Source: Pseudomonadota bacterium
GTDB lineage: Bacteria > Pseudomonadota > Gammaproteobacteria > Steroidobacterales > MnTg04
Assembly (NCBI GenBank): GCA_022572885.1
Contig: JACZVC010000022.1
Span: 1,039 to 56,676 of the forward strand
Reading direction: 5' to 3'
Length of the DNA: 55,638 bases
How positions within the stretch are numbered: the first letter of the stretch is position 1; the number at the start of each line of letters is the position of its first letter. Shown here piece by piece: positions 1 through 55,638 of this stretch. The translations under genes were made by a program, and so were the position numbers. Under the pieces are notes generated by a model. The model was not told the origin of the DNA. It saw only the letters and a program-made list of their open reading frames with translations, and ran no database searches.

Positions 1-259
1 GTAGCTGGGTTAAAACCAGCTCCCTGTCTGACACCGCAGAGGCGATAAAAGCGCGGTCTTTAGCCCTATTCAGTACCTCAATACGTGTGGTTATCATGGG
101 GTTGCTCATCAATCTTGTTGCTTCCCGGTGAATGCTGGCTGGCTTCATTCTGCTAGTACTGTACGCTTCCCTGTATGCATCACTCATCGTGCAACCTGCT
201 GCCACCGCTCGACAGAAGTGCTGTTGTTTTGGGGTGAGTGCTGATCCTTTCTGTGCCAT
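1..259 (-). CDS. Phage terminase small subunit-like protein (partial, runs off left edge)
   Basis: The minus-strand frame opens with ATG at 259, preceded by a good Shine-Dalgarno (CAGGAG about 6 nt upstream), and stays open for 86 codons to the window edge. The protein begins MAQKGSALTPKQQHFCRAVA and continues with a segment containing DAYREAY and SRMKPASIHREA. This LTPKQ..F....A....A.R.AY.....M.....I...A..L..N..I..RI pattern is that of Terminase_2-type small subunits, which recognise phage DNA and recruit the large subunit for packaging. The rest of the gene lies outside the window, so a large-terminase neighbour cannot be checked. It could be prophage or a phage remnant. Recognition is by pattern only. 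Confidence 0.6.
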   Translation of the reverse strand, partial: MAQKGSALTPKQQHFCRAVAAGCTMSDAYREAYSTSRMKPASIHREATRLMSNPMITTRIEVLNRAKDRAFIASAVSDRELVLTQL

Positions 260-958
260 GGTTGCTCCTGACTTGCTGTACTCCCTATTATACGCGAACT
301 AAACTTGTATCTATCTTGCTTGATGCTGCTGTGTCCAATAACATTGGTCTTGAGCACCATCACGCGCGCACGCGATTTTTTTAAGCGTATGGTTTCGCGC
401 CATGATCTGACCATTGGGAAGCCTTACGGACTTAGCAAAACCCAACATGTAGCCGGACTTTTCCGACGCGGTTACGCGCGCGAAGACCGTAAAATGTCCG
501 GAGTTTTTGGCAGCGACAACGCGCGGGCGTGTATTGGTGCAGAAATTCACCACGAAAACCTGACAAAATCTGACCTGCAAGCGATCGCGTGTCAATTTCA
601 AATTGGCTGAAATGAGGCAATACCAAGGGCAAGGCCGGATCGAGTTATGGTCTTACAAGCGATCTGAGGGGCCGATTTTTTGGTAAACAGGGCCGCCAGC
701 GATCAACAGTTCCGGCTGGAATGCGTAGGATGAATGAAACGGTGTTCCCCTTGCATCGTGGCCCCAGTTTCCGCGCTGGGGTTTTCACAGATATCCTCGA
801 CCAAAGCGGACATCACGGGATTGACACAATGGTTAATTTTATCGACCTAAAATCTAATAGGAGATTGCAGCACAGTCACCAACTAGAATTATCCACTATA
901 CTTGGATTGTTAATCACAAGAATTATCTCAATCAGTGAGATTGTAGGAGGATCGACTC
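260..958. other. Gene-poor stretch between terminase fragment and cupin
   Basis: I see no convincing gene here. Short open frames exist on both strands around 305-610, but none has a Shine-Dalgarno or recognisable composition and they overlap one another antisense. One half-copy of the dispersed AAAGCGGACAT repeat lies at 798-813. A TTGACA hexamer at 821-826 precedes an A/T-rich TAAAAT at 848-853, but the spacing (21 nt) is too long for a convincing promoter. No tRNA or rRNA fold is apparent. Confidence 0.5.
798..813. repeat. Half-copy of dispersed AGCGGACAT repeat
   Basis: Sequence CGACCAAAGCGGACAT matches the right arm of the hairpin repeat seen repeatedly later in the window (CGACCCAAAGCGGACAT), with one base missing. 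The left GTCCGCT arm is absent, so this is probably a decayed copy. Confidence 0.5.
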
Positions 959-1321
959 ATGTTCAAGAAAATAGTCATTGGTATTTCATTCGTCGTGGCA
1001 GCAGTTTTTTCTACAGTGACGATTGGGGAAGATGCGGTAATTGCCGATCCGCAGCATTACACTGTCGAATTTGAGAACGACAGGGTTCGTGTAATACGGA
1101 TCAAATACGGCCCGGGCGAGAAGTCCGTTATGCATACACATGGGCCGCACGTGACGATTTTTCTGACCGATAACACCGTTCGCATGACCTTGCCTGACGG
1201 TACATCCTCGGAAGTAACTGGAGAAGCCGGTGCCACTTCATGGACTGATGCGGATGAGCACTTACCAGAGAACCTGAGCGACAAACCGTTTGAACTTATT
1301 CTGGTCGAACTCAAGGAATAA
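959..1321 (+). CDS. Small exported cupin-domain protein
   Basis: This 120-residue protein starts at an ATG with a strong Shine-Dalgarno (GGAGGA about 9 nt upstream). The N-terminus (MFKKIVIGISFVVAAVFSTV) is a signal peptide or membrane anchor, so the protein is probably periplasmic. The body is a compact single-domain beta-barrel of cupin type: VMHTHGPHVTIFLTDN supplies metal-ligand histidines, followed by a short beta-rich tail. Small cupins of this kind are often annotated as cytoplasmic or DUF proteins without known reaction, and the ligand is unknown. It stands alone, with a phage fragment to the left and a mobile element to the right, and there is no operon partner. The cupin fold is a moderately firm call; function is unassigned. 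Confidence 0.75.
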   Translation: MFKKIVIGISFVVAAVFSTVTIGEDAVIADPQHYTVEFENDRVRVIRIKYGPGEKSVMHTHGPHVTIFLTDNTVRMTLPDGTSSEVTGEAGATSWTDADEHLPENLSDKPFELILVELKE

Positions 1322-1355
1322 GACTTGCAAATACCGCCGTTTCTGGTCACACGGG

Positions 1356-1556
1356 ACGTCCGCTATTGGCCGAGGCTGTGTGAAAACTCATCAGTTTTGG
1401 CGGCCGATGGGACAGTGCTTCACTTTGACAGCGTGCAGCGATCAGACAACGATTGACAGCCCACATTGGGGCTTGAAGTGAGTGTATTCGGCAAGGTTTT
1501 ACCACCATCTTTTTCAAATTCGGGTTTTCACACAGCCTCGGCCGAAAGCGGCCGGT
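1356..1556. repeat. Dispersed hairpin repeat, split by the MITE at 1372-1539
   Basis: The left part ACGTCCGCTATTGGCC (1356-1371) and the right part GGCCGAAAGCGG (1540-1551) together reconstruct the hairpin found intact at 18793-18823. The stem is GTCCGCT pairing with AGCGGAC (here AGCGGCC). The interruption is exactly the 168-bp element, with GGCC duplicated on both sides. Confidence 0.8.
1372..1539. mobile_element. MITE-like element, 168 bp, with 16-bp perfect terminal inverted repeats
   Basis: The ends are GAGGCTGTGTGAAAAC at 1372-1387 and its exact reverse complement at 1524-1539. Both sides carry a 4-bp direct duplication GGCC (1368-1371 and 1540-1543). Removing the element and one GGCC restores an intact copy of the dispersed hairpin. 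The interior has no reading frame of note, so the element is non-autonomous and would need a transposase from elsewhere. The 4-bp duplication fits IS5-like enzymes among others, but I cannot assign the family from memory. Confidence 0.8.
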
Positions 1557-1617
1557 CGCCGAGGCAATATTCTGATTGATTGAATGACCGATTTGGGAAA
1601 AGCAGACGTTCGACTGC

Positions 1618-1881
1618 TCAGTCTATCGGCCCACCGGAACTCAGCGCAGTGTGTATGTCGTCCAGTGCACCATTCACCACGTCCTGCATCACGCTCAGAA
1701 TTTTCAGCGGCGACGCCTCCTTGCTCAGAGTAGAAATCAGGTCGCTGTCGGTTGTTATGCGATTCTTGATCATTCCACTGAGTATGGATGCGATCTCGTG
1801 ATTCAGCGTCCACGCTTTATTGGATTCAATCAGGCTTCCGGCCGATTGAATCACCGAGTCGCACGTAGGTTTCGATGTCAT
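1618..1881 (-). CDS. Hypothetical small protein overlapping the 3' end of the decarboxylase gene
   Basis: Starting from an in-frame ATG at 1881, a frame of 87 codons ends with TGA at 1618-1620. It overlaps the last 56 nt of the upstream psd-like gene in another frame. The translation looks protein-like, with an alternation of hydrophobic and charged residues (for example IASILSGMIKNRITTDSDLI and ILSVMQDVVNGALDDI, which could form amphipathic helices). No Shine-Dalgarno is visible and I recognise no family. It could be the last, translationally coupled gene of the lipid operon or a chance frame. Confidence 0.35.
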   Translation of the reverse strand: MTSKPTCDSVIQSAGSLIESNKAWTLNHEIASILSGMIKNRITTDSDLISTLSKEASPLKILSVMQDVVNGALDDIHTALSSGGPID

Positions 1882-2731
1882 CGCGCGTGTTCGCAATGAG
1901 GTCGTCGTCGAACACAATCTTGTCGGTCTCGAAGAGCAGCACCACAGTCGATCCTCCCAGTTCGAAGAGACCCTTGCGCTGCGCCTTCTCGACGTGCTGT
2001 TCTGCTTGAAAACGCTGCCGGATCGAACCGACAGTGAACGCGCCTACCTCGACTAACGCCATGCTGCCGAAGTGCTCGGACTCGAAGCGGGTGAGCATTC
2101 GCTGGTTCTCCGCGTAGAAGGGAACAAGCGCGCGCCGCGCGTACGGGCTCACCGCGTAGAGTCCTCCGGCGATCGTCCGCGAAGGTCCCGGTGTGCCACC
2201 GTCGGGAAAATGAAAGTGATGGTAGTCTCGCAGGTACAACCGCGTGATGAACATGCTCCCGCCGGCGAAGCGTTCGGCGAGGTTGTCGTCGCTAAGCAGT
2301 TCACGCAAGTTGAACGTCGCGCGTTTGATGCGAAACGTGGCGTCAGGTTCGATGAAGGGGTAAACCAGGGCGCGTCCGTCGGCAGGAGAGATGCACACGT
2401 CAGGATCCCATCGCATTGTCCGTCGCGACAGGTCGATTTCGCGGATGAAGAAGTCGTTAAAGCTTTCGAATTCGTCGAGGGGACGCACGATTTCATCGAC
2501 ATTGACGCCCAATTGTTGCACAAAGGGTTTGATGCGGCGCCGGCTCCACCGCGTCTTCTGAAACCAACCATAGAGCCGCGATACCCATCGGTGCCGAAAG
2601 ACGGTGTCGGTAAGCAGCCTCCCGAAGGCTGTGTTGTATGACCAATCGAGGAACGCGTCGGCGTATATCTCGTCGTCGAGCAACTTGCCCTGCTCACGGT
2701 TGTAGTATGTCAGTGGATTCCTCTTTGTCAT
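1826..2731 (-). CDS. psd: Phosphatidylserine decarboxylase-like protein
   Basis: The 301-residue protein is of the Psd proenzyme family, which removes the carboxyl of phosphatidylserine to give phosphatidylethanolamine using a pyruvoyl cofactor made by self-cleavage. Visible motifs are the NDFFIRE segment near residue 92, PADGR with the catalytic Asp at 118, DYHHFHFP with the catalytic His near 171-172, and GGST at 259-262 where LGST is usual; cleavage would fall between Gly260 and Ser261. The ATG at 2731 overlaps the upstream stop as ATGA, which fixes the start. It is the last well-supported gene of the seven-gene lipid operon. Because the operon also encodes a BtaA-like enzyme, the substrate may be a non-standard amino-acid-headed lipid rather than ordinary phosphatidylserine; that is inference. 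A housekeeping psd would be expected elsewhere. Confidence 0.88.
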   Translation of the reverse strand: MTKRNPLTYYNREQGKLLDDEIYADAFLDWSYNTAFGRLLTDTVFRHRWVSRLYGWFQKTRWSRRRIKPFVQQLGVNVDEIVRPLDEFESFNDFFIREIDLSRRTMRWDPDVCISPADGRALVYPFIEPDATFRIKRATFNLRELLSDDNLAERFAGGSMFITRLYLRDYHHFHFPDGGTPGPSRTIAGGLYAVSPYARRALVPFYAENQRMLTRFESEHFGSMALVEVGAFTVGSIRQRFQAEQHVEKAQRKGLFELGGSTVVLLFETDKIVFDDDLIANTRDDIETYVRLGDSIGRKPD

Positions 2732-3861
2732 ATTTCGATCTCGTACAGGGTGTATTCGCGTTGCGCGGGCATGGCGTCGCGCCCACCAACGAGGCCCCGC
2801 GAGCGCCCGTCCTGTGGCATCAACGCCGCCACTATCGAGCGGTACCCGAGTGTGTGTAACGATTGTGTGACATGGCAAACGGCGGCACTGCCGAGACCGG
2901 TTTGCCTCGCCGCTTCCCGCGCGCTCAATCCGATAATGTAGAACACCAGGCGATCGACGCGACGGCGCCGCATGATAAATCGCAGTCGTGCGCAAATGCT
3001 GGTTTGGCCCCTCATGGCGCGAACCGCGGCAGACAGGTCGAGAAACGCCCCGGCGAAACCGGCGAGCTCACCTCGTGGATCGGTCACGAACGTAAACAAC
3101 CGCGGGTCGAGCGCGTACTTGAGCTTCGAGAACATAGCGACAAATTCGTCAATAGTGATCGGCGTGAATCCGAAAAACCCGGAGAAGGATTCGGTGAGTG
3201 CGCCATAGAGGCGAGTCAGCTCGCTATCGAAACGCGCATTGTCAAACTTGTCGAAACGGTAGCCATTGGCGACGAAATCCTGGTAGCGTGGCGTGCCCCA
3301 TGTAGTCAACTGCTCGATCGCATCCCCAATGACTTCGACCGACTCCCAGTTACGCTTCGGCCGCCATCCGTAACGCTCGAAGAAGCCGGGGTAGTACGGC
3401 TTGTTGTAAGGCTCGCCGTAAAACACGGGGCGGTCGAACCCGCGCGTCATCATTCGGTAGTCGTGCCAAATGTCGAAGTTCATCGGTCCCCAGACGCGGG
3501 TGATGCCATGGACACGTCGCAGCCAGTCGATTGCCGCCGTAAAGAGCTTCTCGGCGACCGCATAGTGGTCCACGCACTCGAAGAAGCCGACGGTGCCGAC
3601 TGCGCCGTCGGTTTCGCGCAAGTCGGCGTTAACCATGGCCGCTGCGTGTCCCACCGTTTTACCGCCGTCCATGGCGACGAAATTCATGCGGTCGTTGCCC
3701 GGTTTACGGCAGAATCGGTAGGACGGAGACAACTGCTCGCGCAGCGACGACTGGAAGGGCGCGATCCAGTTGTCGTCGCCGCGATAGAGTTCGGCGCCAA
3801 AGCGAACCATCCGGTCGGTCAGGGTGGTGTCGTCGCTGAAGTCGTGTACCGTCATCGTCAT
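2728..3861 (-). CDS. GNAT-like N-acyltransferase domain protein
   Basis: A 377-residue protein resembling the long GNAT-superfamily proteins of YghO type. Characteristic are an N-terminal FVAMDGGKTVGHAAAMVN strand pair (about 61-78), GPMNFDIWHDY (125-135) and FYGEPYNKPYYPGFFERYGW (147-166), then a second acyltransferase-like half and a C-terminal YTLYEIEI. The substrate and acyl donor are unknown; fatty acyl-CoA or acyl-ACP would be in keeping with the neighbours. I chose the ATG at 3861, one base after the upstream stop; longer starts would run into the upstream gene. Its own stop overlaps the psd-like start by four bases (ATGA). The central part from about residue 265 is arginine-rich and less typical, so the fold there is unsure. 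Confidence 0.7.
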   Translation of the reverse strand: MTMTVHDFSDDTTLTDRMVRFGAELYRGDDNWIAPFQSSLREQLSPSYRFCRKPGNDRMNFVAMDGGKTVGHAAAMVNADLRETDGAVGTVGFFECVDHYAVAEKLFTAAIDWLRRVHGITRVWGPMNFDIWHDYRMMTRGFDRPVFYGEPYNKPYYPGFFERYGWRPKRNWESVEVIGDAIEQLTTWGTPRYQDFVANGYRFDKFDNARFDSELTRLYGALTESFSGFFGFTPITIDEFVAMFSKLKYALDPRLFTFVTDPRGELAGFAGAFLDLSAAVRAMRGQTSICARLRFIMRRRRVDRLVFYIIGLSAREAARQTGLGSAAVCHVTQSLHTLGYRSIVAALMPQDGRSRGLVGGRDAMPAQREYTLYEIEI

Positions 3862-3862
3862 C

Positions 3863-5554
3863 TCACGACCAGGTGAAGAGCTCGCTGAAGAATTGCTCCA
3901 GCAAACCCGAAGCAAAAACCGCAAGAACGTATCCCTCGGCGAACGGACGAAGTTTGGACGATCGCGGGTTGGGGCGAAGAACGAAACGAATATGACCCGC
4001 CATGGTGATCACGTATGCGAGCAGGATGACTCCGGGGAAGAGTCCGGATAGCGACAAAGTGCGATAGAAATAGAGCCCGATGATCAAGGCCGCCGTCTGC
4101 GCGACAGTGGCAATCAACACCGCCCGGAGTCGGCCAAAGATCCGCGAATAGGTCACGTAGTCGTTCTCCTCCTCCGGTGCCCGGATCTTGCGCGAAATCT
4201 CCCACGCGAATATCGGTGCCCAATAGAAGGCGATCACCAGTGCCACCATCGACCCGCTGACTTCGTCAAGGGACAAGCCGTACTCGACGCCGAAGAGCAC
4301 CATCGCATAAAGCATGAGGACGGCGACAACCGGGTTGTGGGTGGCGAGATTGAGTAACAAATTGCGCCGGAGAATCTCGGGGATGAAAAAGTATCCAAAC
4401 ATCAAGTACGCATAACCGAGCAGGACCAGTGCCACCCACAGCGCGGGACCGGCGGCCATGTTGGTGAGCACAAACAACACCGATGCGATGGCGAGACTCG
4501 ACTTGATGTCAGAAACGCGCACGCGTCCCGATGGCACAGGTCGATCGCAGAACAGCACCCGGTCGACTTCGAGGTCCTTCAGCTCATCCATCAGCCGCAG
4601 GATGAGCAGGTGAAAAAAGAAGGTACACACGCCGATGACGCTGTACGCTGTGAACAGCGACGTTTCGAGCCCGTAAATGCTCTTCATCAGCGAGGCTACG
4701 CCGAGGTAAAGAACGGCGGCGATGGCGATGTGCACCGGTATCACGAACATTCCGGAAAAGTATGCCTGCATCCGCTCAAAGAAACTTTTTTGCCCGGGCT
4801 CGCGTGCGCGCCGCTGCAGCGTGACAATGGCCGTGACGAGGAGCACAGTCGATCCGATCTGAAGCCAAGGGCCAAACGCGGAACCGTGAAACGAGGTGAC
4901 CAGCAATACCAACGCGATCAGCGGCGACAACAAATTGTCCAATCCATCGGTGGCAATGGCCTCGGTTAACATGGTGACGACGGCCACGGCCACGGCGATT
5001 TTTAGACTGTCGAAGCCAGTCAGATCGGAGAATCGCAGCAGCACCGAATAGGTGCAGAGAAACGATACGACGAAGAACGCCAGCGACCCTTCTACCGACT
5101 TGTGTCCGCGTGTGGATCGATAGTGGGTGCATCCGAAACGTAAACCCACAACGGCGGCTGCGGTGTCGGCAAACGTGAGAATCAGGACGGGAATACAATA
5201 GAGCAGAGGATCGGCCCCGGCCAGCAGGAACAACATCGCTATCGCCAGAGGGAAATAGAACTCGCCGCCCGATTCCCGGTCGACACTACCTATAACCTCG
5301 CGAAGGCGAACCGGAAACCAGTTGGTGTGGCGAAGTACGGCAAGTCCGATCGCGCTGACGCCGCAGGCAATCACCACCGGCCACCACGTGGTGAAGAGCC
5401 AGGGGAGACTCAGCGCGAGCAGTCCGCTGCCCACATGGACGATCTTTCGCGCGGTTTCGGCGTGTATGGCGACTCGTTTGCGGACCGCCGCCGTGCCCAC
5501 CATGAGCCCGGAAACGCCGCCGACGGTGAGTGCGATGCCCAGATATGAATTCAT
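3863..5554 (-). CDS. Fusion: phytol/dolichol kinase-like (VTE5/SEC59) domain + UbiA-like prenyltransferase
   Basis: A 563-residue polytopic membrane protein with two recognisable halves. Residues about 1-250 look like CTP-dependent polyprenol/phytol kinases: ARKIVHVGSG (35-44), FADTAAAVVGLRFG (128-141) and RGHKSVEGSLAF (149-160), which is the nucleotide-binding signature of that family. Residues about 260-563 look like a UbiA-superfamily aromatic or lipid prenyltransferase. RLMDELKDLEVDR (320-332) stands where NDxxDxxxD is usual, giving a DxxxDxxxD spacing, followed by DRPVPSGR (337-344). The second Asp-rich motif appears weakened (ENDYVTYSRIFG). The kinase half would phosphorylate an isoprenoid alcohol and the prenyltransferase half would move an isoprenoid onto an acceptor, so the fusion could channel substrate. 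It is coupled on both sides: ATGA overlap with the upstream gene and a 1-nt gap downstream. Confidence 0.78.
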   Translation of the reverse strand: MNSYLGIALTVGGVSGLMVGTAAVRKRVAIHAETARKIVHVGSGLLALSLPWLFTTWWPVVIACGVSAIGLAVLRHTNWFPVRLREVIGSVDRESGGEFYFPLAIAMLFLLAGADPLLYCIPVLILTFADTAAAVVGLRFGCTHYRSTRGHKSVEGSLAFFVVSFLCTYSVLLRFSDLTGFDSLKIAVAVAVVTMLTEAIATDGLDNLLSPLIALVLLVTSFHGSAFGPWLQIGSTVLLVTAIVTLQRRAREPGQKSFFERMQAYFSGMFVIPVHIAIAAVLYLGVASLMKSIYGLETSLFTAYSVIGVCTFFFHLLILRLMDELKDLEVDRVLFCDRPVPSGRVRVSDIKSSLAIASVLFVLTNMAAGPALWVALVLLGYAYLMFGYFFIPEILRRNLLLNLATHNPVVAVLMLYAMVLFGVEYGLSLDEVSGSMVALVIAFYWAPIFAWEISRKIRAPEEENDYVTYSRIFGRLRAVLIATVAQTAALIIGLYFYRTLSLSGLFPGVILLAYVITMAGHIRFVLRPNPRSSKLRPFAEGYVLAVFASGLLEQFFSELFTWS

Positions 5555-6660
5555 TCGGCCACAACCTCTTCCACGATGAAATTGCTGTAGAAAAATGCCT
5601 TGTCCGCCTGATGGAGCCGAGCCGCTTCCGGTCGCGGTCGCAGCCGCTTTGCCAAAGTTTCAGGGCGGGTCCTGGGCACGAGCAGATTCCAATAAGCGAT
5701 GCGGGTGCCGGGCGCGGCGTAGGCCGTAATGCGTTCGAGAATGCCTGTGTAGTTTTCCTCGGACATGTACTCGAATACGTCGCTCAGGTTGTAGCTGTTC
5801 ACAGACCTTGCATCGTCGGAATGGAGAAAATCCTCCAGCGATTGAACGCGGCATTCGAGCCGATCGAGGTTGCTGCGAATCGCGTCGAAGTTTTCCGCCC
5901 GCAGCGCATAAGGCAACGCCGTGGGATGGCTACCAAAAAATATCCACTGCAAGTAAGAATTCTGTGACGGGTCGAGCTCGATGAGCGCGTGCCGCGCTCG
6001 CACAAGAATTCTATCGGACACGCACCCCTCGACGTATTTGAAGAAACTGGGGTCGCGGCCGGCCCATCCCATCACGAACCGGGAGAAAAAGATTCTGAAC
6101 ATCCTCCGCCAGCGCCAATTACTCCACACCTGCTCGTAGAACGCCTCGCGCTCAGAACGCGGCCGTGGCTCGAAAAGGCGCTCGACCGTATCGCGGCCGT
6201 GAACGGCCGGCAACACCCTGGTGCGAAACAGCCGGAAGTAGTTTTCGAATTTGCCCGCTGAGCCGATGCCACCCGCGACCGCGCCGGCCCGTGCATCCCA
6301 GAATGAACGCGTGTTCCTGGAAAGAAGCGAACGACATCGCCGATAGAGAGCAAGCCGGTCGTTGCCAGGACGCGATCCCATCAGGCGCAGCAGCTCGTTG
6401 TGTTCGAGCTCGCGATAGGCGGCAATACGCAATTCGATGCACGCGAGCTGCGCAGGATTGAGGTCAACAGCCACCACGCGTTGCGGGCCACGGCTGAGCA
6501 TGGCCAGCGCATTGTCGCCGGCCGATGCAATCGCAAAGCAACTATCGCCGGGTTGAATATCGAGCGCGGCGAGAAGCACGTCGGCATCTTCCCAACACTG
6601 GGCGTAGCGCAACAGGGAGAAACTAGCGCGTGATTCCACTTCGCTGGTTACGCCGGTCAC
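5551..6660 (-). CDS. BtaA-like (DUF3419) S-adenosylmethionine:lipid 3-amino-3-carboxypropyl transferase
   Basis: A 369-residue protein of the DUF3419/BtaA family. BtaA moves the aminocarboxypropyl group of S-adenosylmethionine to diacylglycerol, giving diacylglyceryl-homoserine, the precursor of betaine lipids. Visible are LRYAQCWEDADVLL near the N-terminus (17-30), the SAM-binding segment CFAIASAGDNALAML (41-55) with VVAVDLNPAQL (62-72), and the C-terminal YNLSDVFEYMS typical of the family. The start is a GTG at 6660 overlapping the upstream stop as GTGA; the track-length frame reaching to 6741 is just read-through. No BtaB methyltransferase is in the operon, so a fully methylated betaine lipid is not expected from these genes alone. 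The acceptor may be an isoprenoid or other glyceride; that is inference. Confidence 0.85.
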   Translation of the reverse strand: MTGVTSEVESRASFSLLRYAQCWEDADVLLAALDIQPGDSCFAIASAGDNALAMLSRGPQRVVAVDLNPAQLACIELRIAAYRELEHNELLRLMGSRPGNDRLALYRRCRSLLSRNTRSFWDARAGAVAGGIGSAGKFENYFRLFRTRVLPAVHGRDTVERLFEPRPRSEREAFYEQVWSNWRWRRMFRIFFSRFVMGWAGRDPSFFKYVEGCVSDRILVRARHALIELDPSQNSYLQWIFFGSHPTALPYALRAENFDAIRSNLDRLECRVQSLEDFLHSDDARSVNSYNLSDVFEYMSEENYTGILERITAYAAPGTRIAYWNLLVPRTRPETLAKRLRPRPEAARLHQADKAFFYSNFIVEEVVAE

Positions 6661-9350
6661 GCTTTTTCCTCGTCGCCGCCGGTGCGCCGAACGATTCCAC
6701 TGGCGCCATCGAACTCGACGGTGTCGCCGTTGCTCAGCCACCGGGTCACACCGGAGATGGAGACGATCGTTGGGATGCCCATTTCTCTCGCCATGATCGC
6801 CGAATGTGACAGGAGGTTACCGCGCTCGACGAGCAGACCCGACGCAAAGGGGAACAACATGATCCAGCTTGGATCGGTGCACTCGGCTACGAGAATGTCC
6901 CCTTGCTGCAGCATGGCCGTTCGCGGGTCGGTAACCACGCGCACCGCGCCGGAAACTTGTCCCGGGCAGCAGCCGATGCCGGTACGTGTGTCGCCGCCGT
7001 CATTGGTCCCAAGCGTGGCGTCAAAACAGTTGCGATATACGACCCCGCGAGTTTCGAAGCGATCGGGCGGCGGATCCTGGCGCTCGTATTCTGCGAACTC
7101 CTCCTTGCGCAGCGATATCAGCTTGCGCAGATCGGTGGTAACGGCGGTGCCTTCGACAAAATCAAGGACCTCGCGCGTGTGCAGGTAGAAGACGTCACGG
7201 GGATCGGCGAGCGCGTCGATGTTGCTGAGACGTTTGCCCAACTCGACGAAGATGCGGCGGACGCGGCCAAAGACTCGCGTTCGTTCCAAGCGCAGGTTTT
7301 CGCGGTTACGAATGGTGTCACGGGCATTACCGAGAACCCACTCGAACGTCCAACGCTTGAGTGTTTGCGACGCTAACGTGTGGCGAACACATTCCTCTGC
7401 CTCGGCGCGCAGCGCGCACCTGTTGTTGCCCGTGTCCGTCGCGGGCCCGATATTTTGCGCGGCCAGCGCCCCGATCGCACGCAGCAGCATCGTGGGGTCG
7501 TCGTGCAGCGTGTGACTTTCCAGCTTGAGCTCGTTGATGCAGCGATCGCCGAACTCCTCGAGATAGGATTGGTAAAGCCGATGAAACTCTTCGTCGGCTT
7601 CGATTTGCGGAGTAATTTCCCTGAACTCTGCTTCGCGTAGCGCGCGCGCGAGATCCTTGTTCCCGGCGGCGATCTGGGCCATCGTTTGTAAGCGCTCCGC
7701 CGGCTCGGTGCTGACCATGCCACCGGTTGCGCACAACAAGTTGTTTTGCAGGGTGCCGGCCTCATCACCGCACCATTTGACGCACAGCTTGCACAAAATC
7801 CCATAGAAGCTCATGGCGAAGAAGTCATTGATCAATGGTGCGTCCCAGCGTGTGATCAGTCGGCTCTCCAGCAAGCGGTACTCGCCCACGAGCTCGTTCG
7901 CGCGCAGCGTCGCCAGATCGGGACGCGTGGTCAGCGCCGCTTCGACGCGCCCGTAGAATCGCCGAATCTTGAAATCGAGAGTAAAGAGATTTACAACGAT
8001 CGAAATTGACGTCCTCAGCAAGCGAAAACACTCCGCTAGGCGTGATGGCAGCGATCGTTTCGTCGCCGTACCCAGCGCCTCTTCGGGGATCGGTTCCTGC
8101 AACCCGATCATTTGCTCGAAAAAAGTGGCGTTGGTGCGGTAACCGGGTGTCTGGGCGAGCAGCCGGTACCAGTTGAGCACGTTGTAGTACACGCGTCCGC
8201 GGATCAGCCCGATCATGTTCTTCAGGGCGGCGCGATTGTCATCGATACGTGCTTCCGGAATGGCGAAAATGCGACACAGTTGTGTGTACACGCCCTCGTA
8301 GGCGTTGCGCGCGAACGAAAACGTCAGGGGTGTGGTCACGCCGCGGTAACTCTCGGCGATGTTGCTGTTGTCCCAAATGTTAAGCGCGCCGCCGACGTCA
8401 GCGGTGATGGCGAACGAGGTGATGGGACGCGATTGCAACAGGTAGAGTTCTCCGGACGCCATCGCCCACTCGATATCCTGTGGCCGGCCGAAAAAGGTCT
8501 CCGCCTTGCGCACGAGTCTGGCCACCGATGCGACCTCGGTGTCGGAAAGCGCCCACTGTTCGGTTCGTCCTGCGTCCACAGCTACCGCTGCCACACCTTC
8601 CCGGGCCGAGGAGGAAAATCGGTGCTCGATCGTCTTTGTCGCCAACTCGCATGAGACCACAGCGCCGTGGCAGTCGACGCGATGGGTATCGGCGTCGGCA
8701 TCGCCCGAAACCAGCGCCGTACCCACGCCGAAAACTGATCCCACCACCGCGATGCCCCGATCACCGCTAACCGGGTCGATGCTGAAGGCCACGCCAGAGA
8801 CGTCGGCGTCGACCATTATCTGAATCAACACGGCTGGGACGCCGGGCGACGGCGAGAGTCCATGCTCCTTGCGATAGGCAAACACACGTTCGCCGAATCC
8901 AGAACGCCAAACGTCCGCAACACGGCACGGCACGTTCTCGAGCGAGACGAACAGATAGCTCTCCAATTGTCCCGCGAAAGAATGCTGGGCCGAATCCTCG
9001 TCCGCCGCCGACGAACGAACCGCAAAGCGCTGTCCGTCGCCCGCGAGTGTGTGCAGCTCGCTCATCAACGCCGACTTGACGTCGGGAGCCATCATCAGGT
9101 TGTCTAACAGCGCAGTAACGTCGTCGTAGGTCGTCGCTATGGCGAGGGCTTCGCGCTGCGCCTCAGTGACGCTTCGGTCGAAGGCGTCCGGTGCAAGCAC
9201 GATCCACGGCGGCACCGGAAAATCGGTGTCGCCAAGTGCGGCCAGCGCACCCGCTTTGCCGCCCAACGGTTGCGCCGGCGTCGCCTGGTCAAAACGGATA
9301 ATGCAGGACGACCCGTGTTCATCTGCTAGCGGTTTGGGTATCGCAGTCAC
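6657..9350 (-). CDS. PEP synthase / rifampin phosphotransferase-like dikinase
   Basis: A 897-residue protein with the two ends of the pyruvate,phosphate dikinase family. The N-terminal ATP-grasp part shows GGKAGAL (30-36) and VRSSAADED (111-119) with HSFAGQLESYL after it. The C-terminal swivelling phosphohistidine domain shows GNLLSHSAIMAREMG (about 844-858), with the phosphorylated histidine near 849. The PEP/pyruvate TIM-barrel of true PEP synthase is absent. This is the layout of rifampin phosphotransferase, which uses ATP to phosphorylate a hydroxyl of a small molecule, giving AMP and phosphate. In this operon the acceptor could be an isoprenoid alcohol or a lipid intermediate (inference). 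The start is GTG at 9350, overlapping the HMG-CoA reductase stop as GTGA; upstream read-through to 9599 is not part of the gene. The four-base overlap with the next gene is again GTGA. Confidence 0.82.
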   Translation of the reverse strand: MTAIPKPLADEHGSSCIIRFDQATPAQPLGGKAGALAALGDTDFPVPPWIVLAPDAFDRSVTEAQREALAIATTYDDVTALLDNLMMAPDVKSALMSELHTLAGDGQRFAVRSSAADEDSAQHSFAGQLESYLFVSLENVPCRVADVWRSGFGERVFAYRKEHGLSPSPGVPAVLIQIMVDADVSGVAFSIDPVSGDRGIAVVGSVFGVGTALVSGDADADTHRVDCHGAVVSCELATKTIEHRFSSSAREGVAAVAVDAGRTEQWALSDTEVASVARLVRKAETFFGRPQDIEWAMASGELYLLQSRPITSFAITADVGGALNIWDNSNIAESYRGVTTPLTFSFARNAYEGVYTQLCRIFAIPEARIDDNRAALKNMIGLIRGRVYYNVLNWYRLLAQTPGYRTNATFFEQMIGLQEPIPEEALGTATKRSLPSRLAECFRLLRTSISIVVNLFTLDFKIRRFYGRVEAALTTRPDLATLRANELVGEYRLLESRLITRWDAPLINDFFAMSFYGILCKLCVKWCGDEAGTLQNNLLCATGGMVSTEPAERLQTMAQIAAGNKDLARALREAEFREITPQIEADEEFHRLYQSYLEEFGDRCINELKLESHTLHDDPTMLLRAIGALAAQNIGPATDTGNNRCALRAEAEECVRHTLASQTLKRWTFEWVLGNARDTIRNRENLRLERTRVFGRVRRIFVELGKRLSNIDALADPRDVFYLHTREVLDFVEGTAVTTDLRKLISLRKEEFAEYERQDPPPDRFETRGVVYRNCFDATLGTNDGGDTRTGIGCCPGQVSGAVRVVTDPRTAMLQQGDILVAECTDPSWIMLFPFASGLLVERGNLLSHSAIMAREMGIPTIVSISGVTRWLSNGDTVEFDGASGIVRRTGGDEEKA

Positions 9351-10636
9351 GATTTGCCTTCGCGACCTTCGTCGAAGTTTCCACGCGCGAACCGTTCGTG
9401 GGCCTGCGTGAACTCGCGCGCACAGATGGCGCCGACAATCGAGAGCTCGCCAGCCATGCATAACGCGGCAACCACTTCGGCTAGTTCGTGTGCCCGGCCC
9501 GGTTTCTTGAGGCCGAGGATGTCGAGACACGCGCTCTGACTGGGAAGCTGTGTGCCGCCACCAACCGTTGCTACCATCAAATTGGGCAGCGTCACGCACA
9601 GGTGCAGGTCACCGTTTTCGGTGGTTTCAAAACGCGTTATCCCCACGGCCGACTCGGCGACGCAAGCCACATCCTGCCCACAGGCGAGGTAAAGTGCAGC
9701 CAGTCCATTGGCGTAGTGTCCTTGGGTGCCGATCGATCCGATCAGCAGGCTGGCTGCGGTGGCGAAGTTCGAGTAGCGGGTGATGTCTGCGGGAGTGGCG
9801 TGCAGTCGTTTCTCGACCAGATCCCTGGGCACGAACACTTCTGCAGTAACCTTGCGCCCGCGCACCGTCTGGAAGGATTGAATCGTCGCCTTCTTGTCGC
9901 CGGACAGATTGGACTCGGAGAAGTAAACCTTGGGCTTGATCGGGCTTTTTTCCAGGATGTATTTGCACATCGCTTCCGATGCGATGGTGGTCATGTTCTG
10001 GCCAGATGCATCACACGTGAAGAAATCGAACAGAAAGTAGACGTGGTTGCCCTCGAGGTTGAACTTGATGTCAATGAGTCTGCCGTGCTGTGTGGTTTTC
10101 TCGGCGGCGCGACGCAGTTTCTTGATATTGCGCATCGTCCAAATGAGAAAGTTCGACGCCTCGGCGAGGTTGTTGAACACAAAACCCGGGGCGCGGCTCA
10201 CTCCCTCGTTCGCCAGAATGGTAGTGCAACCGCCGGCTTCGCTAATCACGCGCGCACCGCGATTATACGACGCTACCAGCGTCGCCTCGGTGGTCGCCAA
10301 TGGATAATAGTAGTCGCCCTGCGCGAACATACCGTTGATGCGCAACGGGCCGGCGACACCCACCGGAACCTTCACCGTGCCGATAAAATTCTCCACGTTG
10401 CAGCGAAATCTCTCGCGCAGGCTCATCGACGTGTCGTCGGCGATAACTTCCCGGGCGGCATCGTCAACGGGAAGCACCTGCCAGCGCGCCGCTATCGTTT
10501 CTTCATCGGTGCCACGGGGGATGGGCGGCGGAAGTGCGTTGTGTTTGGGTCGAAGCCCATTCTTCCAGTCCAACTGTTCGTGGACGTCGTCAAGGTAGTC
10601 GAGGAAGTTTTGCAGTCGATTGAAATCTGTTGCCAT
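9347..10636 (-). CDS. Class I-like 3-hydroxy-3-methylglutaryl-CoA reductase
   Basis: A 429-residue soluble HMG-CoA reductase, which makes mevalonate from HMG-CoA with two NADPH. The four catalytic residues can all be placed: Glu117 in TTEATLVAS, Lys248 in SGDKKAT, Asp322 in ACGQDVA, and His413 in FTQAHERFAR. Other landmarks are FIGTVKVPVGVAGPL (84-98), TVGGGTQLPSQ (357-367) and MAGELSIVGA. The usual NADPH-binding DAMGMNM is DASGQNM (209-215), a variation that marks an unusual subfamily. There is no membrane anchor. A Shine-Dalgarno-like GAAGGGG precedes the ATG. It follows the exporter gene by 19 nt and overlaps the dikinase start. No other mevalonate-pathway gene is in the window, and gammaproteobacteria normally use the MEP route, so its product is probably used for a special purpose. 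Confidence 0.93.
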   Translation of the reverse strand: MATDFNRLQNFLDYLDDVHEQLDWKNGLRPKHNALPPPIPRGTDEETIAARWQVLPVDDAAREVIADDTSMSLRERFRCNVENFIGTVKVPVGVAGPLRINGMFAQGDYYYPLATTEATLVASYNRGARVISEAGGCTTILANEGVSRAPGFVFNNLAEASNFLIWTMRNIKKLRRAAEKTTQHGRLIDIKFNLEGNHVYFLFDFFTCDASGQNMTTIASEAMCKYILEKSPIKPKVYFSESNLSGDKKATIQSFQTVRGRKVTAEVFVPRDLVEKRLHATPADITRYSNFATAASLLIGSIGTQGHYANGLAALYLACGQDVACVAESAVGITRFETTENGDLHLCVTLPNLMVATVGGGTQLPSQSACLDILGLKKPGRAHELAEVVAALCMAGELSIVGAICAREFTQAHERFARGNFDEGREGKS

Positions 10637-10655
10637 GTTTAAACCCCTTCGGATG

Positions 10656-12923
10656 TTATTCGGCGTGCCGCCTGCTAAACAAAAACGAAATGAACGCGGG
10701 CAGCAGTACTAAATCTGTCACCAGCGCCGCCAACACTGCGACTGCCATCAAAAGGCCCGAGTTGCCGATGGCGTCGCTGCCGGCAAGCGAGATGACGAAG
10801 AAGCCCGCGCAAAAAACAAAACTCGTCATTACCACCGCGACCCCACTGGCTCGCGCCACTGCGCGCATCGCGTCGTCGAGAGCGGCGCCGGTAGCGAGCT
10901 CGCGCCGTAGCCGGTGCAGAATGTGCACGGTATCGTCGACGATCACGCCCAGCATCACTGCGGCAACGGTAACGGTGGCGATGTCCAGCTCGATGCCGGC
11001 GAATCCCATCACACCGAGCAGCATCGCTACGGGGAGCAGATTGGGCGGGATGGCCACCAGGGCGAAACGCCAGGAGCGCAGCACCAATGACACGACCAAG
11101 AAAACCATCACAAACGCGAGGCTGAAGCTCTTCACCTGGTCGCCGACCAGGTGTTCGATCATCTGGCTGTACAGCGGCAGATAGCCGCTCATAGAGACCT
11201 CGGCTTGGTCGCCGACGGCCGCTTGCGCCGTCGCACTCGCTCGCTCGGCTACTTCGATAAAGCCGCCGGCGCTCATCCCCGATGTGGTCGCCGTGAGTCG
11301 CAGCGTACGCCCGTCGGCCGCTACCAGGTGGTCGAGTATGTCGCTATTGCCGGTGCGTTCGAGCAGTGCCACCGTCATTTCGATCACATCGTCGCTTTCC
11401 GGCACCCACGGCCGAGGGATCACATCTCCGCTGGCACCTACATAAAAGTCGCGTAGCACATCGGCGATCGTGGTCGTGCGCCCGATAGCCGCGTCCGCTT
11501 CCAATGCCGTTTGCGCGGCAGCCACCGCGGCGAATAACTCACTGTCCATCCAGTTGTCGCCGCTCGTTCGCAGCGTCATCTCTAGAGGAAAATAGGGGCC
11601 GGCCGTGCGCTCAATGGCATCGGCGTCCCGCCGGGCCACGTTGTCTTCGGGAAGGAATCCAATGCTGTTCGTGTCCACGACGATCCTGGCCGCGCCCACT
11701 ATCGAGACTGCGACGACGAGCGACGTCACCACCAGCACGGTGGCGCGGCGGCGCATGGAAAACATCATGATGCACTCGACGATCTTGGCCAGCCACGCAA
11801 TTGAGCGGTCGGGCGGACGCAGTCGCGACACCCGCGGCAGCAGCGCCGACATCCCCGCCACTGCGAACACGAACGCGAACACCACGCCGATGGCAGCGAA
11901 CAAACCATAGTCGCGTGTAACGGCCATGCTCGCCGTCGTCAGTGACAGGAACGCCACTGCTGTGGTGACCGTGTTGAATGCGCACGGTATGGTCACTTCG
12001 GCGAGTGTGGTCGTGAGAGCCTGGATCGAGTTGCGCGCTCGGCCCAGGGCGATGTCGAGGTCGGTGGTCATGTGAACGACGTTGGCGACGCCGAGTATCA
12101 TCACCACCGGAGGCAGCGCTATCGTGACCATATTGACGGAGCGGCCGAGGAGCGACATGACTCCGAGCAGGGCGATGTCCGCCAGAGCGACCACCAATAG
12201 GGCGAGGACCGTCCACAGGCATCGCCGTGTGATCAGGAAAAGCGTGGCGGCGATGACCAGGTAGGACAGGCCGATGAAGAGGCTGCCCTCACCGATGGTC
12301 GCGCGGTTGAGCGCGTCATGGAGGACACCGATTCCGCCGTAGCTCGAATGCTCGGCTTCGTTTAGTTCTGCCTCGGTGGCGGTACGGATCGCTTCGAGTA
12401 TGCGCGGCCGCTCGATGTCAATGTCGCGGTTGGCCTCCATCCACGCGAACACCAAGAGCGTCGAGCCGTCGCGCCCGACCAGTCGCGATGCCAGTCCGTC
12501 AATAGCGACCACCGCGCGGGCGCGCAGCAGATCGTCGTTGCCAACAGGGAGGTCGACTGCGGGAACGAGCCGCGGCTCAGCGCCGGCCACGAGAACGCCG
12601 GTGTTGGCCAAGCTATGCACCCGGGCAACGCCGCCGATTTCTTCCAGGGCGCTACTCAGGTGGGCGAGTCGTTCCAAGCGGTCGGGCGCGAACACGTCGT
12701 CCGAACCGTGAATCGCGATGACGACCACCTCATCGTTGCCGAACTCTTCGAGGAATGTCTGGTACGAAACCAGTGCGGGGTCATCCTCGACGAACCACGC
12801 CTCAATCGAGTTGTCGATGCTGAGTCTGCTTGCAAACACGCCGAGCACGATGGTCAGCACGAGCGCTACCGATACCACGACGATGCGTCGTTGCACGAGA
12901 AAGTAGACGAATTTGGTCAGCAT
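10656..12923 (-). CDS. RND/MMPL-superfamily exporter (COG1033 type)
   Basis: A 755-residue inner-membrane protein with the doubled RND layout. It has an N-terminal membrane segment (about 11-32) and a periplasmic domain opening with SIDNSIEAWFVEDDPAL, then a group of five membrane helices (about 215-370). The pattern then repeats with a membrane segment near 395-415, a periplasmic part and a C-terminal helix group. Length and lack of TolC-type partners point to the lipid-handling branch (MMPL/HpnN-like, COG1033) rather than multidrug AcrB. In this operon the natural role is export of the lipid product across or out of the inner membrane (inference). It is the first gene of the operon; AGGAAA lies about 7 nt before the ATG. 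No membrane-fusion protein is encoded nearby. Confidence 0.88.
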   Translation of the reverse strand: MLTKFVYFLVQRRIVVVSVALVLTIVLGVFASRLSIDNSIEAWFVEDDPALVSYQTFLEEFGNDEVVVIAIHGSDDVFAPDRLERLAHLSSALEEIGGVARVHSLANTGVLVAGAEPRLVPAVDLPVGNDDLLRARAVVAIDGLASRLVGRDGSTLLVFAWMEANRDIDIERPRILEAIRTATEAELNEAEHSSYGGIGVLHDALNRATIGEGSLFIGLSYLVIAATLFLITRRCLWTVLALLVVALADIALLGVMSLLGRSVNMVTIALPPVVMILGVANVVHMTTDLDIALGRARNSIQALTTTLAEVTIPCAFNTVTTAVAFLSLTTASMAVTRDYGLFAAIGVVFAFVFAVAGMSALLPRVSRLRPPDRSIAWLAKIVECIMMFSMRRRATVLVVTSLVVAVSIVGAARIVVDTNSIGFLPEDNVARRDADAIERTAGPYFPLEMTLRTSGDNWMDSELFAAVAAAQTALEADAAIGRTTTIADVLRDFYVGASGDVIPRPWVPESDDVIEMTVALLERTGNSDILDHLVAADGRTLRLTATTSGMSAGGFIEVAERASATAQAAVGDQAEVSMSGYLPLYSQMIEHLVGDQVKSFSLAFVMVFLVVSLVLRSWRFALVAIPPNLLPVAMLLGVMGFAGIELDIATVTVAAVMLGVIVDDTVHILHRLRRELATGAALDDAMRAVARASGVAVVMTSFVFCAGFFVISLAGSDAIGNSGLLMAVAVLAALVTDLVLLPAFISFLFSRRHAE

Positions 12924-13047
12924 GAGCGTTTCCTATTCGTGGCTAACCGCAAAACTCCTTTGTTTACTAAGGTGGGAGGAACTCAGCCATGTGAGTCCTT
13001 CCGCTTATGGTCATGGAACAACCATACCCAGGCATGGCATACACGGG

Positions 13048-13087
13048 ACTTACACAGGACTTACAATTCACTTACAATTCACTTACA
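13048..13087. promoter_or_regulatory. Array of four ACTTACA heptamers at 11-bp spacing (likely SARP-type operator)
   Basis: ACTTACA occurs perfectly at 13048, 13059, 13070 and 13081, so the repeat distance is exactly 11 bp, one helical turn, with 4-bp spacers (CAGG, ATTC, ATTC). A weaker fifth copy, GCATACA, sits in phase at 13037. SARP-family activators are known to bind heptameric direct repeats 11 bp apart just upstream of a -10 box. The neighbouring gene at 13437 encodes a protein with a SARP-type C-terminus, so it is the obvious candidate to bind here. That binding is inferred. Confidence 0.8.
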
Positions 13088-13211
13088 CAATGCGCTCAGC
13101 GGCAGGTGATTATGGTGAAACGCTACGTAAGGCTGTTACGGCCGATATCGTGGCTTCAATCGGTCTCAGGCTTGTCTTTGCGGGACCCAAGTAGATGGTC
13201 GATTGCCGCAC

Positions 13212-13232
13212 TAACAAGTGCTGCACTTGTTA
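13212..13232. promoter_or_regulatory. Perfect dyad, 10-bp arms with 1-bp spacer
   Basis: TAACAAGTGC, then T, then GCACTTGTTA: the arms are exact reverse complements. The size and symmetry fit an operator for a dimeric helix-turn-helix protein. It lies about 150 bp upstream of the regulator promoter and about 125 bp from the heptamer array. A hairpin in RNA is also possible, but no T-run follows. No binding protein can be named. Confidence 0.55.
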
Positions 13233-13252
13233 CCAGAATGACCTGTGCATTT

Positions 13253-13284
13253 ATGTCTGCTATCGACCCAAAGCCGACCATTCC
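13253..13284. repeat. Degenerate copy of dispersed hairpin repeat
   Basis: ATGTCTGCTATCGACCCAAA followed by GCCGACCATTCC resembles the copy at 18851-18882, with a few substitutions in both arms (TCTGCT and AGCCGAC). Confidence 0.55.
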
Positions 13285-13382
13285 CTAAAACTGTCGGCGC
13301 AATTTACAGGCTGTACAGCAATGGAGTCGTAACTCGCTGATTTTGTTGCGCGACACTTTGATTTATCGCTGGCGTTTCTGGC

Positions 13383-13413
13383 TTGACAACTTCAGGATCA
13401 GCGACCATATACT
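13383..13413 (+). promoter_or_regulatory. Sigma-70-like promoter of the regulator gene
   Basis: A perfect TTGACA at 13383-13388 and TATACT at 13408-13413 (five of six to TATAAT), with a 19-nt spacer that is longer than ideal. Transcription would begin near 13420, so the leader before the ATG at 13437 is very short and the TTG at 13419 would be at or before the transcript start. Confidence 0.55.
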
Positions 13414-13436
13414 AGTTTTTGGTCCTAAAGACACGC

Positions 13437-16400
13437 ATGCAACATTCGGCCGTCAGGTTCGCAAAAATCAGCCGCCCGCGTCTGCCGAAGATCGCGTCCC
13501 GGCCCCGATTGTTCACGCTGCTGGATGAGGGCAGGCAAAGGTCAATAATCTGGGTATCCGGCTCGCCCGGGTCGGGCAAGACCACGCTGGTTGCCGATTA
13601 TCTCGATACCTGGGCAGTTGATGATGTTTGGTACCAAGCCGATGAAAGCGACGGCGATGTCGCCACCTTCTTTTATTACCTGTCCCGGGCGGTCACTGAT
13701 TCGGACGATAGCGATGCCAAGCCCCTGCCGGCCTTTTCTCCCCAGTATCTGAGCGATCTCCCGGCGTTCTCTCACGGTTATTTTCGCGAGCTTTTCGCCC
13801 GCCTGGCGCAGCCTTTCGCTGTGGTTATCGACAATTTCCAGGATGTGCCCGCCAAATCGCAATTTCATGATGTGATTCGTAATGGCCTGGCCGAGATACC
13901 TCAAGGGTGTTGCGTGGTCATCATCAGCCGGGAAGAGCCGCCGGCCTGGATGGCGAGAATCAGGGCGAACCAGCGCATGCTCGCGCTCGACCAGTCCGAC
14001 ATGAGGCTCACGCGAGAAGAATCCGATGCCGTCATCCGCGTTCGCGGGCACGAATTTGACGAAGAGGCCTGTGAGCGATTATTTCAGCGAACCCGTGGGT
14101 GGGTCGCCGGTCTGGTCCTGATGCTCGAGCAACAGCACGGGAGCAGACCGATACATGACGTTCAGGAAGATTCTACGCCACAGGTGATTTTCGATTACCT
14201 GGCGGCCGAGGTCATCAAACGGCTGCCCGATCAAGATTATGAATTGATGTTGCAGACCTGTTTGCTGCCGCAGGTTACCGCAAAGCAGGCCGATACGCTA
14301 ACTAACCGCAACGACACAGAAAATATTCTGAGTGTTCTCGCGCGCAACGATTTCTTCGTCACTTCCAGGCACGGTCTGGATGAAATCATCTATGAATATC
14401 ATCCCTTGCTGCGTGAGTTCTTGTTGGGCAGGGCCAAAGTAAAGCTGGGCAAGAAGGAATTCGCAGAACTGCAGGAGCGTGCGGCGAGCCTGCTGGAGCA
14501 GGAAGGACAAATCGAGGATGCGATCAATCTGCGCGTCGAAAACCGACAATGGGATGAACTGGCCAAGCTCGTCAAGCAACATGCAGCGACGGTGCTGGGG
14601 CAGGGGCGCGACGAAACCTTGCAGGAATGGCTGGAGAAGTTACCCTCCAAATTCGTGGAAGGTGATCCCTGGATGTCTTACTGGATGGGTGCTTGTCGTA
14701 CCGCGTATGCGCCGGTGGAAAGCCAGCTTTTCTGCGAGCGCGCTTACACGATGTTCCGCGAACAGCAACCGGTCGATCGGGATGGGCTTTTCATGGCCTG
14801 TGGCGGCGTGCTGGACGCGATTTTGTACGATCTTAACGACCTGAGCCCGCTGGATCACTGGATCAGTGAAGTCGAGCGGCTGCTGGTGGAATACCCGGAT
14901 TTCCCCGAACACCCTTATGGCGCCAGGGTGACCTACAACATGTACCTGTCGCTGGCCTATCGGCAGACCTCACACCCGGAAATCGAGCATTGGGCGGAAC
15001 GTACGGTTGGCGTAATCGAAAAGGCGCACGATTCGGCTACCCGCTTACGGGCTGTGACCATGCTGTGTTCCGGGATTGTCTGGACCGGGCGCTTTGACGT
15101 TGCGCGGACGTTTATCGAATCCATACGCCAGATTGTCGATGAACCGGATGTGCCACCGATCGCGGTCACCACCTTGCATGCGTTCGAGGCCATGCATTAC
15201 ATGCTCCTGGGACAACACGAAGATTGTCTGAAGGTCGCCGGTCAGGGTCTGAAAGCGGCGCGAGACAGTGGTATTCATGTGTGGCGGAACACGACGCTGA
15301 TTTTTGGTGGGGCCGGGGCGCTGGGCGCCGGGGACTTTGAAATCGCAGAAAGCATGTTGGCACAAATCGATGAGGACGCATTAAAAGCCAGGCGCTTCGA
15401 TGCCAGTTTGTATTATCTTGTCCGTGCCTGGATCGCGATGGAAAGGAGTGATCCGCAGGATGCTTTCAATCAGCAGAGGACCGCGCTGAGGCTGATCCAG
15501 GAACTCGGTCTGCCGTTTTTCGAAGCCATCATGAGGATCGGTATGGCACAGATTCAGTTTGAACTCGGCGATACCCGGAAAAGCTTCGAGCACTTGAAAA
15601 AGGTCAGAAGATTTGTCCGGGCCATCGACAACCGTCTATTCGAGTTTTCGAGTCTCCTGATCTATGCCTATCTGGCGTTCGAGTACCACCGCAAGTCGCA
15701 GGGACTGCGCGCCTTGAGTGCGGCGCTAAAATTGGGCCGGGAAAATAATTATTCATTCACCTTCTGGTGGCAAAGGCGGTTGATGGCCAGGTTGGCTGTC
15801 ATCGCCTTACGCAGCGGGATTGAACCTGAATACGTCAAGTGGCTGATTGTAAAACGGCGACTGATGCCCGATAAGCCACCATTGGATGTCGAAGGTTGGC
15901 CGTGGATGTTCAGAGTCACGACGATGGGAAAATTCCATATTGAGTGGGTCGGGCAGGCGGCCAGGAAAAAGAAAGGCAAGGCACAGGGAAGGCCCATCGA
16001 GCTGCTACAGGTAATCATTGCTTTTGGCGGGATAGATGTTCGCGTACAGAAAATTGCCGATGCTATGTGGCCGCACATCGACAGCGACTACGCCAACCGT
16101 TCTTTCAACACGACACTTCACCGCCTACGCAACATCCTCGGCGATGAGCAGGCGCTGATTCTCGAAGGTGGCCGGCTGAGCCTTAATCCGAGTCTTTTCT
16201 GGCTCGATCTCTGGGCGATGGAGCAGGCGCAGAAGCAGGTCAGCGGGATGATCGCCGGTGAAATCGCCGGAGGCCTCGATGACATCAGGGCAGTGGTTGG
16301 CAAGATCATGAATATCTACCAGGGTGCTTTCCTTGGCGATGAAGAAGCGTCCTGGGCGATTGGTATACGCGAGCAGGTCAGAAACCGATTCACACGATTC

Positions 16401-16652
16401 ACCAGCCAGATTGTCAATTATTTCAATGCAAATGATTGTCCGGACGAAGCGATTGACTTGCTCGAGCATGCCCTCGAGACCGATGACCGATCGGAAAGTC
16501 TTTACAGGCTGTTAATGCTTTGCCACGCGGAGCAGGGACGCAAGGCCGAAGCCATAGAAGTGTACAACCGCTGTCGGACCACGCTAGAAGGCACACTGGG
16601 CGTAACCCCATCACCGGAAACCGAAAAAATTTATCAGCAGATTCGAGGCTGA
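13437..16652 (+). CDS. MalT-like ATPase with SARP/BTAD-type C-terminus, transcriptional regulator
   Basis: About 1071 residues from the ATG at 13437 (a TTG at 13419 in frame is less likely given the promoter position). The N-terminus, KISRPRLPKIASRPRLFTLL, is that of MalT/STAND regulators. Walker A GSPGSGKTT lies near 42-50, and an ALDQSDMRLTREE stretch is typical of the arginine/sensor part. The long middle is helical, TPR-like. Instead of the LuxR helix-turn-helix of MalT, the C-terminus (about 840-1071) has an OmpR/SARP-like winged helix (RPIELLQVIIAFGG, NTTLHRLRNILGDE) followed by a bacterial transcriptional activator domain ending EGTLGVTPSPETEKIYQQI. Such proteins bind ATP and a signal ligand, oligomerise and activate promoters. 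It diverges from the lipid operon and the heptamer array lies between, so control of that operon is the natural inference. Confidence 0.9.
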   Translation: MQHSAVRFAKISRPRLPKIASRPRLFTLLDEGRQRSIIWVSGSPGSGKTTLVADYLDTWAVDDVWYQADESDGDVATFFYYLSRAVTDSDDSDAKPLPAFSPQYLSDLPAFSHGYFRELFARLAQPFAVVIDNFQDVPAKSQFHDVIRNGLAEIPQGCCVVIISREEPPAWMARIRANQRMLALDQSDMRLTREESDAVIRVRGHEFDEEACERLFQRTRGWVAGLVLMLEQQHGSRPIHDVQEDSTPQVIFDYLAAEVIKRLPDQDYELMLQTCLLPQVTAKQADTLTNRNDTENILSVLARNDFFVTSRHGLDEIIYEYHPLLREFLLGRAKVKLGKKEFAELQERAASLLEQEGQIEDAINLRVENRQWDELAKLVKQHAATVLGQGRDETLQEWLEKLPSKFVEGDPWMSYWMGACRTAYAPVESQLFCERAYTMFREQQPVDRDGLFMACGGVLDAILYDLNDLSPLDHWISEVERLLVEYPDFPEHPYGARVTYNMYLSLAYRQTSHPEIEHWAERTVGVIEKAHDSATRLRAVTMLCSGIVWTGRFDVARTFIESIRQIVDEPDVPPIAVTTLHAFEAMHYMLLGQHEDCLKVAGQGLKAARDSGIHVWRNTTLIFGGAGALGAGDFEIAESMLAQIDEDALKARRFDASLYYLVRAWIAMERSDPQDAFNQQRTALRLIQELGLPFFEAIMRIGMAQIQFELGDTRKSFEHLKKVRRFVRAIDNRLFEFSSLLIYAYLAFEYHRKSQGLRALSAALKLGRENNYSFTFWWQRRLMARLAVIALRSGIEPEYVKWLIVKRRLMPDKPPLDVEGWPWMFRVTTMGKFHIEWVGQAARKKKGKAQGRPIELLQVIIAFGGIDVRVQKIADAMWPHIDSDYANRSFNTTLHRLRNILGDEQALILEGGRLSLNPSLFWLDLWAMEQAQKQVSGMIAGEIAGGLDDIRAVVGKIMNIYQGAFLGDEEASWAIGIREQVRNRFTRFTSQIVNYFNANDCPDEAIDLLEHALETDDRSESLYRLLMLCHAEQGRKAEAIEVYNRCRTTLEGTLGVTPSPETEKIYQQIRG

Positions 16653-16663
16653 CAGGTTTTGCC

Positions 16664-16776
16664 GCTGTCATGGCCTCGCGGCCGAAAGCGGACATTAAAG
16701 GCTGAAAACCGTCGTTCCTGGTGAAAGGTCGCTTTACGACCCAAAGCGGACATTCAATGAACCTTGCGGACATTCT
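16664..16776. repeat. Cluster of dispersed hairpin repeats
   Basis: Three copies or part-copies: GGCCGAAAGCGGACATT within 16664-16696, GTCGCTTTACGACCCAAAGC plus GGACATTC at 16728-16756, and a short CTTGCGGACATTC just before the next ATG. It fills nearly the whole gap between the regulator and the WD40-type gene and overlaps the region where a Shine-Dalgarno would lie. Confidence 0.75.
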
Positions 16777-18786
16777 ATGACCAAGCTGCTGCAACGCCTG
16801 TCTAAGAGAAATGTGCCACGAGTCGGAGTTGCCTACCTGGCAGTCTCCTGGGTGGTGCTACAGATCGTCGACGTACTTACGTCAATGCTCGATTTGCCTG
16901 CATGGATCGGGCCGTTAAGCATAATAACTTTGCTAATCGGATTTCCCATCGTACTGATGCTGTCGTGGACCTACCGATTTACTCCAGAGGGCCGGTTAGA
17001 TCGCGAGAACGATGACATAGATTCTCCGGTGACAGCATTCGGTGGGCGGAAAATTGATTTCGTGATTATCGGCGCGCTGTCTGCTGTTGTTGTTGTGTTG
17101 GTAGTCAGTCGAGTCATTGGGCAAGATGGACCGAGCCATCGTATTTCAGATCAGCCGGTCGTCTCAAAATACACGAAGCTCACCGATGCTCGGATCGTGC
17201 TCCCGCCCGTGTCCAGCCCTTTGCCGATCGTTGCGGATGAGTCTCGCATCTTTTTCACGAATTTCGAGACCGGATACTACGGGATAAGTCAGGTACCAAT
17301 ACAGGGTGGTGGACATAGTCCATTCGAAACGCCATTTAACGTCGAACAGGTGGGTGTTATTGCGTCCGCAATAATCCCGAAAAAGTCATTAATGTATCTT
17401 GAGGTATTTGATCTGGAATTTGGTGCCCGCGAACCTATCGGATGGGAGATTCCGATCGTCAGCGGTAGTCCAAAACGGATTGGTCCATCTCGATCGACTT
17501 CATTCTCATTGGATGGCAAACAGAAAGTGTTCATGCGATTCAATTCGGACGTTCATATCTCAAACGCCGACGGAACAGATGATAGAAAGATAGCAACAAT
17601 GCCGCACCGATCATACTGGCCGCGGATTTCGCCGGATGGAACGCGAGTGAGGGTTACTGATTTTCTGGACGATTTCGCCGGGACAATTTGGGAGATTGAT
17701 CTTGCCAGTGGTGAAGCCGCCAGAATCTTTTCCGACATGGATGTCCATGCAATGTGCTGTGGTTCATGGACCAATGACGGTGGGTATTATGTGTTCCAGG
17801 CACGCGATGATGAGGGCACGCAACTGTGGGCGGCCAAGGATACTGGCGACGGAAAATACTGGGAACCATTTCAAATAACGACTGGAGTCATCGACTTTCT
17901 TCGGCCGACAATGGAGGTGGGTGGAGATCGAATATTCGCGATCGGCTGGCAATTGCGTGGCGAGATTATGCAATTTAATAAGGAGACCGGCTCGATCGAA
18001 GGTATTGAAGGAATGCGGTCGTTGTCGGCCGAGCATTTGCAAATCTCTCCCGACGGATCGACGGCAGCCTATGTGGCCTATCCAGGTGGCACGCTATGGC
18101 TCAAGGATTTAACAACCGGCGAGAGTACGCAGCTTTCGTTCGAGCCGATGCGCATTGCCAGTCCTTCATGGGCGCAGGACGGGAAATCGATAGCGTTTGA
18201 AGGATGGGTGCCTGGCGACGAACATGGGATCTATGTCATTTCCACAAAGGGCGGTGAGCCTGAGCGACTATCAACGGAAGGAAAGTATAGCTGGTCGCCG
18301 AGCTGGTCACCGGATGGCAATCTTCTTTCGTTTAACGAGGCAGGCAAAGAATCGCCGGTATTTTGGGACATGGTCGCTGGGCAAATGGCGAAGATACAGA
18401 CGTCGAGCCCAATTTACGGTTTGAGGTGGTCGCCGGACGCCCGCTTTGCTGCCGGTATTGTCGACGGAAAAATCGCCCTGCTTGATATGGAGACCCTGGA
18501 TGTCTCCGAGTTGACCGATGGATCCGCATTCTATGGGCTTATGTTTTGGTCGGCCGACGGACAAAGTCTTTTTCTTGTTGACTCATGGAAGAAAGGCCGC
18601 AGGCGGGCGGTTCATCGGCTGGACATCAAGACTCGAGAAATCGTCGAGATGATTCGCATTGGCAAGGAGATGCAGGTTTGGGGTACCACCGGGCCATGGG
18701 TCGGTGTTGAGCCAGACGGCACCGTGATTCTGCTCCGCGATCACAGCATTCACAACATTTACGCGCTTGAATGGGAGAGACAGTAG
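16777..18786 (+). CDS. Membrane-anchored WD40/TolB-type beta-propeller protein
   Basis: A 669-residue protein. Residues 1-72 form the module shared with three neighbours: LSKRNVPRVGVAYLAVSWVV with an aromatic Trp at 25, PAWIGPL at 41-47 and FTPEG at 68-72. This gives two membrane segments, and a third hydrophobic stretch lies at about 93-113 (DFVIIGALSAVVVVLVV). The rest is a periplasmic propeller of PD40/TolB-like blades with repeating ISPDGT, SPDGNLLSF, SPDARFAAG and SADGQSLFL turns. In the paralogues this place is taken by a TolB-like domain and TPRs. The usual homologues are orphan signalling or scaffold proteins with no proven function. The start follows dispersed repeats directly and lacks a clear Shine-Dalgarno. 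Confidence 0.82.
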   Translation: MTKLLQRLSKRNVPRVGVAYLAVSWVVLQIVDVLTSMLDLPAWIGPLSIITLLIGFPIVLMLSWTYRFTPEGRLDRENDDIDSPVTAFGGRKIDFVIIGALSAVVVVLVVSRVIGQDGPSHRISDQPVVSKYTKLTDARIVLPPVSSPLPIVADESRIFFTNFETGYYGISQVPIQGGGHSPFETPFNVEQVGVIASAIIPKKSLMYLEVFDLEFGAREPIGWEIPIVSGSPKRIGPSRSTSFSLDGKQKVFMRFNSDVHISNADGTDDRKIATMPHRSYWPRISPDGTRVRVTDFLDDFAGTIWEIDLASGEAARIFSDMDVHAMCCGSWTNDGGYYVFQARDDEGTQLWAAKDTGDGKYWEPFQITTGVIDFLRPTMEVGGDRIFAIGWQLRGEIMQFNKETGSIEGIEGMRSLSAEHLQISPDGSTAAYVAYPGGTLWLKDLTTGESTQLSFEPMRIASPSWAQDGKSIAFEGWVPGDEHGIYVISTKGGEPERLSTEGKYSWSPSWSPDGNLLSFNEAGKESPVFWDMVAGQMAKIQTSSPIYGLRWSPDARFAAGIVDGKIALLDMETLDVSELTDGSAFYGLMFWSADGQSLFLVDSWKKGRRRAVHRLDIKTREIVEMIRIGKEMQVWGTTGPWVGVEPDGTVILLRDHSIHNIYALEWERQ

Positions 18787-18792
18787 GCACCC

Positions 18793-18882
18793 GAACGTCC
18801 GCTATTGGCCGAAAGCGGACATTCCGGAAGTGCTGATCTAGACCGCTTCTGACGTCTGCTAACGACCCAAAGCGGACACTCA
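18793..18882. repeat. Two copies of the dispersed hairpin repeat
   Basis: Copy one (18793-18824) is the cleanest: GTCCGCT, ten-base loop ATTGGCCGAA, AGCGGAC, then ATTCC. Copy two (18851-18882) has GTCTGCT, loop AACGACCCAA and AGCGGAC. The two loop types, ATTGGCCGAA and AACGACCCAA, recur at the other sites. Confidence 0.85.
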
Positions 18883-19006
18883 AAATTTCCCTCTAGTGGA
18901 TCGACTTCGACCACAATTTGGTGAGATTTCATCTAATTTGGTCCTTCGAGGGCCCCATTCTAGGTAGAATCCGGCTTATCTCTGACTCTCGTATACGGGG
19001 GGAGGC

Positions 19007-21238
19007 ATGACCTCAGTCTGGGCGGAGTTAAGACGACGCAACGTCGTTAAGGTCGCGGTGGCCTATGCCATCGTGGGCTGGTTGCTGGTGGAAGTTGCCT
19101 CCGTCTTGTTCGAGACTTTTGAAGCGCCTGCCTGGGTCATGAAGGTCTTCGCGACCGTCATTATCATGGGGTTCCCGCTGGCTATGTTTTTCGCGTGGGC
19201 GTACGAGCTTACACCCGAGGGCCTGAAAAAAGAAAAGGATGTCGATCGCAGCCAGTCCATCACTCACCTAACCGGACGAAATATCGATTACCTCATTATC
19301 GCGGCACTGGTTTTGGCGCTGGGTTTCTTCGCTTTCGACAAGTTCGTGCTCGACCCGTCGCGGGACGCTGAACTGGTACAGGCGACGACCGAAGCCGTAA
19401 CCGAGCAGGCGGCCGAATCCGGGAAATCAGAGATTCCTGATAAATCCATCGCCGTCCTGGCCTTCACTGATTTAAGCCCCGAGGCGGATCAGGAGTATTT
19501 TTCCGATGGCATCTCCGAAGAACTGCTGAACGTCCTGGCCAAGATTCCTGGTCTCCGAGTGGCGGCGCGTACCTCATCATTTCAGTTCAAGGGCGAGAAC
19601 CGGGACGCTATTGAAATCGGCCAGCAATTGAATGTGGCCTTGGTTCTGGAAGGCAGCGTCCGCAAGGCGGGCGTTCAATTACGTATCACCGCCCAGCTTA
19701 TCGATGCCAGTACCGGCTTCCACCTTTGGTCGGAAACCTATGATCGGGAACTTGTAAATATCTTCGCGGTGCAGGACGAGATTTCGGCAGCCATCGTTGG
19801 GGCCCTAAAGGAACATCTGGGACTCGAAGTCGAGGCAGCACCCCGGGTGGTCGCAGCAGCAAATACCGAGGCCCATAATGCTTACCTGAGGGGTCGGTAT
19901 CTGGTGGCCCAACGCGGGCGGGCCGGCGTTGAGGGAGCGGTTGGCGAGTTTGAAAAGGCAATAGCGTTCGACCCCGAATATGCGCTTGCCCATGCTGAGT
20001 TGGCTATGGCCACCCTCTTGCTGATTCAGCAGGCCGGCCTACCTGTCACCGAAGCCATTGCCAGGGCCGTTCCCCATGCGGAGCGAGCGATGGATCTTGA
20101 TCCGACCCTCGCTGAAGCCCAAGCCGCCATCGGTTTTGTCTTGCTAGAACAGGGGAATCTGGAAGAGGCCTTGACACACTTCGAGCAAGCCATCCAGATC
20201 AACCCCAACTATTCCATCGTCTATACCTGGATGGGGAGCATCCTCGGTGGCGACCTCGGAGTCTATGCCGAGGGCTTTACCAGGCAGGAGACCGCGCTGC
20301 GTCTCAATCCGCTGTCGGTACCGGCCAGGTACAACTATATTCAACTGCTGATCAACCGAAACCGGCTCGCCGAGGCCGACCGGGAACTGGAAAAGTTTGC
20401 TTCCATCGCCCCGGGGGCTTATGCGAGTGTGCGTGGCTTCCGGACATCCGTCGGCGGGAAATGGGCCAATAGAGTCCTGGCCGGCCTGGATGCCTTGCGG
20501 ATCAATCCGGAGAGTGTGTTCGGGCGGAACGATTTGACCCAGCCGTTCGCCGCCATCGGCCTCGGAAAAGAAGCCCTTGCCATTTCAGAGGCACCACTAC
20601 CCGATGTACTAAGAGTGTTGGGCAGACCCGAAGACGCGGTCACTACTGCACAGGCGCGCCTTGCTGAGGACCCGGATTCGCTCAGAGCCCGCAGTGATCT
20701 AGGGCTGGCGTTTGCCAGCGTCGGTGATTATGTCCGGGCCCGGCCTATTCTGGAGGAGATGTGGCAACGAAGCGGTGGGCGGGTTACGTTCACCGGTCTG
20801 TTTCAAGCCGATAACGCGGCAGCATTGATCGCCATCCGCCGCGATGCCGGTGAAGAGGCTGAAGTCGGCGAACTCCTGGCAGCGATAAAGGACAATGTGC
20901 GCCGTTATCGAGAGGCCGGGGTCATCAGAGCCAAACTTTACCTCAGCGTTGACTATGAAGAGGGTCTTGCCGACTATCTGGCCGGCGAGCGCGAGAGAGG
21001 CCTCGCGCTGATTGCCAATGGGTTGGAAGACGGGTATTTCATCCGGTCCAATGAAGCCTATCTGAAAGTGCTTTATGACGATCCGGGATTTGCCCCCATC
21101 CTCGCAAGCCAGGAAGCCCGACAGGCCCGAGAGCGCGATAGATTCCTCGCCATCGTCTGCACCGACAATCCGTACGCGGCAGTCTGGCAACCGGCCGAGG
21201 GAACCTGCGAACGGTTTGCGGCGGAGGGTGGAAATTGA
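19007..21238 (+). CDS. Membrane protein with TolB-like domain and TPR repeats (paralogue 2)
   Basis: A 743-residue protein with a good Shine-Dalgarno (GGGGGGAGG just before ATG). Residues 1-72 repeat the shared module (ELRRRNVVKVAVAYAIVGW, PAWVMKV, LTPEG), and a further membrane segment lies at about 94-112. Residues about 146-280 are a FlgO/TolB-like domain (KSIAVLAFTDLSPEADQEYF, ISEELLNVLAKI, VLEGSVRKAG, HLWSETYDREL). From about 290 on are TPR units (for example LEEALTHFEQAIQINPNYS). Proteins of this layout (COG5616 plus TPR) often accompany adenylate cyclases or CadC-like regulators, but no catalytic or DNA-binding domain is present here. It is flanked on both sides by dispersed repeats. 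A scaffold or sensor role is inference. Confidence 0.88.
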   Translation: MTSVWAELRRRNVVKVAVAYAIVGWLLVEVASVLFETFEAPAWVMKVFATVIIMGFPLAMFFAWAYELTPEGLKKEKDVDRSQSITHLTGRNIDYLIIAALVLALGFFAFDKFVLDPSRDAELVQATTEAVTEQAAESGKSEIPDKSIAVLAFTDLSPEADQEYFSDGISEELLNVLAKIPGLRVAARTSSFQFKGENRDAIEIGQQLNVALVLEGSVRKAGVQLRITAQLIDASTGFHLWSETYDRELVNIFAVQDEISAAIVGALKEHLGLEVEAAPRVVAAANTEAHNAYLRGRYLVAQRGRAGVEGAVGEFEKAIAFDPEYALAHAELAMATLLLIQQAGLPVTEAIARAVPHAERAMDLDPTLAEAQAAIGFVLLEQGNLEEALTHFEQAIQINPNYSIVYTWMGSILGGDLGVYAEGFTRQETALRLNPLSVPARYNYIQLLINRNRLAEADRELEKFASIAPGAYASVRGFRTSVGGKWANRVLAGLDALRINPESVFGRNDLTQPFAAIGLGKEALAISEAPLPDVLRVLGRPEDAVTTAQARLAEDPDSLRARSDLGLAFASVGDYVRARPILEEMWQRSGGRVTFTGLFQADNAAALIAIRRDAGEEAEVGELLAAIKDNVRRYREAGVIRAKLYLSVDYEEGLADYLAGERERGLALIANGLEDGYFIRSNEAYLKVLYDDPGFAPILASQEARQARERDRFLAIVCTDNPYAAVWQPAEGTCERFAAEGGN

Positions 21239-21246
21239 CTCTTTGT

Positions 21247-21380
21247 AATGTCCGCTATTGGCCGAAAGCGGACTGTCAAAAATCGGCTTTTCCTGAAATC
21301 GAACGTCCGCTTTACCCGCGGAAGCGGACATTCAGCTAATATTGCCACGAAGGGCCGCTAACGACCCAAAGCGGACATCC
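21247..21380. repeat. Three copies of the dispersed hairpin repeat
   Basis: Copy one (21247-21276) is AATGTCCGCT, loop ATTGGCCGAA, AGCGGACTGT. Copy two (21301-21333) is AACGTCCGCTTTACCCGCGG followed by AAGCGGACATTC, with a different loop. Copy three (21354-21380) is GCCGCTAACGACCCAAAGCG followed by GACATCC. They follow the TPR gene immediately after its stop. Confidence 0.8.
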
Positions 21381-21629
21381 GGCACGCTGGTTTAGACTTC
21401 GAGGGACTCATTAAGCGATAGCAGCAGGACACCGTCGAGGGATTCACCGAGTGACTCGCCGGCCCCTTACTACTCAGCAGCAAAAAAACAGATATCCACA
21501 AAGACACGCGCAAATCTTTTCGATCCTTCGCAGCGTCCCTCAGAGCCCAGCCAGAGCGACCCCAGCCCCACAAGCCCAGCGGATTCGGGGAACGTCGATC
21601 TGGGGCCATTCTCAGGCCGCTGAGAGGGT

Positions 21630-21649
21630 ATTGTGTGACAGAGTGTGAC
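21630..21649. repeat. ATTGTGTGACA-TGTGAC direct-repeat partner
   Basis: ATTGTGTGACA (21630-21640) then TGTGAC (21644-21649). The same 11-mer plus TGTGAC lies at 24488-24509, about 2.9 kb away, overlapping the integrase start codon. Together they bracket the DUF2971 gene, the small ORF and the integrase. They may be recombinase arm sites or a regulator's binding sites. Confidence 0.35.
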
Positions 21650-21916
21650 CACGCCAGGCTACAGGCATTGAATAGCCTTAAAGGTGCCGAGAGAAGCACT
21701 CAGACTCAGGGTCGAAAGAAGGTAGGACGGTCGGCGCTGGACACCTTATCTATATACAGGCTGATCGCTCTGAGATTTCGCGAGGGGGCCAGGGGGGGAG
21801 ATTCGGGCATTCGATTCTCAAGTTGGGGTGACAGAAATTTTTGCCAAAACTAATCGAGTCCCATAATGTCTTTTGATCCAAGGCGGCCATTAGCAGCCCT
21901 CGAAAAACGAAATGCT

Positions 21917-22726
21917 TTAATATATCGGGTCGGCGCGCAATTCAGACCACGCAACTTTCTCAACAAGATCTGGCGCAAACTTTGCAACAACTGTGTGGAT
22001 AACATCGCTGTACCAGTCAGGCGCAAAGGGGCTAATGATGACTCTGTCGAGTGTGATATCAGGATTCCAGTCCATTTCGTGTCCCTTTGGGGACAGTCCA
22101 CTACCGCTGGAACCCAATAGCATATCGGTTTCTTCTTGAAGCCACCGGAAGAGTCGAATTTCCTGTTCATGCTTAAATGCAAGACGTTTATGCATAATTG
22201 GCTGTAACCAGTTTTCATCAGGTAGAAGTTCTGAACCGTAATCGAGGTAGTTGACAGCACCCAATCGCGTTGCAGCATCTGTGATCGAGTCGTTCAGTCT
22301 ACCAAACGTCGTCATCATCGCTACACCTTCGTTTTGGCCACAATACAGCCGCCACATTGCCTCGGATTCGTCACCGTGCCGCCAACAGTTTATATAAGAG
22401 CTATGGATGTAAGCGAGACGCAAAGCGCGCATCCGAGGAGACACTTGTCGAGAAACCTCCTCTCTACTCAATACAACACCGTGTTTGTCGCCCATGTTCT
22501 TCATAACATCAAGCATGCGCGACTGATCGCGTTGAGGAACAGAACCTTCGAACCGGTCCCCTAACCGGTCTGCTCGGCAAAGATAAAGTTTTCGATTAGA
22601 CAATGTCCAGATGAATTTAGCTAAATCTGTATAACGCCAGACCGGTACATCGCTTTCCAGTAGTGGGAATGCGGGGTGAGGTATATCTTTTTTCCAAGGA
22701 GAATTGTTATTCATCGGCTTCTGCAT
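21917..22726 (-). CDS. DUF2971 domain protein
   Basis: About 269 residues from the ATG at 22726; another ATG at 22714 is as plausible and has a slightly better upstream purine run. Family features are VWRYTDLAKFIWTL near the N-terminus, LYLCRADRLGDRFEG, and NCWRHGDESEAMWRLYCGQN, then the strand pair around AMMTTFGRL and a final cluster LAFKHEQEIRLFRWL. DUF2971 proteins have no established reaction. They are common as single genes in genomic islands and sometimes sit in phage-defence neighbourhoods. Here the gene lies next to an integrase, consistent with island cargo. Its base composition is lower in GC than the genes on either side. Confidence 0.75.
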   Translation of the reverse strand: MQKPMNNNSPWKKDIPHPAFPLLESDVPVWRYTDLAKFIWTLSNRKLYLCRADRLGDRFEGSVPQRDQSRMLDVMKNMGDKHGVVLSREEVSRQVSPRMRALRLAYIHSSYINCWRHGDESEAMWRLYCGQNEGVAMMTTFGRLNDSITDAATRLGAVNYLDYGSELLPDENWLQPIMHKRLAFKHEQEIRLFRWLQEETDMLLGSSGSGLSPKGHEMDWNPDITLDRVIISPFAPDWYSDVIHTVVAKFAPDLVEKVAWSELRADPIY

Positions 22727-22764
22727 AAGTGTACGTGACAAGGCGACACAGCGTCACTCACGAG

Positions 22765-22790
22765 TGCCTATTATTGGCCGAAAGCAGACC
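22765..22790. repeat. Degenerate copy of dispersed hairpin repeat
   Basis: GCCTATTATTGGCCGAAAGC followed by AGAC keeps the ATTGGCCGAA loop and most of the right arm (AGCAGAC for AGCGGAC), while the left arm is decayed. Confidence 0.5.
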
Positions 22791-22936
22791 AATTGGATAC
22801 GTTCTCCGGGTTGGCGGTTGTAGTTTCAAAGTCGCCATGTACACTGATTGAGGGCATCAGAGATGCCCTGGAGAAGTTCTCCAATTGGTTCATTCCTGAG
22901 TCCCCTTCTATCTTTTCTTGAATAGGAGGCAATACC

Positions 22937-23077
22937 ATGAACATGAGCATCTTTGTAGGACCCGCAGACTGGAAATGGCGTCGATATCGGGAAGAGTGCC
23001 GAAAGGGGGCCGTCTTCAGCACGACCTACGCAACGATTGGAATCTTCCACGTTTTCTTTTCACGTAAGATTCGGTAA
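22937..23077 (+). CDS. Hypothetical 46-residue protein with strong ribosome site
   Basis: ATG at 22937 is preceded by ATAGGAGGC, about 7 nt away, one of the best Shine-Dalgarno sites in the window. The frame runs 46 codons to TAA at 23075-23077. The product starts MNMSIFVGPADWKWRRYREE and ends with a basic SRKIR; it is rich in aromatic and basic residues. I recognise no family. It is convergent with the integrase gene and lies between it and the DUF2971 gene, so an island accessory protein (for instance an excisionase-like or regulatory peptide) is possible but unproved. Confidence 0.45.
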   Translation: MNMSIFVGPADWKWRRYREECRKGAVFSTTYATIGIFHVFFSRKIR

Positions 23078-23142
23078 GGGCCAGCGCCCGGTTCTCTCAA
23101 GGTCGTCCCATTGAGCGGCCTTGGGGGAGCCTTCGAATCGAC

Positions 23143-24489
23143 TCAGAAACCAAAGTCTAGCTTCTCAATGGCTTCCCTTAGAGTCTCGATTTCCGGGCCT
23201 GCGGAGTAAATCGAGAAGGTGAGTTTCGAGGGTGTGTGTCCTGATATGGACTGAATGACTCGTGCGTCTACGCCAGCCCGGTCGAGAGCCGTTATAGCTG
23301 TATGTCGGAGGGTATAGAACACAACCGCCTTGTCCGTTGTGATGTTCTTGCGAATGTACCTTCCGGCTCTTTTTGAGAGTCCGTGTGACAGCTTCTTATC
23401 GTAGCCTCCCGGCTTCAATGTGGCGAATAGCTGCTCATCAGGACCACGACCGGTAGCCAGTGCTGTAACCATATCGAGGCATGCAGGGTGTATTGGAATT
23501 TGACGTATAGCATGGTCGTTCTTACCTTCGGTGATTGCTAGGAATCTGTCTTTAATGTTCACATCCTTTACCGAGAGGCGCGCAGCTTCCTCAGTCCGCA
23601 GTGCGTGGTGTAGGCAGAGCATAGAGACCTGATACAGAGGGTCGCTGTGGTCGATCTCGTGGAGTTTGTCGAGTTCCTCTGGTGTCCAGGGCCGACGCTT
23701 GGTCAGCTTGGCAGCGGAGCCACGAGTGGAGACTTTGAATTCTTGCCCCATATCGTCCCAGGGATTTACGTCTGTATAGGAACGCCGCTTGGCGAACTTG
23801 AATGCGCCGTGTAGTACAGAGATATTGGAGGCATCCGTTTTGAATGCCCTGCCCTTCGGCTTCATCACTTCGGTGACGTAGCGGAGAGCCACAGGAACGG
23901 TAACGTCCGACACAGGGCAGTTGTTTGCCCACTCAGCGAAGTTGTCGAGGTCGCGCTTTTTGCCCTTCCATGTGGAGAGCGGCAGGCGCTCTTTGCAGTC
24001 GTCGAGGTACTGATCGAACGCGCTCATGAGAGGTCTGTACTTCTCACCTTCAGTGAATGTCCGGGTGACGCTCTTGAGAGTCTGAAGGGTAGAGCCGGGG
24101 ATATAGTCATGGTCGAATCCCAGGCCTTCCACGTGGCGCTCCTGCTGAGTGTGTAGAATTTCTCTGGCGGTGTCGTAGTCGAGTTCGCCGGTAGAGACCT
24201 GTCGGAGCAAGTCTTCGGCCATGCTGAATAGGGCCCGGGGGTCAAGCATCAGGTCGTCACCACCATTCTCATTCTCTATGGCGAACACCTCGGCTTCGGT
24301 CTCAGTCATAAGTTCATGCATCAGACGGTGCTTTCGCTTTTCTGCTGCCCTCACATCGGACGTACCGGTCGAGCGTGTTTTTTGAAGACGACCGAGTAGC
24401 GGCCTCCACTTGGTAGGAATAACGTATCGGACTACCCAGTTCCCGTCTTTCCTCTGATACATGTGTTTGGCCATGAGCGGTTTTTCCAT
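23143..24489 (-). CDS. Tyrosine recombinase (phage/island-type integrase)
   Basis: A 448-residue integrase. The N-terminal MYQRKDGNWVVRYVIPTKWR segment is an arm-binding-type domain with strand pattern RxxGxWxxRxxxP. A core-binding SAM-like region follows (YLDDCKERLPLSTWKGKKRD). The catalytic domain shows LRTEEAARL (first Arg), the beta-hairpin region GKNDHAIRQIP, TLRHTAITAL (second Arg; the usual first His of HxxR is Tyr here), ISGHTPSKL and FSIYSAG (nucleophilic Tyr). Such enzymes insert islands and prophages, often at tRNA 3' ends. It is read away from the tRNA-Leu-like scar at 24579-24598, about 90 nt upstream of its start. ATG at 24489 is used; an inner ATG at 24474 follows a GGAAAAA that could serve as its ribosome site. 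Confidence 0.92.
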   Translation of the reverse strand: MEKPLMAKHMYQRKDGNWVVRYVIPTKWRPLLGRLQKTRSTGTSDVRAAEKRKHRLMHELMTETEAEVFAIENENGGDDLMLDPRALFSMAEDLLRQVSTGELDYDTAREILHTQQERHVEGLGFDHDYIPGSTLQTLKSVTRTFTEGEKYRPLMSAFDQYLDDCKERLPLSTWKGKKRDLDNFAEWANNCPVSDVTVPVALRYVTEVMKPKGRAFKTDASNISVLHGAFKFAKRRSYTDVNPWDDMGQEFKVSTRGSAAKLTKRRPWTPEELDKLHEIDHSDPLYQVSMLCLHHALRTEEAARLSVKDVNIKDRFLAITEGKNDHAIRQIPIHPACLDMVTALATGRGPDEQLFATLKPGGYDKKLSHGLSKRAGRYIRKNITTDKAVVFYTLRHTAITALDRAGVDARVIQSISGHTPSKLTFSIYSAGPEIETLREAIEKLDFGF

Positions 24490-24578
24490 TGTGTGACAAG
24501 TTATGTGACTACAATGGCATGAAGAGGAAGCAATGGCAAGGATTCTAGGGATAAGGGGCCGAAATCTCAGAAATCTCA

Positions 24579-24598
24579 GAGTCCGACCTTCGGCACCA
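24579..24598 (+). other. Likely attachment-site scar: 3' end of a leuX-type tRNA-Leu gene
   Basis: GAGTCCGACCTTCGGCACCA matches, from memory, the last 20 nt of the E. coli leuX tRNA-Leu gene (GAGTCCGGCCTTCGGCACCA) except at one position. It keeps the T-loop tail, T-stem 3' strand, acceptor 3' strand CTTCGGC, discriminator A and CCA. The upstream bases do not form the rest of a tRNA, so it is only the 3' fragment. Integrases of this type commonly leave such a duplicated end, and one is encoded beside it. With the tRNA on the plus strand, the intact gene should lie to the left, beyond this window or lost. Confidence 0.6.
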
Positions 24599-24657
24599 TC
24601 TCCCGAAAATGGCCAATGTTAGGTCTGAAGCCGCGGATTCTGCTAGCCTGCCATAAC

Positions 24658-26853
24658 ATGAACAAGCTGTTTGCAGAACTGAAACGACGCAATGTCATCA
24701 AGGTCGTGACCGCCTATGTGATCGCGGCCTGGATCTCGCTGCAGATGGCCGATATGGTGCGCGAACCGCTGGGTATGCCGGACTGGGTTTTCCAGGCAAT
24801 CCTGGTCGCCTTGGGCAGCGGGCTTGTGCTGACGATTACGCTGAGCTGGATATTTGAGATCACGCCGGATGGCATCAAGAAAACACCAACCACCGGCGAT
24901 GATGCCGGCAAGGGCTTTTCGACCGGGCGCAAAATAGACTTCATCATTATCGCCTTGCTGCTTGTCTCGCTGCTCGCGTTTGTCGCCAAGGACTCCTTGC
25001 TAGGGCCGCAGGAAGCGCCGCCTGCGGCAGCCGATGCGGATGCCGTGAAAAGCATCGCGGTCCTGCCCTTCGTCAGCATGAGTTCGGATATCGAGAACGA
25101 ATATTTTTCCGATGGCCTGTCCGAAGAACTGTTGAATATGCTGGCCAACATCAAGGACCTGAAAGTCGCCGGCCGGACTTCGTCTTTTTATTACAAGGGG
25201 CGGGATATCGACCTGCGGGAAATCGGCAGCCAGCTCAATGTCAACCATGTGCTCGAAGGCAGTGTCAGAAAATCCGGCAATCAAGTACGCATTACCGCCC
25301 AGTTGGTCAGCGTGGCGGACGGTTATCACGTTTGGTCGGAGACTTATGACCGGCAACTCGACGATATTTTCAAAATCCAGGAAGAAATCGCGCGCGCCGT
25401 GACCGCCGCATTGAAAGTGACGCTGCTGCTCGAGGAGGACCAGGCGCTGGCGACGCAGCAGGCACTCAACCCGGCAGCGCACAGCATGTACCTGATCGCC
25501 CGCAGCCGCCAACGCGAGCGCGGACTGGACAATCTGGAACAGGCGATGCATTTGTTCGAGAACATCATCGAAGACTTCCCGGATTTCGCGCCCGCCTATT
25601 CGGGCCTGTCCGACTCGATCCTGTTGTTGTCGAACAATCATTTAATCATTCCCTTTGCAGAGGCTCGGGGAAAAGCCACGCCACTGATCGAAAAAGCGCT
25701 GCAACTGGCCCCATTTTCCTCGGACGCATGGACATCCAAGGGCTTCCTCGATCAGCAAATATTCGAAAATAGCGGTGACAGCGACTACCTGGCTTCAGCC
25801 GAGGCCGCTTACCTGAAAGCACAAGAGCTGGACCCGAATAATGCACAAGCCCTGTACTGGCACGGCATCCTGATGGACGCCACGGGTAATTACAAGGCCG
25901 CGATCGAGATGTTCCGGCAATCGCTGAAACTGGATCCGCTGGCGCGTATTCCGCGTTATCGCCTGGCATTGGACTACCAGCAGGCGGGCCATTTCGACGA
26001 GGCCCGCGCGGCGCTGGAAGAATCCTTCCGCCTGTACCCGGATTTCACGACCGCGAAAGCGGCGATCGGCACCCTCGAACTCAGCCTCGGCAATTTCGAG
26101 GCCGCCGAATCCATCCTGCTCGAGATTGCCGATTCTCCGGCCGGCGGCGACGCCAATATCTATTTCAGCCTGTTTGCGGTTTATTCAAACGTCGGCGAAT
26201 ACCAGTTGGCGCTAGACGCGATCGAGAAAGTGCCGCCGAGTCCGCTGAAAGACGGCGTTAACAAGTTACTGGCGGCGCAGCAGTCGCACGATATCGGTGT
26301 CTTGCTGGCGACCACCGCCGAACTTGCCGCAAGCGACGGGTCACCGCTCCAATGGAAGATCCTGGCGGCGCAGGTCGAATACCTGGCCGGCGATTTCGAA
26401 AAAAGCCGGCAGCGGCTGGCAAAGGATTATCCCGTTTTGTTTAGCGAGAATCCGGAGATCAACCTGCAGAGAGTTCTCCCGGCAACCATTGCGGCCGCGG
26501 CGCTGAAGAAGCTGGGCGAAACGGAACAGGCCGATCGCCTGTTGCAACTGGCCCAGGCAATCTACGAGTCGAAATGGCCGGACTACCAACCATCTGGTGT
26601 GCACTACCGCCTGGCCGAACTGCTGGCGATCAAAGGCGACAAGGACGCGGCCATGCGGCATTTGCAGGCTGCTTATGACGAGGGATTCCGCCTGCTGTGG
26701 ACGGATTTTAGCTACCCGATGGATGGCAACCCCTATTTCGGAGAATTGCTGGCCGATCAGCGCTTTGTCGCGCTAGTCGAAAAAATCCGGGTGCACAACG
26801 AACAGGCCCGCCAAAGAATTGTCGCCGCGCATGCCCAAAGCGAGCAGGCATAA
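24658..26853 (+). CDS. Membrane protein with TolB-like domain and TPR repeats (paralogue 3)
   Basis: A 731-residue protein from the ATG at 24658, chosen because its N-terminus then lines up residue for residue with the three paralogues. The upstream in-frame ATG at 24616 would add 14 unrelated residues. The shared module covers 1-72 (ELKRRNVIKVVTAYVIAAW, PDWVFQA, ITPDG), with a third membrane stretch at about 93-110. The FlgO/TolB-like domain spans roughly 130-265 (KSIAVLPFVSMSSDIENEYF, LSEELLNMLANI, VLEGSVRKSG, HVWSETYDRQL), followed by many TPRs to the end. No enzyme domain is seen. It lies just right of the tRNA-like scar and is followed after 6 nt by paralogue 4, so the two form an operon. 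Confidence 0.88.
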   Translation: MNKLFAELKRRNVIKVVTAYVIAAWISLQMADMVREPLGMPDWVFQAILVALGSGLVLTITLSWIFEITPDGIKKTPTTGDDAGKGFSTGRKIDFIIIALLLVSLLAFVAKDSLLGPQEAPPAAADADAVKSIAVLPFVSMSSDIENEYFSDGLSEELLNMLANIKDLKVAGRTSSFYYKGRDIDLREIGSQLNVNHVLEGSVRKSGNQVRITAQLVSVADGYHVWSETYDRQLDDIFKIQEEIARAVTAALKVTLLLEEDQALATQQALNPAAHSMYLIARSRQRERGLDNLEQAMHLFENIIEDFPDFAPAYSGLSDSILLLSNNHLIIPFAEARGKATPLIEKALQLAPFSSDAWTSKGFLDQQIFENSGDSDYLASAEAAYLKAQELDPNNAQALYWHGILMDATGNYKAAIEMFRQSLKLDPLARIPRYRLALDYQQAGHFDEARAALEESFRLYPDFTTAKAAIGTLELSLGNFEAAESILLEIADSPAGGDANIYFSLFAVYSNVGEYQLALDAIEKVPPSPLKDGVNKLLAAQQSHDIGVLLATTAELAASDGSPLQWKILAAQVEYLAGDFEKSRQRLAKDYPVLFSENPEINLQRVLPATIAAAALKKLGETEQADRLLQLAQAIYESKWPDYQPSGVHYRLAELLAIKGDKDAAMRHLQAAYDEGFRLLWTDFSYPMDGNPYFGELLADQRFVALVEKIRVHNEQARQRIVAAHAQSEQA

Positions 26854-26859
26854 CCGGCC

Positions 26860-29028
26860 ATGAGCGGGCTGTTTACAGAACTGAAGCGACGCAATGTTTT
26901 CCGGGTTGCGGTCGTCTACGTGATCGCCAGCTGGATCATCCTGCAGGTCGCGGATGTCATGGCCGAGGCGCTGACGCTGCCCGACTGGACCCTGGGGCTG
27001 ATCGCCACCTTGCTGATACTCGGTTTTCCGGTCGCGGTGATCCTGGCGTGGGCGCTGGAAATAACACCCGAGGGCATCAAGCGCCAAAAACACGTGGACC
27101 GCAGCCAGTCGATTACCGGCGAGACCGGCAAGAAAATCAACCAGGTCACCGTTATCCTGCTGGCAGTGGCCGTGGGCTTCCTGCTGATCGAGCGTTTCAC
27201 GCAACAACAGCCAGCGTCGGAATCAGCGGTCGAATCGCCAACGGAACAATCCACGGTCAGCGCGCCGGACCGGTCGATCGCCGTGATTCCGTTTGCCTCG
27301 AGGGGAGGCGATGGTGCGGATGACAGTTTCGCCGAAGGCATCCATGACGACCTGTTGACCCAGCTCGGCAAGATCGGCGCGCTGAAAGTCATCTCGCGCA
27401 CTTCGGTCATGCAATACAAGGACACAAAAAAATCGATACCGCAGATCGCCCGCGAGCTCGGTGTTGCGACGGTGCTCGAAGGCGGCGTGCAAAGGGCCGG
27501 CGACCGGATCAGGATCAACATGCAGCTGATCGATGCGCAGACCGACAAGCACCTGTGGGCGGAAACCTACGACCGCGACCTCAGCGTCACCAGCATTTTC
27601 GATATCCAGAGCGATATTGCCCATGCGGTGAGCCGCGCCTTGAAGGCCAACCTGACTTCTGATGAGGAAAACCGCCTGGCCAGCCTGCCGACCAGCAGCC
27701 TGGCCGCCTATGACGCCTTTTCGCGCGGCAAGTTACTACTGCCAAACAGAACCACGGCGGCGCTAAAACAAGCGGAGGGTGCTTTCCGCGAGGCGATTGC
27801 GCTGGATCCCGAATACGCCGAGGCCTACACGGCCCTGGCCGATACGCTGAGTCTGCAGGTGGATTATTCCGGTCTCAGGATCGACGATTACCTGGCCGAG
27901 GTGGAAAGCATCGTCGAAAAGGCGCTCGACCTCGACCCACTGCTCGGTGAAGCGCATATCGCGCAGGCGACCTGGCTGGGTTACAACGACTCCGCGGCAG
28001 CACGAGAAAGCTATGCCAGGGGGGTGCGCCTCAGCCCGGGTTATGCCCAGGGCCACCAATGGTACGGCAACACGCTTTCAAATGCCGGGCAGATCGATAA
28101 AGGCATCGCGGAACTGCGTATCGCCCATGAACTGGATCCAGGATCGGGCATCATTACCAGCAACCTCGCGGAATTCCTGCACCAGGGCGGGCAAGCTGAA
28201 GAAGGCTGGGCTTTATGCAACGAGTTGGTCGCTCAGCGGCCGGCCTACTCACGGGGCCACAACTGCCTGTTGACGCTGGCCTGGTCCGAGGGACAGATCG
28301 TCGATGCCATCGGACACAACCGCCGTACATTGGAACTGGCTCCGGGCAATGTCCTGTTGTATTCGTTTCATGGAGCCATGCTCAACGAACTGGGTTTGCA
28401 TGAAGAAATCGCGTCCTGGTTTGCCGCGCAGCCCGCCACAATAAAAGGAAATGCGAACGTTCGCGCGGGCGCGGGAATCGCCTTCTACTACCAGGGGCAG
28501 CATGAAAAGGCGCTGGCTGCAGCCAGGGAGGCCCTGGAAATCGACCCGCGCTCAATGGGGGCCATGTCATTGCTGGCCGCCCTCGATCTGGACGATCAAC
28601 GAAACCTGGGTGCGCTCGAAGCCCTGTCATCGGTATTTGTAAACCTGGCCGGGGCCGATCCGGAAATTGACGCCACTATCGCCGAGCAAGCCATGCTGCT
28701 TTCTGCTTTGATGATGCAAGCCGGGCGGACCGGGCAGGCGCAAGAAATTGCCACCGCAGCCGAGACAACATTGCGTCACATGCATGGTTTTATTCCCTTT
28801 TACTATGCACAGGCATTGATTCTACTTGGCCGCGAATCTGAGGCAGTGGATGCCTTGCGGCGTGCGATCGGCAACAAATCGATGGGTGCCGCACGCTGGA
28901 ATGTGTTGGCCAGCCCGATTTTCGAAACGGTCCGCGGTAAACCGGAATACCGGGATATTTTTGCTGCGATCGAGAGCCACCTTGCGCAGCAACGCGAACT
29001 CTATCTCGCCAGTCTTGGTAGTCACTAG
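26860..29028 (+). CDS. Membrane protein with TolB-like domain and TPR repeats (paralogue 4)
   Basis: A 722-residue protein starting 6 nt after the stop of paralogue 3. Residues 1-72 are the shared module (ELKRRNVFRVAVVYVIASW, LPDWTLGL, ITPEG), with a further membrane helix at about 96-110. The TolB-like domain starts near 137 (DRSIAVIPFASRGGDGADDS) and shows IHDDLLTQLGKI, VLEGGVQRAG and HLWAETYDRDL. TPR units follow (for example FREAIALDPEYAEAYTALAD). It differs from paralogue 3 more in the TPR part than in the membrane module. Cellular role is unknown; the domain set suggests an inner-membrane protein with a large exported or cytoplasmic repeat domain for protein contacts. Confidence 0.88.
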   Translation: MSGLFTELKRRNVFRVAVVYVIASWIILQVADVMAEALTLPDWTLGLIATLLILGFPVAVILAWALEITPEGIKRQKHVDRSQSITGETGKKINQVTVILLAVAVGFLLIERFTQQQPASESAVESPTEQSTVSAPDRSIAVIPFASRGGDGADDSFAEGIHDDLLTQLGKIGALKVISRTSVMQYKDTKKSIPQIARELGVATVLEGGVQRAGDRIRINMQLIDAQTDKHLWAETYDRDLSVTSIFDIQSDIAHAVSRALKANLTSDEENRLASLPTSSLAAYDAFSRGKLLLPNRTTAALKQAEGAFREAIALDPEYAEAYTALADTLSLQVDYSGLRIDDYLAEVESIVEKALDLDPLLGEAHIAQATWLGYNDSAAARESYARGVRLSPGYAQGHQWYGNTLSNAGQIDKGIAELRIAHELDPGSGIITSNLAEFLHQGGQAEEGWALCNELVAQRPAYSRGHNCLLTLAWSEGQIVDAIGHNRRTLELAPGNVLLYSFHGAMLNELGLHEEIASWFAAQPATIKGNANVRAGAGIAFYYQGQHEKALAAAREALEIDPRSMGAMSLLAALDLDDQRNLGALEALSSVFVNLAGADPEIDATIAEQAMLLSALMMQAGRTGQAQEIATAAETTLRHMHGFIPFYYAQALILLGRESEAVDALRRAIGNKSMGAARWNVLASPIFETVRGKPEYRDIFAAIESHLAQQRELYLASLGSH

Positions 29029-29043
29029 GGTTTGTCAGCGAAC

Positions 29044-29586
29044 ATGAAATTCTGCAGCGACTGTGGCCAGCCCGTCGTGCAGAAAGTTCCGCGAGGTGAC
29101 ACTCTCCCCCGCCACATCTGCGAAAGCTGCGGAACCATTCATTACCAGAACCCGAAGATGGTCGTAGGATGCGTGACCGAACATGCGGATGGCCGCATCC
29201 TGCTTTGCAAACGCTCTATCGAGCCGCGCCTGGGTTACTGGACGGTGCCTGCCGGCTTCATGGAAAACGACGAGACCCTGGAACAAGCCGCCGCCCGGGA
29301 AACCCGTGAAGAAGCGCTGGCAACGGTGGAAATTCTCGATCTGTTTGCCGTTGTCAATGTCACCCGCGCGCGCCAGGTCCACCTGTTTTTTCGCGCTCGC
29401 ATGATCGGCGATGAATTCGGCGCCGGCGACGAGTCGCTGGAGGCCGCCTGGTACCGGGAGCAGGATATTCCCTGGGAGGAGATCGCCTTTCGCAGCGGCG
29501 AATTCGCGTTACGCCGGTTTTTCGACGATCGCAAAAACTCGCGCACCGGCGTTCACATCACGGAGGTCAGGCGGGTTAATCCCTGA
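29044..29586 (+). CDS. Nudix hydrolase with N-terminal zinc ribbon
   Basis: A 180-residue protein from ATG at 29044 (the in-frame TTG at 29032 is less likely). The N-terminus has two Cys pairs, FCSDCGQP and ICESCGTIHYQNP, forming a zinc ribbon as in NudC-like and ADP-ribose pyrophosphatase-like members. The Nudix box is GFMENDETLEQAAARETREE, with the canonical G, E, RE and EE residues; the terminal Gly of the box is not conserved. Members hydrolyse nucleoside diphosphates linked to another group. The exact substrate cannot be read from the sequence. It follows paralogue 4 by 15 nt and precedes fdxA, possibly as a short transcription unit. Confidence 0.9.
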   Translation: MKFCSDCGQPVVQKVPRGDTLPRHICESCGTIHYQNPKMVVGCVTEHADGRILLCKRSIEPRLGYWTVPAGFMENDETLEQAAARETREEALATVEILDLFAVVNVTRARQVHLFFRARMIGDEFGAGDESLEAAWYREQDIPWEEIAFRSGEFALRRFFDDRKNSRTGVHITEVRRVNP

Positions 29587-29659
29587 ATCCTGTTTGTAGA
29601 AACCACTAATTGTGGCAGAATAACGCCGGTCGCGGTTCACTTTTCCTGTGGAGCAAGCA

Positions 29660-29983
29660 ATGACTTTCGTGGTAGTCGAAAGCTGCATCAAGTGCAAATA
29701 CATGGACTGCGTCGAAGTGTGTCCCGTGGATTGCTTCCACGTGGGGCCCAACATGCTGGTCATCGACCCGGAAGAATGCATCGACTGTACGCTTTGCGAG
29801 CCCGAGTGCCCGGTCGAGGCGATTTATTCGGAAGAAGAACTGCCGGAGGGGCAGGAAAAAATGCTCGCCCTCAACGCCGAGCTGTCTGAAAAATGGCCGG
29901 TCATCACCGAGATGGGCGAACCGCCCGAGGATGCGGCCGATTGGGAGGATAAGCCCGACAAGCTGCAGTACCTGGAGCGTTGA
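29660..29983 (+). CDS. fdxA: 7Fe-8S ferredoxin FdxA
   Basis: A 107-residue ferredoxin. The N-terminal half reads [20 protein letters not shown] with further PVDCF, giving the Cys set for one 3Fe-4S and part of one 4Fe-4S cluster; [12 protein letters not shown] provides the rest. The acidic C-terminal tail with [13 protein letters not shown] is typical of proteobacterial FdxA. It is a soluble electron carrier; its partner is not encoded here. The ATG at 29660 has GTGGAGC as ribosome site; a GTG at 29648 would be a poor alternative. Confidence 0.95.
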
Positions 29984-30011
29984 TGGCACGAGCCGTGCGC
30001 CAGGCGCTGGT

Positions 30012-30776
30012 TTATCGGGCGTTATGGATCGCCGCGAGCTGGTCGAGACGCTCCAGCAAGGCGTGGGGGGGCAAGTAACCGGCGATCAGATCGCCGTTGG
30101 CGGTAACGGTGGCCGGCGTCCCGCGAAAACCGATCCCTTGTCCCAGCTTGTAGGATTCCTGTACCGGCGTATCACACTGAGTCGGCTCGATGGTTTTACC
30201 CAGTTTGGCCAGGGTCAGCGCTTCCCGCCGATCATCGGCACACCAGATATGATTCGCGATATGCCAGGACTTCGAACCCGGCCCATAGCGTGGGTACAGC
30301 AAATAGCGCACCGCGATACCCAGTTTATTGATGGCGGCAATTTCCGCGTGCAGTTTGCGGCAATAGCTGCAGTCGGTGTCGGTAAAAACCGTGATCGTGT
30401 GTACCGGGTTTTCACCGCCAAAAACGATCATGTTGTCTTCGCCGAACGAGTCGATAGCGATCTTCCTGGCCTGTGCGCGTCGCTTATCGGTCAGATTTTC
30501 ATGGTTCTCAAGATCGACGATATCGCCTTCCATGAGGAAGCGGCCATCCGCACTCAAATAGATTACCTGCGAGCCGATGATGACCTCAAACAACCCGGGT
30601 ATGGCGGCATCACGTATGTTGTCGATTTCGAGATCCCAGCGCTCGGCGATTGCCTCGCGTTGCTGCTGGCTTTGCCCCACGGCGTCGTTTTCGGCGGCCG
30701 ATAGCGAGCCGCCGGCCAACAGACCGGTCAGACCAAAGGCAATCAGAAATCTGGCAATGTTCAATATTTTCTCCAC
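30012..30776 (-). CDS. dsbC: Thiol:disulfide interchange protein DsbC
   Basis: A 254-residue periplasmic disulfide isomerase. A signal peptide with a hydrophobic core (FLIAFGLTGLLAGG) ends near residue 27. The dimerisation domain (about 40-110) is followed by the thioredoxin-like domain with active site DTDCSYCRKLH (Cys136 and Cys139) and the cis-proline loop GFRGTPATV. DsbC rearranges wrong disulfides and is kept reduced by DsbD. It lies downstream of xerD in the same direction, an arrangement common in gammaproteobacteria. Confidence 0.95.
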   Translation of the reverse strand: MEKILNIARFLIAFGLTGLLAGGSLSAAENDAVGQSQQQREAIAERWDLEIDNIRDAAIPGLFEVIIGSQVIYLSADGRFLMEGDIVDLENHENLTDKRRAQARKIAIDSFGEDNMIVFGGENPVHTITVFTDTDCSYCRKLHAEIAAINKLGIAVRYLLYPRYGPGSKSWHIANHIWCADDRREALTLAKLGKTIEPTQCDTPVQESYKLGQGIGFRGTPATVTANGDLIAGYLPPHALLERLDQLAAIHNAR

Positions 30777-30874
30777 CTGTGCCGGGCAATATTTATGACT
30801 GCGAGGCAGTCTGCGGGTTCCGCAAAACGCATCCGGCAGGCGGGCGAATATTAGCAGAAGACAGGTGGATAAAC

Positions 30875-31819
30875 TTATCCGCGAGGATGATGGCGGCCGT
30901 GCAATTCCTTGATCCGCTCGCGGGCGACATGCGTGTAAATCTGCGTGGTCGACAGATCGCTGTGTCCGAGCAGCATTTGCACGACCCGCAGATCGGCGCC
31001 GTGATTCAGCAAATGCGTGGCAAAGGCATGGCGTAGAGTATGCGGAGACAATTTGCGGCCAAAGCCGGATTTTTTCGCATAGCGGCGAATGATGTGCCAG
31101 AAGGCTTGCCGCGTCATACAGGACCCTCTGCGGGTCGGGAAAATCGCATCGGTCTGGCGCTCCAGCAATATTTCCATTCGCGGACCGTCGATAAATTCCT
31201 GCAGCCAGCGCTGTGACTCTTCGCCAAGCGGTATCAGCCGTTCCTTATCGCCCTTGCCGACGACCCGGATAACGCCCTGGTTGAGATTCACCTGGCCGAT
31301 GCGCAGGTTGATCAGTTCCGAGACGCGCAGGCCGGTCGCGTACAATACTTCGAGCATTGCGCGATCGCGATGACCCAGCGCATCGGTGACATCCGGAGCC
31401 TCCAGCAGCGCTTCGACTTCTTCCTCGGTCATGGACTGGGGCAAGGCGCGGCCGACCTTGGGCATGGCAATCCTGGCGGTCGGATCGTCGTCGACTTCGC
31501 CTTCACGGACCAGGTAACGGAAAAAGCGGCGGAAACTGGATAATTGCCTCGCCGTCGATCTCGGTCTGGCGCCGCTTTTTGCGCGCCAGGCCAAAAAAGC
31601 CAGCAGGTCGCTGCGCGTGGCTGCTGAAAGCTTTACGTCCTGTTCTTCCAGCCAGCGACTCAGACATAGGATATCGGCCCGATATGCCGCCAGCGTATTG
31701 ACGGACAGACCGCGCTCCATCCATATGGCATCGAGAAATCTGTCTATGGTCTTCTCCGGCGCTTCCAGTCCGGCGTAGATTTGATGCTTGTTTTCGGCCT
31801 TTAGCGACAAAGTCGACAT
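30875..31819 (-). CDS. xerD: Site-specific tyrosine recombinase XerD
   Basis: A 314-residue recombinase that, with XerC, resolves chromosome dimers at dif under FtsK control. The N-terminal SAM-like domain contains MERGLSVNTLAAYRADI and the catalytic domain contains YATGLRVSELINL (first Arg), VVGKGDKERLIPL (Lys hairpin), SPHTLRHAFATHLLNHGADL (HxxR) and LGHSDLSTTQIYTHV (His and nucleophilic Tyr). Length and motifs are those of XerD rather than a phage integrase. It has a short N-terminal extension of some 15 residues compared with E. coli. dsbC follows after about 100 nt. Confidence 0.95.
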   Translation of the reverse strand: MSTLSLKAENKHQIYAGLEAPEKTIDRFLDAIWMERGLSVNTLAAYRADILCLSRWLEEQDVKLSAATRSDLLAFLAWRAKSGARPRSTARQLSSFRRFFRYLVREGEVDDDPTARIAMPKVGRALPQSMTEEEVEALLEAPDVTDALGHRDRAMLEVLYATGLRVSELINLRIGQVNLNQGVIRVVGKGDKERLIPLGEESQRWLQEFIDGPRMEILLERQTDAIFPTRRGSCMTRQAFWHIIRRYAKKSGFGRKLSPHTLRHAFATHLLNHGADLRVVQMLLGHSDLSTTQIYTHVARERIKELHGRHHPRG

Positions 31820-32239
31820 TACTCACTTGCTCCCTGTCTCGCAACCGCGCTCCATGCGCAAGCCGGCGCACCAGCAATTGGCGTCCGGCCGGGTACCCGG
31901 TTTTTTGCCCGGGCTTAGAGTGCGAAACGGGCTGCGTCCTTGCTGCCCGTCCGCGTGAGCCAGTATGGGGTTGTGGGCTCTGCGGGGGCCGTGACAGCGG
32001 TCACAAATCGGCTAATCGATTAACATAAAGTGATGCAGTTCACAGTTTCCGCGAGCATGTCAGCGCCGCTTGTTCATGAATCGTCGCGATGATTGCCCAA
32101 AGCATTGTTTGCACATGGGATTTTCTGACCGAGCGGAATATCCGCGGGTATTTCCGAGGGAGGAAAAACTGCTGTGCGGACACGACTCGAGCAAGGGCGC
32201 GAGCGCATTCATGAATAATTCGGGCTAGACTGCGCCACG
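31820..32239. other. Intergenic region between divergent xerD and plsC
   Basis: About 420 bp without a convincing gene. The only notable structure is a 12-bp GC palindrome CCGGGTACCCGG (31889-31900) followed by six T residues and then GCCCGGGC. It is an odd terminator-like site, but it lies between divergent genes. Promoters for both genes must lie here, yet I cannot pick clear -10/-35 pairs. Confidence 0.45.
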
Positions 32240-32968
32240 ATGAAAAAGCTGATTCCACATTTGTTCCAGGTTGTCTTCGGCCTGTACATGTTGCTCGTAT
32301 TTATCGTCCTGCTGATATCGCTGTTCCCTTTTCTGCTGATTCTGCCCAGGCTGGCCTGGCGGAGAAGCATGGCACGCGCGCTCAGCAGCCTGGTATTTTT
32401 TCTTTGCGGCATGAAAATAACCCTGCGTGGCCTGGAAAACCTGCCCGACACTGCTTGCGTGATCGTTGCCAACCATGCGAGCTACCTGGACGGCGTTATC
32501 CTGACCGCCGCACTACCGCCCGATTTCGCGTTCGTGATCAAGCGTGAAGTCACCCAGGTGCCTTTTGTCCATTACCTGCTCAGGAGTATCGGTTCGGAGT
32601 TCGTCGAGCGTAACAAGAGCGGGGCCAAGACGAGGGACAGCCGCAGGCTGCTGCAAAAAGCCGCTGCCGGATTGTCGATGGTTTTCTTCCCCGAGGGTAC
32701 ATTCCGCCTGGAACCGGGGCTGCTACCCTTTCACAACGGTGCGTTTACGGCGGCGGTCAGAGGCGGATTGCCGCTGGTCCCGGTGATCATCCGCGGCGCG
32801 CGCCGGATACTGCCGGCAAAGGCTTTCTGGCCGCGCTGGGGAAGAATTGAAGTCGAGGTGCTGGCGGCTCTCGACCCACCCGGGACCGGCGGCCAACATC
32901 GCTTGAAAGAAGCGGCCCGCCTGGCCATGCAGGCAAAGCTGGGTGAACCACTGGTGGAAAAGCGTTAA
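32240..32968 (+). CDS. plsC: 1-acyl-sn-glycerol-3-phosphate acyltransferase
   Basis: A 242-residue membrane-bound acyltransferase that adds the second acyl chain to lysophosphatidic acid. An N-terminal membrane segment spans about 10-35. Motif I is NHASYLD with His79 and Asp84; motif III is FFPEGTFR; motif IV is LPLVPVIIRGARR. A single-copy plsC-type gene next to xerD is not a fixed pairing. It could act in normal phospholipid synthesis or on a special acyl donor. It converges with the TPR gene at 32965, overlapping by four bases at the 3' ends. Confidence 0.9.
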   Translation: MKKLIPHLFQVVFGLYMLLVFIVLLISLFPFLLILPRLAWRRSMARALSSLVFFLCGMKITLRGLENLPDTACVIVANHASYLDGVILTAALPPDFAFVIKREVTQVPFVHYLLRSIGSEFVERNKSGAKTRDSRRLLQKAAAGLSMVFFPEGTFRLEPGLLPFHNGAFTAAVRGGLPLVPVIIRGARRILPAKAFWPRWGRIEVEVLAALDPPGTGGQHRLKEAARLAMQAKLGEPLVEKR

Positions 32969-34275
32969 GGTGCGTTGCGTAGTCCGGCCCTGGTATTGGC
33001 CGCATCGCGGCGATCCGCGACATAGGACTTCCATCCCTTTGCCTGCTCCCGAATGTTGCGCTTGCAACTCGATCTCGACGCACGATCGAGCGATGAATCG
33101 GCGGCCGAATACCGGTCCATTTCCGCGTTGGCAACGCCCTTCATCAGGTAAGCCGAGCAAATCTCTTTCAGACCGCCTTTTTCGATCGCGTCGTCAGCCG
33201 CATTGACGACTTCCCGCCAGTTGGCCTTTTCCATGAACAACTGCGCTTTCTGGTAATAAAATTCGCCGTCATCGCTCATTGGGCCAAGCCGGTCGATGAC
33301 CGAAATTGCCTTGTCGAACTCGCGCGCGGCTGTCCATGCGCCCAGCAGCATTTCCAGTCTCTTCTGGGTCCCCTGTATCCGACCGCGATTGATTTCCGTA
33401 TCCAGGATCTTACCGGCCATAAAGGGGTTTTCGAGAAACAGGTTCATGCGAACCAGGTTCACCAGGCGATCTTCCTTTTCCAGCAAGCCCTTCTGGTAAG
33501 CAAGCATCATCGCGGCCAGCGCGTGGCTGTCTTGCCTGAGTTCCTGGTAGGCGCCGGCCAGCATTTCCCAATAACGGGCCTTGTTCGGCCAGTAGCGAAT
33601 GACTGTTTTCAAAATATTGGCGGCGTTCTGGTATTGAGCAAGCTCATAAAAAATCGCCAGCTCGAGCTGATACCAGCCTTCCACCGGTTTTTCGGGCTGC
33701 GCCTCGATCGCCTTTTTTACCCACGGCAGGGCATCGCGATATTTTTCGAGCTGCGCGTAAGAAGAACCGATCAGTATCAGCGCGGCGCCCGGCGGCTGTT
33801 TCTCGATACACAGCCATTTCATCATCATGTTGATGGTGTCCTGGTACCGGCCCTGCGACGCGTACAGGCTGGACAGCGAATACATCATGCCCTTTTGTGC
33901 CGAGTCCGGCAGCGCATCCAGGGCAATGGCTTTCTCAAAGTGAGGAATGGCCAGGTCGTAGTTATTCTTGCCACCCATCTGCGCGAGAATAAACCCGAAG
34001 GTCTGCTCGATCTGCGACTGCTCGTATGGGGTAAAACCACCCTTCGCCGCCAAAACCTGGAGCCTCTGCCTCGCTTGGGGAAGTTCGTTGTTGCCTAGCA
34101 ATTCGTGAACCACGCTCAGCCGCCGGTAGGTGCGTTCGTCCATCGCGGTCTGCCGGGGTTTGCGCTCCTCGGTCGGACAGGAATACTGCTGGGCCAGCGC
34201 CGGCGTGCTGTTCAGCATCAGTAAAGCGGCAATAAAAACCGGCAGCCACCGGTAATGCGGCAGTCTGCCCTTCAT
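32965..34275 (-). CDS. Periplasmic TPR protein of the TonB2-type operon
   Basis: A 436-residue protein with a signal peptide (WLPVFIAALLMLNSTPALA, cleaved near residue 28) and a helical body made of tetratricopeptide-like repeats (for example YDLAIPHFEKAIALDALPDS, FYELAQYQNAANILKTVIRY). A TPR protein as the last gene of DUF3450-ExbB-ExbD-TonB operons is known in vibrios and relatives, where it supports TonB2-dependent transport. Its ATG overlaps the tonB stop as ATGA, so it is translationally coupled. A few Cys residues near the C-terminus (LKEICSAYL, SSCKRN) might form a disulfide. Confidence 0.85.
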   Translation of the reverse strand: MKGRLPHYRWLPVFIAALLMLNSTPALAQQYSCPTEERKPRQTAMDERTYRRLSVVHELLGNNELPQARQRLQVLAAKGGFTPYEQSQIEQTFGFILAQMGGKNNYDLAIPHFEKAIALDALPDSAQKGMMYSLSSLYASQGRYQDTINMMMKWLCIEKQPPGAALILIGSSYAQLEKYRDALPWVKKAIEAQPEKPVEGWYQLELAIFYELAQYQNAANILKTVIRYWPNKARYWEMLAGAYQELRQDSHALAAMMLAYQKGLLEKEDRLVNLVRMNLFLENPFMAGKILDTEINRGRIQGTQKRLEMLLGAWTAAREFDKAISVIDRLGPMSDDGEFYYQKAQLFMEKANWREVVNAADDAIEKGGLKEICSAYLMKGVANAEMDRYSAADSSLDRASRSSCKRNIREQAKGWKSYVADRRDAANTRAGLRNAP

Positions 34276-34901
34276 TCCAGCGGCTCCATTCTGAACACTA
34301 TTGTTGTGCTGGCGCGACGCTGCACCGGCACGCCATCGATGATTCGTGGTTTGTATTTCCAGCGATAAATCGCGCGCAGGGCCGCCCGGTTAAAAATTCG
34401 CCTCGGTTCCGATTTGATCACGCTGGCATTGGAAACCGTGCCATCTTCCATAATCGTAAACTCGATCTCCACAAAGCCTTCGGTGCCCGCCATCAGCGCA
34501 TCGCGCGGATATTGCGGATTGATCCTGACTATGGGAATCACATCGCCATCCGAGCCTATGTCGCCCGGGTTCCAGGCGCCGAGAAACGGCCCGCCGCCAG
34601 CACCGAGGGAAATATCGACATTCGGGGTTTCCATCCGCATCGGAGTCTGTGGCGGCTTGTCCTGTTTCGCGACCTTCAGCCTGGGAGGTGGCGGAGGTTT
34701 TTTCGGCGGCTCTGGTTCTTTCGGTTTCTGCCGCTGCTTGATATTGGTAATATCATCCTGCCGTATCCGTATAAATTCCACGACCTTGCCGCCACTGTCG
34801 TCTTTTGCAAAGCCTCTGCCGCCCGAGATCAGCGTACTCATCAGCAGGAACAACAACAATCCCATCACGGCGCCCGCACCTAATGACATGAGGTAGCGCA
34901 T
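34272..34901 (-). CDS. tonB: TonB-family energy transducer
   Basis: A 209-residue protein beginning at ATG 34901, one base after the ExbD stop; a longer frame to 34952 would overlap exbD. An N-terminal membrane helix (YLMSLGAGAVMGLLLFLLMS) is followed by a Pro/Lys-rich spacer (PKEPEPPKKPPPPPRLK) and the C-terminal TonB domain with YPRDALMAGTEGFVEIEFTI, DGTVSNASVI and ALRAIYRWKYKP. It couples the inner-membrane proton gradient, through ExbB/ExbD, to outer-membrane TonB-dependent receptors. The short length fits TonB2 types. No receptor gene is in the window. Confidence 0.92.
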   Translation of the reverse strand: MRYLMSLGAGAVMGLLLFLLMSTLISGGRGFAKDDSGGKVVEFIRIRQDDITNIKQRQKPKEPEPPKKPPPPPRLKVAKQDKPPQTPMRMETPNVDISLGAGGGPFLGAWNPGDIGSDGDVIPIVRINPQYPRDALMAGTEGFVEIEFTIMEDGTVSNASVIKSEPRRIFNRAALRAIYRWKYKPRIIDGVPVQRRASTTIVFRMEPLE

Positions 34902-34902
34902 C

Positions 34903-35310
34903 TCAGTTCCCCGCTTTCCTGGCGGCAACCATGATATTGGCGACTCCACCAAGCCGAACCTGATCCATCAGATCGATCAAAACGCCGGTCGAGGCTTTTT
35001 CATCGGCAATAATAATCACGCTGCTTTCCGGTATCTCGGCAACGGCGGATTCCACCATGGCCCGGATTTGCGCCAGATCGATCTGGCCTTTGTTCATCCA
35101 GACCTGATCGAACTCGGAGATCGCGATCAGGATGTTGCCACGCGCATTCGGCATCGCTGTCTCGGCCTCCGGACGATTGGGGTCGATCCCCGTTTCCTTG
35201 ATAAACGAGGTCGTCACGATGAAGAAGATCAACATGATAAACACCACATCGAGCATCGGCGTGATGTTGATCTCGGTTTCTTCTTCCTGGGTTGCGTGTC
35301 GTCTTGCCAT
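34903..35310 (-). CDS. exbD: ExbD/TolR-family biopolymer transport protein (second copy)
   Basis: A 135-residue protein with one membrane helix and a periplasmic domain. The helix carries INITPMLDVVFIMLIFFIVT with the proton-relay Asp at position 21. The periplasmic domain has the usual VIIIADEKASTGVLIDLMDQ strand-helix. It is very similar in its first 40 residues to the neighbouring ExbD copy but diverges after. The two may form a heteromeric ExbD pair in one motor. It lies 54 nt downstream of the first exbD and 1 nt upstream of tonB. Confidence 0.93.
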   Translation of the reverse strand: MARRHATQEEETEINITPMLDVVFIMLIFFIVTTSFIKETGIDPNRPEAETAMPNARGNILIAISEFDQVWMNKGQIDLAQIRAMVESAVAEIPESSVIIIADEKASTGVLIDLMDQVRLGGVANIMVAARKAGN

Positions 35311-35364
35311 GTTGTTAGGTTTGAGTCCTCATCTCGTGCCAGGTTCCCCCTGATCGCCCAGCGC

Positions 35365-35769
35365 TCAGCGCGCCGCCGCAGCCAGCGATACCGTTTGGGC
35401 GCCGGCCACCCTCGCCTGATCGATAACCCGGACCAGCAGACCGGCATCCGATTCGCGGTCCGCGATGATGACCACCGGCGCATCGGCTTTGGCGGCCAGG
35501 CTGCTTTCGATATTGGCACGCACGGCGCGGATATCGATGGTCCGGCCCTGAATCACTATTTTGCCGGTCTTTTCAATCCTGATAGCAATAACCTCGGATA
35601 TCTTCTGTTCTTCTTTCGGTTGATTGGACGGCCGATTCAGGTCTACGCCGATTTCCGAGACAAACGAAGTCGTCACAATGAAAAAGATCAGCATGATAAA
35701 CACCACGTCCAGCATCGGCGTGATATTGATCTCGGCGTCTTCTTCGCGGTGACTTATTTTACGTCGCAT
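35365..35769 (-). CDS. exbD: ExbD/TolR-family biopolymer transport protein (first copy)
   Basis: A 134-residue ExbD with INITPMLDVVFIMLIFFIVT (proton-relay Asp21) and the periplasmic domain VVIIADRESDAGLLVRVIDQ. The following 54-nt gap to the second exbD has no recognisable signal. Its upstream neighbour is the small ExbB, 24 nt away. In the operon it is one of two proton-channel subunits. Confidence 0.93.
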   Translation of the reverse strand: MRRKISHREEDAEINITPMLDVVFIMLIFFIVTTSFVSEIGVDLNRPSNQPKEEQKISEVIAIRIEKTGKIVIQGRTIDIRAVRANIESSLAAKADAPVVIIADRESDAGLLVRVIDQARVAGAQTVSLAAAAR

Positions 35770-35793
35770 GTTTTAACCTTGGTGATACAACCC

Positions 35794-36318
35794 CTAGTGA
35801 TGCAATAACAAGTCTTCGGCTTGCTCAATCTCGGCATTCGCCTTGTTTTCGAGGAAAGTCACCAGGTAAACCCCGGACAGGGCTGCGACCAGACCCGACA
35901 TGGTCGGAATGGTCGCCGCCGATACGCCACCCGCCATCAGGCGCGCGTTGCTGGTGCCGGTAATTGCCATGACGTCAAAGACCTGGACCATGCCAGTCAC
36001 TGTCCCGAGCAAGCCCAGCAAGGGCAGCACCGCCATCAGCGTCTTGATCAGCAGCAGGTGTTGCTTCGCTTCCAGGGAAATATCCGAAATCAGCATTTCG
36101 CGAATACGCCGTGCATACCATGAGGTGGTGTCTTCACGATTGTCCCATTCCTCCTGGACCAGGCGGACTCGTTTTGGCATCTCGCCGTAGAAATACCAGA
36201 GCCGTTCTATGATGAACGTCCACATCAGGATCGTGACGACCAGGATGCCGTAGAGTACGTCCCCCCCGGCCTCAAAGAAGTCGCGGATTACGTAGAATGG
36301 CTCCAGCAACAAACTCAT
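35794..36318 (-). CDS. exbB: MotA/TolQ/ExbB proton channel protein (small ExbB)
   Basis: A 174-residue protein with three membrane stretches: about 20-40 (VLYGILVVTILMWTFIIERL), 90-115 (AVLPLLGLLGTVTGMVQVF) and 130-155 (VSAATIPTMSGLVAALSGVY). The LLGLLGTVTGM motif marks the family. It is the minimal ExbB that pairs with ExbD to form the proton-driven motor. Start and upstream stop are directly adjacent (stop 36319-36321), so it is coupled to the longer ExbB-like gene. Confidence 0.93.
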   Translation of the reverse strand: MSLLLEPFYVIRDFFEAGGDVLYGILVVTILMWTFIIERLWYFYGEMPKRVRLVQEEWDNREDTTSWYARRIREMLISDISLEAKQHLLLIKTLMAVLPLLGLLGTVTGMVQVFDVMAITGTSNARLMAGGVSAATIPTMSGLVAALSGVYLVTFLENKANAEIEQAEDLLLHH

Positions 36319-37725
36319 TTAATAAGTCTCTTGCTCTGAGTGACGCGCGATCATGCCGGCGCTCTGCTCTTCGAGTATCTCGACCAGCGCACGGCTCTTG
36401 GCAGCCACCAGGCTATACAGCAGCACCAGCGGTATGGCGACGACCAGACCCATCACGGTCGTCATCAGCGCCTGCGAAATACCGCCGGCCATCAGCTTTG
36501 GATCGCCGGTGCCGAACAGGGTAATCATCTGAAAAGTTTCGATCATGCCGACGACCGTTCCCAGCAGACCCATCAGCGGGGCGACCGCGGCCAACACCTT
36601 GATCGTCCCCTGGCGTTTCTCGAATTTCGGGGTCTCCTTGAGTATCGCCTCGTCAAGCTTGAGTTCCAGGGTCTCGGTGTCGATCTCCTTGTTCTGGTGA
36701 TAAACGGCAAGGATACGGCCCAGGGCATTGTCTTCGTTGGGTTCAGCGCTTTTGAGCTGCCGGCGCACTTTCGTGCTCGCCCCGGACAGGAACAGCCAGC
36801 GCTCGATGGAAACCAGGAAACCAAATATGCCAAGGACAATAATGACATAGCCGACGGTGCGGCCCTGCTCGATTCGCTCACGGAAAGTCGGCGCATTGAT
36901 CAGCAGCTTCAGCAGTGAACCAAAGCTGGGGTCGACCGCCATCGCAACGGTCCCCGAGGTGGCGTCAAACAGATCGCCCGCCATGTTGCGGAAGCGGCCT
37001 TTGGGCTGCCGCGGCAGCACCTTGATGCTCTTGGTGCCCGGCTCATAGGTCAGAAACTCGTCGCCGGTAATCAGGTTGAACACGCCGACCCTGACGACCT
37101 CGGCATCGGAGAAGGTTCCATCCGCATTGACGATCCGGGTTGTGAAACGAACGATTTTGGCCGATTCGATCATTTCATTGAGCATCAGGACCCGCAAATT
37201 ATTCAAATCCTCGATCGATGGCAAACCCTTGATTTGCGCGAGACGGGCAGCGAGCGCCCCGCGATCCGGATATTGTGCGGACACCATCGACGCATCGATC
37301 GTGCCTTTTACATCGCCGGCAACCTGGCGGACCACACCAAACATTTCGCCCATGTTGCCGCTCTGAATACGGAATTTGTCCTGCAAATCTTCGAGTTGCC
37401 GCTCATTGTTGTCAAACAAGGCCTTGAGCCGTTCCGCCTGACGTTGGGCGGCGTCTCGATCGGCCTTCGCCTGCCGCAACAAGGCGCGCTGATTGTTGCG
37501 TTCCGTCTCAAAACGACGCAGGCGTTCCTGGTTCTCCCGGCTCACCTTGCGGGCTTCCTGTTGCGAGTTCCGCAGCAATTCATCCATCGACGCAGCCGAT
37601 TCCCGGACCAGCACCTCAGCCGCTGTTTCCGCGGCCGCCACCGGCGCCGTTTCCTGGGCCAGCGCCGATGCGCCCACCAACAGGCCTGCAACCAGGGAAA
37701 TCGATAATATTTTTATGCTGGTCAT
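36319..37725 (-). CDS. TtpC-like ExbB-family protein with long periplasmic N-terminus
   Basis: A 468-residue protein. A signal peptide (ISLVAGLLVGASALA) precedes an Arg/Glu/Gln-rich coiled coil (about 55-125) and a periplasmic domain, followed by the three-helix MotA/TolQ/ExbB region with LMGLLGTVVGMIETFQM. This is the layout of TtpC of vibrios, which is needed with ExbB2/ExbD2 for TonB2 function. The coiled coil may span the periplasm. It overlaps the upstream DUF3450 gene by four bases (ATGA). Confidence 0.9.
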   Translation of the reverse strand: MTSIKILSISLVAGLLVGASALAQETAPVAAAETAAEVLVRESAASMDELLRNSQQEARKVSRENQERLRRFETERNNQRALLRQAKADRDAAQRQAERLKALFDNNERQLEDLQDKFRIQSGNMGEMFGVVRQVAGDVKGTIDASMVSAQYPDRGALAARLAQIKGLPSIEDLNNLRVLMLNEMIESAKIVRFTTRIVNADGTFSDAEVVRVGVFNLITGDEFLTYEPGTKSIKVLPRQPKGRFRNMAGDLFDATSGTVAMAVDPSFGSLLKLLINAPTFRERIEQGRTVGYVIIVLGIFGFLVSIERWLFLSGASTKVRRQLKSAEPNEDNALGRILAVYHQNKEIDTETLELKLDEAILKETPKFEKRQGTIKVLAAVAPLMGLLGTVVGMIETFQMITLFGTGDPKLMAGGISQALMTTVMGLVVAIPLVLLYSLVAAKSRALVEILEEQSAGMIARHSEQETY

Positions 37726-38516
37726 TGTGCGTTCTCCGGCGCCGGCACGGGTAATTTCAACAGGTCAGGCGCGGCCTGCTTTTTGGCAATACGCAGACCT
37801 TCGGAAATGGGCTTGCGATACTCATCGCCCAGTGCTTCCCACTGGCGCGTATTCTTGTTCCAGAAACCGGTATCCTGCCGATCCGGCGTCTGGTAGGCGA
37901 GCAGAATCCTGCCGACCCGGAGGAAATTGACCTCACGGATCTCGCCATTGATTTCCAGGCTGTCAACGGTGAATTCGGTGTCCTTACCAAACGAGGTTTC
38001 GATCTGGTAAGCATTCATGATCTGGCGGAATTTCTCGGATATCGTCAGTTCAGAACTATCCATATTGGTACGCAGCATATCGATTCGATTCTCGCGCTCT
38101 GCCATGTTGAACGGTATGTCCAGATGGATAAACTTATCCAGCGTTTCGATCATGCTGCCCATCAGCGGGATAATCCCCTGCTCCACCACGACGATGTTTT
38201 CCAGCTCGGTGGTAATCCGGTCGATTTCAGTCTGCTGACTTTTGACCAGCGTCCGCATATGCCCATTATAAATCTGGATACGATCCAGTTCCTGAATCGT
38301 CAACCGGTAGTCACCCCGGATTTCAGTGATCTGATAGTCCAGTTGCCCGATACGGGTCTGGGTCCGGACAGAGGACTGGTCCGACTTTCGCTGAACATCC
38401 AGGGCCCTGTTTAATGTGGCTTCCTGTGCGCCCAGCGTACCCGCGAACAGCACCAGCATCGCGGGCAATACCCGGTTTCCGCGGACCCGTTGGTGCGCGA
38501 TCGTAGCTTTCAACAT
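37722..38516 (-). CDS. DUF3450 domain protein of the TonB2-type operon
   Basis: A 264-residue exported protein with a signal peptide (LPAMLVLFAGTLGAQE) and a mostly helical coiled-coil part (about 35-110) followed by IPLMGSMIETLDKFIHLDIP and the conserved RVGRILLAYQTPDRQDTGFW region of DUF3450. It is the first gene of the TonB2/TtpC-type operon and probably works with the TtpC-like coiled coil in the periplasm. Its own function is not established. Confidence 0.9.
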   Translation of the reverse strand: MLKATIAHQRVRGNRVLPAMLVLFAGTLGAQEATLNRALDVQRKSDQSSVRTQTRIGQLDYQITEIRGDYRLTIQELDRIQIYNGHMRTLVKSQQTEIDRITTELENIVVVEQGIIPLMGSMIETLDKFIHLDIPFNMAERENRIDMLRTNMDSSELTISEKFRQIMNAYQIETSFGKDTEFTVDSLEINGEIREVNFLRVGRILLAYQTPDRQDTGFWNKNTRQWEALGDEYRKPISEGLRIAKKQAAPDLLKLPVPAPENAQ

Positions 38517-38629
38517 GTGGTTACCTTCTGTTTTTATAGCTTGAAAAGGCGATTTTGGCTTCGCTCTGCAGCGGGTGAATTTATCAGAAACACCCCCGAA
38601 ACAAAAGCTGCATCTATCAAATCAATGGT

Positions 38630-41600
38630 TTACATGCTTCGACGATACTGGCCGCCGACCTGGTAAAGGGCGTGACTGATCCGGCCGAGAGAACTGATTT
38701 TCACCGTCTCCATCAGGCTGGCGAACACATTCCCGCCACGCGCCGCGGCGACTTGCAACTCTTCGAGAGCAGCGGTAAGCCGCGGTTCGTTCCGCTCGAG
38801 AAATTCGGCGGTATTTTTTACCTGCGCCTGTTTTTCTTCCTCGGTGGAACGGATTAATTGTGCTGCCGGCTTTTCCTGCGGCTCATTGTCCGCCCCGAGA
38901 AAAGTATTCACGCCAATCAGCGGCAGACTGCCATCGTGTTTCATCGACTCGTAATACAGGCTTTCGTCCTGTATTTTCCCGCGCTGGTACATGCTTTCCA
39001 TGGCGCCCAATACGCCGCCACGCTCTGAAATACGCTCGAATTCCCGGTAGACCGCTTCCTCCACCAGGTCGGTAAGCTCGTTCATCGCAAAAGAACCTTG
39101 CATCGGGTTCTCGTTTTTGTTCAAGCCCAGCTCCTTATTGATTATCAGCTGGATGGCCATTGCCCGGCGGACCGATTCCTCGGTTGGCGTCGTTATGGCT
39201 TCATCGTAGGCGTTGGTGTGCAAGCTGTTGCAGTTGTCAAACAGCGCGTACAAGGCCTGCAGCGTGGTGCGAATATCATTGAACTGGATTTCCTGCGCGT
39301 GCAGGCTGCGACCTGAGGTCTGGATGTGGTATTTGAGCATCTGGCTGCGCGGCCCGGCGCCATAAATACCGTGCATCGCCCGCGCCCAGATTCGCCTGGC
39401 CACGCGGCCGATTACCGCATATTCAGGGTCCATTCCGTTGCTGAAAAAGAAACTCAGGTTCGGTGCGAAATCATCGATCTTCATGCCCCGGCTCAGGTAA
39501 TACTCGACCAGGGTAAAACCATTGGCCAGGGTAAACGCGAGCTGGCTGATCGGATTCGCGCCCGCCTCGGCAATGTGATAACCGGAAATCGACACGCTAT
39601 AGAAATTGCGTACGCGATTGTCGATAAAATAGGCCTGCACGTCACCCATCATGCGCACCGCAAACTCGGTCGAGAAAATGCAGGTATTCTGCGCCTGGTC
39701 CTCCTTGAGGATATCGGCCTGAACCGTACCCCGCGCTTTTTGCAACGCCTCGGCCTTGAGCTTTTCATAAACACCGGCATCGACCAACTGATCGCCACTG
39801 ACACCCAGCAAGCCGAGACCGAAGCCATCGTGTCCGCGTGGCAGCTCACCATCGTAAACCGGTTTTTGCCGGTCCGCGTAAAGCGCATCTATTTTTTTCC
39901 GCGCCTTCTCGAACAGGCCGTTCTCACGCAAATAACGTTCGACATTCTGATCGATCGCGGTATTCATGAACATCGCCAGCAGCATCGGCGCCGGGCCGTT
40001 GATCGTCATCGAAACCGAAGTTGCGGGCGCCAGCAGGTCAAAACCCGAATACAGCTTTTTCATATCGTCCAGCGTAGCGACGGACACGCCTGAATTCCCC
40101 ACGCGCCCATAGATATCGGGTCTTAAGTCCGGGTCTTCGCCATACAAGGTAGCCGAATCGAACGCCGTCGAAAGCCGGGTGGCCTCGTGCCCCCGGGCCA
40201 GGTAGTGAAAGCGCCGGTTGGTCCTTTCCGGAGTCCCTTCGCCGGCAAACATCCGGGTCGGGTCTTCCTGGGTTCGCCGGTACGGGTAAACACCGGCCGT
40301 ATAGGGATAGAAACCCGGCAGGTTTTCCTCCATCAGGAAACGCAGGGTATCTCCCCAGCCACGGAAATCCGGTGCGGCGATTTTGGGTATCTTGATATGA
40401 CTCAGCGATTCGCTGAAATTGTGCCCGCTGACTTCCTTGCCGCGCACCTGGTAACTGTATGTTTCCTGACGCAGGGCCTGTCGCCTGGCCGGCCACTCGC
40501 GCAGAAGCTTGATGCCATCGGCGCCTACCTTGTCGAGCGCGGCGTTGTAGGCCCGACGCAACTTACCAATCGAACGCTGGTCTTTTTTCGCAATCGCGGA
40601 CTTGGCAAAGGCGTCGAGTTCGACTGGCAGGGCTTTGTCCTGCAGAACTTGCAGTGCCCGGTAACAAGCCTGAGCCTGATCCGCCGCGGCCGCGCGCCAC
40701 AAGATTTCCTCGTGGGTCGCCCTGCCGCCGCCGGCGATCTCAGCGAGATACCGCGATCGATCCGGCGGCACGATCGCCTGCTTCCGCAGGTCGCCGGTCG
40801 GACCCGCATCCTTGCACACCCACTGACCCTGCTGGCTGTTTTCAAGGGCCGCCAGGCGCTTGCAAAGCTCCTGGAACAGGCGGTTGACGCCGGGATCGTT
40901 GAACTGGCTGGCGATCGTCGGGAAAACCGGTATATCCTCATCGGCCGTCTTGAACGCCAGCCGGTTTCGTTTCCACTGTTTGCGAATATCGCGCAAGGCG
41001 TCTTCGGAACCGCGCTTTTCAAACTTGTTGAGTACCACCAGGTCGGCGTAATCCAGCATGTCTATTTTTTCGAGTTGGCTGGCGGCGCCGTAATCGCTGG
41101 TCATCACATAGGTCGACAAATCGACAACGTCGACGATCTCGGTATCGCTCTGCCCGATGCCGGCGGTCTCGACGATGATCAGGTCGAACCCAGCGTAGCG
41201 CAACACCTGAACGCTGTCGGCCAGCACCTCGCTGGTCGCCAGGTGCTGCCGCCTGGTGGCAATGGAGCGCATGAAAACCTGGCCACCGCTCAGGCTGTTC
41301 ATGCGAATACGATCGCCGAGCAAGGCCCCGCCGGTACGGCGCCGGGTTGGGTCGATAGCCAAAACCGCGATCCTGGCATCCGGGAAATGACGCAGAAAAC
41401 GGTTCAACAGCTCATCGGTCAGGCTGCTCTTGCCCGAGCCACCGGTGCCGGTGATGCCGATGACGGGCGCGCGGTTGGCCGATTCTTTCCAGGTGCGGCG
41501 CAACGCGTCGAGCCGTTGCGGTTCGTCGACGGCCTTTTCGAGCAGCGAAATCGTTCGCGCCACCGCCTGGTGGTTGTCCGTAGACAGCGCGCAAGGATGG

Positions 41601-42073
41601 AAGTCCTCGGCCTGCCAGTTGCTGACCCGCCTGAACACATCGTCGATCATTCCATCCAGACCCATGTTCATTCCGTCCTGCGGGCTGTAGACCTTTTCCA
41701 CTCCAAAGGCTTCCAGCTCACGGATTTCCTGAGGCGTGATGGTCCCGCCACCACCGACGACAATCCGTATGTGCTCGGAATTTTTTTCGCGCAGCATGTC
41801 CACCATGTAACGGAAGTATTCCATGTGGCCGCCCTGATAGGAGCTGATCGCCACGCCGTCGACATCCTCCTGGATCGCCGCGTCTACGATATCGGCCACG
41901 CTGCGGTTGTGTCCGAGATGGATAACCTCGGCGCCATGCGATTGCAGTAGACGGCGAATAATATTGATCGCCGCGTCATGGCCGTCGAATAAAGAGGCCG
42001 CGGTGACAAAACGCAACGGCGCCCGGCCGCGGGCGGGAGAGGTATCGTGAAGCTGGTCGGCAACTGTACTCAT
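38630..42073 (-). CDS. icmF: Fused isobutyryl-CoA mutase IcmF (B12-dependent, with GTPase chaperone domain)
   Basis: A 1147-residue fusion. The B12-binding domain at the N-terminus shows [16 protein letters not shown] (Asp30, His32), [12 protein letters not shown] and VVGGGGTI. A MeaB-like G-protein domain follows with P-loop GTGGSGKSS (209-217). The C-terminal catalytic mutase barrel contains [18 protein letters not shown] and [13 protein letters not shown]. IcmF interconverts isobutyryl-CoA and n-butyryl-CoA using adenosylcobalamin, and is also known to turn isovaleryl-CoA into pivalyl-CoA. Isobutyryl-CoA is the valine catabolite and isovaleryl-CoA the leucine one, which fits the divergent leucine-degradation cluster. 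No cobalamin riboswitch is seen upstream. Confidence 0.95.
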
Positions 42074-42377
42074 TAAAGGGATTCCGGCCTGTGCAAGGTC
42101 AACGGCTGATTATATACCGGGAATCCGCAAAGCCTGCTTTACGGGGAAATAAGGATTGATGCGTTGCAGCAATTAAAATCTGTAATGCAGTGTCGCGCGC
42201 GGATGACTATAATACCGCCCGCCTCCGGTCATGCCGCACATAACACCGGGACGCAATGCGATAGCCGTTCCTATCGATGCCTGGGAACTCACAACAAATT
42301 AACCACCCGGGCGGGCTTTGGTGGCTCCAAGCGATGCCCTTGCCCTCGAACCCGAACACGTGTGTCAGGAGATATAA
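42074..42377. promoter_or_regulatory. Divergent control region of icmF and leucine dehydrogenase
   Basis: A perfect TATAAT at 42208-42213 faces the leucine dehydrogenase gene with a GC-rich discriminator after it, but no good -35 (ATGCAG at 17 nt). The predicted transcript would have a leader of about 160 nt. Within it, CGATAG (42259-42264) and CTATCG (42271-42276) pair around a six-base loop, and the flanks can extend the stem. No T-run follows, so it is not an obvious terminator. I see no peptide rich in leucine codons and no known riboswitch fold. Confidence 0.5.
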
Positions 42378-43496
42378 ATGGAATTGTTCAAAACCATGGA
42401 TGAGAGAGAACACGAACAGGTGGTATTTTTTCATTGCAAGCGCAGCGGGCTGAAAGCCATTGTCGCTATTCATGACACCACGCTGGGTCCGGCGCTCGGC
42501 GGACTTCGCATGTACAACTATGATTCCGAAGATGAAGCGCTAAAGGATGTTTTGCGTCTTTCCAGAGGCATGACTTACAAAGCGGCGGTAGCCGGCCTCA
42601 ACCTTGGCGGTGGCAAGGCGGTGCTGATAGGCGACCCGCAGAAAGACAAGAGCGAACAGCTGTTCCGCGCCCTTGGCCGTTTCATCGGCTCCCTCGGCGG
42701 GCGCTATATCACGGCCGAAGATGTCGGCACCAACGTCGAGGACATGGACTATATTTACGCCGAAACGGATCGCGTGGTCGGAGTTCATGAAGTCCATGGA
42801 GGCAGCGGAGACCCGTCACGATTCACCGCCTACGGTACTTTGCAAGGAATCCGCGCCTGCCTGATGAAAAAATATGGGCATGCCGAGATTGCAAAAATGA
42901 GTTACGCAGTTCAGGGCGTGGGCCATGTCGGCAGGCACCTGGTGGACATGCTGCGCGAGGAAGGCGCCAAAGTTTTTGTCACCGATATCAACGATGCAGC
43001 GGTACAGGATGTCGTTAGCAATCTGGGAGCCGAAGCGGTGCCGCTGGATGCTATTTATGACACCGACGCAGACGTTTTTTCACCCTGCGCGATGGGCGGC
43101 GCCATCAACGAAGAAACCATTCCGCGTTTGAAATGCAGCATCGTGGCCGGTAGCGCCAACAACCAGCTCGACACCGACGAGTGCGGTACGATACTTGAGA
43201 AAAAAGGCATTCTCTATGCTCCGGATTACGCGATCAATGCCGGTGGCCTGATGAATGTGGCGATCGAATTGCAGGGATACGACCGCAAGCGAGCGATCAT
43301 GATGGTAAAAACGATTTACCATATCATTGGCAATATTTTCCAGATTGCCGATCGCGATGGAATCCCCAGTTGGCAGGCTGCCGACCGCCTGGCGCAAGAA
43401 CGGATCAATGCGATTGCCGCAACCAAGATTCCATACACCAAGAGTTTCAAGGATCGCCTCGATGGCCGCAAACCGCACACCACCGCGATATCCTGA
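42378..43496 (+). CDS. ldh: Leucine dehydrogenase (Glu/Leu/Phe/Val dehydrogenase family)
   Basis: A 372-residue NAD-dependent amino-acid dehydrogenase that removes the amino group of branched-chain amino acids to give the 2-oxo acid. Signature parts are GPALGGLRMY, GMTYKAAVAGLNLGGGKAVL with the catalytic Lys, and the dinucleotide-binding QGVGHVGRHLVD. Length fits leucine/valine dehydrogenases. AGGAGA lies 6 nt before the ATG. It opens the catabolic cluster. The next step, the branched-chain 2-oxo acid dehydrogenase, is not in the window. Confidence 0.92.
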   Translation: MELFKTMDEREHEQVVFFHCKRSGLKAIVAIHDTTLGPALGGLRMYNYDSEDEALKDVLRLSRGMTYKAAVAGLNLGGGKAVLIGDPQKDKSEQLFRALGRFIGSLGGRYITAEDVGTNVEDMDYIYAETDRVVGVHEVHGGSGDPSRFTAYGTLQGIRACLMKKYGHAEIAKMSYAVQGVGHVGRHLVDMLREEGAKVFVTDINDAAVQDVVSNLGAEAVPLDAIYDTDADVFSPCAMGGAINEETIPRLKCSIVAGSANNQLDTDECGTILEKKGILYAPDYAINAGGLMNVAIELQGYDRKRAIMMVKTIYHIIGNIFQIADRDGIPSWQAADRLAQERINAIAATKIPYTKSFKDRLDGRKPHTTAIS

Positions 43497-43570
43497 AACA
43501 AACACCCTGACCCGGAAAACGGTCGGCGTTTAGCCGGCCGCGTTGCGCTAAACAGGAGCATAATAGATAA

Positions 43571-44737
43571 GTGAGCGCCTTCAATACCCATATCAACGAA
43601 GATCTGGACCTGTTGCGCGATACCGTGCGCCGATTCGCCGCTGAGGAAATCGCGCCGCGCGCGGCCGAGATCGATCGCAGCAACGAGTTTCCAGCCGACC
43701 TTTGGTCCAAACTGGGCGATCTGGGATTGCTCGGCATGACCGTGCCCGAGGAATTCGGCGGTTCGGGCTTGAGTTACCTCGCGCATGTCGTTGCGATGGA
43801 AGAAATATCCCGCGCATCGGCCTCCGTCGGCCTGTCCTACGCCGCTCATTCCAATCTTTGCGTCAACAATATCTATCTCAACGCCAACGACGAGCAACGC
43901 GGGAAATTCCTGCCGAAACTCTGCAGCGGCGAATGGGTCGGCGCGCTGGCCATGTCGGAAGCGGGCGCCGGTTCCGATGTGATCGGATCGATGAGCTGTA
44001 GCGCGAAGAAGACCACCGGCGGCTGGCTGGCCAACGGCTCGAAAATGTGGATTACCAACGGGCCGGAAGCGCATATTTCGCTGGTCTATATGCGGACCGC
44101 GCCCGCCGAACTCGGATCGAAAACGGTCAGCGCGTTTATCGTCGAAGCGACAACCGAAGGTTTCAGCAAAGCGCAGAAGCTGGACAAGCTGGGCATGCGC
44201 GGATCCAACACCTGCGAACTGGTGTTCGAGGACTGCCTGATTCCGCATGACAACCTGCTTGGCGAGGAAAATGCCGGTACCTATATCCTGATGCGCGGCC
44301 TGGATTCGGAACGCCTGGTCCTGTCCGGCGGTCCGCTCGGCATCATGCAAAACTGCATGGACGAGGTCATGCCCTATATCCATGAACGCAAACAGTTTGG
44401 CAAGCCGATCGGCACCTTCGGCATTATGCAGGGCAAGATTGCCGACATGTACACGGCGCTGCAGTCGGCGCGCGCTTTCACTTACCGCACCGCCGAACAG
44501 TTCGATCGCGGCCAGCCAACCCGGCAAGACTCCGCAGCCTGCCTGCTATACGCCTCCGGGGCCGCGGTCGATGTCGCGCTGGAGGCGATACAGGCGCTGG
44601 GCGGCAACGGGTATATTAATGAATACCCGACCGGCCGCCTGCTGCGGGACGCGAAACTATACGAGATCGGCGCCGGTACAACCGAAATACGCCGCCTGTT
44701 GATCGGCCGCGAACTGTTCAAGGCGACCGGGCCATAA
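43571..44737 (+). CDS. liuA: Isovaleryl-CoA dehydrogenase
   Basis: A 388-residue acyl-CoA dehydrogenase beginning with GTG at 43571 (no nearby ATG in frame; AGGAGC lies upstream). FAD-binding signature [13 protein letters not shown] and [10 protein letters not shown] are clear. The catalytic Glu, in isovaleryl-CoA dehydrogenases placed in the DxERLVLxGGPLG segment, is Glu247 here in [14 protein letters not shown], which separates it from short- and medium-chain enzymes. It makes 3-methylcrotonyl-CoA and passes electrons to ETF; the ETF-ubiquinone oxidoreductase is encoded at 52162. Confidence 0.94.
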
Positions 44738-44783
44738 AGACACGAAGCCGCTGCTGAGTGAGCGCTTCCGAAGGAGACCAGCA

Positions 44784-45965
44784 ATGCCCGACTTAGTGGT
44801 AATCGTAGCGGCGCGCCGCACACCCATCGGCAGTTTCCAGGGTGGTCTTTCGCCATTGAGCGCAGTCGATCTCGGCGCCGCGGCAAATCGTGCGGCGCTG
44901 GCGGACAGCAAGGTCGAGGCCGCGCAAATCAGCGAAGTCGTCTCCGGTTGCGTATTGCCGGCCGGTCTCGGCCAGGCGCCCGCCAGGCAGGCGGCGCTGG
45001 CCGCGGGTTTGCCCGAATCGATCCCCTGCACGACCATCAACAAAGTCTGCGGCTCGGGAATGAAAGCCGCGACACTTGGCCACGACATGATCCGCGCGGG
45101 CAGCGCCGATATCGTTCTCGCCGGCGGCATGGAATCGATGAGCAACGCCCCGTACCTGTTGCCAAGAGCCAGGTCCGGCTATCGCATGGGTCATCAGCAA
45201 GCGCTGGATCACATGTTTTTCGATGGCCTGCAGAACCCGTATGACGGCAACATGATGGGCCACTTTGCGGAGATGTGCGTCGACAAATATGGTTTCACGC
45301 GAGAACAGCAGGATGCATACACGATCGAATCCGTGACCCGCGCGATCGATGCCGTGGAATCCGGTCGCTTTCGCGATGAAGTCACGCCGCTGACCATCAA
45401 GACACGCAAGGGCGAAACCGTCGTCGAAAACGATGAAGAACCCTTTAACTGTGACCTGGAAAAAATTCCCACGATGCGGCCGGCGTTCAAGCGCGATGGC
45501 GGCACCGTCACCGCGGCCAGTTCATCGTCGATTTCCGATGGCGCCGCTGCGCTGGTGCTGATGGCCGCGTCCGAGGCCGAAAAACGAGGGCTGGAACCGC
45601 TGGCGAGCATCGTCGATCACGGCGGTTTTGCCCATGCGCCCGAATGGTTTACCACCGCACCGGTCAGCGCGATCGCGAATCTGCAAGAGAAAATCGGCTG
45701 GCGGGTCGAGGATGTGGATCTTTACGAAATCAACGAAGCGTTTGCCTGTGTCGCGATGGCGCCGATCAAGGAGCTGGGCATCCCGCACGAAAAACTGAAC
45801 GTCAACGGCGGCGCCTGCGCGCTGGGCCACCCGATCGGCGCGACCGGCGCCAGGATCCTCGTCACGCTGATTCATGCCTTGCGCAATCGCGGCCTGAAAC
45901 GCGGTATCGCGGCCTTGTGTATCGGCGGCGGCGAAGCCACGGCTGTCGCGGTCGAAGTGCCCTGA
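44784..45965 (+). CDS. Acetyl-CoA C-acetyltransferase (thiolase)
   Basis: A 393-residue thiolase. The acyl-accepting Cys is in NKVCGSGMKA (Cys89), the histidine in NGGACALGHPIGATGAR, and the second Cys in ALCIGGGEATA. An AAGGAGA site lies 9 nt before the ATG. In this cluster it can cleave acetoacetyl-CoA formed from leucine, or 2-methylacetoacetyl-CoA from isoleucine; sequence alone cannot decide. It stands between isovaleryl-CoA dehydrogenase and the carboxylase genes. Confidence 0.92.
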   Translation: MPDLVVIVAARRTPIGSFQGGLSPLSAVDLGAAANRAALADSKVEAAQISEVVSGCVLPAGLGQAPARQAALAAGLPESIPCTTINKVCGSGMKAATLGHDMIRAGSADIVLAGGMESMSNAPYLLPRARSGYRMGHQQALDHMFFDGLQNPYDGNMMGHFAEMCVDKYGFTREQQDAYTIESVTRAIDAVESGRFRDEVTPLTIKTRKGETVVENDEEPFNCDLEKIPTMRPAFKRDGGTVTAASSSSISDGAAALVLMAASEAEKRGLEPLASIVDHGGFAHAPEWFTTAPVSAIANLQEKIGWRVEDVDLYEINEAFACVAMAPIKELGIPHEKLNVNGGACALGHPIGATGARILVTLIHALRNRGLKRGIAALCIGGGEATAVAVEVP

Positions 45966-45986
45966 TCCCGTAGGCCTCGCTCATCC

Positions 45987-47597
45987 ATGCCCGTCATCAA
46001 AAGCAAGATCGATACCAGCAGCCAGGTTTTCAAAACCAACCGGGAGGCGATGCTGGCGCAGGTCGGGGATCTGCAAACCACCTGCGAAAAAATCGCGCTT
46101 GGCGGTAGTGCAAGGGCCAGGGAAAAGCACCTCGCACGCGGCAAACTCCTGCCCCGGCAACGTATCGAGGCCCTGCTGGATGAAGGCTCGGCGTTCCTCG
46201 AACTGTCGCAACTGGCTGCCTACGGGCAGTACGACGACCAGGCTCCCTGCGCGGGGCTGATCACCGGTATCGGGCGGGTCAATGGCCATGAAGTGGTCGT
46301 GGTGGCCAATGACGCGACCGTCAAAGGCGGCACCTATTACCCGATGACCGTAAAAAAACATTTACGCGCCCAGGAAATCGCGCTGGAAAACAGATTGCCT
46401 TGCGTTTACCTGGTGGACTCCGGCGGCGCCTTCTTACCCATGCAGGATGAAGTTTTCCCGGACCGCGATCATTTTGGCCGGATTTTCTATAACCAGGCGC
46501 AATTATCGGCCCGCGGCATACCGCAGATCGCCGTGGTACTCGGATCCTGTACCGCCGGTGGCGCCTATGTGCCGGCCATGTGCGACGAAGCCATCATCGT
46601 GCGTAACCAGGGCACGATTTTTCTTGGCGGGCCGCCACTGGTCAAAGCGGCCACCGGCGAAATCGTCGATGCCGAAGAACTCGGCGGCGGCGATGTGCAT
46701 ACCCGGATTTCGGGAGTCGCCGATTATCTTGCGGATAACGACGGCCACGCCCTGTCGATCGCCAGGGACATCGTCGGCAGCCTGAACCGGATCAAATGCC
46801 ATGGCCTGCAGACCCGTGAGGTCGCCGATCCGCATTACGACGCGGAGGAAATCTACGGCATTATCCCGACCGATACGCGTTACCCTTACGACATTCGGGA
46901 AGTCATTGCCCGGCTGGTGGACGCTTCCCAATTCCAGGAATTCAAGGCCCTGTATGGAAAATCGCTGGTCTGCGGCTTTGCCCATCTGCACGGATACCCG
47001 ATCGGCATCGTCGCCAACAACGGCATCCTGTTTTCCGAATCGGCGCTCAAGGGCGCGCATTTCATACAGCTTTGCAATCGCCGGGGCATCCCGCTGGTGT
47101 TCTTGCAGAACATCACCGGGTTTATGGTCGGCAAGAAATATGAACACGCCGGTATCGCCAAGGACGGGGCGAAAATGGTCAACGCGGTCGCCTGTGCGAT
47201 GGTGCCAAAATTCACCGTCATTATCGGCGGCAGTTTTGGCGCCGGCAATTACGCGATGTGTGGCCGCGCCTATGGCGGACGCTTCCTGTGGATGTGGCCG
47301 AACGCGCGGATCTCGGTCATGGGGGGCGAGCAGGCCGCCGGCGTGCTGGCAACCGTGAAACGCGACGGCATGGAACGCCGCGGCGAGAAATGGGCCGCAC
47401 GAGACGAGGCAGACTTCAAGAACCAGATAGCGGCCCAGTACGAAAGCCAGGGACATCCTTATTACGCAAGTTCGAGACTATGGGACGACGGCATCATCGA
47501 CCCGCTCGATACGCGGCGGGTGCTCGGGCTGGCGATCTCGGCGGCCCTCAATGCGCCGGTCGGCGCCGATGACGGCTACGCCATTTTCCGGATGTGA
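45987..47597 (+). CDS. liuB: Methylcrotonyl-CoA carboxylase, carboxyltransferase (beta) subunit
   Basis: A 536-residue carboxyltransferase subunit that transfers CO2 from biotin to 3-methylcrotonyl-CoA, giving 3-methylglutaconyl-CoA. Motifs include [56 protein letters not shown] and [16 protein letters not shown]. The FLPMQ and GRAYG forms point to methylcrotonyl- rather than propionyl-CoA carboxylase. It starts 21 nt after the thiolase stop and ends in an overlap with the hydratase gene. Confidence 0.95.
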
Positions 47598-47602
47598 CGA
47601 CG

Positions 47603-48406
47603 ATGCCCGGACCGGCCAGCATACTGAAAGGCATGGACGATCGTGGCGTGTTGACGCTGACGCTGAATCGCCCACGGCTGCACAACGCTTTTGACGATGC
47701 CCTGATCGCCGAACTGACCGGCGAGTTGCTGAATGCAAACCGTGACCAATCGGTCAAGATCGTGATCCTGACTGGCGCGGGCCAGTCCTTCAGCGCGGGT
47801 GGCGACCTGAACTGGATGCGCTCGATGGCAGCGCTCGACGAAGCGGAAAATATCGAAGACGCGCTGGCGCTGGCCGAAATGCTCAGCGTTTTGAATGGCC
47901 TCGATAAACCCACCATTGCCAAGGTCAATGGCCACGCGTTCGGTGGCGGCGTAGGTCTGATCGCATGCTGCGATATCGCGATTGCCGCCGACCATATCAA
48001 GATGGCGCTGACCGAGGTCCGGCTGGGACTGATCCCGGCCGTCATCTCGCCTTATGTCATCGCGGCGATCGGCCCGCGCCAGGCGCGGCGGCTGTTTCTC
48101 ACCGCGCAGGCTATCGATGCCTCGGAAGCCAGGTCGTGCGGCCTGGTTCATGTGTGCACGCCGGCCGATCGGCTGGACGAGACGGTGACAAAGCAAGTGC
48201 GCATGTTGCTCAAAGGCGGTCCGCGGGCGCTAGCGGCATGCAAGTCCCTGATCGCCGAAGTCGCCGGCGCGGGCCGGGGCAACGCAGCGCAACTGAAACG
48301 CCGCACCGCCGAAATCATCGCGCAGCTTCGGGTCTCCGCCGAGGGCCAGGAAGGCTTGTCGGCTTTCCTGGAGAAAAGACCTGCGAGCTGGGATACGGAA
48401 AAATAA
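47603..48406 (+). CDS. liuC: Enoyl-CoA hydratase family, methylglutaconyl-CoA hydratase
   Basis: A crotonase-fold protein of 267 residues from ATG 47603; a GTG at 47594, overlapping the previous stop as GTGA, would add three residues and is equally possible. The oxyanion-hole motifs are FSAGGDLNWMRSMA and NGHAFGGGVGL, with the TEVRLGLIPAVISPY region supplying the catalytic loop. By position between the carboxylase subunits it should hydrate 3-methylglutaconyl-CoA to HMG-CoA. It is 3 nt upstream of the alpha-subunit gene. Confidence 0.9.
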   Translation: MPGPASILKGMDDRGVLTLTLNRPRLHNAFDDALIAELTGELLNANRDQSVKIVILTGAGQSFSAGGDLNWMRSMAALDEAENIEDALALAEMLSVLNGLDKPTIAKVNGHAFGGGVGLIACCDIAIAADHIKMALTEVRLGLIPAVISPYVIAAIGPRQARRLFLTAQAIDASEARSCGLVHVCTPADRLDETVTKQVRMLLKGGPRALAACKSLIAEVAGAGRGNAAQLKRRTAEIIAQLRVSAEGQEGLSAFLEKRPASWDTEK

Positions 48407-48409
48407 TCG

Positions 48410-50455
48410 ATGATCAGCCGCTTGCTCATCGCCAATCGTGGCGAGATCGCCTGTCGCATTATCCGCAGCTGCCGTCGCCTGGGCATCACGACGATCGCCG
48501 TTTTTTCGGCGGCGGACCGGCGGGCGTTGCATGTACGGCTGGCGGACGAGTCCGTGCATATCGGCGCCGCGCCCGCTGCCGATTCCTACTTGAATATTGA
48601 AAGCCTGCTCGCCGCGGCCAAAGCCAGCCGGGCCGACGCGGTTCATCCCGGTTATGGGTTCCTCTCGGAAAATGCCGAATTCGCGCGTCAGTGCAAAAAG
48701 GACGGCCTGATTTTCGTCGGGCCGGAAGCGGAAACCATCGCCAGCATGGGCAACAAGGACATCGCCAAAACGATCATGGAAAAAGCCGGTGTTCCGGTGG
48801 TCCCTGGGTATCATGGCGAGCTACAAACCGACCAGGGATTGCAAAAAGAAGCCCGGCGCATCGGTTGGCCGGTCATGATCAAGCCCTGTGCCGGTGGCGG
48901 CGGCAAAGGCATGCGTGTCGTCCGCGAAGAAAGCGCTTTTGCCGAGGCGTTGCACGCCGCGCGCCGGGAGGCGCGGAGCAGCTTTGGCGATGACCGCGTG
49001 CTGCTCGAGAAATTCCTGGAAAATCCCCGTCACGTCGAAGTCCAGGTTTTCGCGGACACCCATGGCAATATCGTCCATCTGTTCGAACGCGAGTGTTCGA
49101 TTCAGCGCCGCTATCAGAAAATCATCGAAGAAGCGCCCTGCCCCTCGGTGGCCGACGATATGCGCAGGGCAATGACCGCCGCGGCAATAACAGCCGCCCG
49201 CGCAGTTGGCTACCAAAACGCCGGCACCGTCGAATTCATTCTTGATCGGGATGGCCGGTTTTTTTTCATGGAAATGAATACCCGCCTGCAAGTCGAACAT
49301 CCGGTCACCGAAATGATTACCGGCCTGGACCTGGTCGAATGGCAACTGCGCGTCGCCAGTGGCGAAGAACTGCCGCTGACCCAGGAGCAAATTACTTGCG
49401 ACGGCCATGCCATCGAAGCCCGGATCTATGCAGAAAACCCGTACCGCGATTTTCTACCGGCCACTGGCACGGTGGAAGCCTTTGTCTACCCGCCACAGGA
49501 AAACGGTTTGCGCGTCGATAGCGGGATTACAGACGGCGACCGGATCGGTATTCATTACGACCCGCTGCAGGCCAAGCTGATCGTGCATGACAAGTCCCGC
49601 CGTGCGGCGACCAAGAAACTGCGGGCCAGCCTGGCGCGTACCGCCTTGTTTGGCGTCAGCAACAACCTTCCTCTGCTCCGTGGAATCGCGGCGTCGGAGA
49701 TTTTTGCCAGCGCCGGCATGGACACCGGCTACCTGGACAACCACCTGGCCGATGTCTTGACGGACCAGGCCACGCCACCCGCGATCCTCGCGATCGCCGC
49801 GGTCGTTTCTCTCGAACACAGGAATCACGCCGCGAGCATTGGCAGCTTGCGTGGCGGACAGGATGCCGGCTCACCCTGGCACAACCCGGACGCCTGGCGT
49901 CTGGGGGGAACAGCCGGTTCATTGCTCCGCTTTCACGATGGCCACGGGCCCGGGGCCGGCGTTCGCGTTTTGCCCGCCGCTGCCGCGGACAGCCATTGCT
50001 GCTATTTCGCTGACGATCGCCTTGCGCTGAGCGTCACAGAGAACACTGCGCCGGCTGAGCCAGGCCCCGATTGGCGGGAATCGGTCTGGCAGGTCGAAGG
50101 ACAGGAGATCGCGGCCACGATCATTTGCCGCGGCCCATGGCTGCAGCTTTGCGCCGATGGCCAGTGCCATGAATTGCGGCGTCTGAATCCATACTTGTCG
50201 GAACCAGGAAGCACGGATGACGATGCTCACCCAGGCTCGCCATTACCGGGTAAAATTGTTGCCCTGCTGGTCGCTGAAGGCGACCGGGTCGAAACGGGCG
50301 ACAAACTGCTGGTACTCGAGGGGATGAAAATGGAATACACGCTGCTTGCCCGAACCGCCGGCACGGTCGAAAAAATCCTTTACCGTGAAGGCGATATCGT
50401 CGAGGCGGAGGTCGCGCTTATCGATATCCAGGCAGATGAGGCAGCCATTGAATAA
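48410..50455 (+). CDS. liuD: Methylcrotonyl-CoA carboxylase, biotin-containing (alpha) subunit
   Basis: A 681-residue protein joining biotin carboxylase and biotin carrier domains. The ATP-grasp part shows MIKPCAGGGGKGMRVV and RDGRFFFMEMNTRLQVEHPV, and HVEVQVFADTHGN. The C-terminal carrier has EGMKMEYTL with the biotinylated lysine at about 640. It loads CO2 on biotin for the LiuB subunit. A linker domain between (about 450-610) is less conserved. The stop overlaps the HMG-CoA lyase start region. Confidence 0.95.
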   Translation: MISRLLIANRGEIACRIIRSCRRLGITTIAVFSAADRRALHVRLADESVHIGAAPAADSYLNIESLLAAAKASRADAVHPGYGFLSENAEFARQCKKDGLIFVGPEAETIASMGNKDIAKTIMEKAGVPVVPGYHGELQTDQGLQKEARRIGWPVMIKPCAGGGGKGMRVVREESAFAEALHAARREARSSFGDDRVLLEKFLENPRHVEVQVFADTHGNIVHLFERECSIQRRYQKIIEEAPCPSVADDMRRAMTAAAITAARAVGYQNAGTVEFILDRDGRFFFMEMNTRLQVEHPVTEMITGLDLVEWQLRVASGEELPLTQEQITCDGHAIEARIYAENPYRDFLPATGTVEAFVYPPQENGLRVDSGITDGDRIGIHYDPLQAKLIVHDKSRRAATKKLRASLARTALFGVSNNLPLLRGIAASEIFASAGMDTGYLDNHLADVLTDQATPPAILAIAAVVSLEHRNHAASIGSLRGGQDAGSPWHNPDAWRLGGTAGSLLRFHDGHGPGAGVRVLPAAAADSHCCYFADDRLALSVTENTAPAEPGPDWRESVWQVEGQEIAATIICRGPWLQLCADGQCHELRRLNPYLSEPGSTDDDAHPGSPLPGKIVALLVAEGDRVETGDKLLVLEGMKMEYTLLARTAGTVEKILYREGDIVEAEVALIDIQADEAAIE

Positions 50456-51356
50456 TTTTCCCGAATCGGTTCGCGTCGTCGAAGTCTCGGCGCGCGACGG
50501 TCTGCAAAACGAGAAACAGGCATTGCCGGCAGCCGTCAAGATCGAGCTGATCGACCGCCTCGGCGCATGCGGCCTGTCGACGATCGAAGTCAGCAGTTTT
50601 GTCAGCCCGCGATGGGTTCCGCAACTTGCCGACGCCGCCGAAGTCATGGCCGGCATCAGTAAAAAGCCGGACGTTCGCTACCCGGTGCTGGTGCCCAACG
50701 CACAGGGGATGCAGCGTGCCATCGCTGCCGGCGCCAGCGAGGTGGCGGTATTTGCCGCCGCATCGGAAACCTTCAGCCTAAAGAACAGCAATGCCGGTAT
50801 CGCAGAATCGCTGCAAAGGATCGCAGCGGTGATACGCCTGGCAAAAGAAAACGGGATGCCGGTGCGTGGCTACCTGTCCTGCGTACTCGGTTGTCCTTAC
50901 GAAGGCGATATCAGCGCGTCCGTGGTGGCCGGGCTCGCAGAACGCCTGGCCGGCCTGGGTTGTTATGAAATTTCGCTCGGCGACACCATCGGCGCGGGGA
51001 CCCCGCTGGCGGCCCGGGACATGCTGGCGGCCGTGGCCGAAAAGGTGGCCATGGACAAGCTGGCGATTCATTTCCACGATACCCGGGGCCAGGCGCTGGC
51101 CAGCATTTTTGCGTGCCTCGAACTGGGGGTGTCGGTAATCGATGCTTCCGTTGCCGGCCTCGGCGGCTGCCCGTACGCCAAAGGTGCGAGCGGTAACGTC
51201 GCCAGCGAGGACCTGGTATACCTGCTGCATGGAATGGCGATTCGGACGGGCATCGATCTCGACGCACTCACCGATGCCGGGCTTTTTATCTGCCGGCACC
51301 TGGACAGGATGCCCGGCAGCCGCCTCGGTCAGATTGCCTGGCGGCAACAACACTAA
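50436..51356 (+). CDS. liuE: Hydroxymethylglutaryl-CoA lyase
   Basis: A 306-residue TIM-barrel lyase that splits HMG-CoA into acetyl-CoA and acetoacetate. It shows VSARDGLQNEKQALP near the N-terminus (metal and substrate Arg/Asp), FHDTRGQALASI with metal-ligand histidines, and GLGGCPYAKGASGNVASEDL with the catalytic Cys. I take the ATG at 50436, which overlaps the end of liuD by 20 nt; a TTG at 50448 is the alternative. It draws on the same metabolite, HMG-CoA, that the reductase at 9347 uses. Confidence 0.94.
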   Translation: MRQPLNNFPESVRVVEVSARDGLQNEKQALPAAVKIELIDRLGACGLSTIEVSSFVSPRWVPQLADAAEVMAGISKKPDVRYPVLVPNAQGMQRAIAAGASEVAVFAAASETFSLKNSNAGIAESLQRIAAVIRLAKENGMPVRGYLSCVLGCPYEGDISASVVAGLAERLAGLGCYEISLGDTIGAGTPLAARDMLAAVAEKVAMDKLAIHFHDTRGQALASIFACLELGVSVIDASVAGLGGCPYAKGASGNVASEDLVYLLHGMAIRTGIDLDALTDAGLFICRHLDRMPGSRLGQIAWRQQH

Positions 51357-51383
51357 TCATCAACCCTTGCTACAGGAACAACT

Positions 51384-52151
51384 ATGCAAATCAGTAAAGC
51401 AAAGGCAATCGTCACCGGTGGCGCTTCGGGCCTGGGGCTGGCCACCGCCAGAAAAATAGTCGACGCGGGCGGCCAGGTCACCTTGTTCGATATCAACTCC
51501 GAACAAGGTGACGCGGCGGCCAGCGACCTGGGTGCGGCCTGTGCGTTCATCGCCACCGATGTCAGTTCAGAGGCAGCGGTCAACAAAGCCGTGGCGCAAG
51601 CGGCCAAGGATATGGCTGGCGTCAACATGCTGGTCAACTGCGCGGGCATACTCGGGGCCGGCCGGGTACTGGGTCGCGATGGCCCGATGGCGGGTGAACT
51701 TTTCAGCAAGGTCATCCAGGTCAACCTGATCGGCTCGTTCCTGATGGCCAAGGCCGCCGCGGATGCCATGCAGCACAATGAGCCGAACGAGGAAGGCGAG
51801 CGTGGCGTGATCATCAGCACGGCATCGGTCGCCGCCTTCGAAGGACAGATCGGACAGGCGGCTTATGCGGCTTCGAAAGCCGGCGTTGCCGGCATGGCCT
51901 TGCCCATTGCCAGGGAGTTTTCGCGTATCGGCGTACGCGTAATGACCATTGCGCCGGGGATATTCATGACCCCGATGATGGAGGGAATGCCGGAAAAGGT
52001 TCAGCAGTCGCTGGCCGCGCAAGTGCCGTTTCCACCGCGCCTGGGCAGACCCGATGAATTTGCCGACCTGGTGGTCTATATTTTCGGCAACACGATGCTC
52101 AACGGCGAAACCATCCGGCTGGATGGGGCGATCCGGATGCAGGCGAAATAG
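51384..52151 (+). CDS. Short-chain dehydrogenase, HSD10-like 3-hydroxyacyl-CoA dehydrogenase
   Basis: A 255-residue SDR. The NAD-binding motif is TGGASGLGLATA and the catalytic Ser-Tyr-Lys set is in STASVAAFEGQIGQAAYAAS followed by KAG. The insert EPNEEGERGVIISTASVAAF and the IAPGIFMTPMM loop are like human type 10 hydroxysteroid dehydrogenase, which oxidises 3-hydroxy-2-methylbutyryl-CoA in isoleucine breakdown. With the thiolase at 44784 it would serve isoleucine as well as leucine. Substrate is inferred from resemblance and context. Confidence 0.85.
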   Translation: MQISKAKAIVTGGASGLGLATARKIVDAGGQVTLFDINSEQGDAAASDLGAACAFIATDVSSEAAVNKAVAQAAKDMAGVNMLVNCAGILGAGRVLGRDGPMAGELFSKVIQVNLIGSFLMAKAAADAMQHNEPNEEGERGVIISTASVAAFEGQIGQAAYAASKAGVAGMALPIAREFSRIGVRVMTIAPGIFMTPMMEGMPEKVQQSLAAQVPFPPRLGRPDEFADLVVYIFGNTMLNGETIRLDGAIRMQAK

Positions 52152-52161
52152 ACCAAGAAAT

Positions 52162-53763
52162 ATGGAAAGCGCACGCGACATCATGGAATACGAGGTGGCG
52201 ATCGTCGGGGCCGGCCCGGCCGGGCTCGCCTGCGCGATACGCCTGAAACAGCTAAAACCGGAACTCGATGTCTGCGTCCTCGAAAAAGGCGCCGAAGCCG
52301 GTGCGCACCTGCTGTCGGGCGCCATCCTCGAACCCGCGGCTCTCGATGAATTGTTGCCGGAATGGCGGCGGGAATTTACCGCAACCTGCGTGGCGGCAAG
52401 CACGGACCGGTTCGTGCTGTTGACCAAAAAGCGCAGGATACCGCTGCCGCTGCCACCCCAGATGAACAACCATGGCAACTTTATCGTGTCGTTGAACGAG
52501 CTTGGCGCGTGGCTGGCGGCAAAGGCCGAAGCGTTGGGTGTCGACGTTTTCCCGGGGTTCGCCGGCAACGAATTGCTGTATGACCCGGACGATCGCGTAA
52601 GCGGAGTCAGGGTCGGCGACATGGGCCGTCAGGCGGATGGTTCCGAGGGGCCCAACTTCGCGGCCGGCGTCGATATTCATTGCCGGCTGACCGTGCTGGC
52701 CGAAGGCTGCCACGGCAGCATGGCCAAAGGATTGATCGCCAAGTTTTCGCTGGACCGCGACTGCGACCCGCAGACTTACGGCCTGGGGTTCAAGGAGCTT
52801 TGGCAGCTACCCGATGGCCGCGGCAAACCAGGCCATATCCTGCACAGCGTGGGCTGGCCGCTGGATGGCGACGTCTATGGCGGCAGTTTCGTTTACCACC
52901 TCGATATGGACCGGGTCTATGTCGGCTTCGTCGTCGGGCTCGATTACCGCGACCCGGAGTTTGCCCCCTTCGAGGCGTTTCAGCAGTTCAAGCATCACCC
53001 GATGATGAGAAAACTGCTCGCGGGCGCGGAACTGGTCTCGGCTGGCGCCCGCGCCATCGTCGAAGGCGGCTGGCAATCCATGCCGCGCCTGGAAACGCCG
53101 GGCGCGATGCTGGTCGGCGATGCCGGGGGCATGCTGAACGTGCCGAAAATCAAGGGGATCCACATGGCGCTGCGCAGCGGCATGCTGGCGGCCCAGCACT
53201 ACCTCGAGCGCGGCGACAGCCAGGGCTTTGACGCCCGCTTCAGGCATTCGCCGAGCGGCCTGGAACTGAAAAAAGTCAGGAACATCCGCCCGGGCTTCAA
53301 CCAGGGATTCTGGGTTGGGCTGGCCAATGCAGCGCTGGAGACCGTGACCGCCGGGCGCATGCCTTACACCCTGAGAAACCACGCTGACCACAGCGCATTG
53401 CGAAAACTGGATGAGTACAAGTCGCCACAGCGCCGCTGGGTCAAACGCGAGTTGCCGCCGCGCGACCAGTTGGCGTCGGTTTATTTCTCGGCGACCGATC
53501 ACGATGAGAACCAGCCGGTGCATCTGCATGTTGCCGACACCGACATCTGCATAACTCGCTGCGCCGAGGAATTCGGTAATCCGTGCACGCGATTTTGTCC
53601 GGTCGGGGTCTACGAAATCGTCAGCGACGATGCGGGCAAGCGCCTGCAGATCAACGCGGCGAATTGCGTCCATTGCAAGGCCTGCGATATCAAGGACCCC
53701 TATGGCATTATCGACTGGGTGCCGCCGGAAGGCGGCTCAGGCCCCAATTACCATGGCTTGTGA
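52162..53763 (+). CDS. Electron transfer flavoprotein-ubiquinone oxidoreductase
   Basis: A 533-residue ETF:ubiquinone oxidoreductase starting at ATG 52162; upstream frame belongs to the SDR gene. It has the FAD-binding VAIVGAGPAGLACAIRLKQL, the membrane-associated ubiquinone-binding part, and the C-terminal 4Fe-4S cluster ligands in CTRFCPVGVYE and NCVHCKACDIKDP. It takes electrons from reduced ETF (fed by isovaleryl-CoA dehydrogenase) to ubiquinone at the inner membrane. The ETF alpha and beta genes are not here. Confidence 0.94.
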   Translation: MESARDIMEYEVAIVGAGPAGLACAIRLKQLKPELDVCVLEKGAEAGAHLLSGAILEPAALDELLPEWRREFTATCVAASTDRFVLLTKKRRIPLPLPPQMNNHGNFIVSLNELGAWLAAKAEALGVDVFPGFAGNELLYDPDDRVSGVRVGDMGRQADGSEGPNFAAGVDIHCRLTVLAEGCHGSMAKGLIAKFSLDRDCDPQTYGLGFKELWQLPDGRGKPGHILHSVGWPLDGDVYGGSFVYHLDMDRVYVGFVVGLDYRDPEFAPFEAFQQFKHHPMMRKLLAGAELVSAGARAIVEGGWQSMPRLETPGAMLVGDAGGMLNVPKIKGIHMALRSGMLAAQHYLERGDSQGFDARFRHSPSGLELKKVRNIRPGFNQGFWVGLANAALETVTAGRMPYTLRNHADHSALRKLDEYKSPQRRWVKRELPPRDQLASVYFSATDHDENQPVHLHVADTDICITRCAEEFGNPCTRFCPVGVYEIVSDDAGKRLQINAANCVHCKACDIKDPYGIIDWVPPEGGSGPNYHGL

Positions 53764-53796
53764 ACATTCGCAGGCAAGCACCAGGAGACCCCGCTG

Positions 53797-54498
53797 ATGG
53801 CCGGATTTAACAAGGTAGTCGCCACCTACGATGAAGCCCTGGCGGGTCTGAGCGACGGCATGACGGTCATGGTCGGCGGTTTCGGCCTGTGCGGCATCCC
53901 CGAAGGCCTGATCCAGAAAGTCAAGGATATGGGCATCAAGGAACTCACCTGTATTTCTAACAATGCCGGGGTCGATGGTTTCGCGCTCGGCAAGTGGCTG
54001 GAAGGCCGCCAGATAAAAACCATGATCGGCTCCTATGTCGGTGAAAACGCCTTGTTCGAGCGATTGTTCATATCGGGAGAAATGGAAGTCATCCTGACGC
54101 CGCAGGGCACGCTGGCGGAAAAAATCCGTGCCGGCGGCGCCGGCATACCCGCTTTTTATACCGCAACCGGTTATGGCACGGATGTCGCCAAGGGCAAAGA
54201 CACGCGCGAATTCAACGGGCGCAACTATGTGCTCGAGGAGTCGCTGACCGCGGATTATTCGCTGGTCAAGGCGTGGAAGGCAGACACCATGGGCAACCTC
54301 GTCTATCGAATGACGGCGCAGAATTTCAACCCGATGATGGCGACCGCCGGCAAGATCACCGTGGCGGAAGTCGAGGAAATCGTCGAACCGGGAGAACTGG
54401 ACCCGGAGCACATCCATACGCCCGGAATCTTCGTCCAGCGCCTGATCAAAGGTACGTTTGAGAAGCGTATCGAACAACGAACCATCCGCAGCGCCTGA
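53797..54498 (+). CDS. scoA: 3-oxoacid CoA-transferase, subunit A
   Basis: A 233-residue subunit of succinyl-CoA:acetoacetate CoA-transferase. [15 protein letters not shown] is the family signature and [17 protein letters not shown] follows. It activates the acetoacetate released by HMG-CoA lyase with CoA from succinyl-CoA. CAGGAGA stands near the ATG. The B subunit follows after 18 nt. Confidence 0.93.
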
Positions 54499-54516
54499 TG
54501 ATATGAAGGATAGATA

Positions 54517-55176
54517 ATGGCACTAAGCAGAGTACAGATTGCCCAGCGGGTCGCGTCCGAGTTACGCGATGGTTATTACGTCAACCTGGGCATCGGGATC
54601 CCAACGCTGGTCGCCAACTACATTCCGGCGGACATCGAGGTCATGCTGCAATCGGAGAACGGCTTGCTGGGCATGGGCCCGTTCCCGCTCGATGAGGAAG
54701 TCGATGCCGACCTGATCAACGCGGGCAAACAGACCGTGACGGCGATCACCGGCGCCGCCTATTTTTCATCGGCGGAAAGTTTCGCGATGATCCGCGGCGC
54801 CCATGTGGACCTGACGGTACTCGGTGCATTCGAAATCGATCAGAACGGCAGCATCGCGTCATGGATGATCCCCGGCAAACTGGTCAAGGGCATGGGCGGC
54901 GCCATGGACCTGGTCGCCGGAACCGAGAATATCGTCGTGACAATGACCCACGCCAGTAAATCGGGCCAGTCTAAACTGCTGGAATCGTGCACCCTGCCGC
55001 TGACCGGCGTGAACTGTATCCGCAAGGTCATTACCGATCTTGGCTACCTGGAAATCCACGACGGCGCGTTCCATTTGGTGGAACGGGCGCCGGGCGTATC
55101 GGTCGAGGAAATCCAGGAGAAAACGGCGGGCCGGTTGATCGTCGATGGCGACGTGCCGGAGATGCGGCTCGGCTGA
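54517..55176 (+). CDS. scoB: 3-oxoacid CoA-transferase, subunit B
   Basis: A 219-residue subunit with the catalytic Glu47 in LQSENGLLGMGPFP, and YYVNLGIGIPTLVANYIP before it. An AAGGA lies upstream of the ATG. With subunit A it transfers CoA to acetoacetate, closing the leucine pathway: acetoacetyl-CoA then goes to the thiolase at 44784. Confidence 0.94.
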   Translation: MALSRVQIAQRVASELRDGYYVNLGIGIPTLVANYIPADIEVMLQSENGLLGMGPFPLDEEVDADLINAGKQTVTAITGAAYFSSAESFAMIRGAHVDLTVLGAFEIDQNGSIASWMIPGKLVKGMGGAMDLVAGTENIVVTMTHASKSGQSKLLESCTLPLTGVNCIRKVITDLGYLEIHDGAFHLVERAPGVSVEEIQEKTAGRLIVDGDVPEMRLG

Positions 55177-55188
55177 GTCCGCCTGCCG

Positions 55189-55638
55189 ATGGAAGCCAGC
55201 CCGACCCCCCGGGAGCGGTATGCACGAGCGCTGGAAGACCCGGACTTTGTCGCAGACGCCGCTCAGAAAAAGGCCATCGAGGCGCTGCATCGAATCTATC
55301 TGCAGTTGACCGCCGAACCGGCCTCGTTGTCGCCCTGGCGGCGGTTGCGCCTCGCGCTCTCTCGCAACACCGAAATCCCGCCCGTCCAAGGCCTTTACCT
55401 TTGGGGTGGAGTCGGCCGCGGCAAGACCCATCTGATGGACATGTTTTATCGTGCCCTGCCCTTCAGGCAAAAACAAAGACGCCACTTTCACCGTTTCATG
55501 TACGAATTGCACGCACAGCTAAAAAACCCCAAGCATCGTCAGGACCCGGTCAAAGATATCGCGGCGCAGATCGCCAAAGACACCCGGGTCATTTGTTTCG
55601 ACGAGTTTTTCGTGTCCGATATCGCCGATGCAATGTTG
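55189..55638 (+). CDS. zapE: Cell division protein ZapE (AFG1-like ATPase), partial
   Basis: 150 codons from ATG 55189 are open to the window edge. The visible part has YLWGGVGRGKTHLMDMFY (Walker A GGVGRGKT) and CFDEFFVSDIADAML (Walker B, with the DEF variant seen in ZapE), plus the arginine- and tyrosine-rich HFHRFMYELHAQL between. ZapE is an FtsZ-associated ATPase. It starts 12 nt after scoB in the same direction, probably with its own regulation, since it is a core gene. Confidence 0.9.
   Translation, partial: MEASPTPRERYARALEDPDFVADAAQKKAIEALHRIYLQLTAEPASLSPWRRLRLALSRNTEIPPVQGLYLWGGVGRGKTHLMDMFYRALPFRQKQRRHFHRFMYELHAQLKNPKHRQDPVKDIAAQIAKDTRVICFDEFFVSDIADAML

Follow-up and report, generated by a model that had tools for sequence, protein, structure and literature searches.

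In a 55,638-nucleotide stretch of proteobacterial DNA (the window), four perfect heptamers at an 11-bp period form a putative operator (13048..13087, minus strand; ACTTACA on the plus strand, TGTAAGT on the minus strand). Very probably, the SARP-like ATPase regulator encoded next to it uses this array as its operator, and the divergent MMPL/HMG-CoA-reductase operon is transcribed from an activator-dependent promoter that has the array at its core. The array, its geometry, its conservation and its co-occurrence with the regulator were brought out by sequence comparison. Since the host belongs to the Proteobacteria, the setting lies outside Actinobacteria.

The perfect copies start at 13048, 13059, 13070 and 13081 and are separated by the spacers CAGG, ATTC and ATTC. 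Thus, all four heptamers of the original prediction are present at exact 11-bp spacing. The fifth, weak copy that it had placed in phase at 13037 is also there (13037..13043, minus strand; GCATACA on the plus strand, TGTATGC on the minus strand). It matches the heptamer in 5 of 7 letters and is the copy closest to the -10 element; degenerate promoter-proximal copies are usual among the other arrays. The minus-strand sequence of the array is TGTAAGTGAAT TGTAAGTGAAT TGTAAGTCCTG TGTAAGTCCCG TGTATGCCATG CCTGGG TATGGT. The functional reading of the repeat should be TGTAAGT, on the minus strand and toward the lipid operon. The MMPL start codon (12923) is located 125 bp downstream of the end of the last perfect copy. 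A genome-wide pattern scan for ACTTACA-N4-ACTTACA with at most one mismatch identified the window as the sole location in its own 2.76-Mb genome, and the reversed control pattern had no match across this genome. Two overlapping triples and one quadruple of identical heptamers at 11-bp period are found in the window, and no triple of this kind appeared in 60 Markov-1 resamplings of it.

A near-identical contig (L011 = G235:C48; L011:5641-5669) has three perfect copies, exactly one 11-bp unit fewer than the window. The remaining intergenic region of the two aligns without further differences. The repeat number might tune promoter strength. A change from four to three perfect copies between near-identical contigs is also what would be expected of a slipping repeat, and the array could be read as a tandem-repeat expansion without a regulatory role. 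We consider this highly improbable, because homologues with 35-52% protein identity are preceded by the same word with the same spacing and -10 offset, and in the window's genus the heptamers are kept while the spacers drift. Chance or pure repeat slippage was ruled out by the comparative data together with the Markov resampling.

A -10-like hexamer, TATGGT (13021..13026, minus strand), follows 10 bp past the last heptamer, the weak fifth copy, and 6 bp past the last 11-bp unit. It matches TATAAT in 4 of 6 positions, and the same hexamer is found at identical distance in L049/L159. For comparison, arrays were aligned on their last in-phase copy, defined as one with at least 4 of 7 matches to the heptamer. 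Of 26 arrays, 14 show a hexamer of the form NANNNT at a distance of exactly 10 bp past this copy. After removal of orthologous duplicates, such a hexamer was seen at the exact 10-bp offset in 11 of 20 arrays and was absent from it in 9 of 20; other offsets averaged ~0.9. With last-copy thresholds of 3 and 5 instead of 4, the 10-bp offset was occupied in 8/20 and 9/20 arrays, respectively. The hexamers at 10 bp include TATGGT (window, L159), TATGTT (L151), TAGGCT (L135), CATAAT (L140) and TACCTT (L189). In the group of L121, L122 and L071, TATGCT or TATAAT is found at 9 bp instead. The 22-bp afs box of the AfsR-afsS complex extends from -40 to -19 and the -10 hexamer starts at -12, leaving 6 bp in between (PMC10936776). 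Heptamer, N4 spacer and 6 bp add up to the same distance here. The 3' repeat thus stands at the short fixed distance from the -10 that is seen for AfsR, 6 bp past the 11-bp unit.

The MMPL and HMG-CoA reductase genes lie on the minus strand and the regulator gene on the plus strand, in line with the predicted divergence of regulator and lipid operon. The first gene of the presumed target operon encodes an MMPL/HAE3 transporter (10656..12923). It is followed, likewise on the minus strand, by genes for an HMG-CoA reductase (9347..10636), a PEP-synthase-like ATP-dependent enzyme also matching PigC/RedH ligases (6657..9599), a DUF3419 (BtaA-type) protein (5551..6741), a UbiA-family prenyltransferase (3863..5554), a GNAT-domain protein (2728..3924) and a phosphatidylserine decarboxylase-like protein (1826..2995). 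The gene content of 1826-12923 suggests an operon for making and exporting an unusual isoprenoid or lipid. A search of 369 genomes of the class (E 1e-70) returned no MMPL orthologue beyond the window's own genome, and G002, which belongs to the same genus, does not have the MMPL gene. The operon is shared by genome G235 only; independent operon copies with an array were thus not found for comparison.

The regulator gene (13437..16652, plus strand) encodes a protein with a MalT-like ATPase, a TPR-like middle part and, at the C-terminus, a winged helix and a BTAD domain. The protein has 1071 residues when counted from ATG 13437, which is preferred because it matches the starts of homologues; the reading frame is open from TTG 13419. 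A SARP/BTAD-like C-terminus had been proposed for this gene, and PF03704 indeed matches there with 71.9 bits (cut-off 22.1; residues 959-1076 of 1077 in the numbering of the longer reading frame). The ATPase contains the P-loop GSPGSGKT and matches NF003420 (MalT) over residues 9-428 with 195.7 bits (E 1e-57), a score far below the equivalog cut-off of 537. A profile of winged helix plus BTAD covers the AfsR SARP domain (residues 51-284) end to end (8hvr, E 8e-17) and also matches EmbR (E 6e-9). The AfsR contact residues W74, T88, R92 and R94 are aligned with W, T, R and R. The position of K95 is N in the window protein and K in most homologues; the set of five DNA-contact residues (W74, T88, R92, R94, K95) was counted as conserved. 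P79 and S91 of AfsR are not conserved.

The winged helix is followed by a BTAD domain as in SARPs, with the BTAD at the C-terminus and not, as part of a SARP domain, at the N-terminus. The N-terminal MalT-like ATPase is that of the LAL (MalT) family. No LuxR-type helix-turn-helix was found at the C-terminus of the regulator, where winged helix and BTAD are located. A phmmer search with 177 residues around the winged helix alone matched no solved structure, and an AlphaFold2 model of the C-terminal 250 residues, with three close sequences only, had pLDDT values <50 for the winged helix. A plasmid collection contained one relative, distant and partial. Judged by domain, operator and spacing, the regulator would work like a SARP, although its SARP domain is not N-terminal. 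Truncated family members of ~740 residues without the ATPase part were observed at three loci (L105, L114 and L115, i.e. G462:C3, G315:C45 and G569:C2). A TGTAAG(T/C) pair still precedes the truncated members of G462 and G569 (L134, L135).

Homologues of the regulator were gathered from the order and the class, and the window's heptamer was searched for in the 500 bp upstream of 53 distant ones (24-52% identity). At least 12 of 14 letters of ACTTACA-N4-ACTTACA were matched in 11 of the 53 loci, and 13 letters in 8. Other gaps between 0 and 19 yielded 0-2 loci at the threshold of 12/14 and none at 13. The average for 60 permuted heptamers was 0.5 loci, the two highest being frame-shifted versions of ACTTACA. 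The array-positive loci include proteins at 52, 47, 46, 44, 44, 43, 42 and 35% identity. At such distances, intergenic DNA would normally no longer be alignable, so that the word seems to be selected along with the protein. The heptamers are direct repeats at an 11-bp period, as expected of SARP operators (11 or 22 bp). Arrays occur in both orientations. For most of the loci inspected closely, TGTAAGT is directed toward a nearby start codon, which is either that of the regulator itself (L050, L088, L121, L122) or that of the divergent gene (window, L048, L049, L103, L118). Upstream of the 41 homologues without TGTAAGT, a de novo search for any 11-bp-periodic word gave no enrichment, which limits the heptamer rule to part of the family.

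The original prediction had named orthologous regions without spaced heptamers as the observation that would speak against it. On examination, distant orthologues have the heptamer, the 11-bp period and a -10 at SARP distance. Together, the proportion of array-positive homologues and the fixed distance of the -10 strongly support the idea of a matched regulator-operator pair outside Actinobacteria.

Association of the site with the regulator was also quantified across the order (296 genomes). Allowing up to one mismatch, the site was present in 7 of 8 genomes with a close homologue (38% identity or more; the 8 include the partial G190) and in 45 of 288 genomes without one (Fisher p = 2.5e-5). 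Exact sites were found solely in genomes with the regulator. Sites in 24 genomes gave 12 separate arrays within ~500 bp upstream of a family member; some of these genomes were picked for a known site, and the scan of 53 homologues is the unselected test. Behind other arrays lie genes for a fatty-acid desaturase (L155), a patatin-like protein (L147) and a DUF992 protein (L138); the first two assignments were made by eye on the translations. The array targets lean to envelope and lipid functions. Taken together, these comparisons support an association of the proteobacterial ATPase-TPR-winged helix-BTAD clade with putative TGTAAG(T/C) operators at 11-bp period and with a -10 at SARP distance.

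PhoB and OmpR-family response regulators also bind direct repeats of 11-bp period just upstream of the -10. Pho boxes agree with the array in period, resemble it in their position with respect to the -10, and have TGTNA in common with the heptamer. Moreover, the DUF3419 (BtaA-type) gene lies in the operon, and lipid genes would fit a remodelling of lipids under phosphate starvation. Nevertheless, a Pho-box-like site for PhoB or another response regulator of this family is quite improbable. The word conserved across the arrays is TGTAAG(T/C) and not the Pho-box CTGTCAT, and the genes read behind the arrays included no pst or pho gene. In addition, the sites track the ATPase-BTAD gene, a linkage that would not be explained by PhoB, which is common in such genomes.

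A second regulator, 86% identical and with an identical recognition helix, is encoded on contig C14 of the same genome. In the 500-bp scan, neither this paralogue nor the orthologue of G002 had an array in its own upstream region. The paralogue was considered as a counter-example; this was resolved by arrays found nearby. A convergent operon downstream of it encodes a BamE-like lipoprotein, a PQQ dehydrogenase, an epimerase/3-beta-HSD-like protein and a DUF6962 protein. Two arrays, 572 bp apart, precede the first and the second gene of this operon, at ~4.3-4.9 kb from the paralogue. Both are conserved in four species (G000, G002, G004 and two contigs of G003). Across the five contigs, 48/56 columns of the heptamers and 10/12 of the -10 hexamers are invariant, compared to 14/32 in the spacers and 33/120 in the upstream flank. 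In G087 and G093, where the regulators are 46 and 44% identical, the array is likewise followed by a divergent lipoprotein gene whose product resembles the BamE-like one; that of G087 scores just above the Pfam BamE cut-off.

With the same recognition helix, the C14 paralogue could bind the window array too, and the identity of the two helices makes cross-binding likely. The sign of control is fixed by nothing in the sequence. The array might thus be an operator of this regulator family that serves to repress the lipid operon, or one for which the C14 paralogue is the main regulator. We regard both variants as improbable. The heptamers end 10 bp before the -10, which is the place of a SARP activator, and do not lie over the start site. 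Moreover, the block has its own regulator and is common to the window and G235 as a unit. An activator site of the adjacent regulator is the preferred reading.

Operon, operator and regulator form a block (1540..16693) that matches G235:C48 (L047:231-15373) at 99.46% and has GGCCGAAAGCGG repeats at both ends. The similarity ends at both edges, and the flanks are unrelated. G235 is assigned to another family than the genome of the window. Either the block moves as a unit and was transferred recently, or one metagenome contig was misbinned. Direct repeats of GGCCGAAAGCGG at window positions 1540, 16680, 18807 and 21260 delimit successive cassettes, namely the 15-kb lipid block, a PD40/WD40-like gene and a TPR gene. 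The first of these cassettes is exactly the block shared with G235. The longer GGCCGAAAGCGGAC is also found in two copies in L189 (same genome, C14). Two tyrosine recombinases, one with DUF6538 and one XerC/D-like, are encoded downstream of the cassette region (23143-24489 and 30875-31819, both on the minus strand).

In the mechanism proposed here, successive TGTAAGT heptamers would be occupied by monomers of the C-terminal winged-helix/BTAD part, all along one face of the DNA. Thereby, the promoter-proximal heptamers would take the place of a -35 element, and the bound regulator would hold RNA polymerase on the TATGGT -10, 6 bp past the last 11-bp unit, in the manner of AfsR at afsS. Activation may be gated through a ligand by the MalT-like ATPase at the N-terminus together with the TPR region. 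Binding, activation, sigma contact and the inducer are parts of the model that we infer. We also favour, with some caution, a wider model, in which the clade with inverted architecture uses SARP-style sigma adaptation at TGTAAG(T/C) arrays for envelope and lipid genes, and in which one set of regulator, operator and operon is passed from family to family as a self-contained unit that brings along an activator-dependent promoter of its own. An operator word, a spacing and a -10 rule for this proteobacterial clade would make its regulons predictable from sequence. They would also offer a way of switching on an uncharacterised isoprenoid/lipid cluster, and allow asking whether the SARP mode of holding sigma predates Actinobacteria or spread beyond them.

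BTAD proteins are widely annotated outside Actinobacteria. To our knowledge, SARPs have been studied almost exclusively in Actinobacteria, as switches of antibiotic clusters, and a search of the open-access literature found no described operator for SARP/BTAD proteins outside this group. What is new is the SARP-like operator logic outside Actinobacteria, with an inverted domain order; the layout itself is known from antibiotic regulators of Streptomyces. The closest comparison is AfsR, a large SARP of Streptomyces coelicolor, with its afs box at afsS (PMC10936776). It also combines 11-bp direct repeats with a winged helix and BTAD, and likewise has an ATPase (NOD) and a TPR part within one protein. 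Opposite its base-contact residues T88 and R92, the window regulator has T and R. In the AfsR structure R92 contacts T, the third base of the repeat (PMC10936776); TGTAAGT has T at this position as well, and R is the residue aligned with R92. In AfsR, however, the SARP domain is N-terminal and binds two repeats, whereas in the window it is C-terminal, behind a MalT-type ATPase, and faces four to five copies. The word is different as well, the host belongs to the Proteobacteria and the target is a lipid operon.

SARP-LAL regulators of the PimR type (Streptomyces; PMC5930380) likewise join a LAL-like part to a SARP domain. The PimR operator consists of three heptamers with 4-bp spacers, and the regulator gene is divergent from its target, as in the window. 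Unlike the window system, PimR recognizes the heptamer CGGCAAG, has its SARP domain at the N-terminus, and belongs to polyene antibiotic clusters of Actinobacteria; its main operator, unlike the window array, does not overlap the -35 box (PMC5930380). MalT and other LAL regulators have an N-terminal ATPase and a TPR-like region, as does the window regulator, which differs from them by a BTAD at the C-terminus in place of the LuxR-type helix-turn-helix. The Pho box with PhoB also combines 11-bp direct repeats upstream of the -10 with a winged-helix protein. The window array, in contrast, has the word TGTAAG(T/C) and is linked to an ATPase-BTAD regulator, not to phoB or pst genes.
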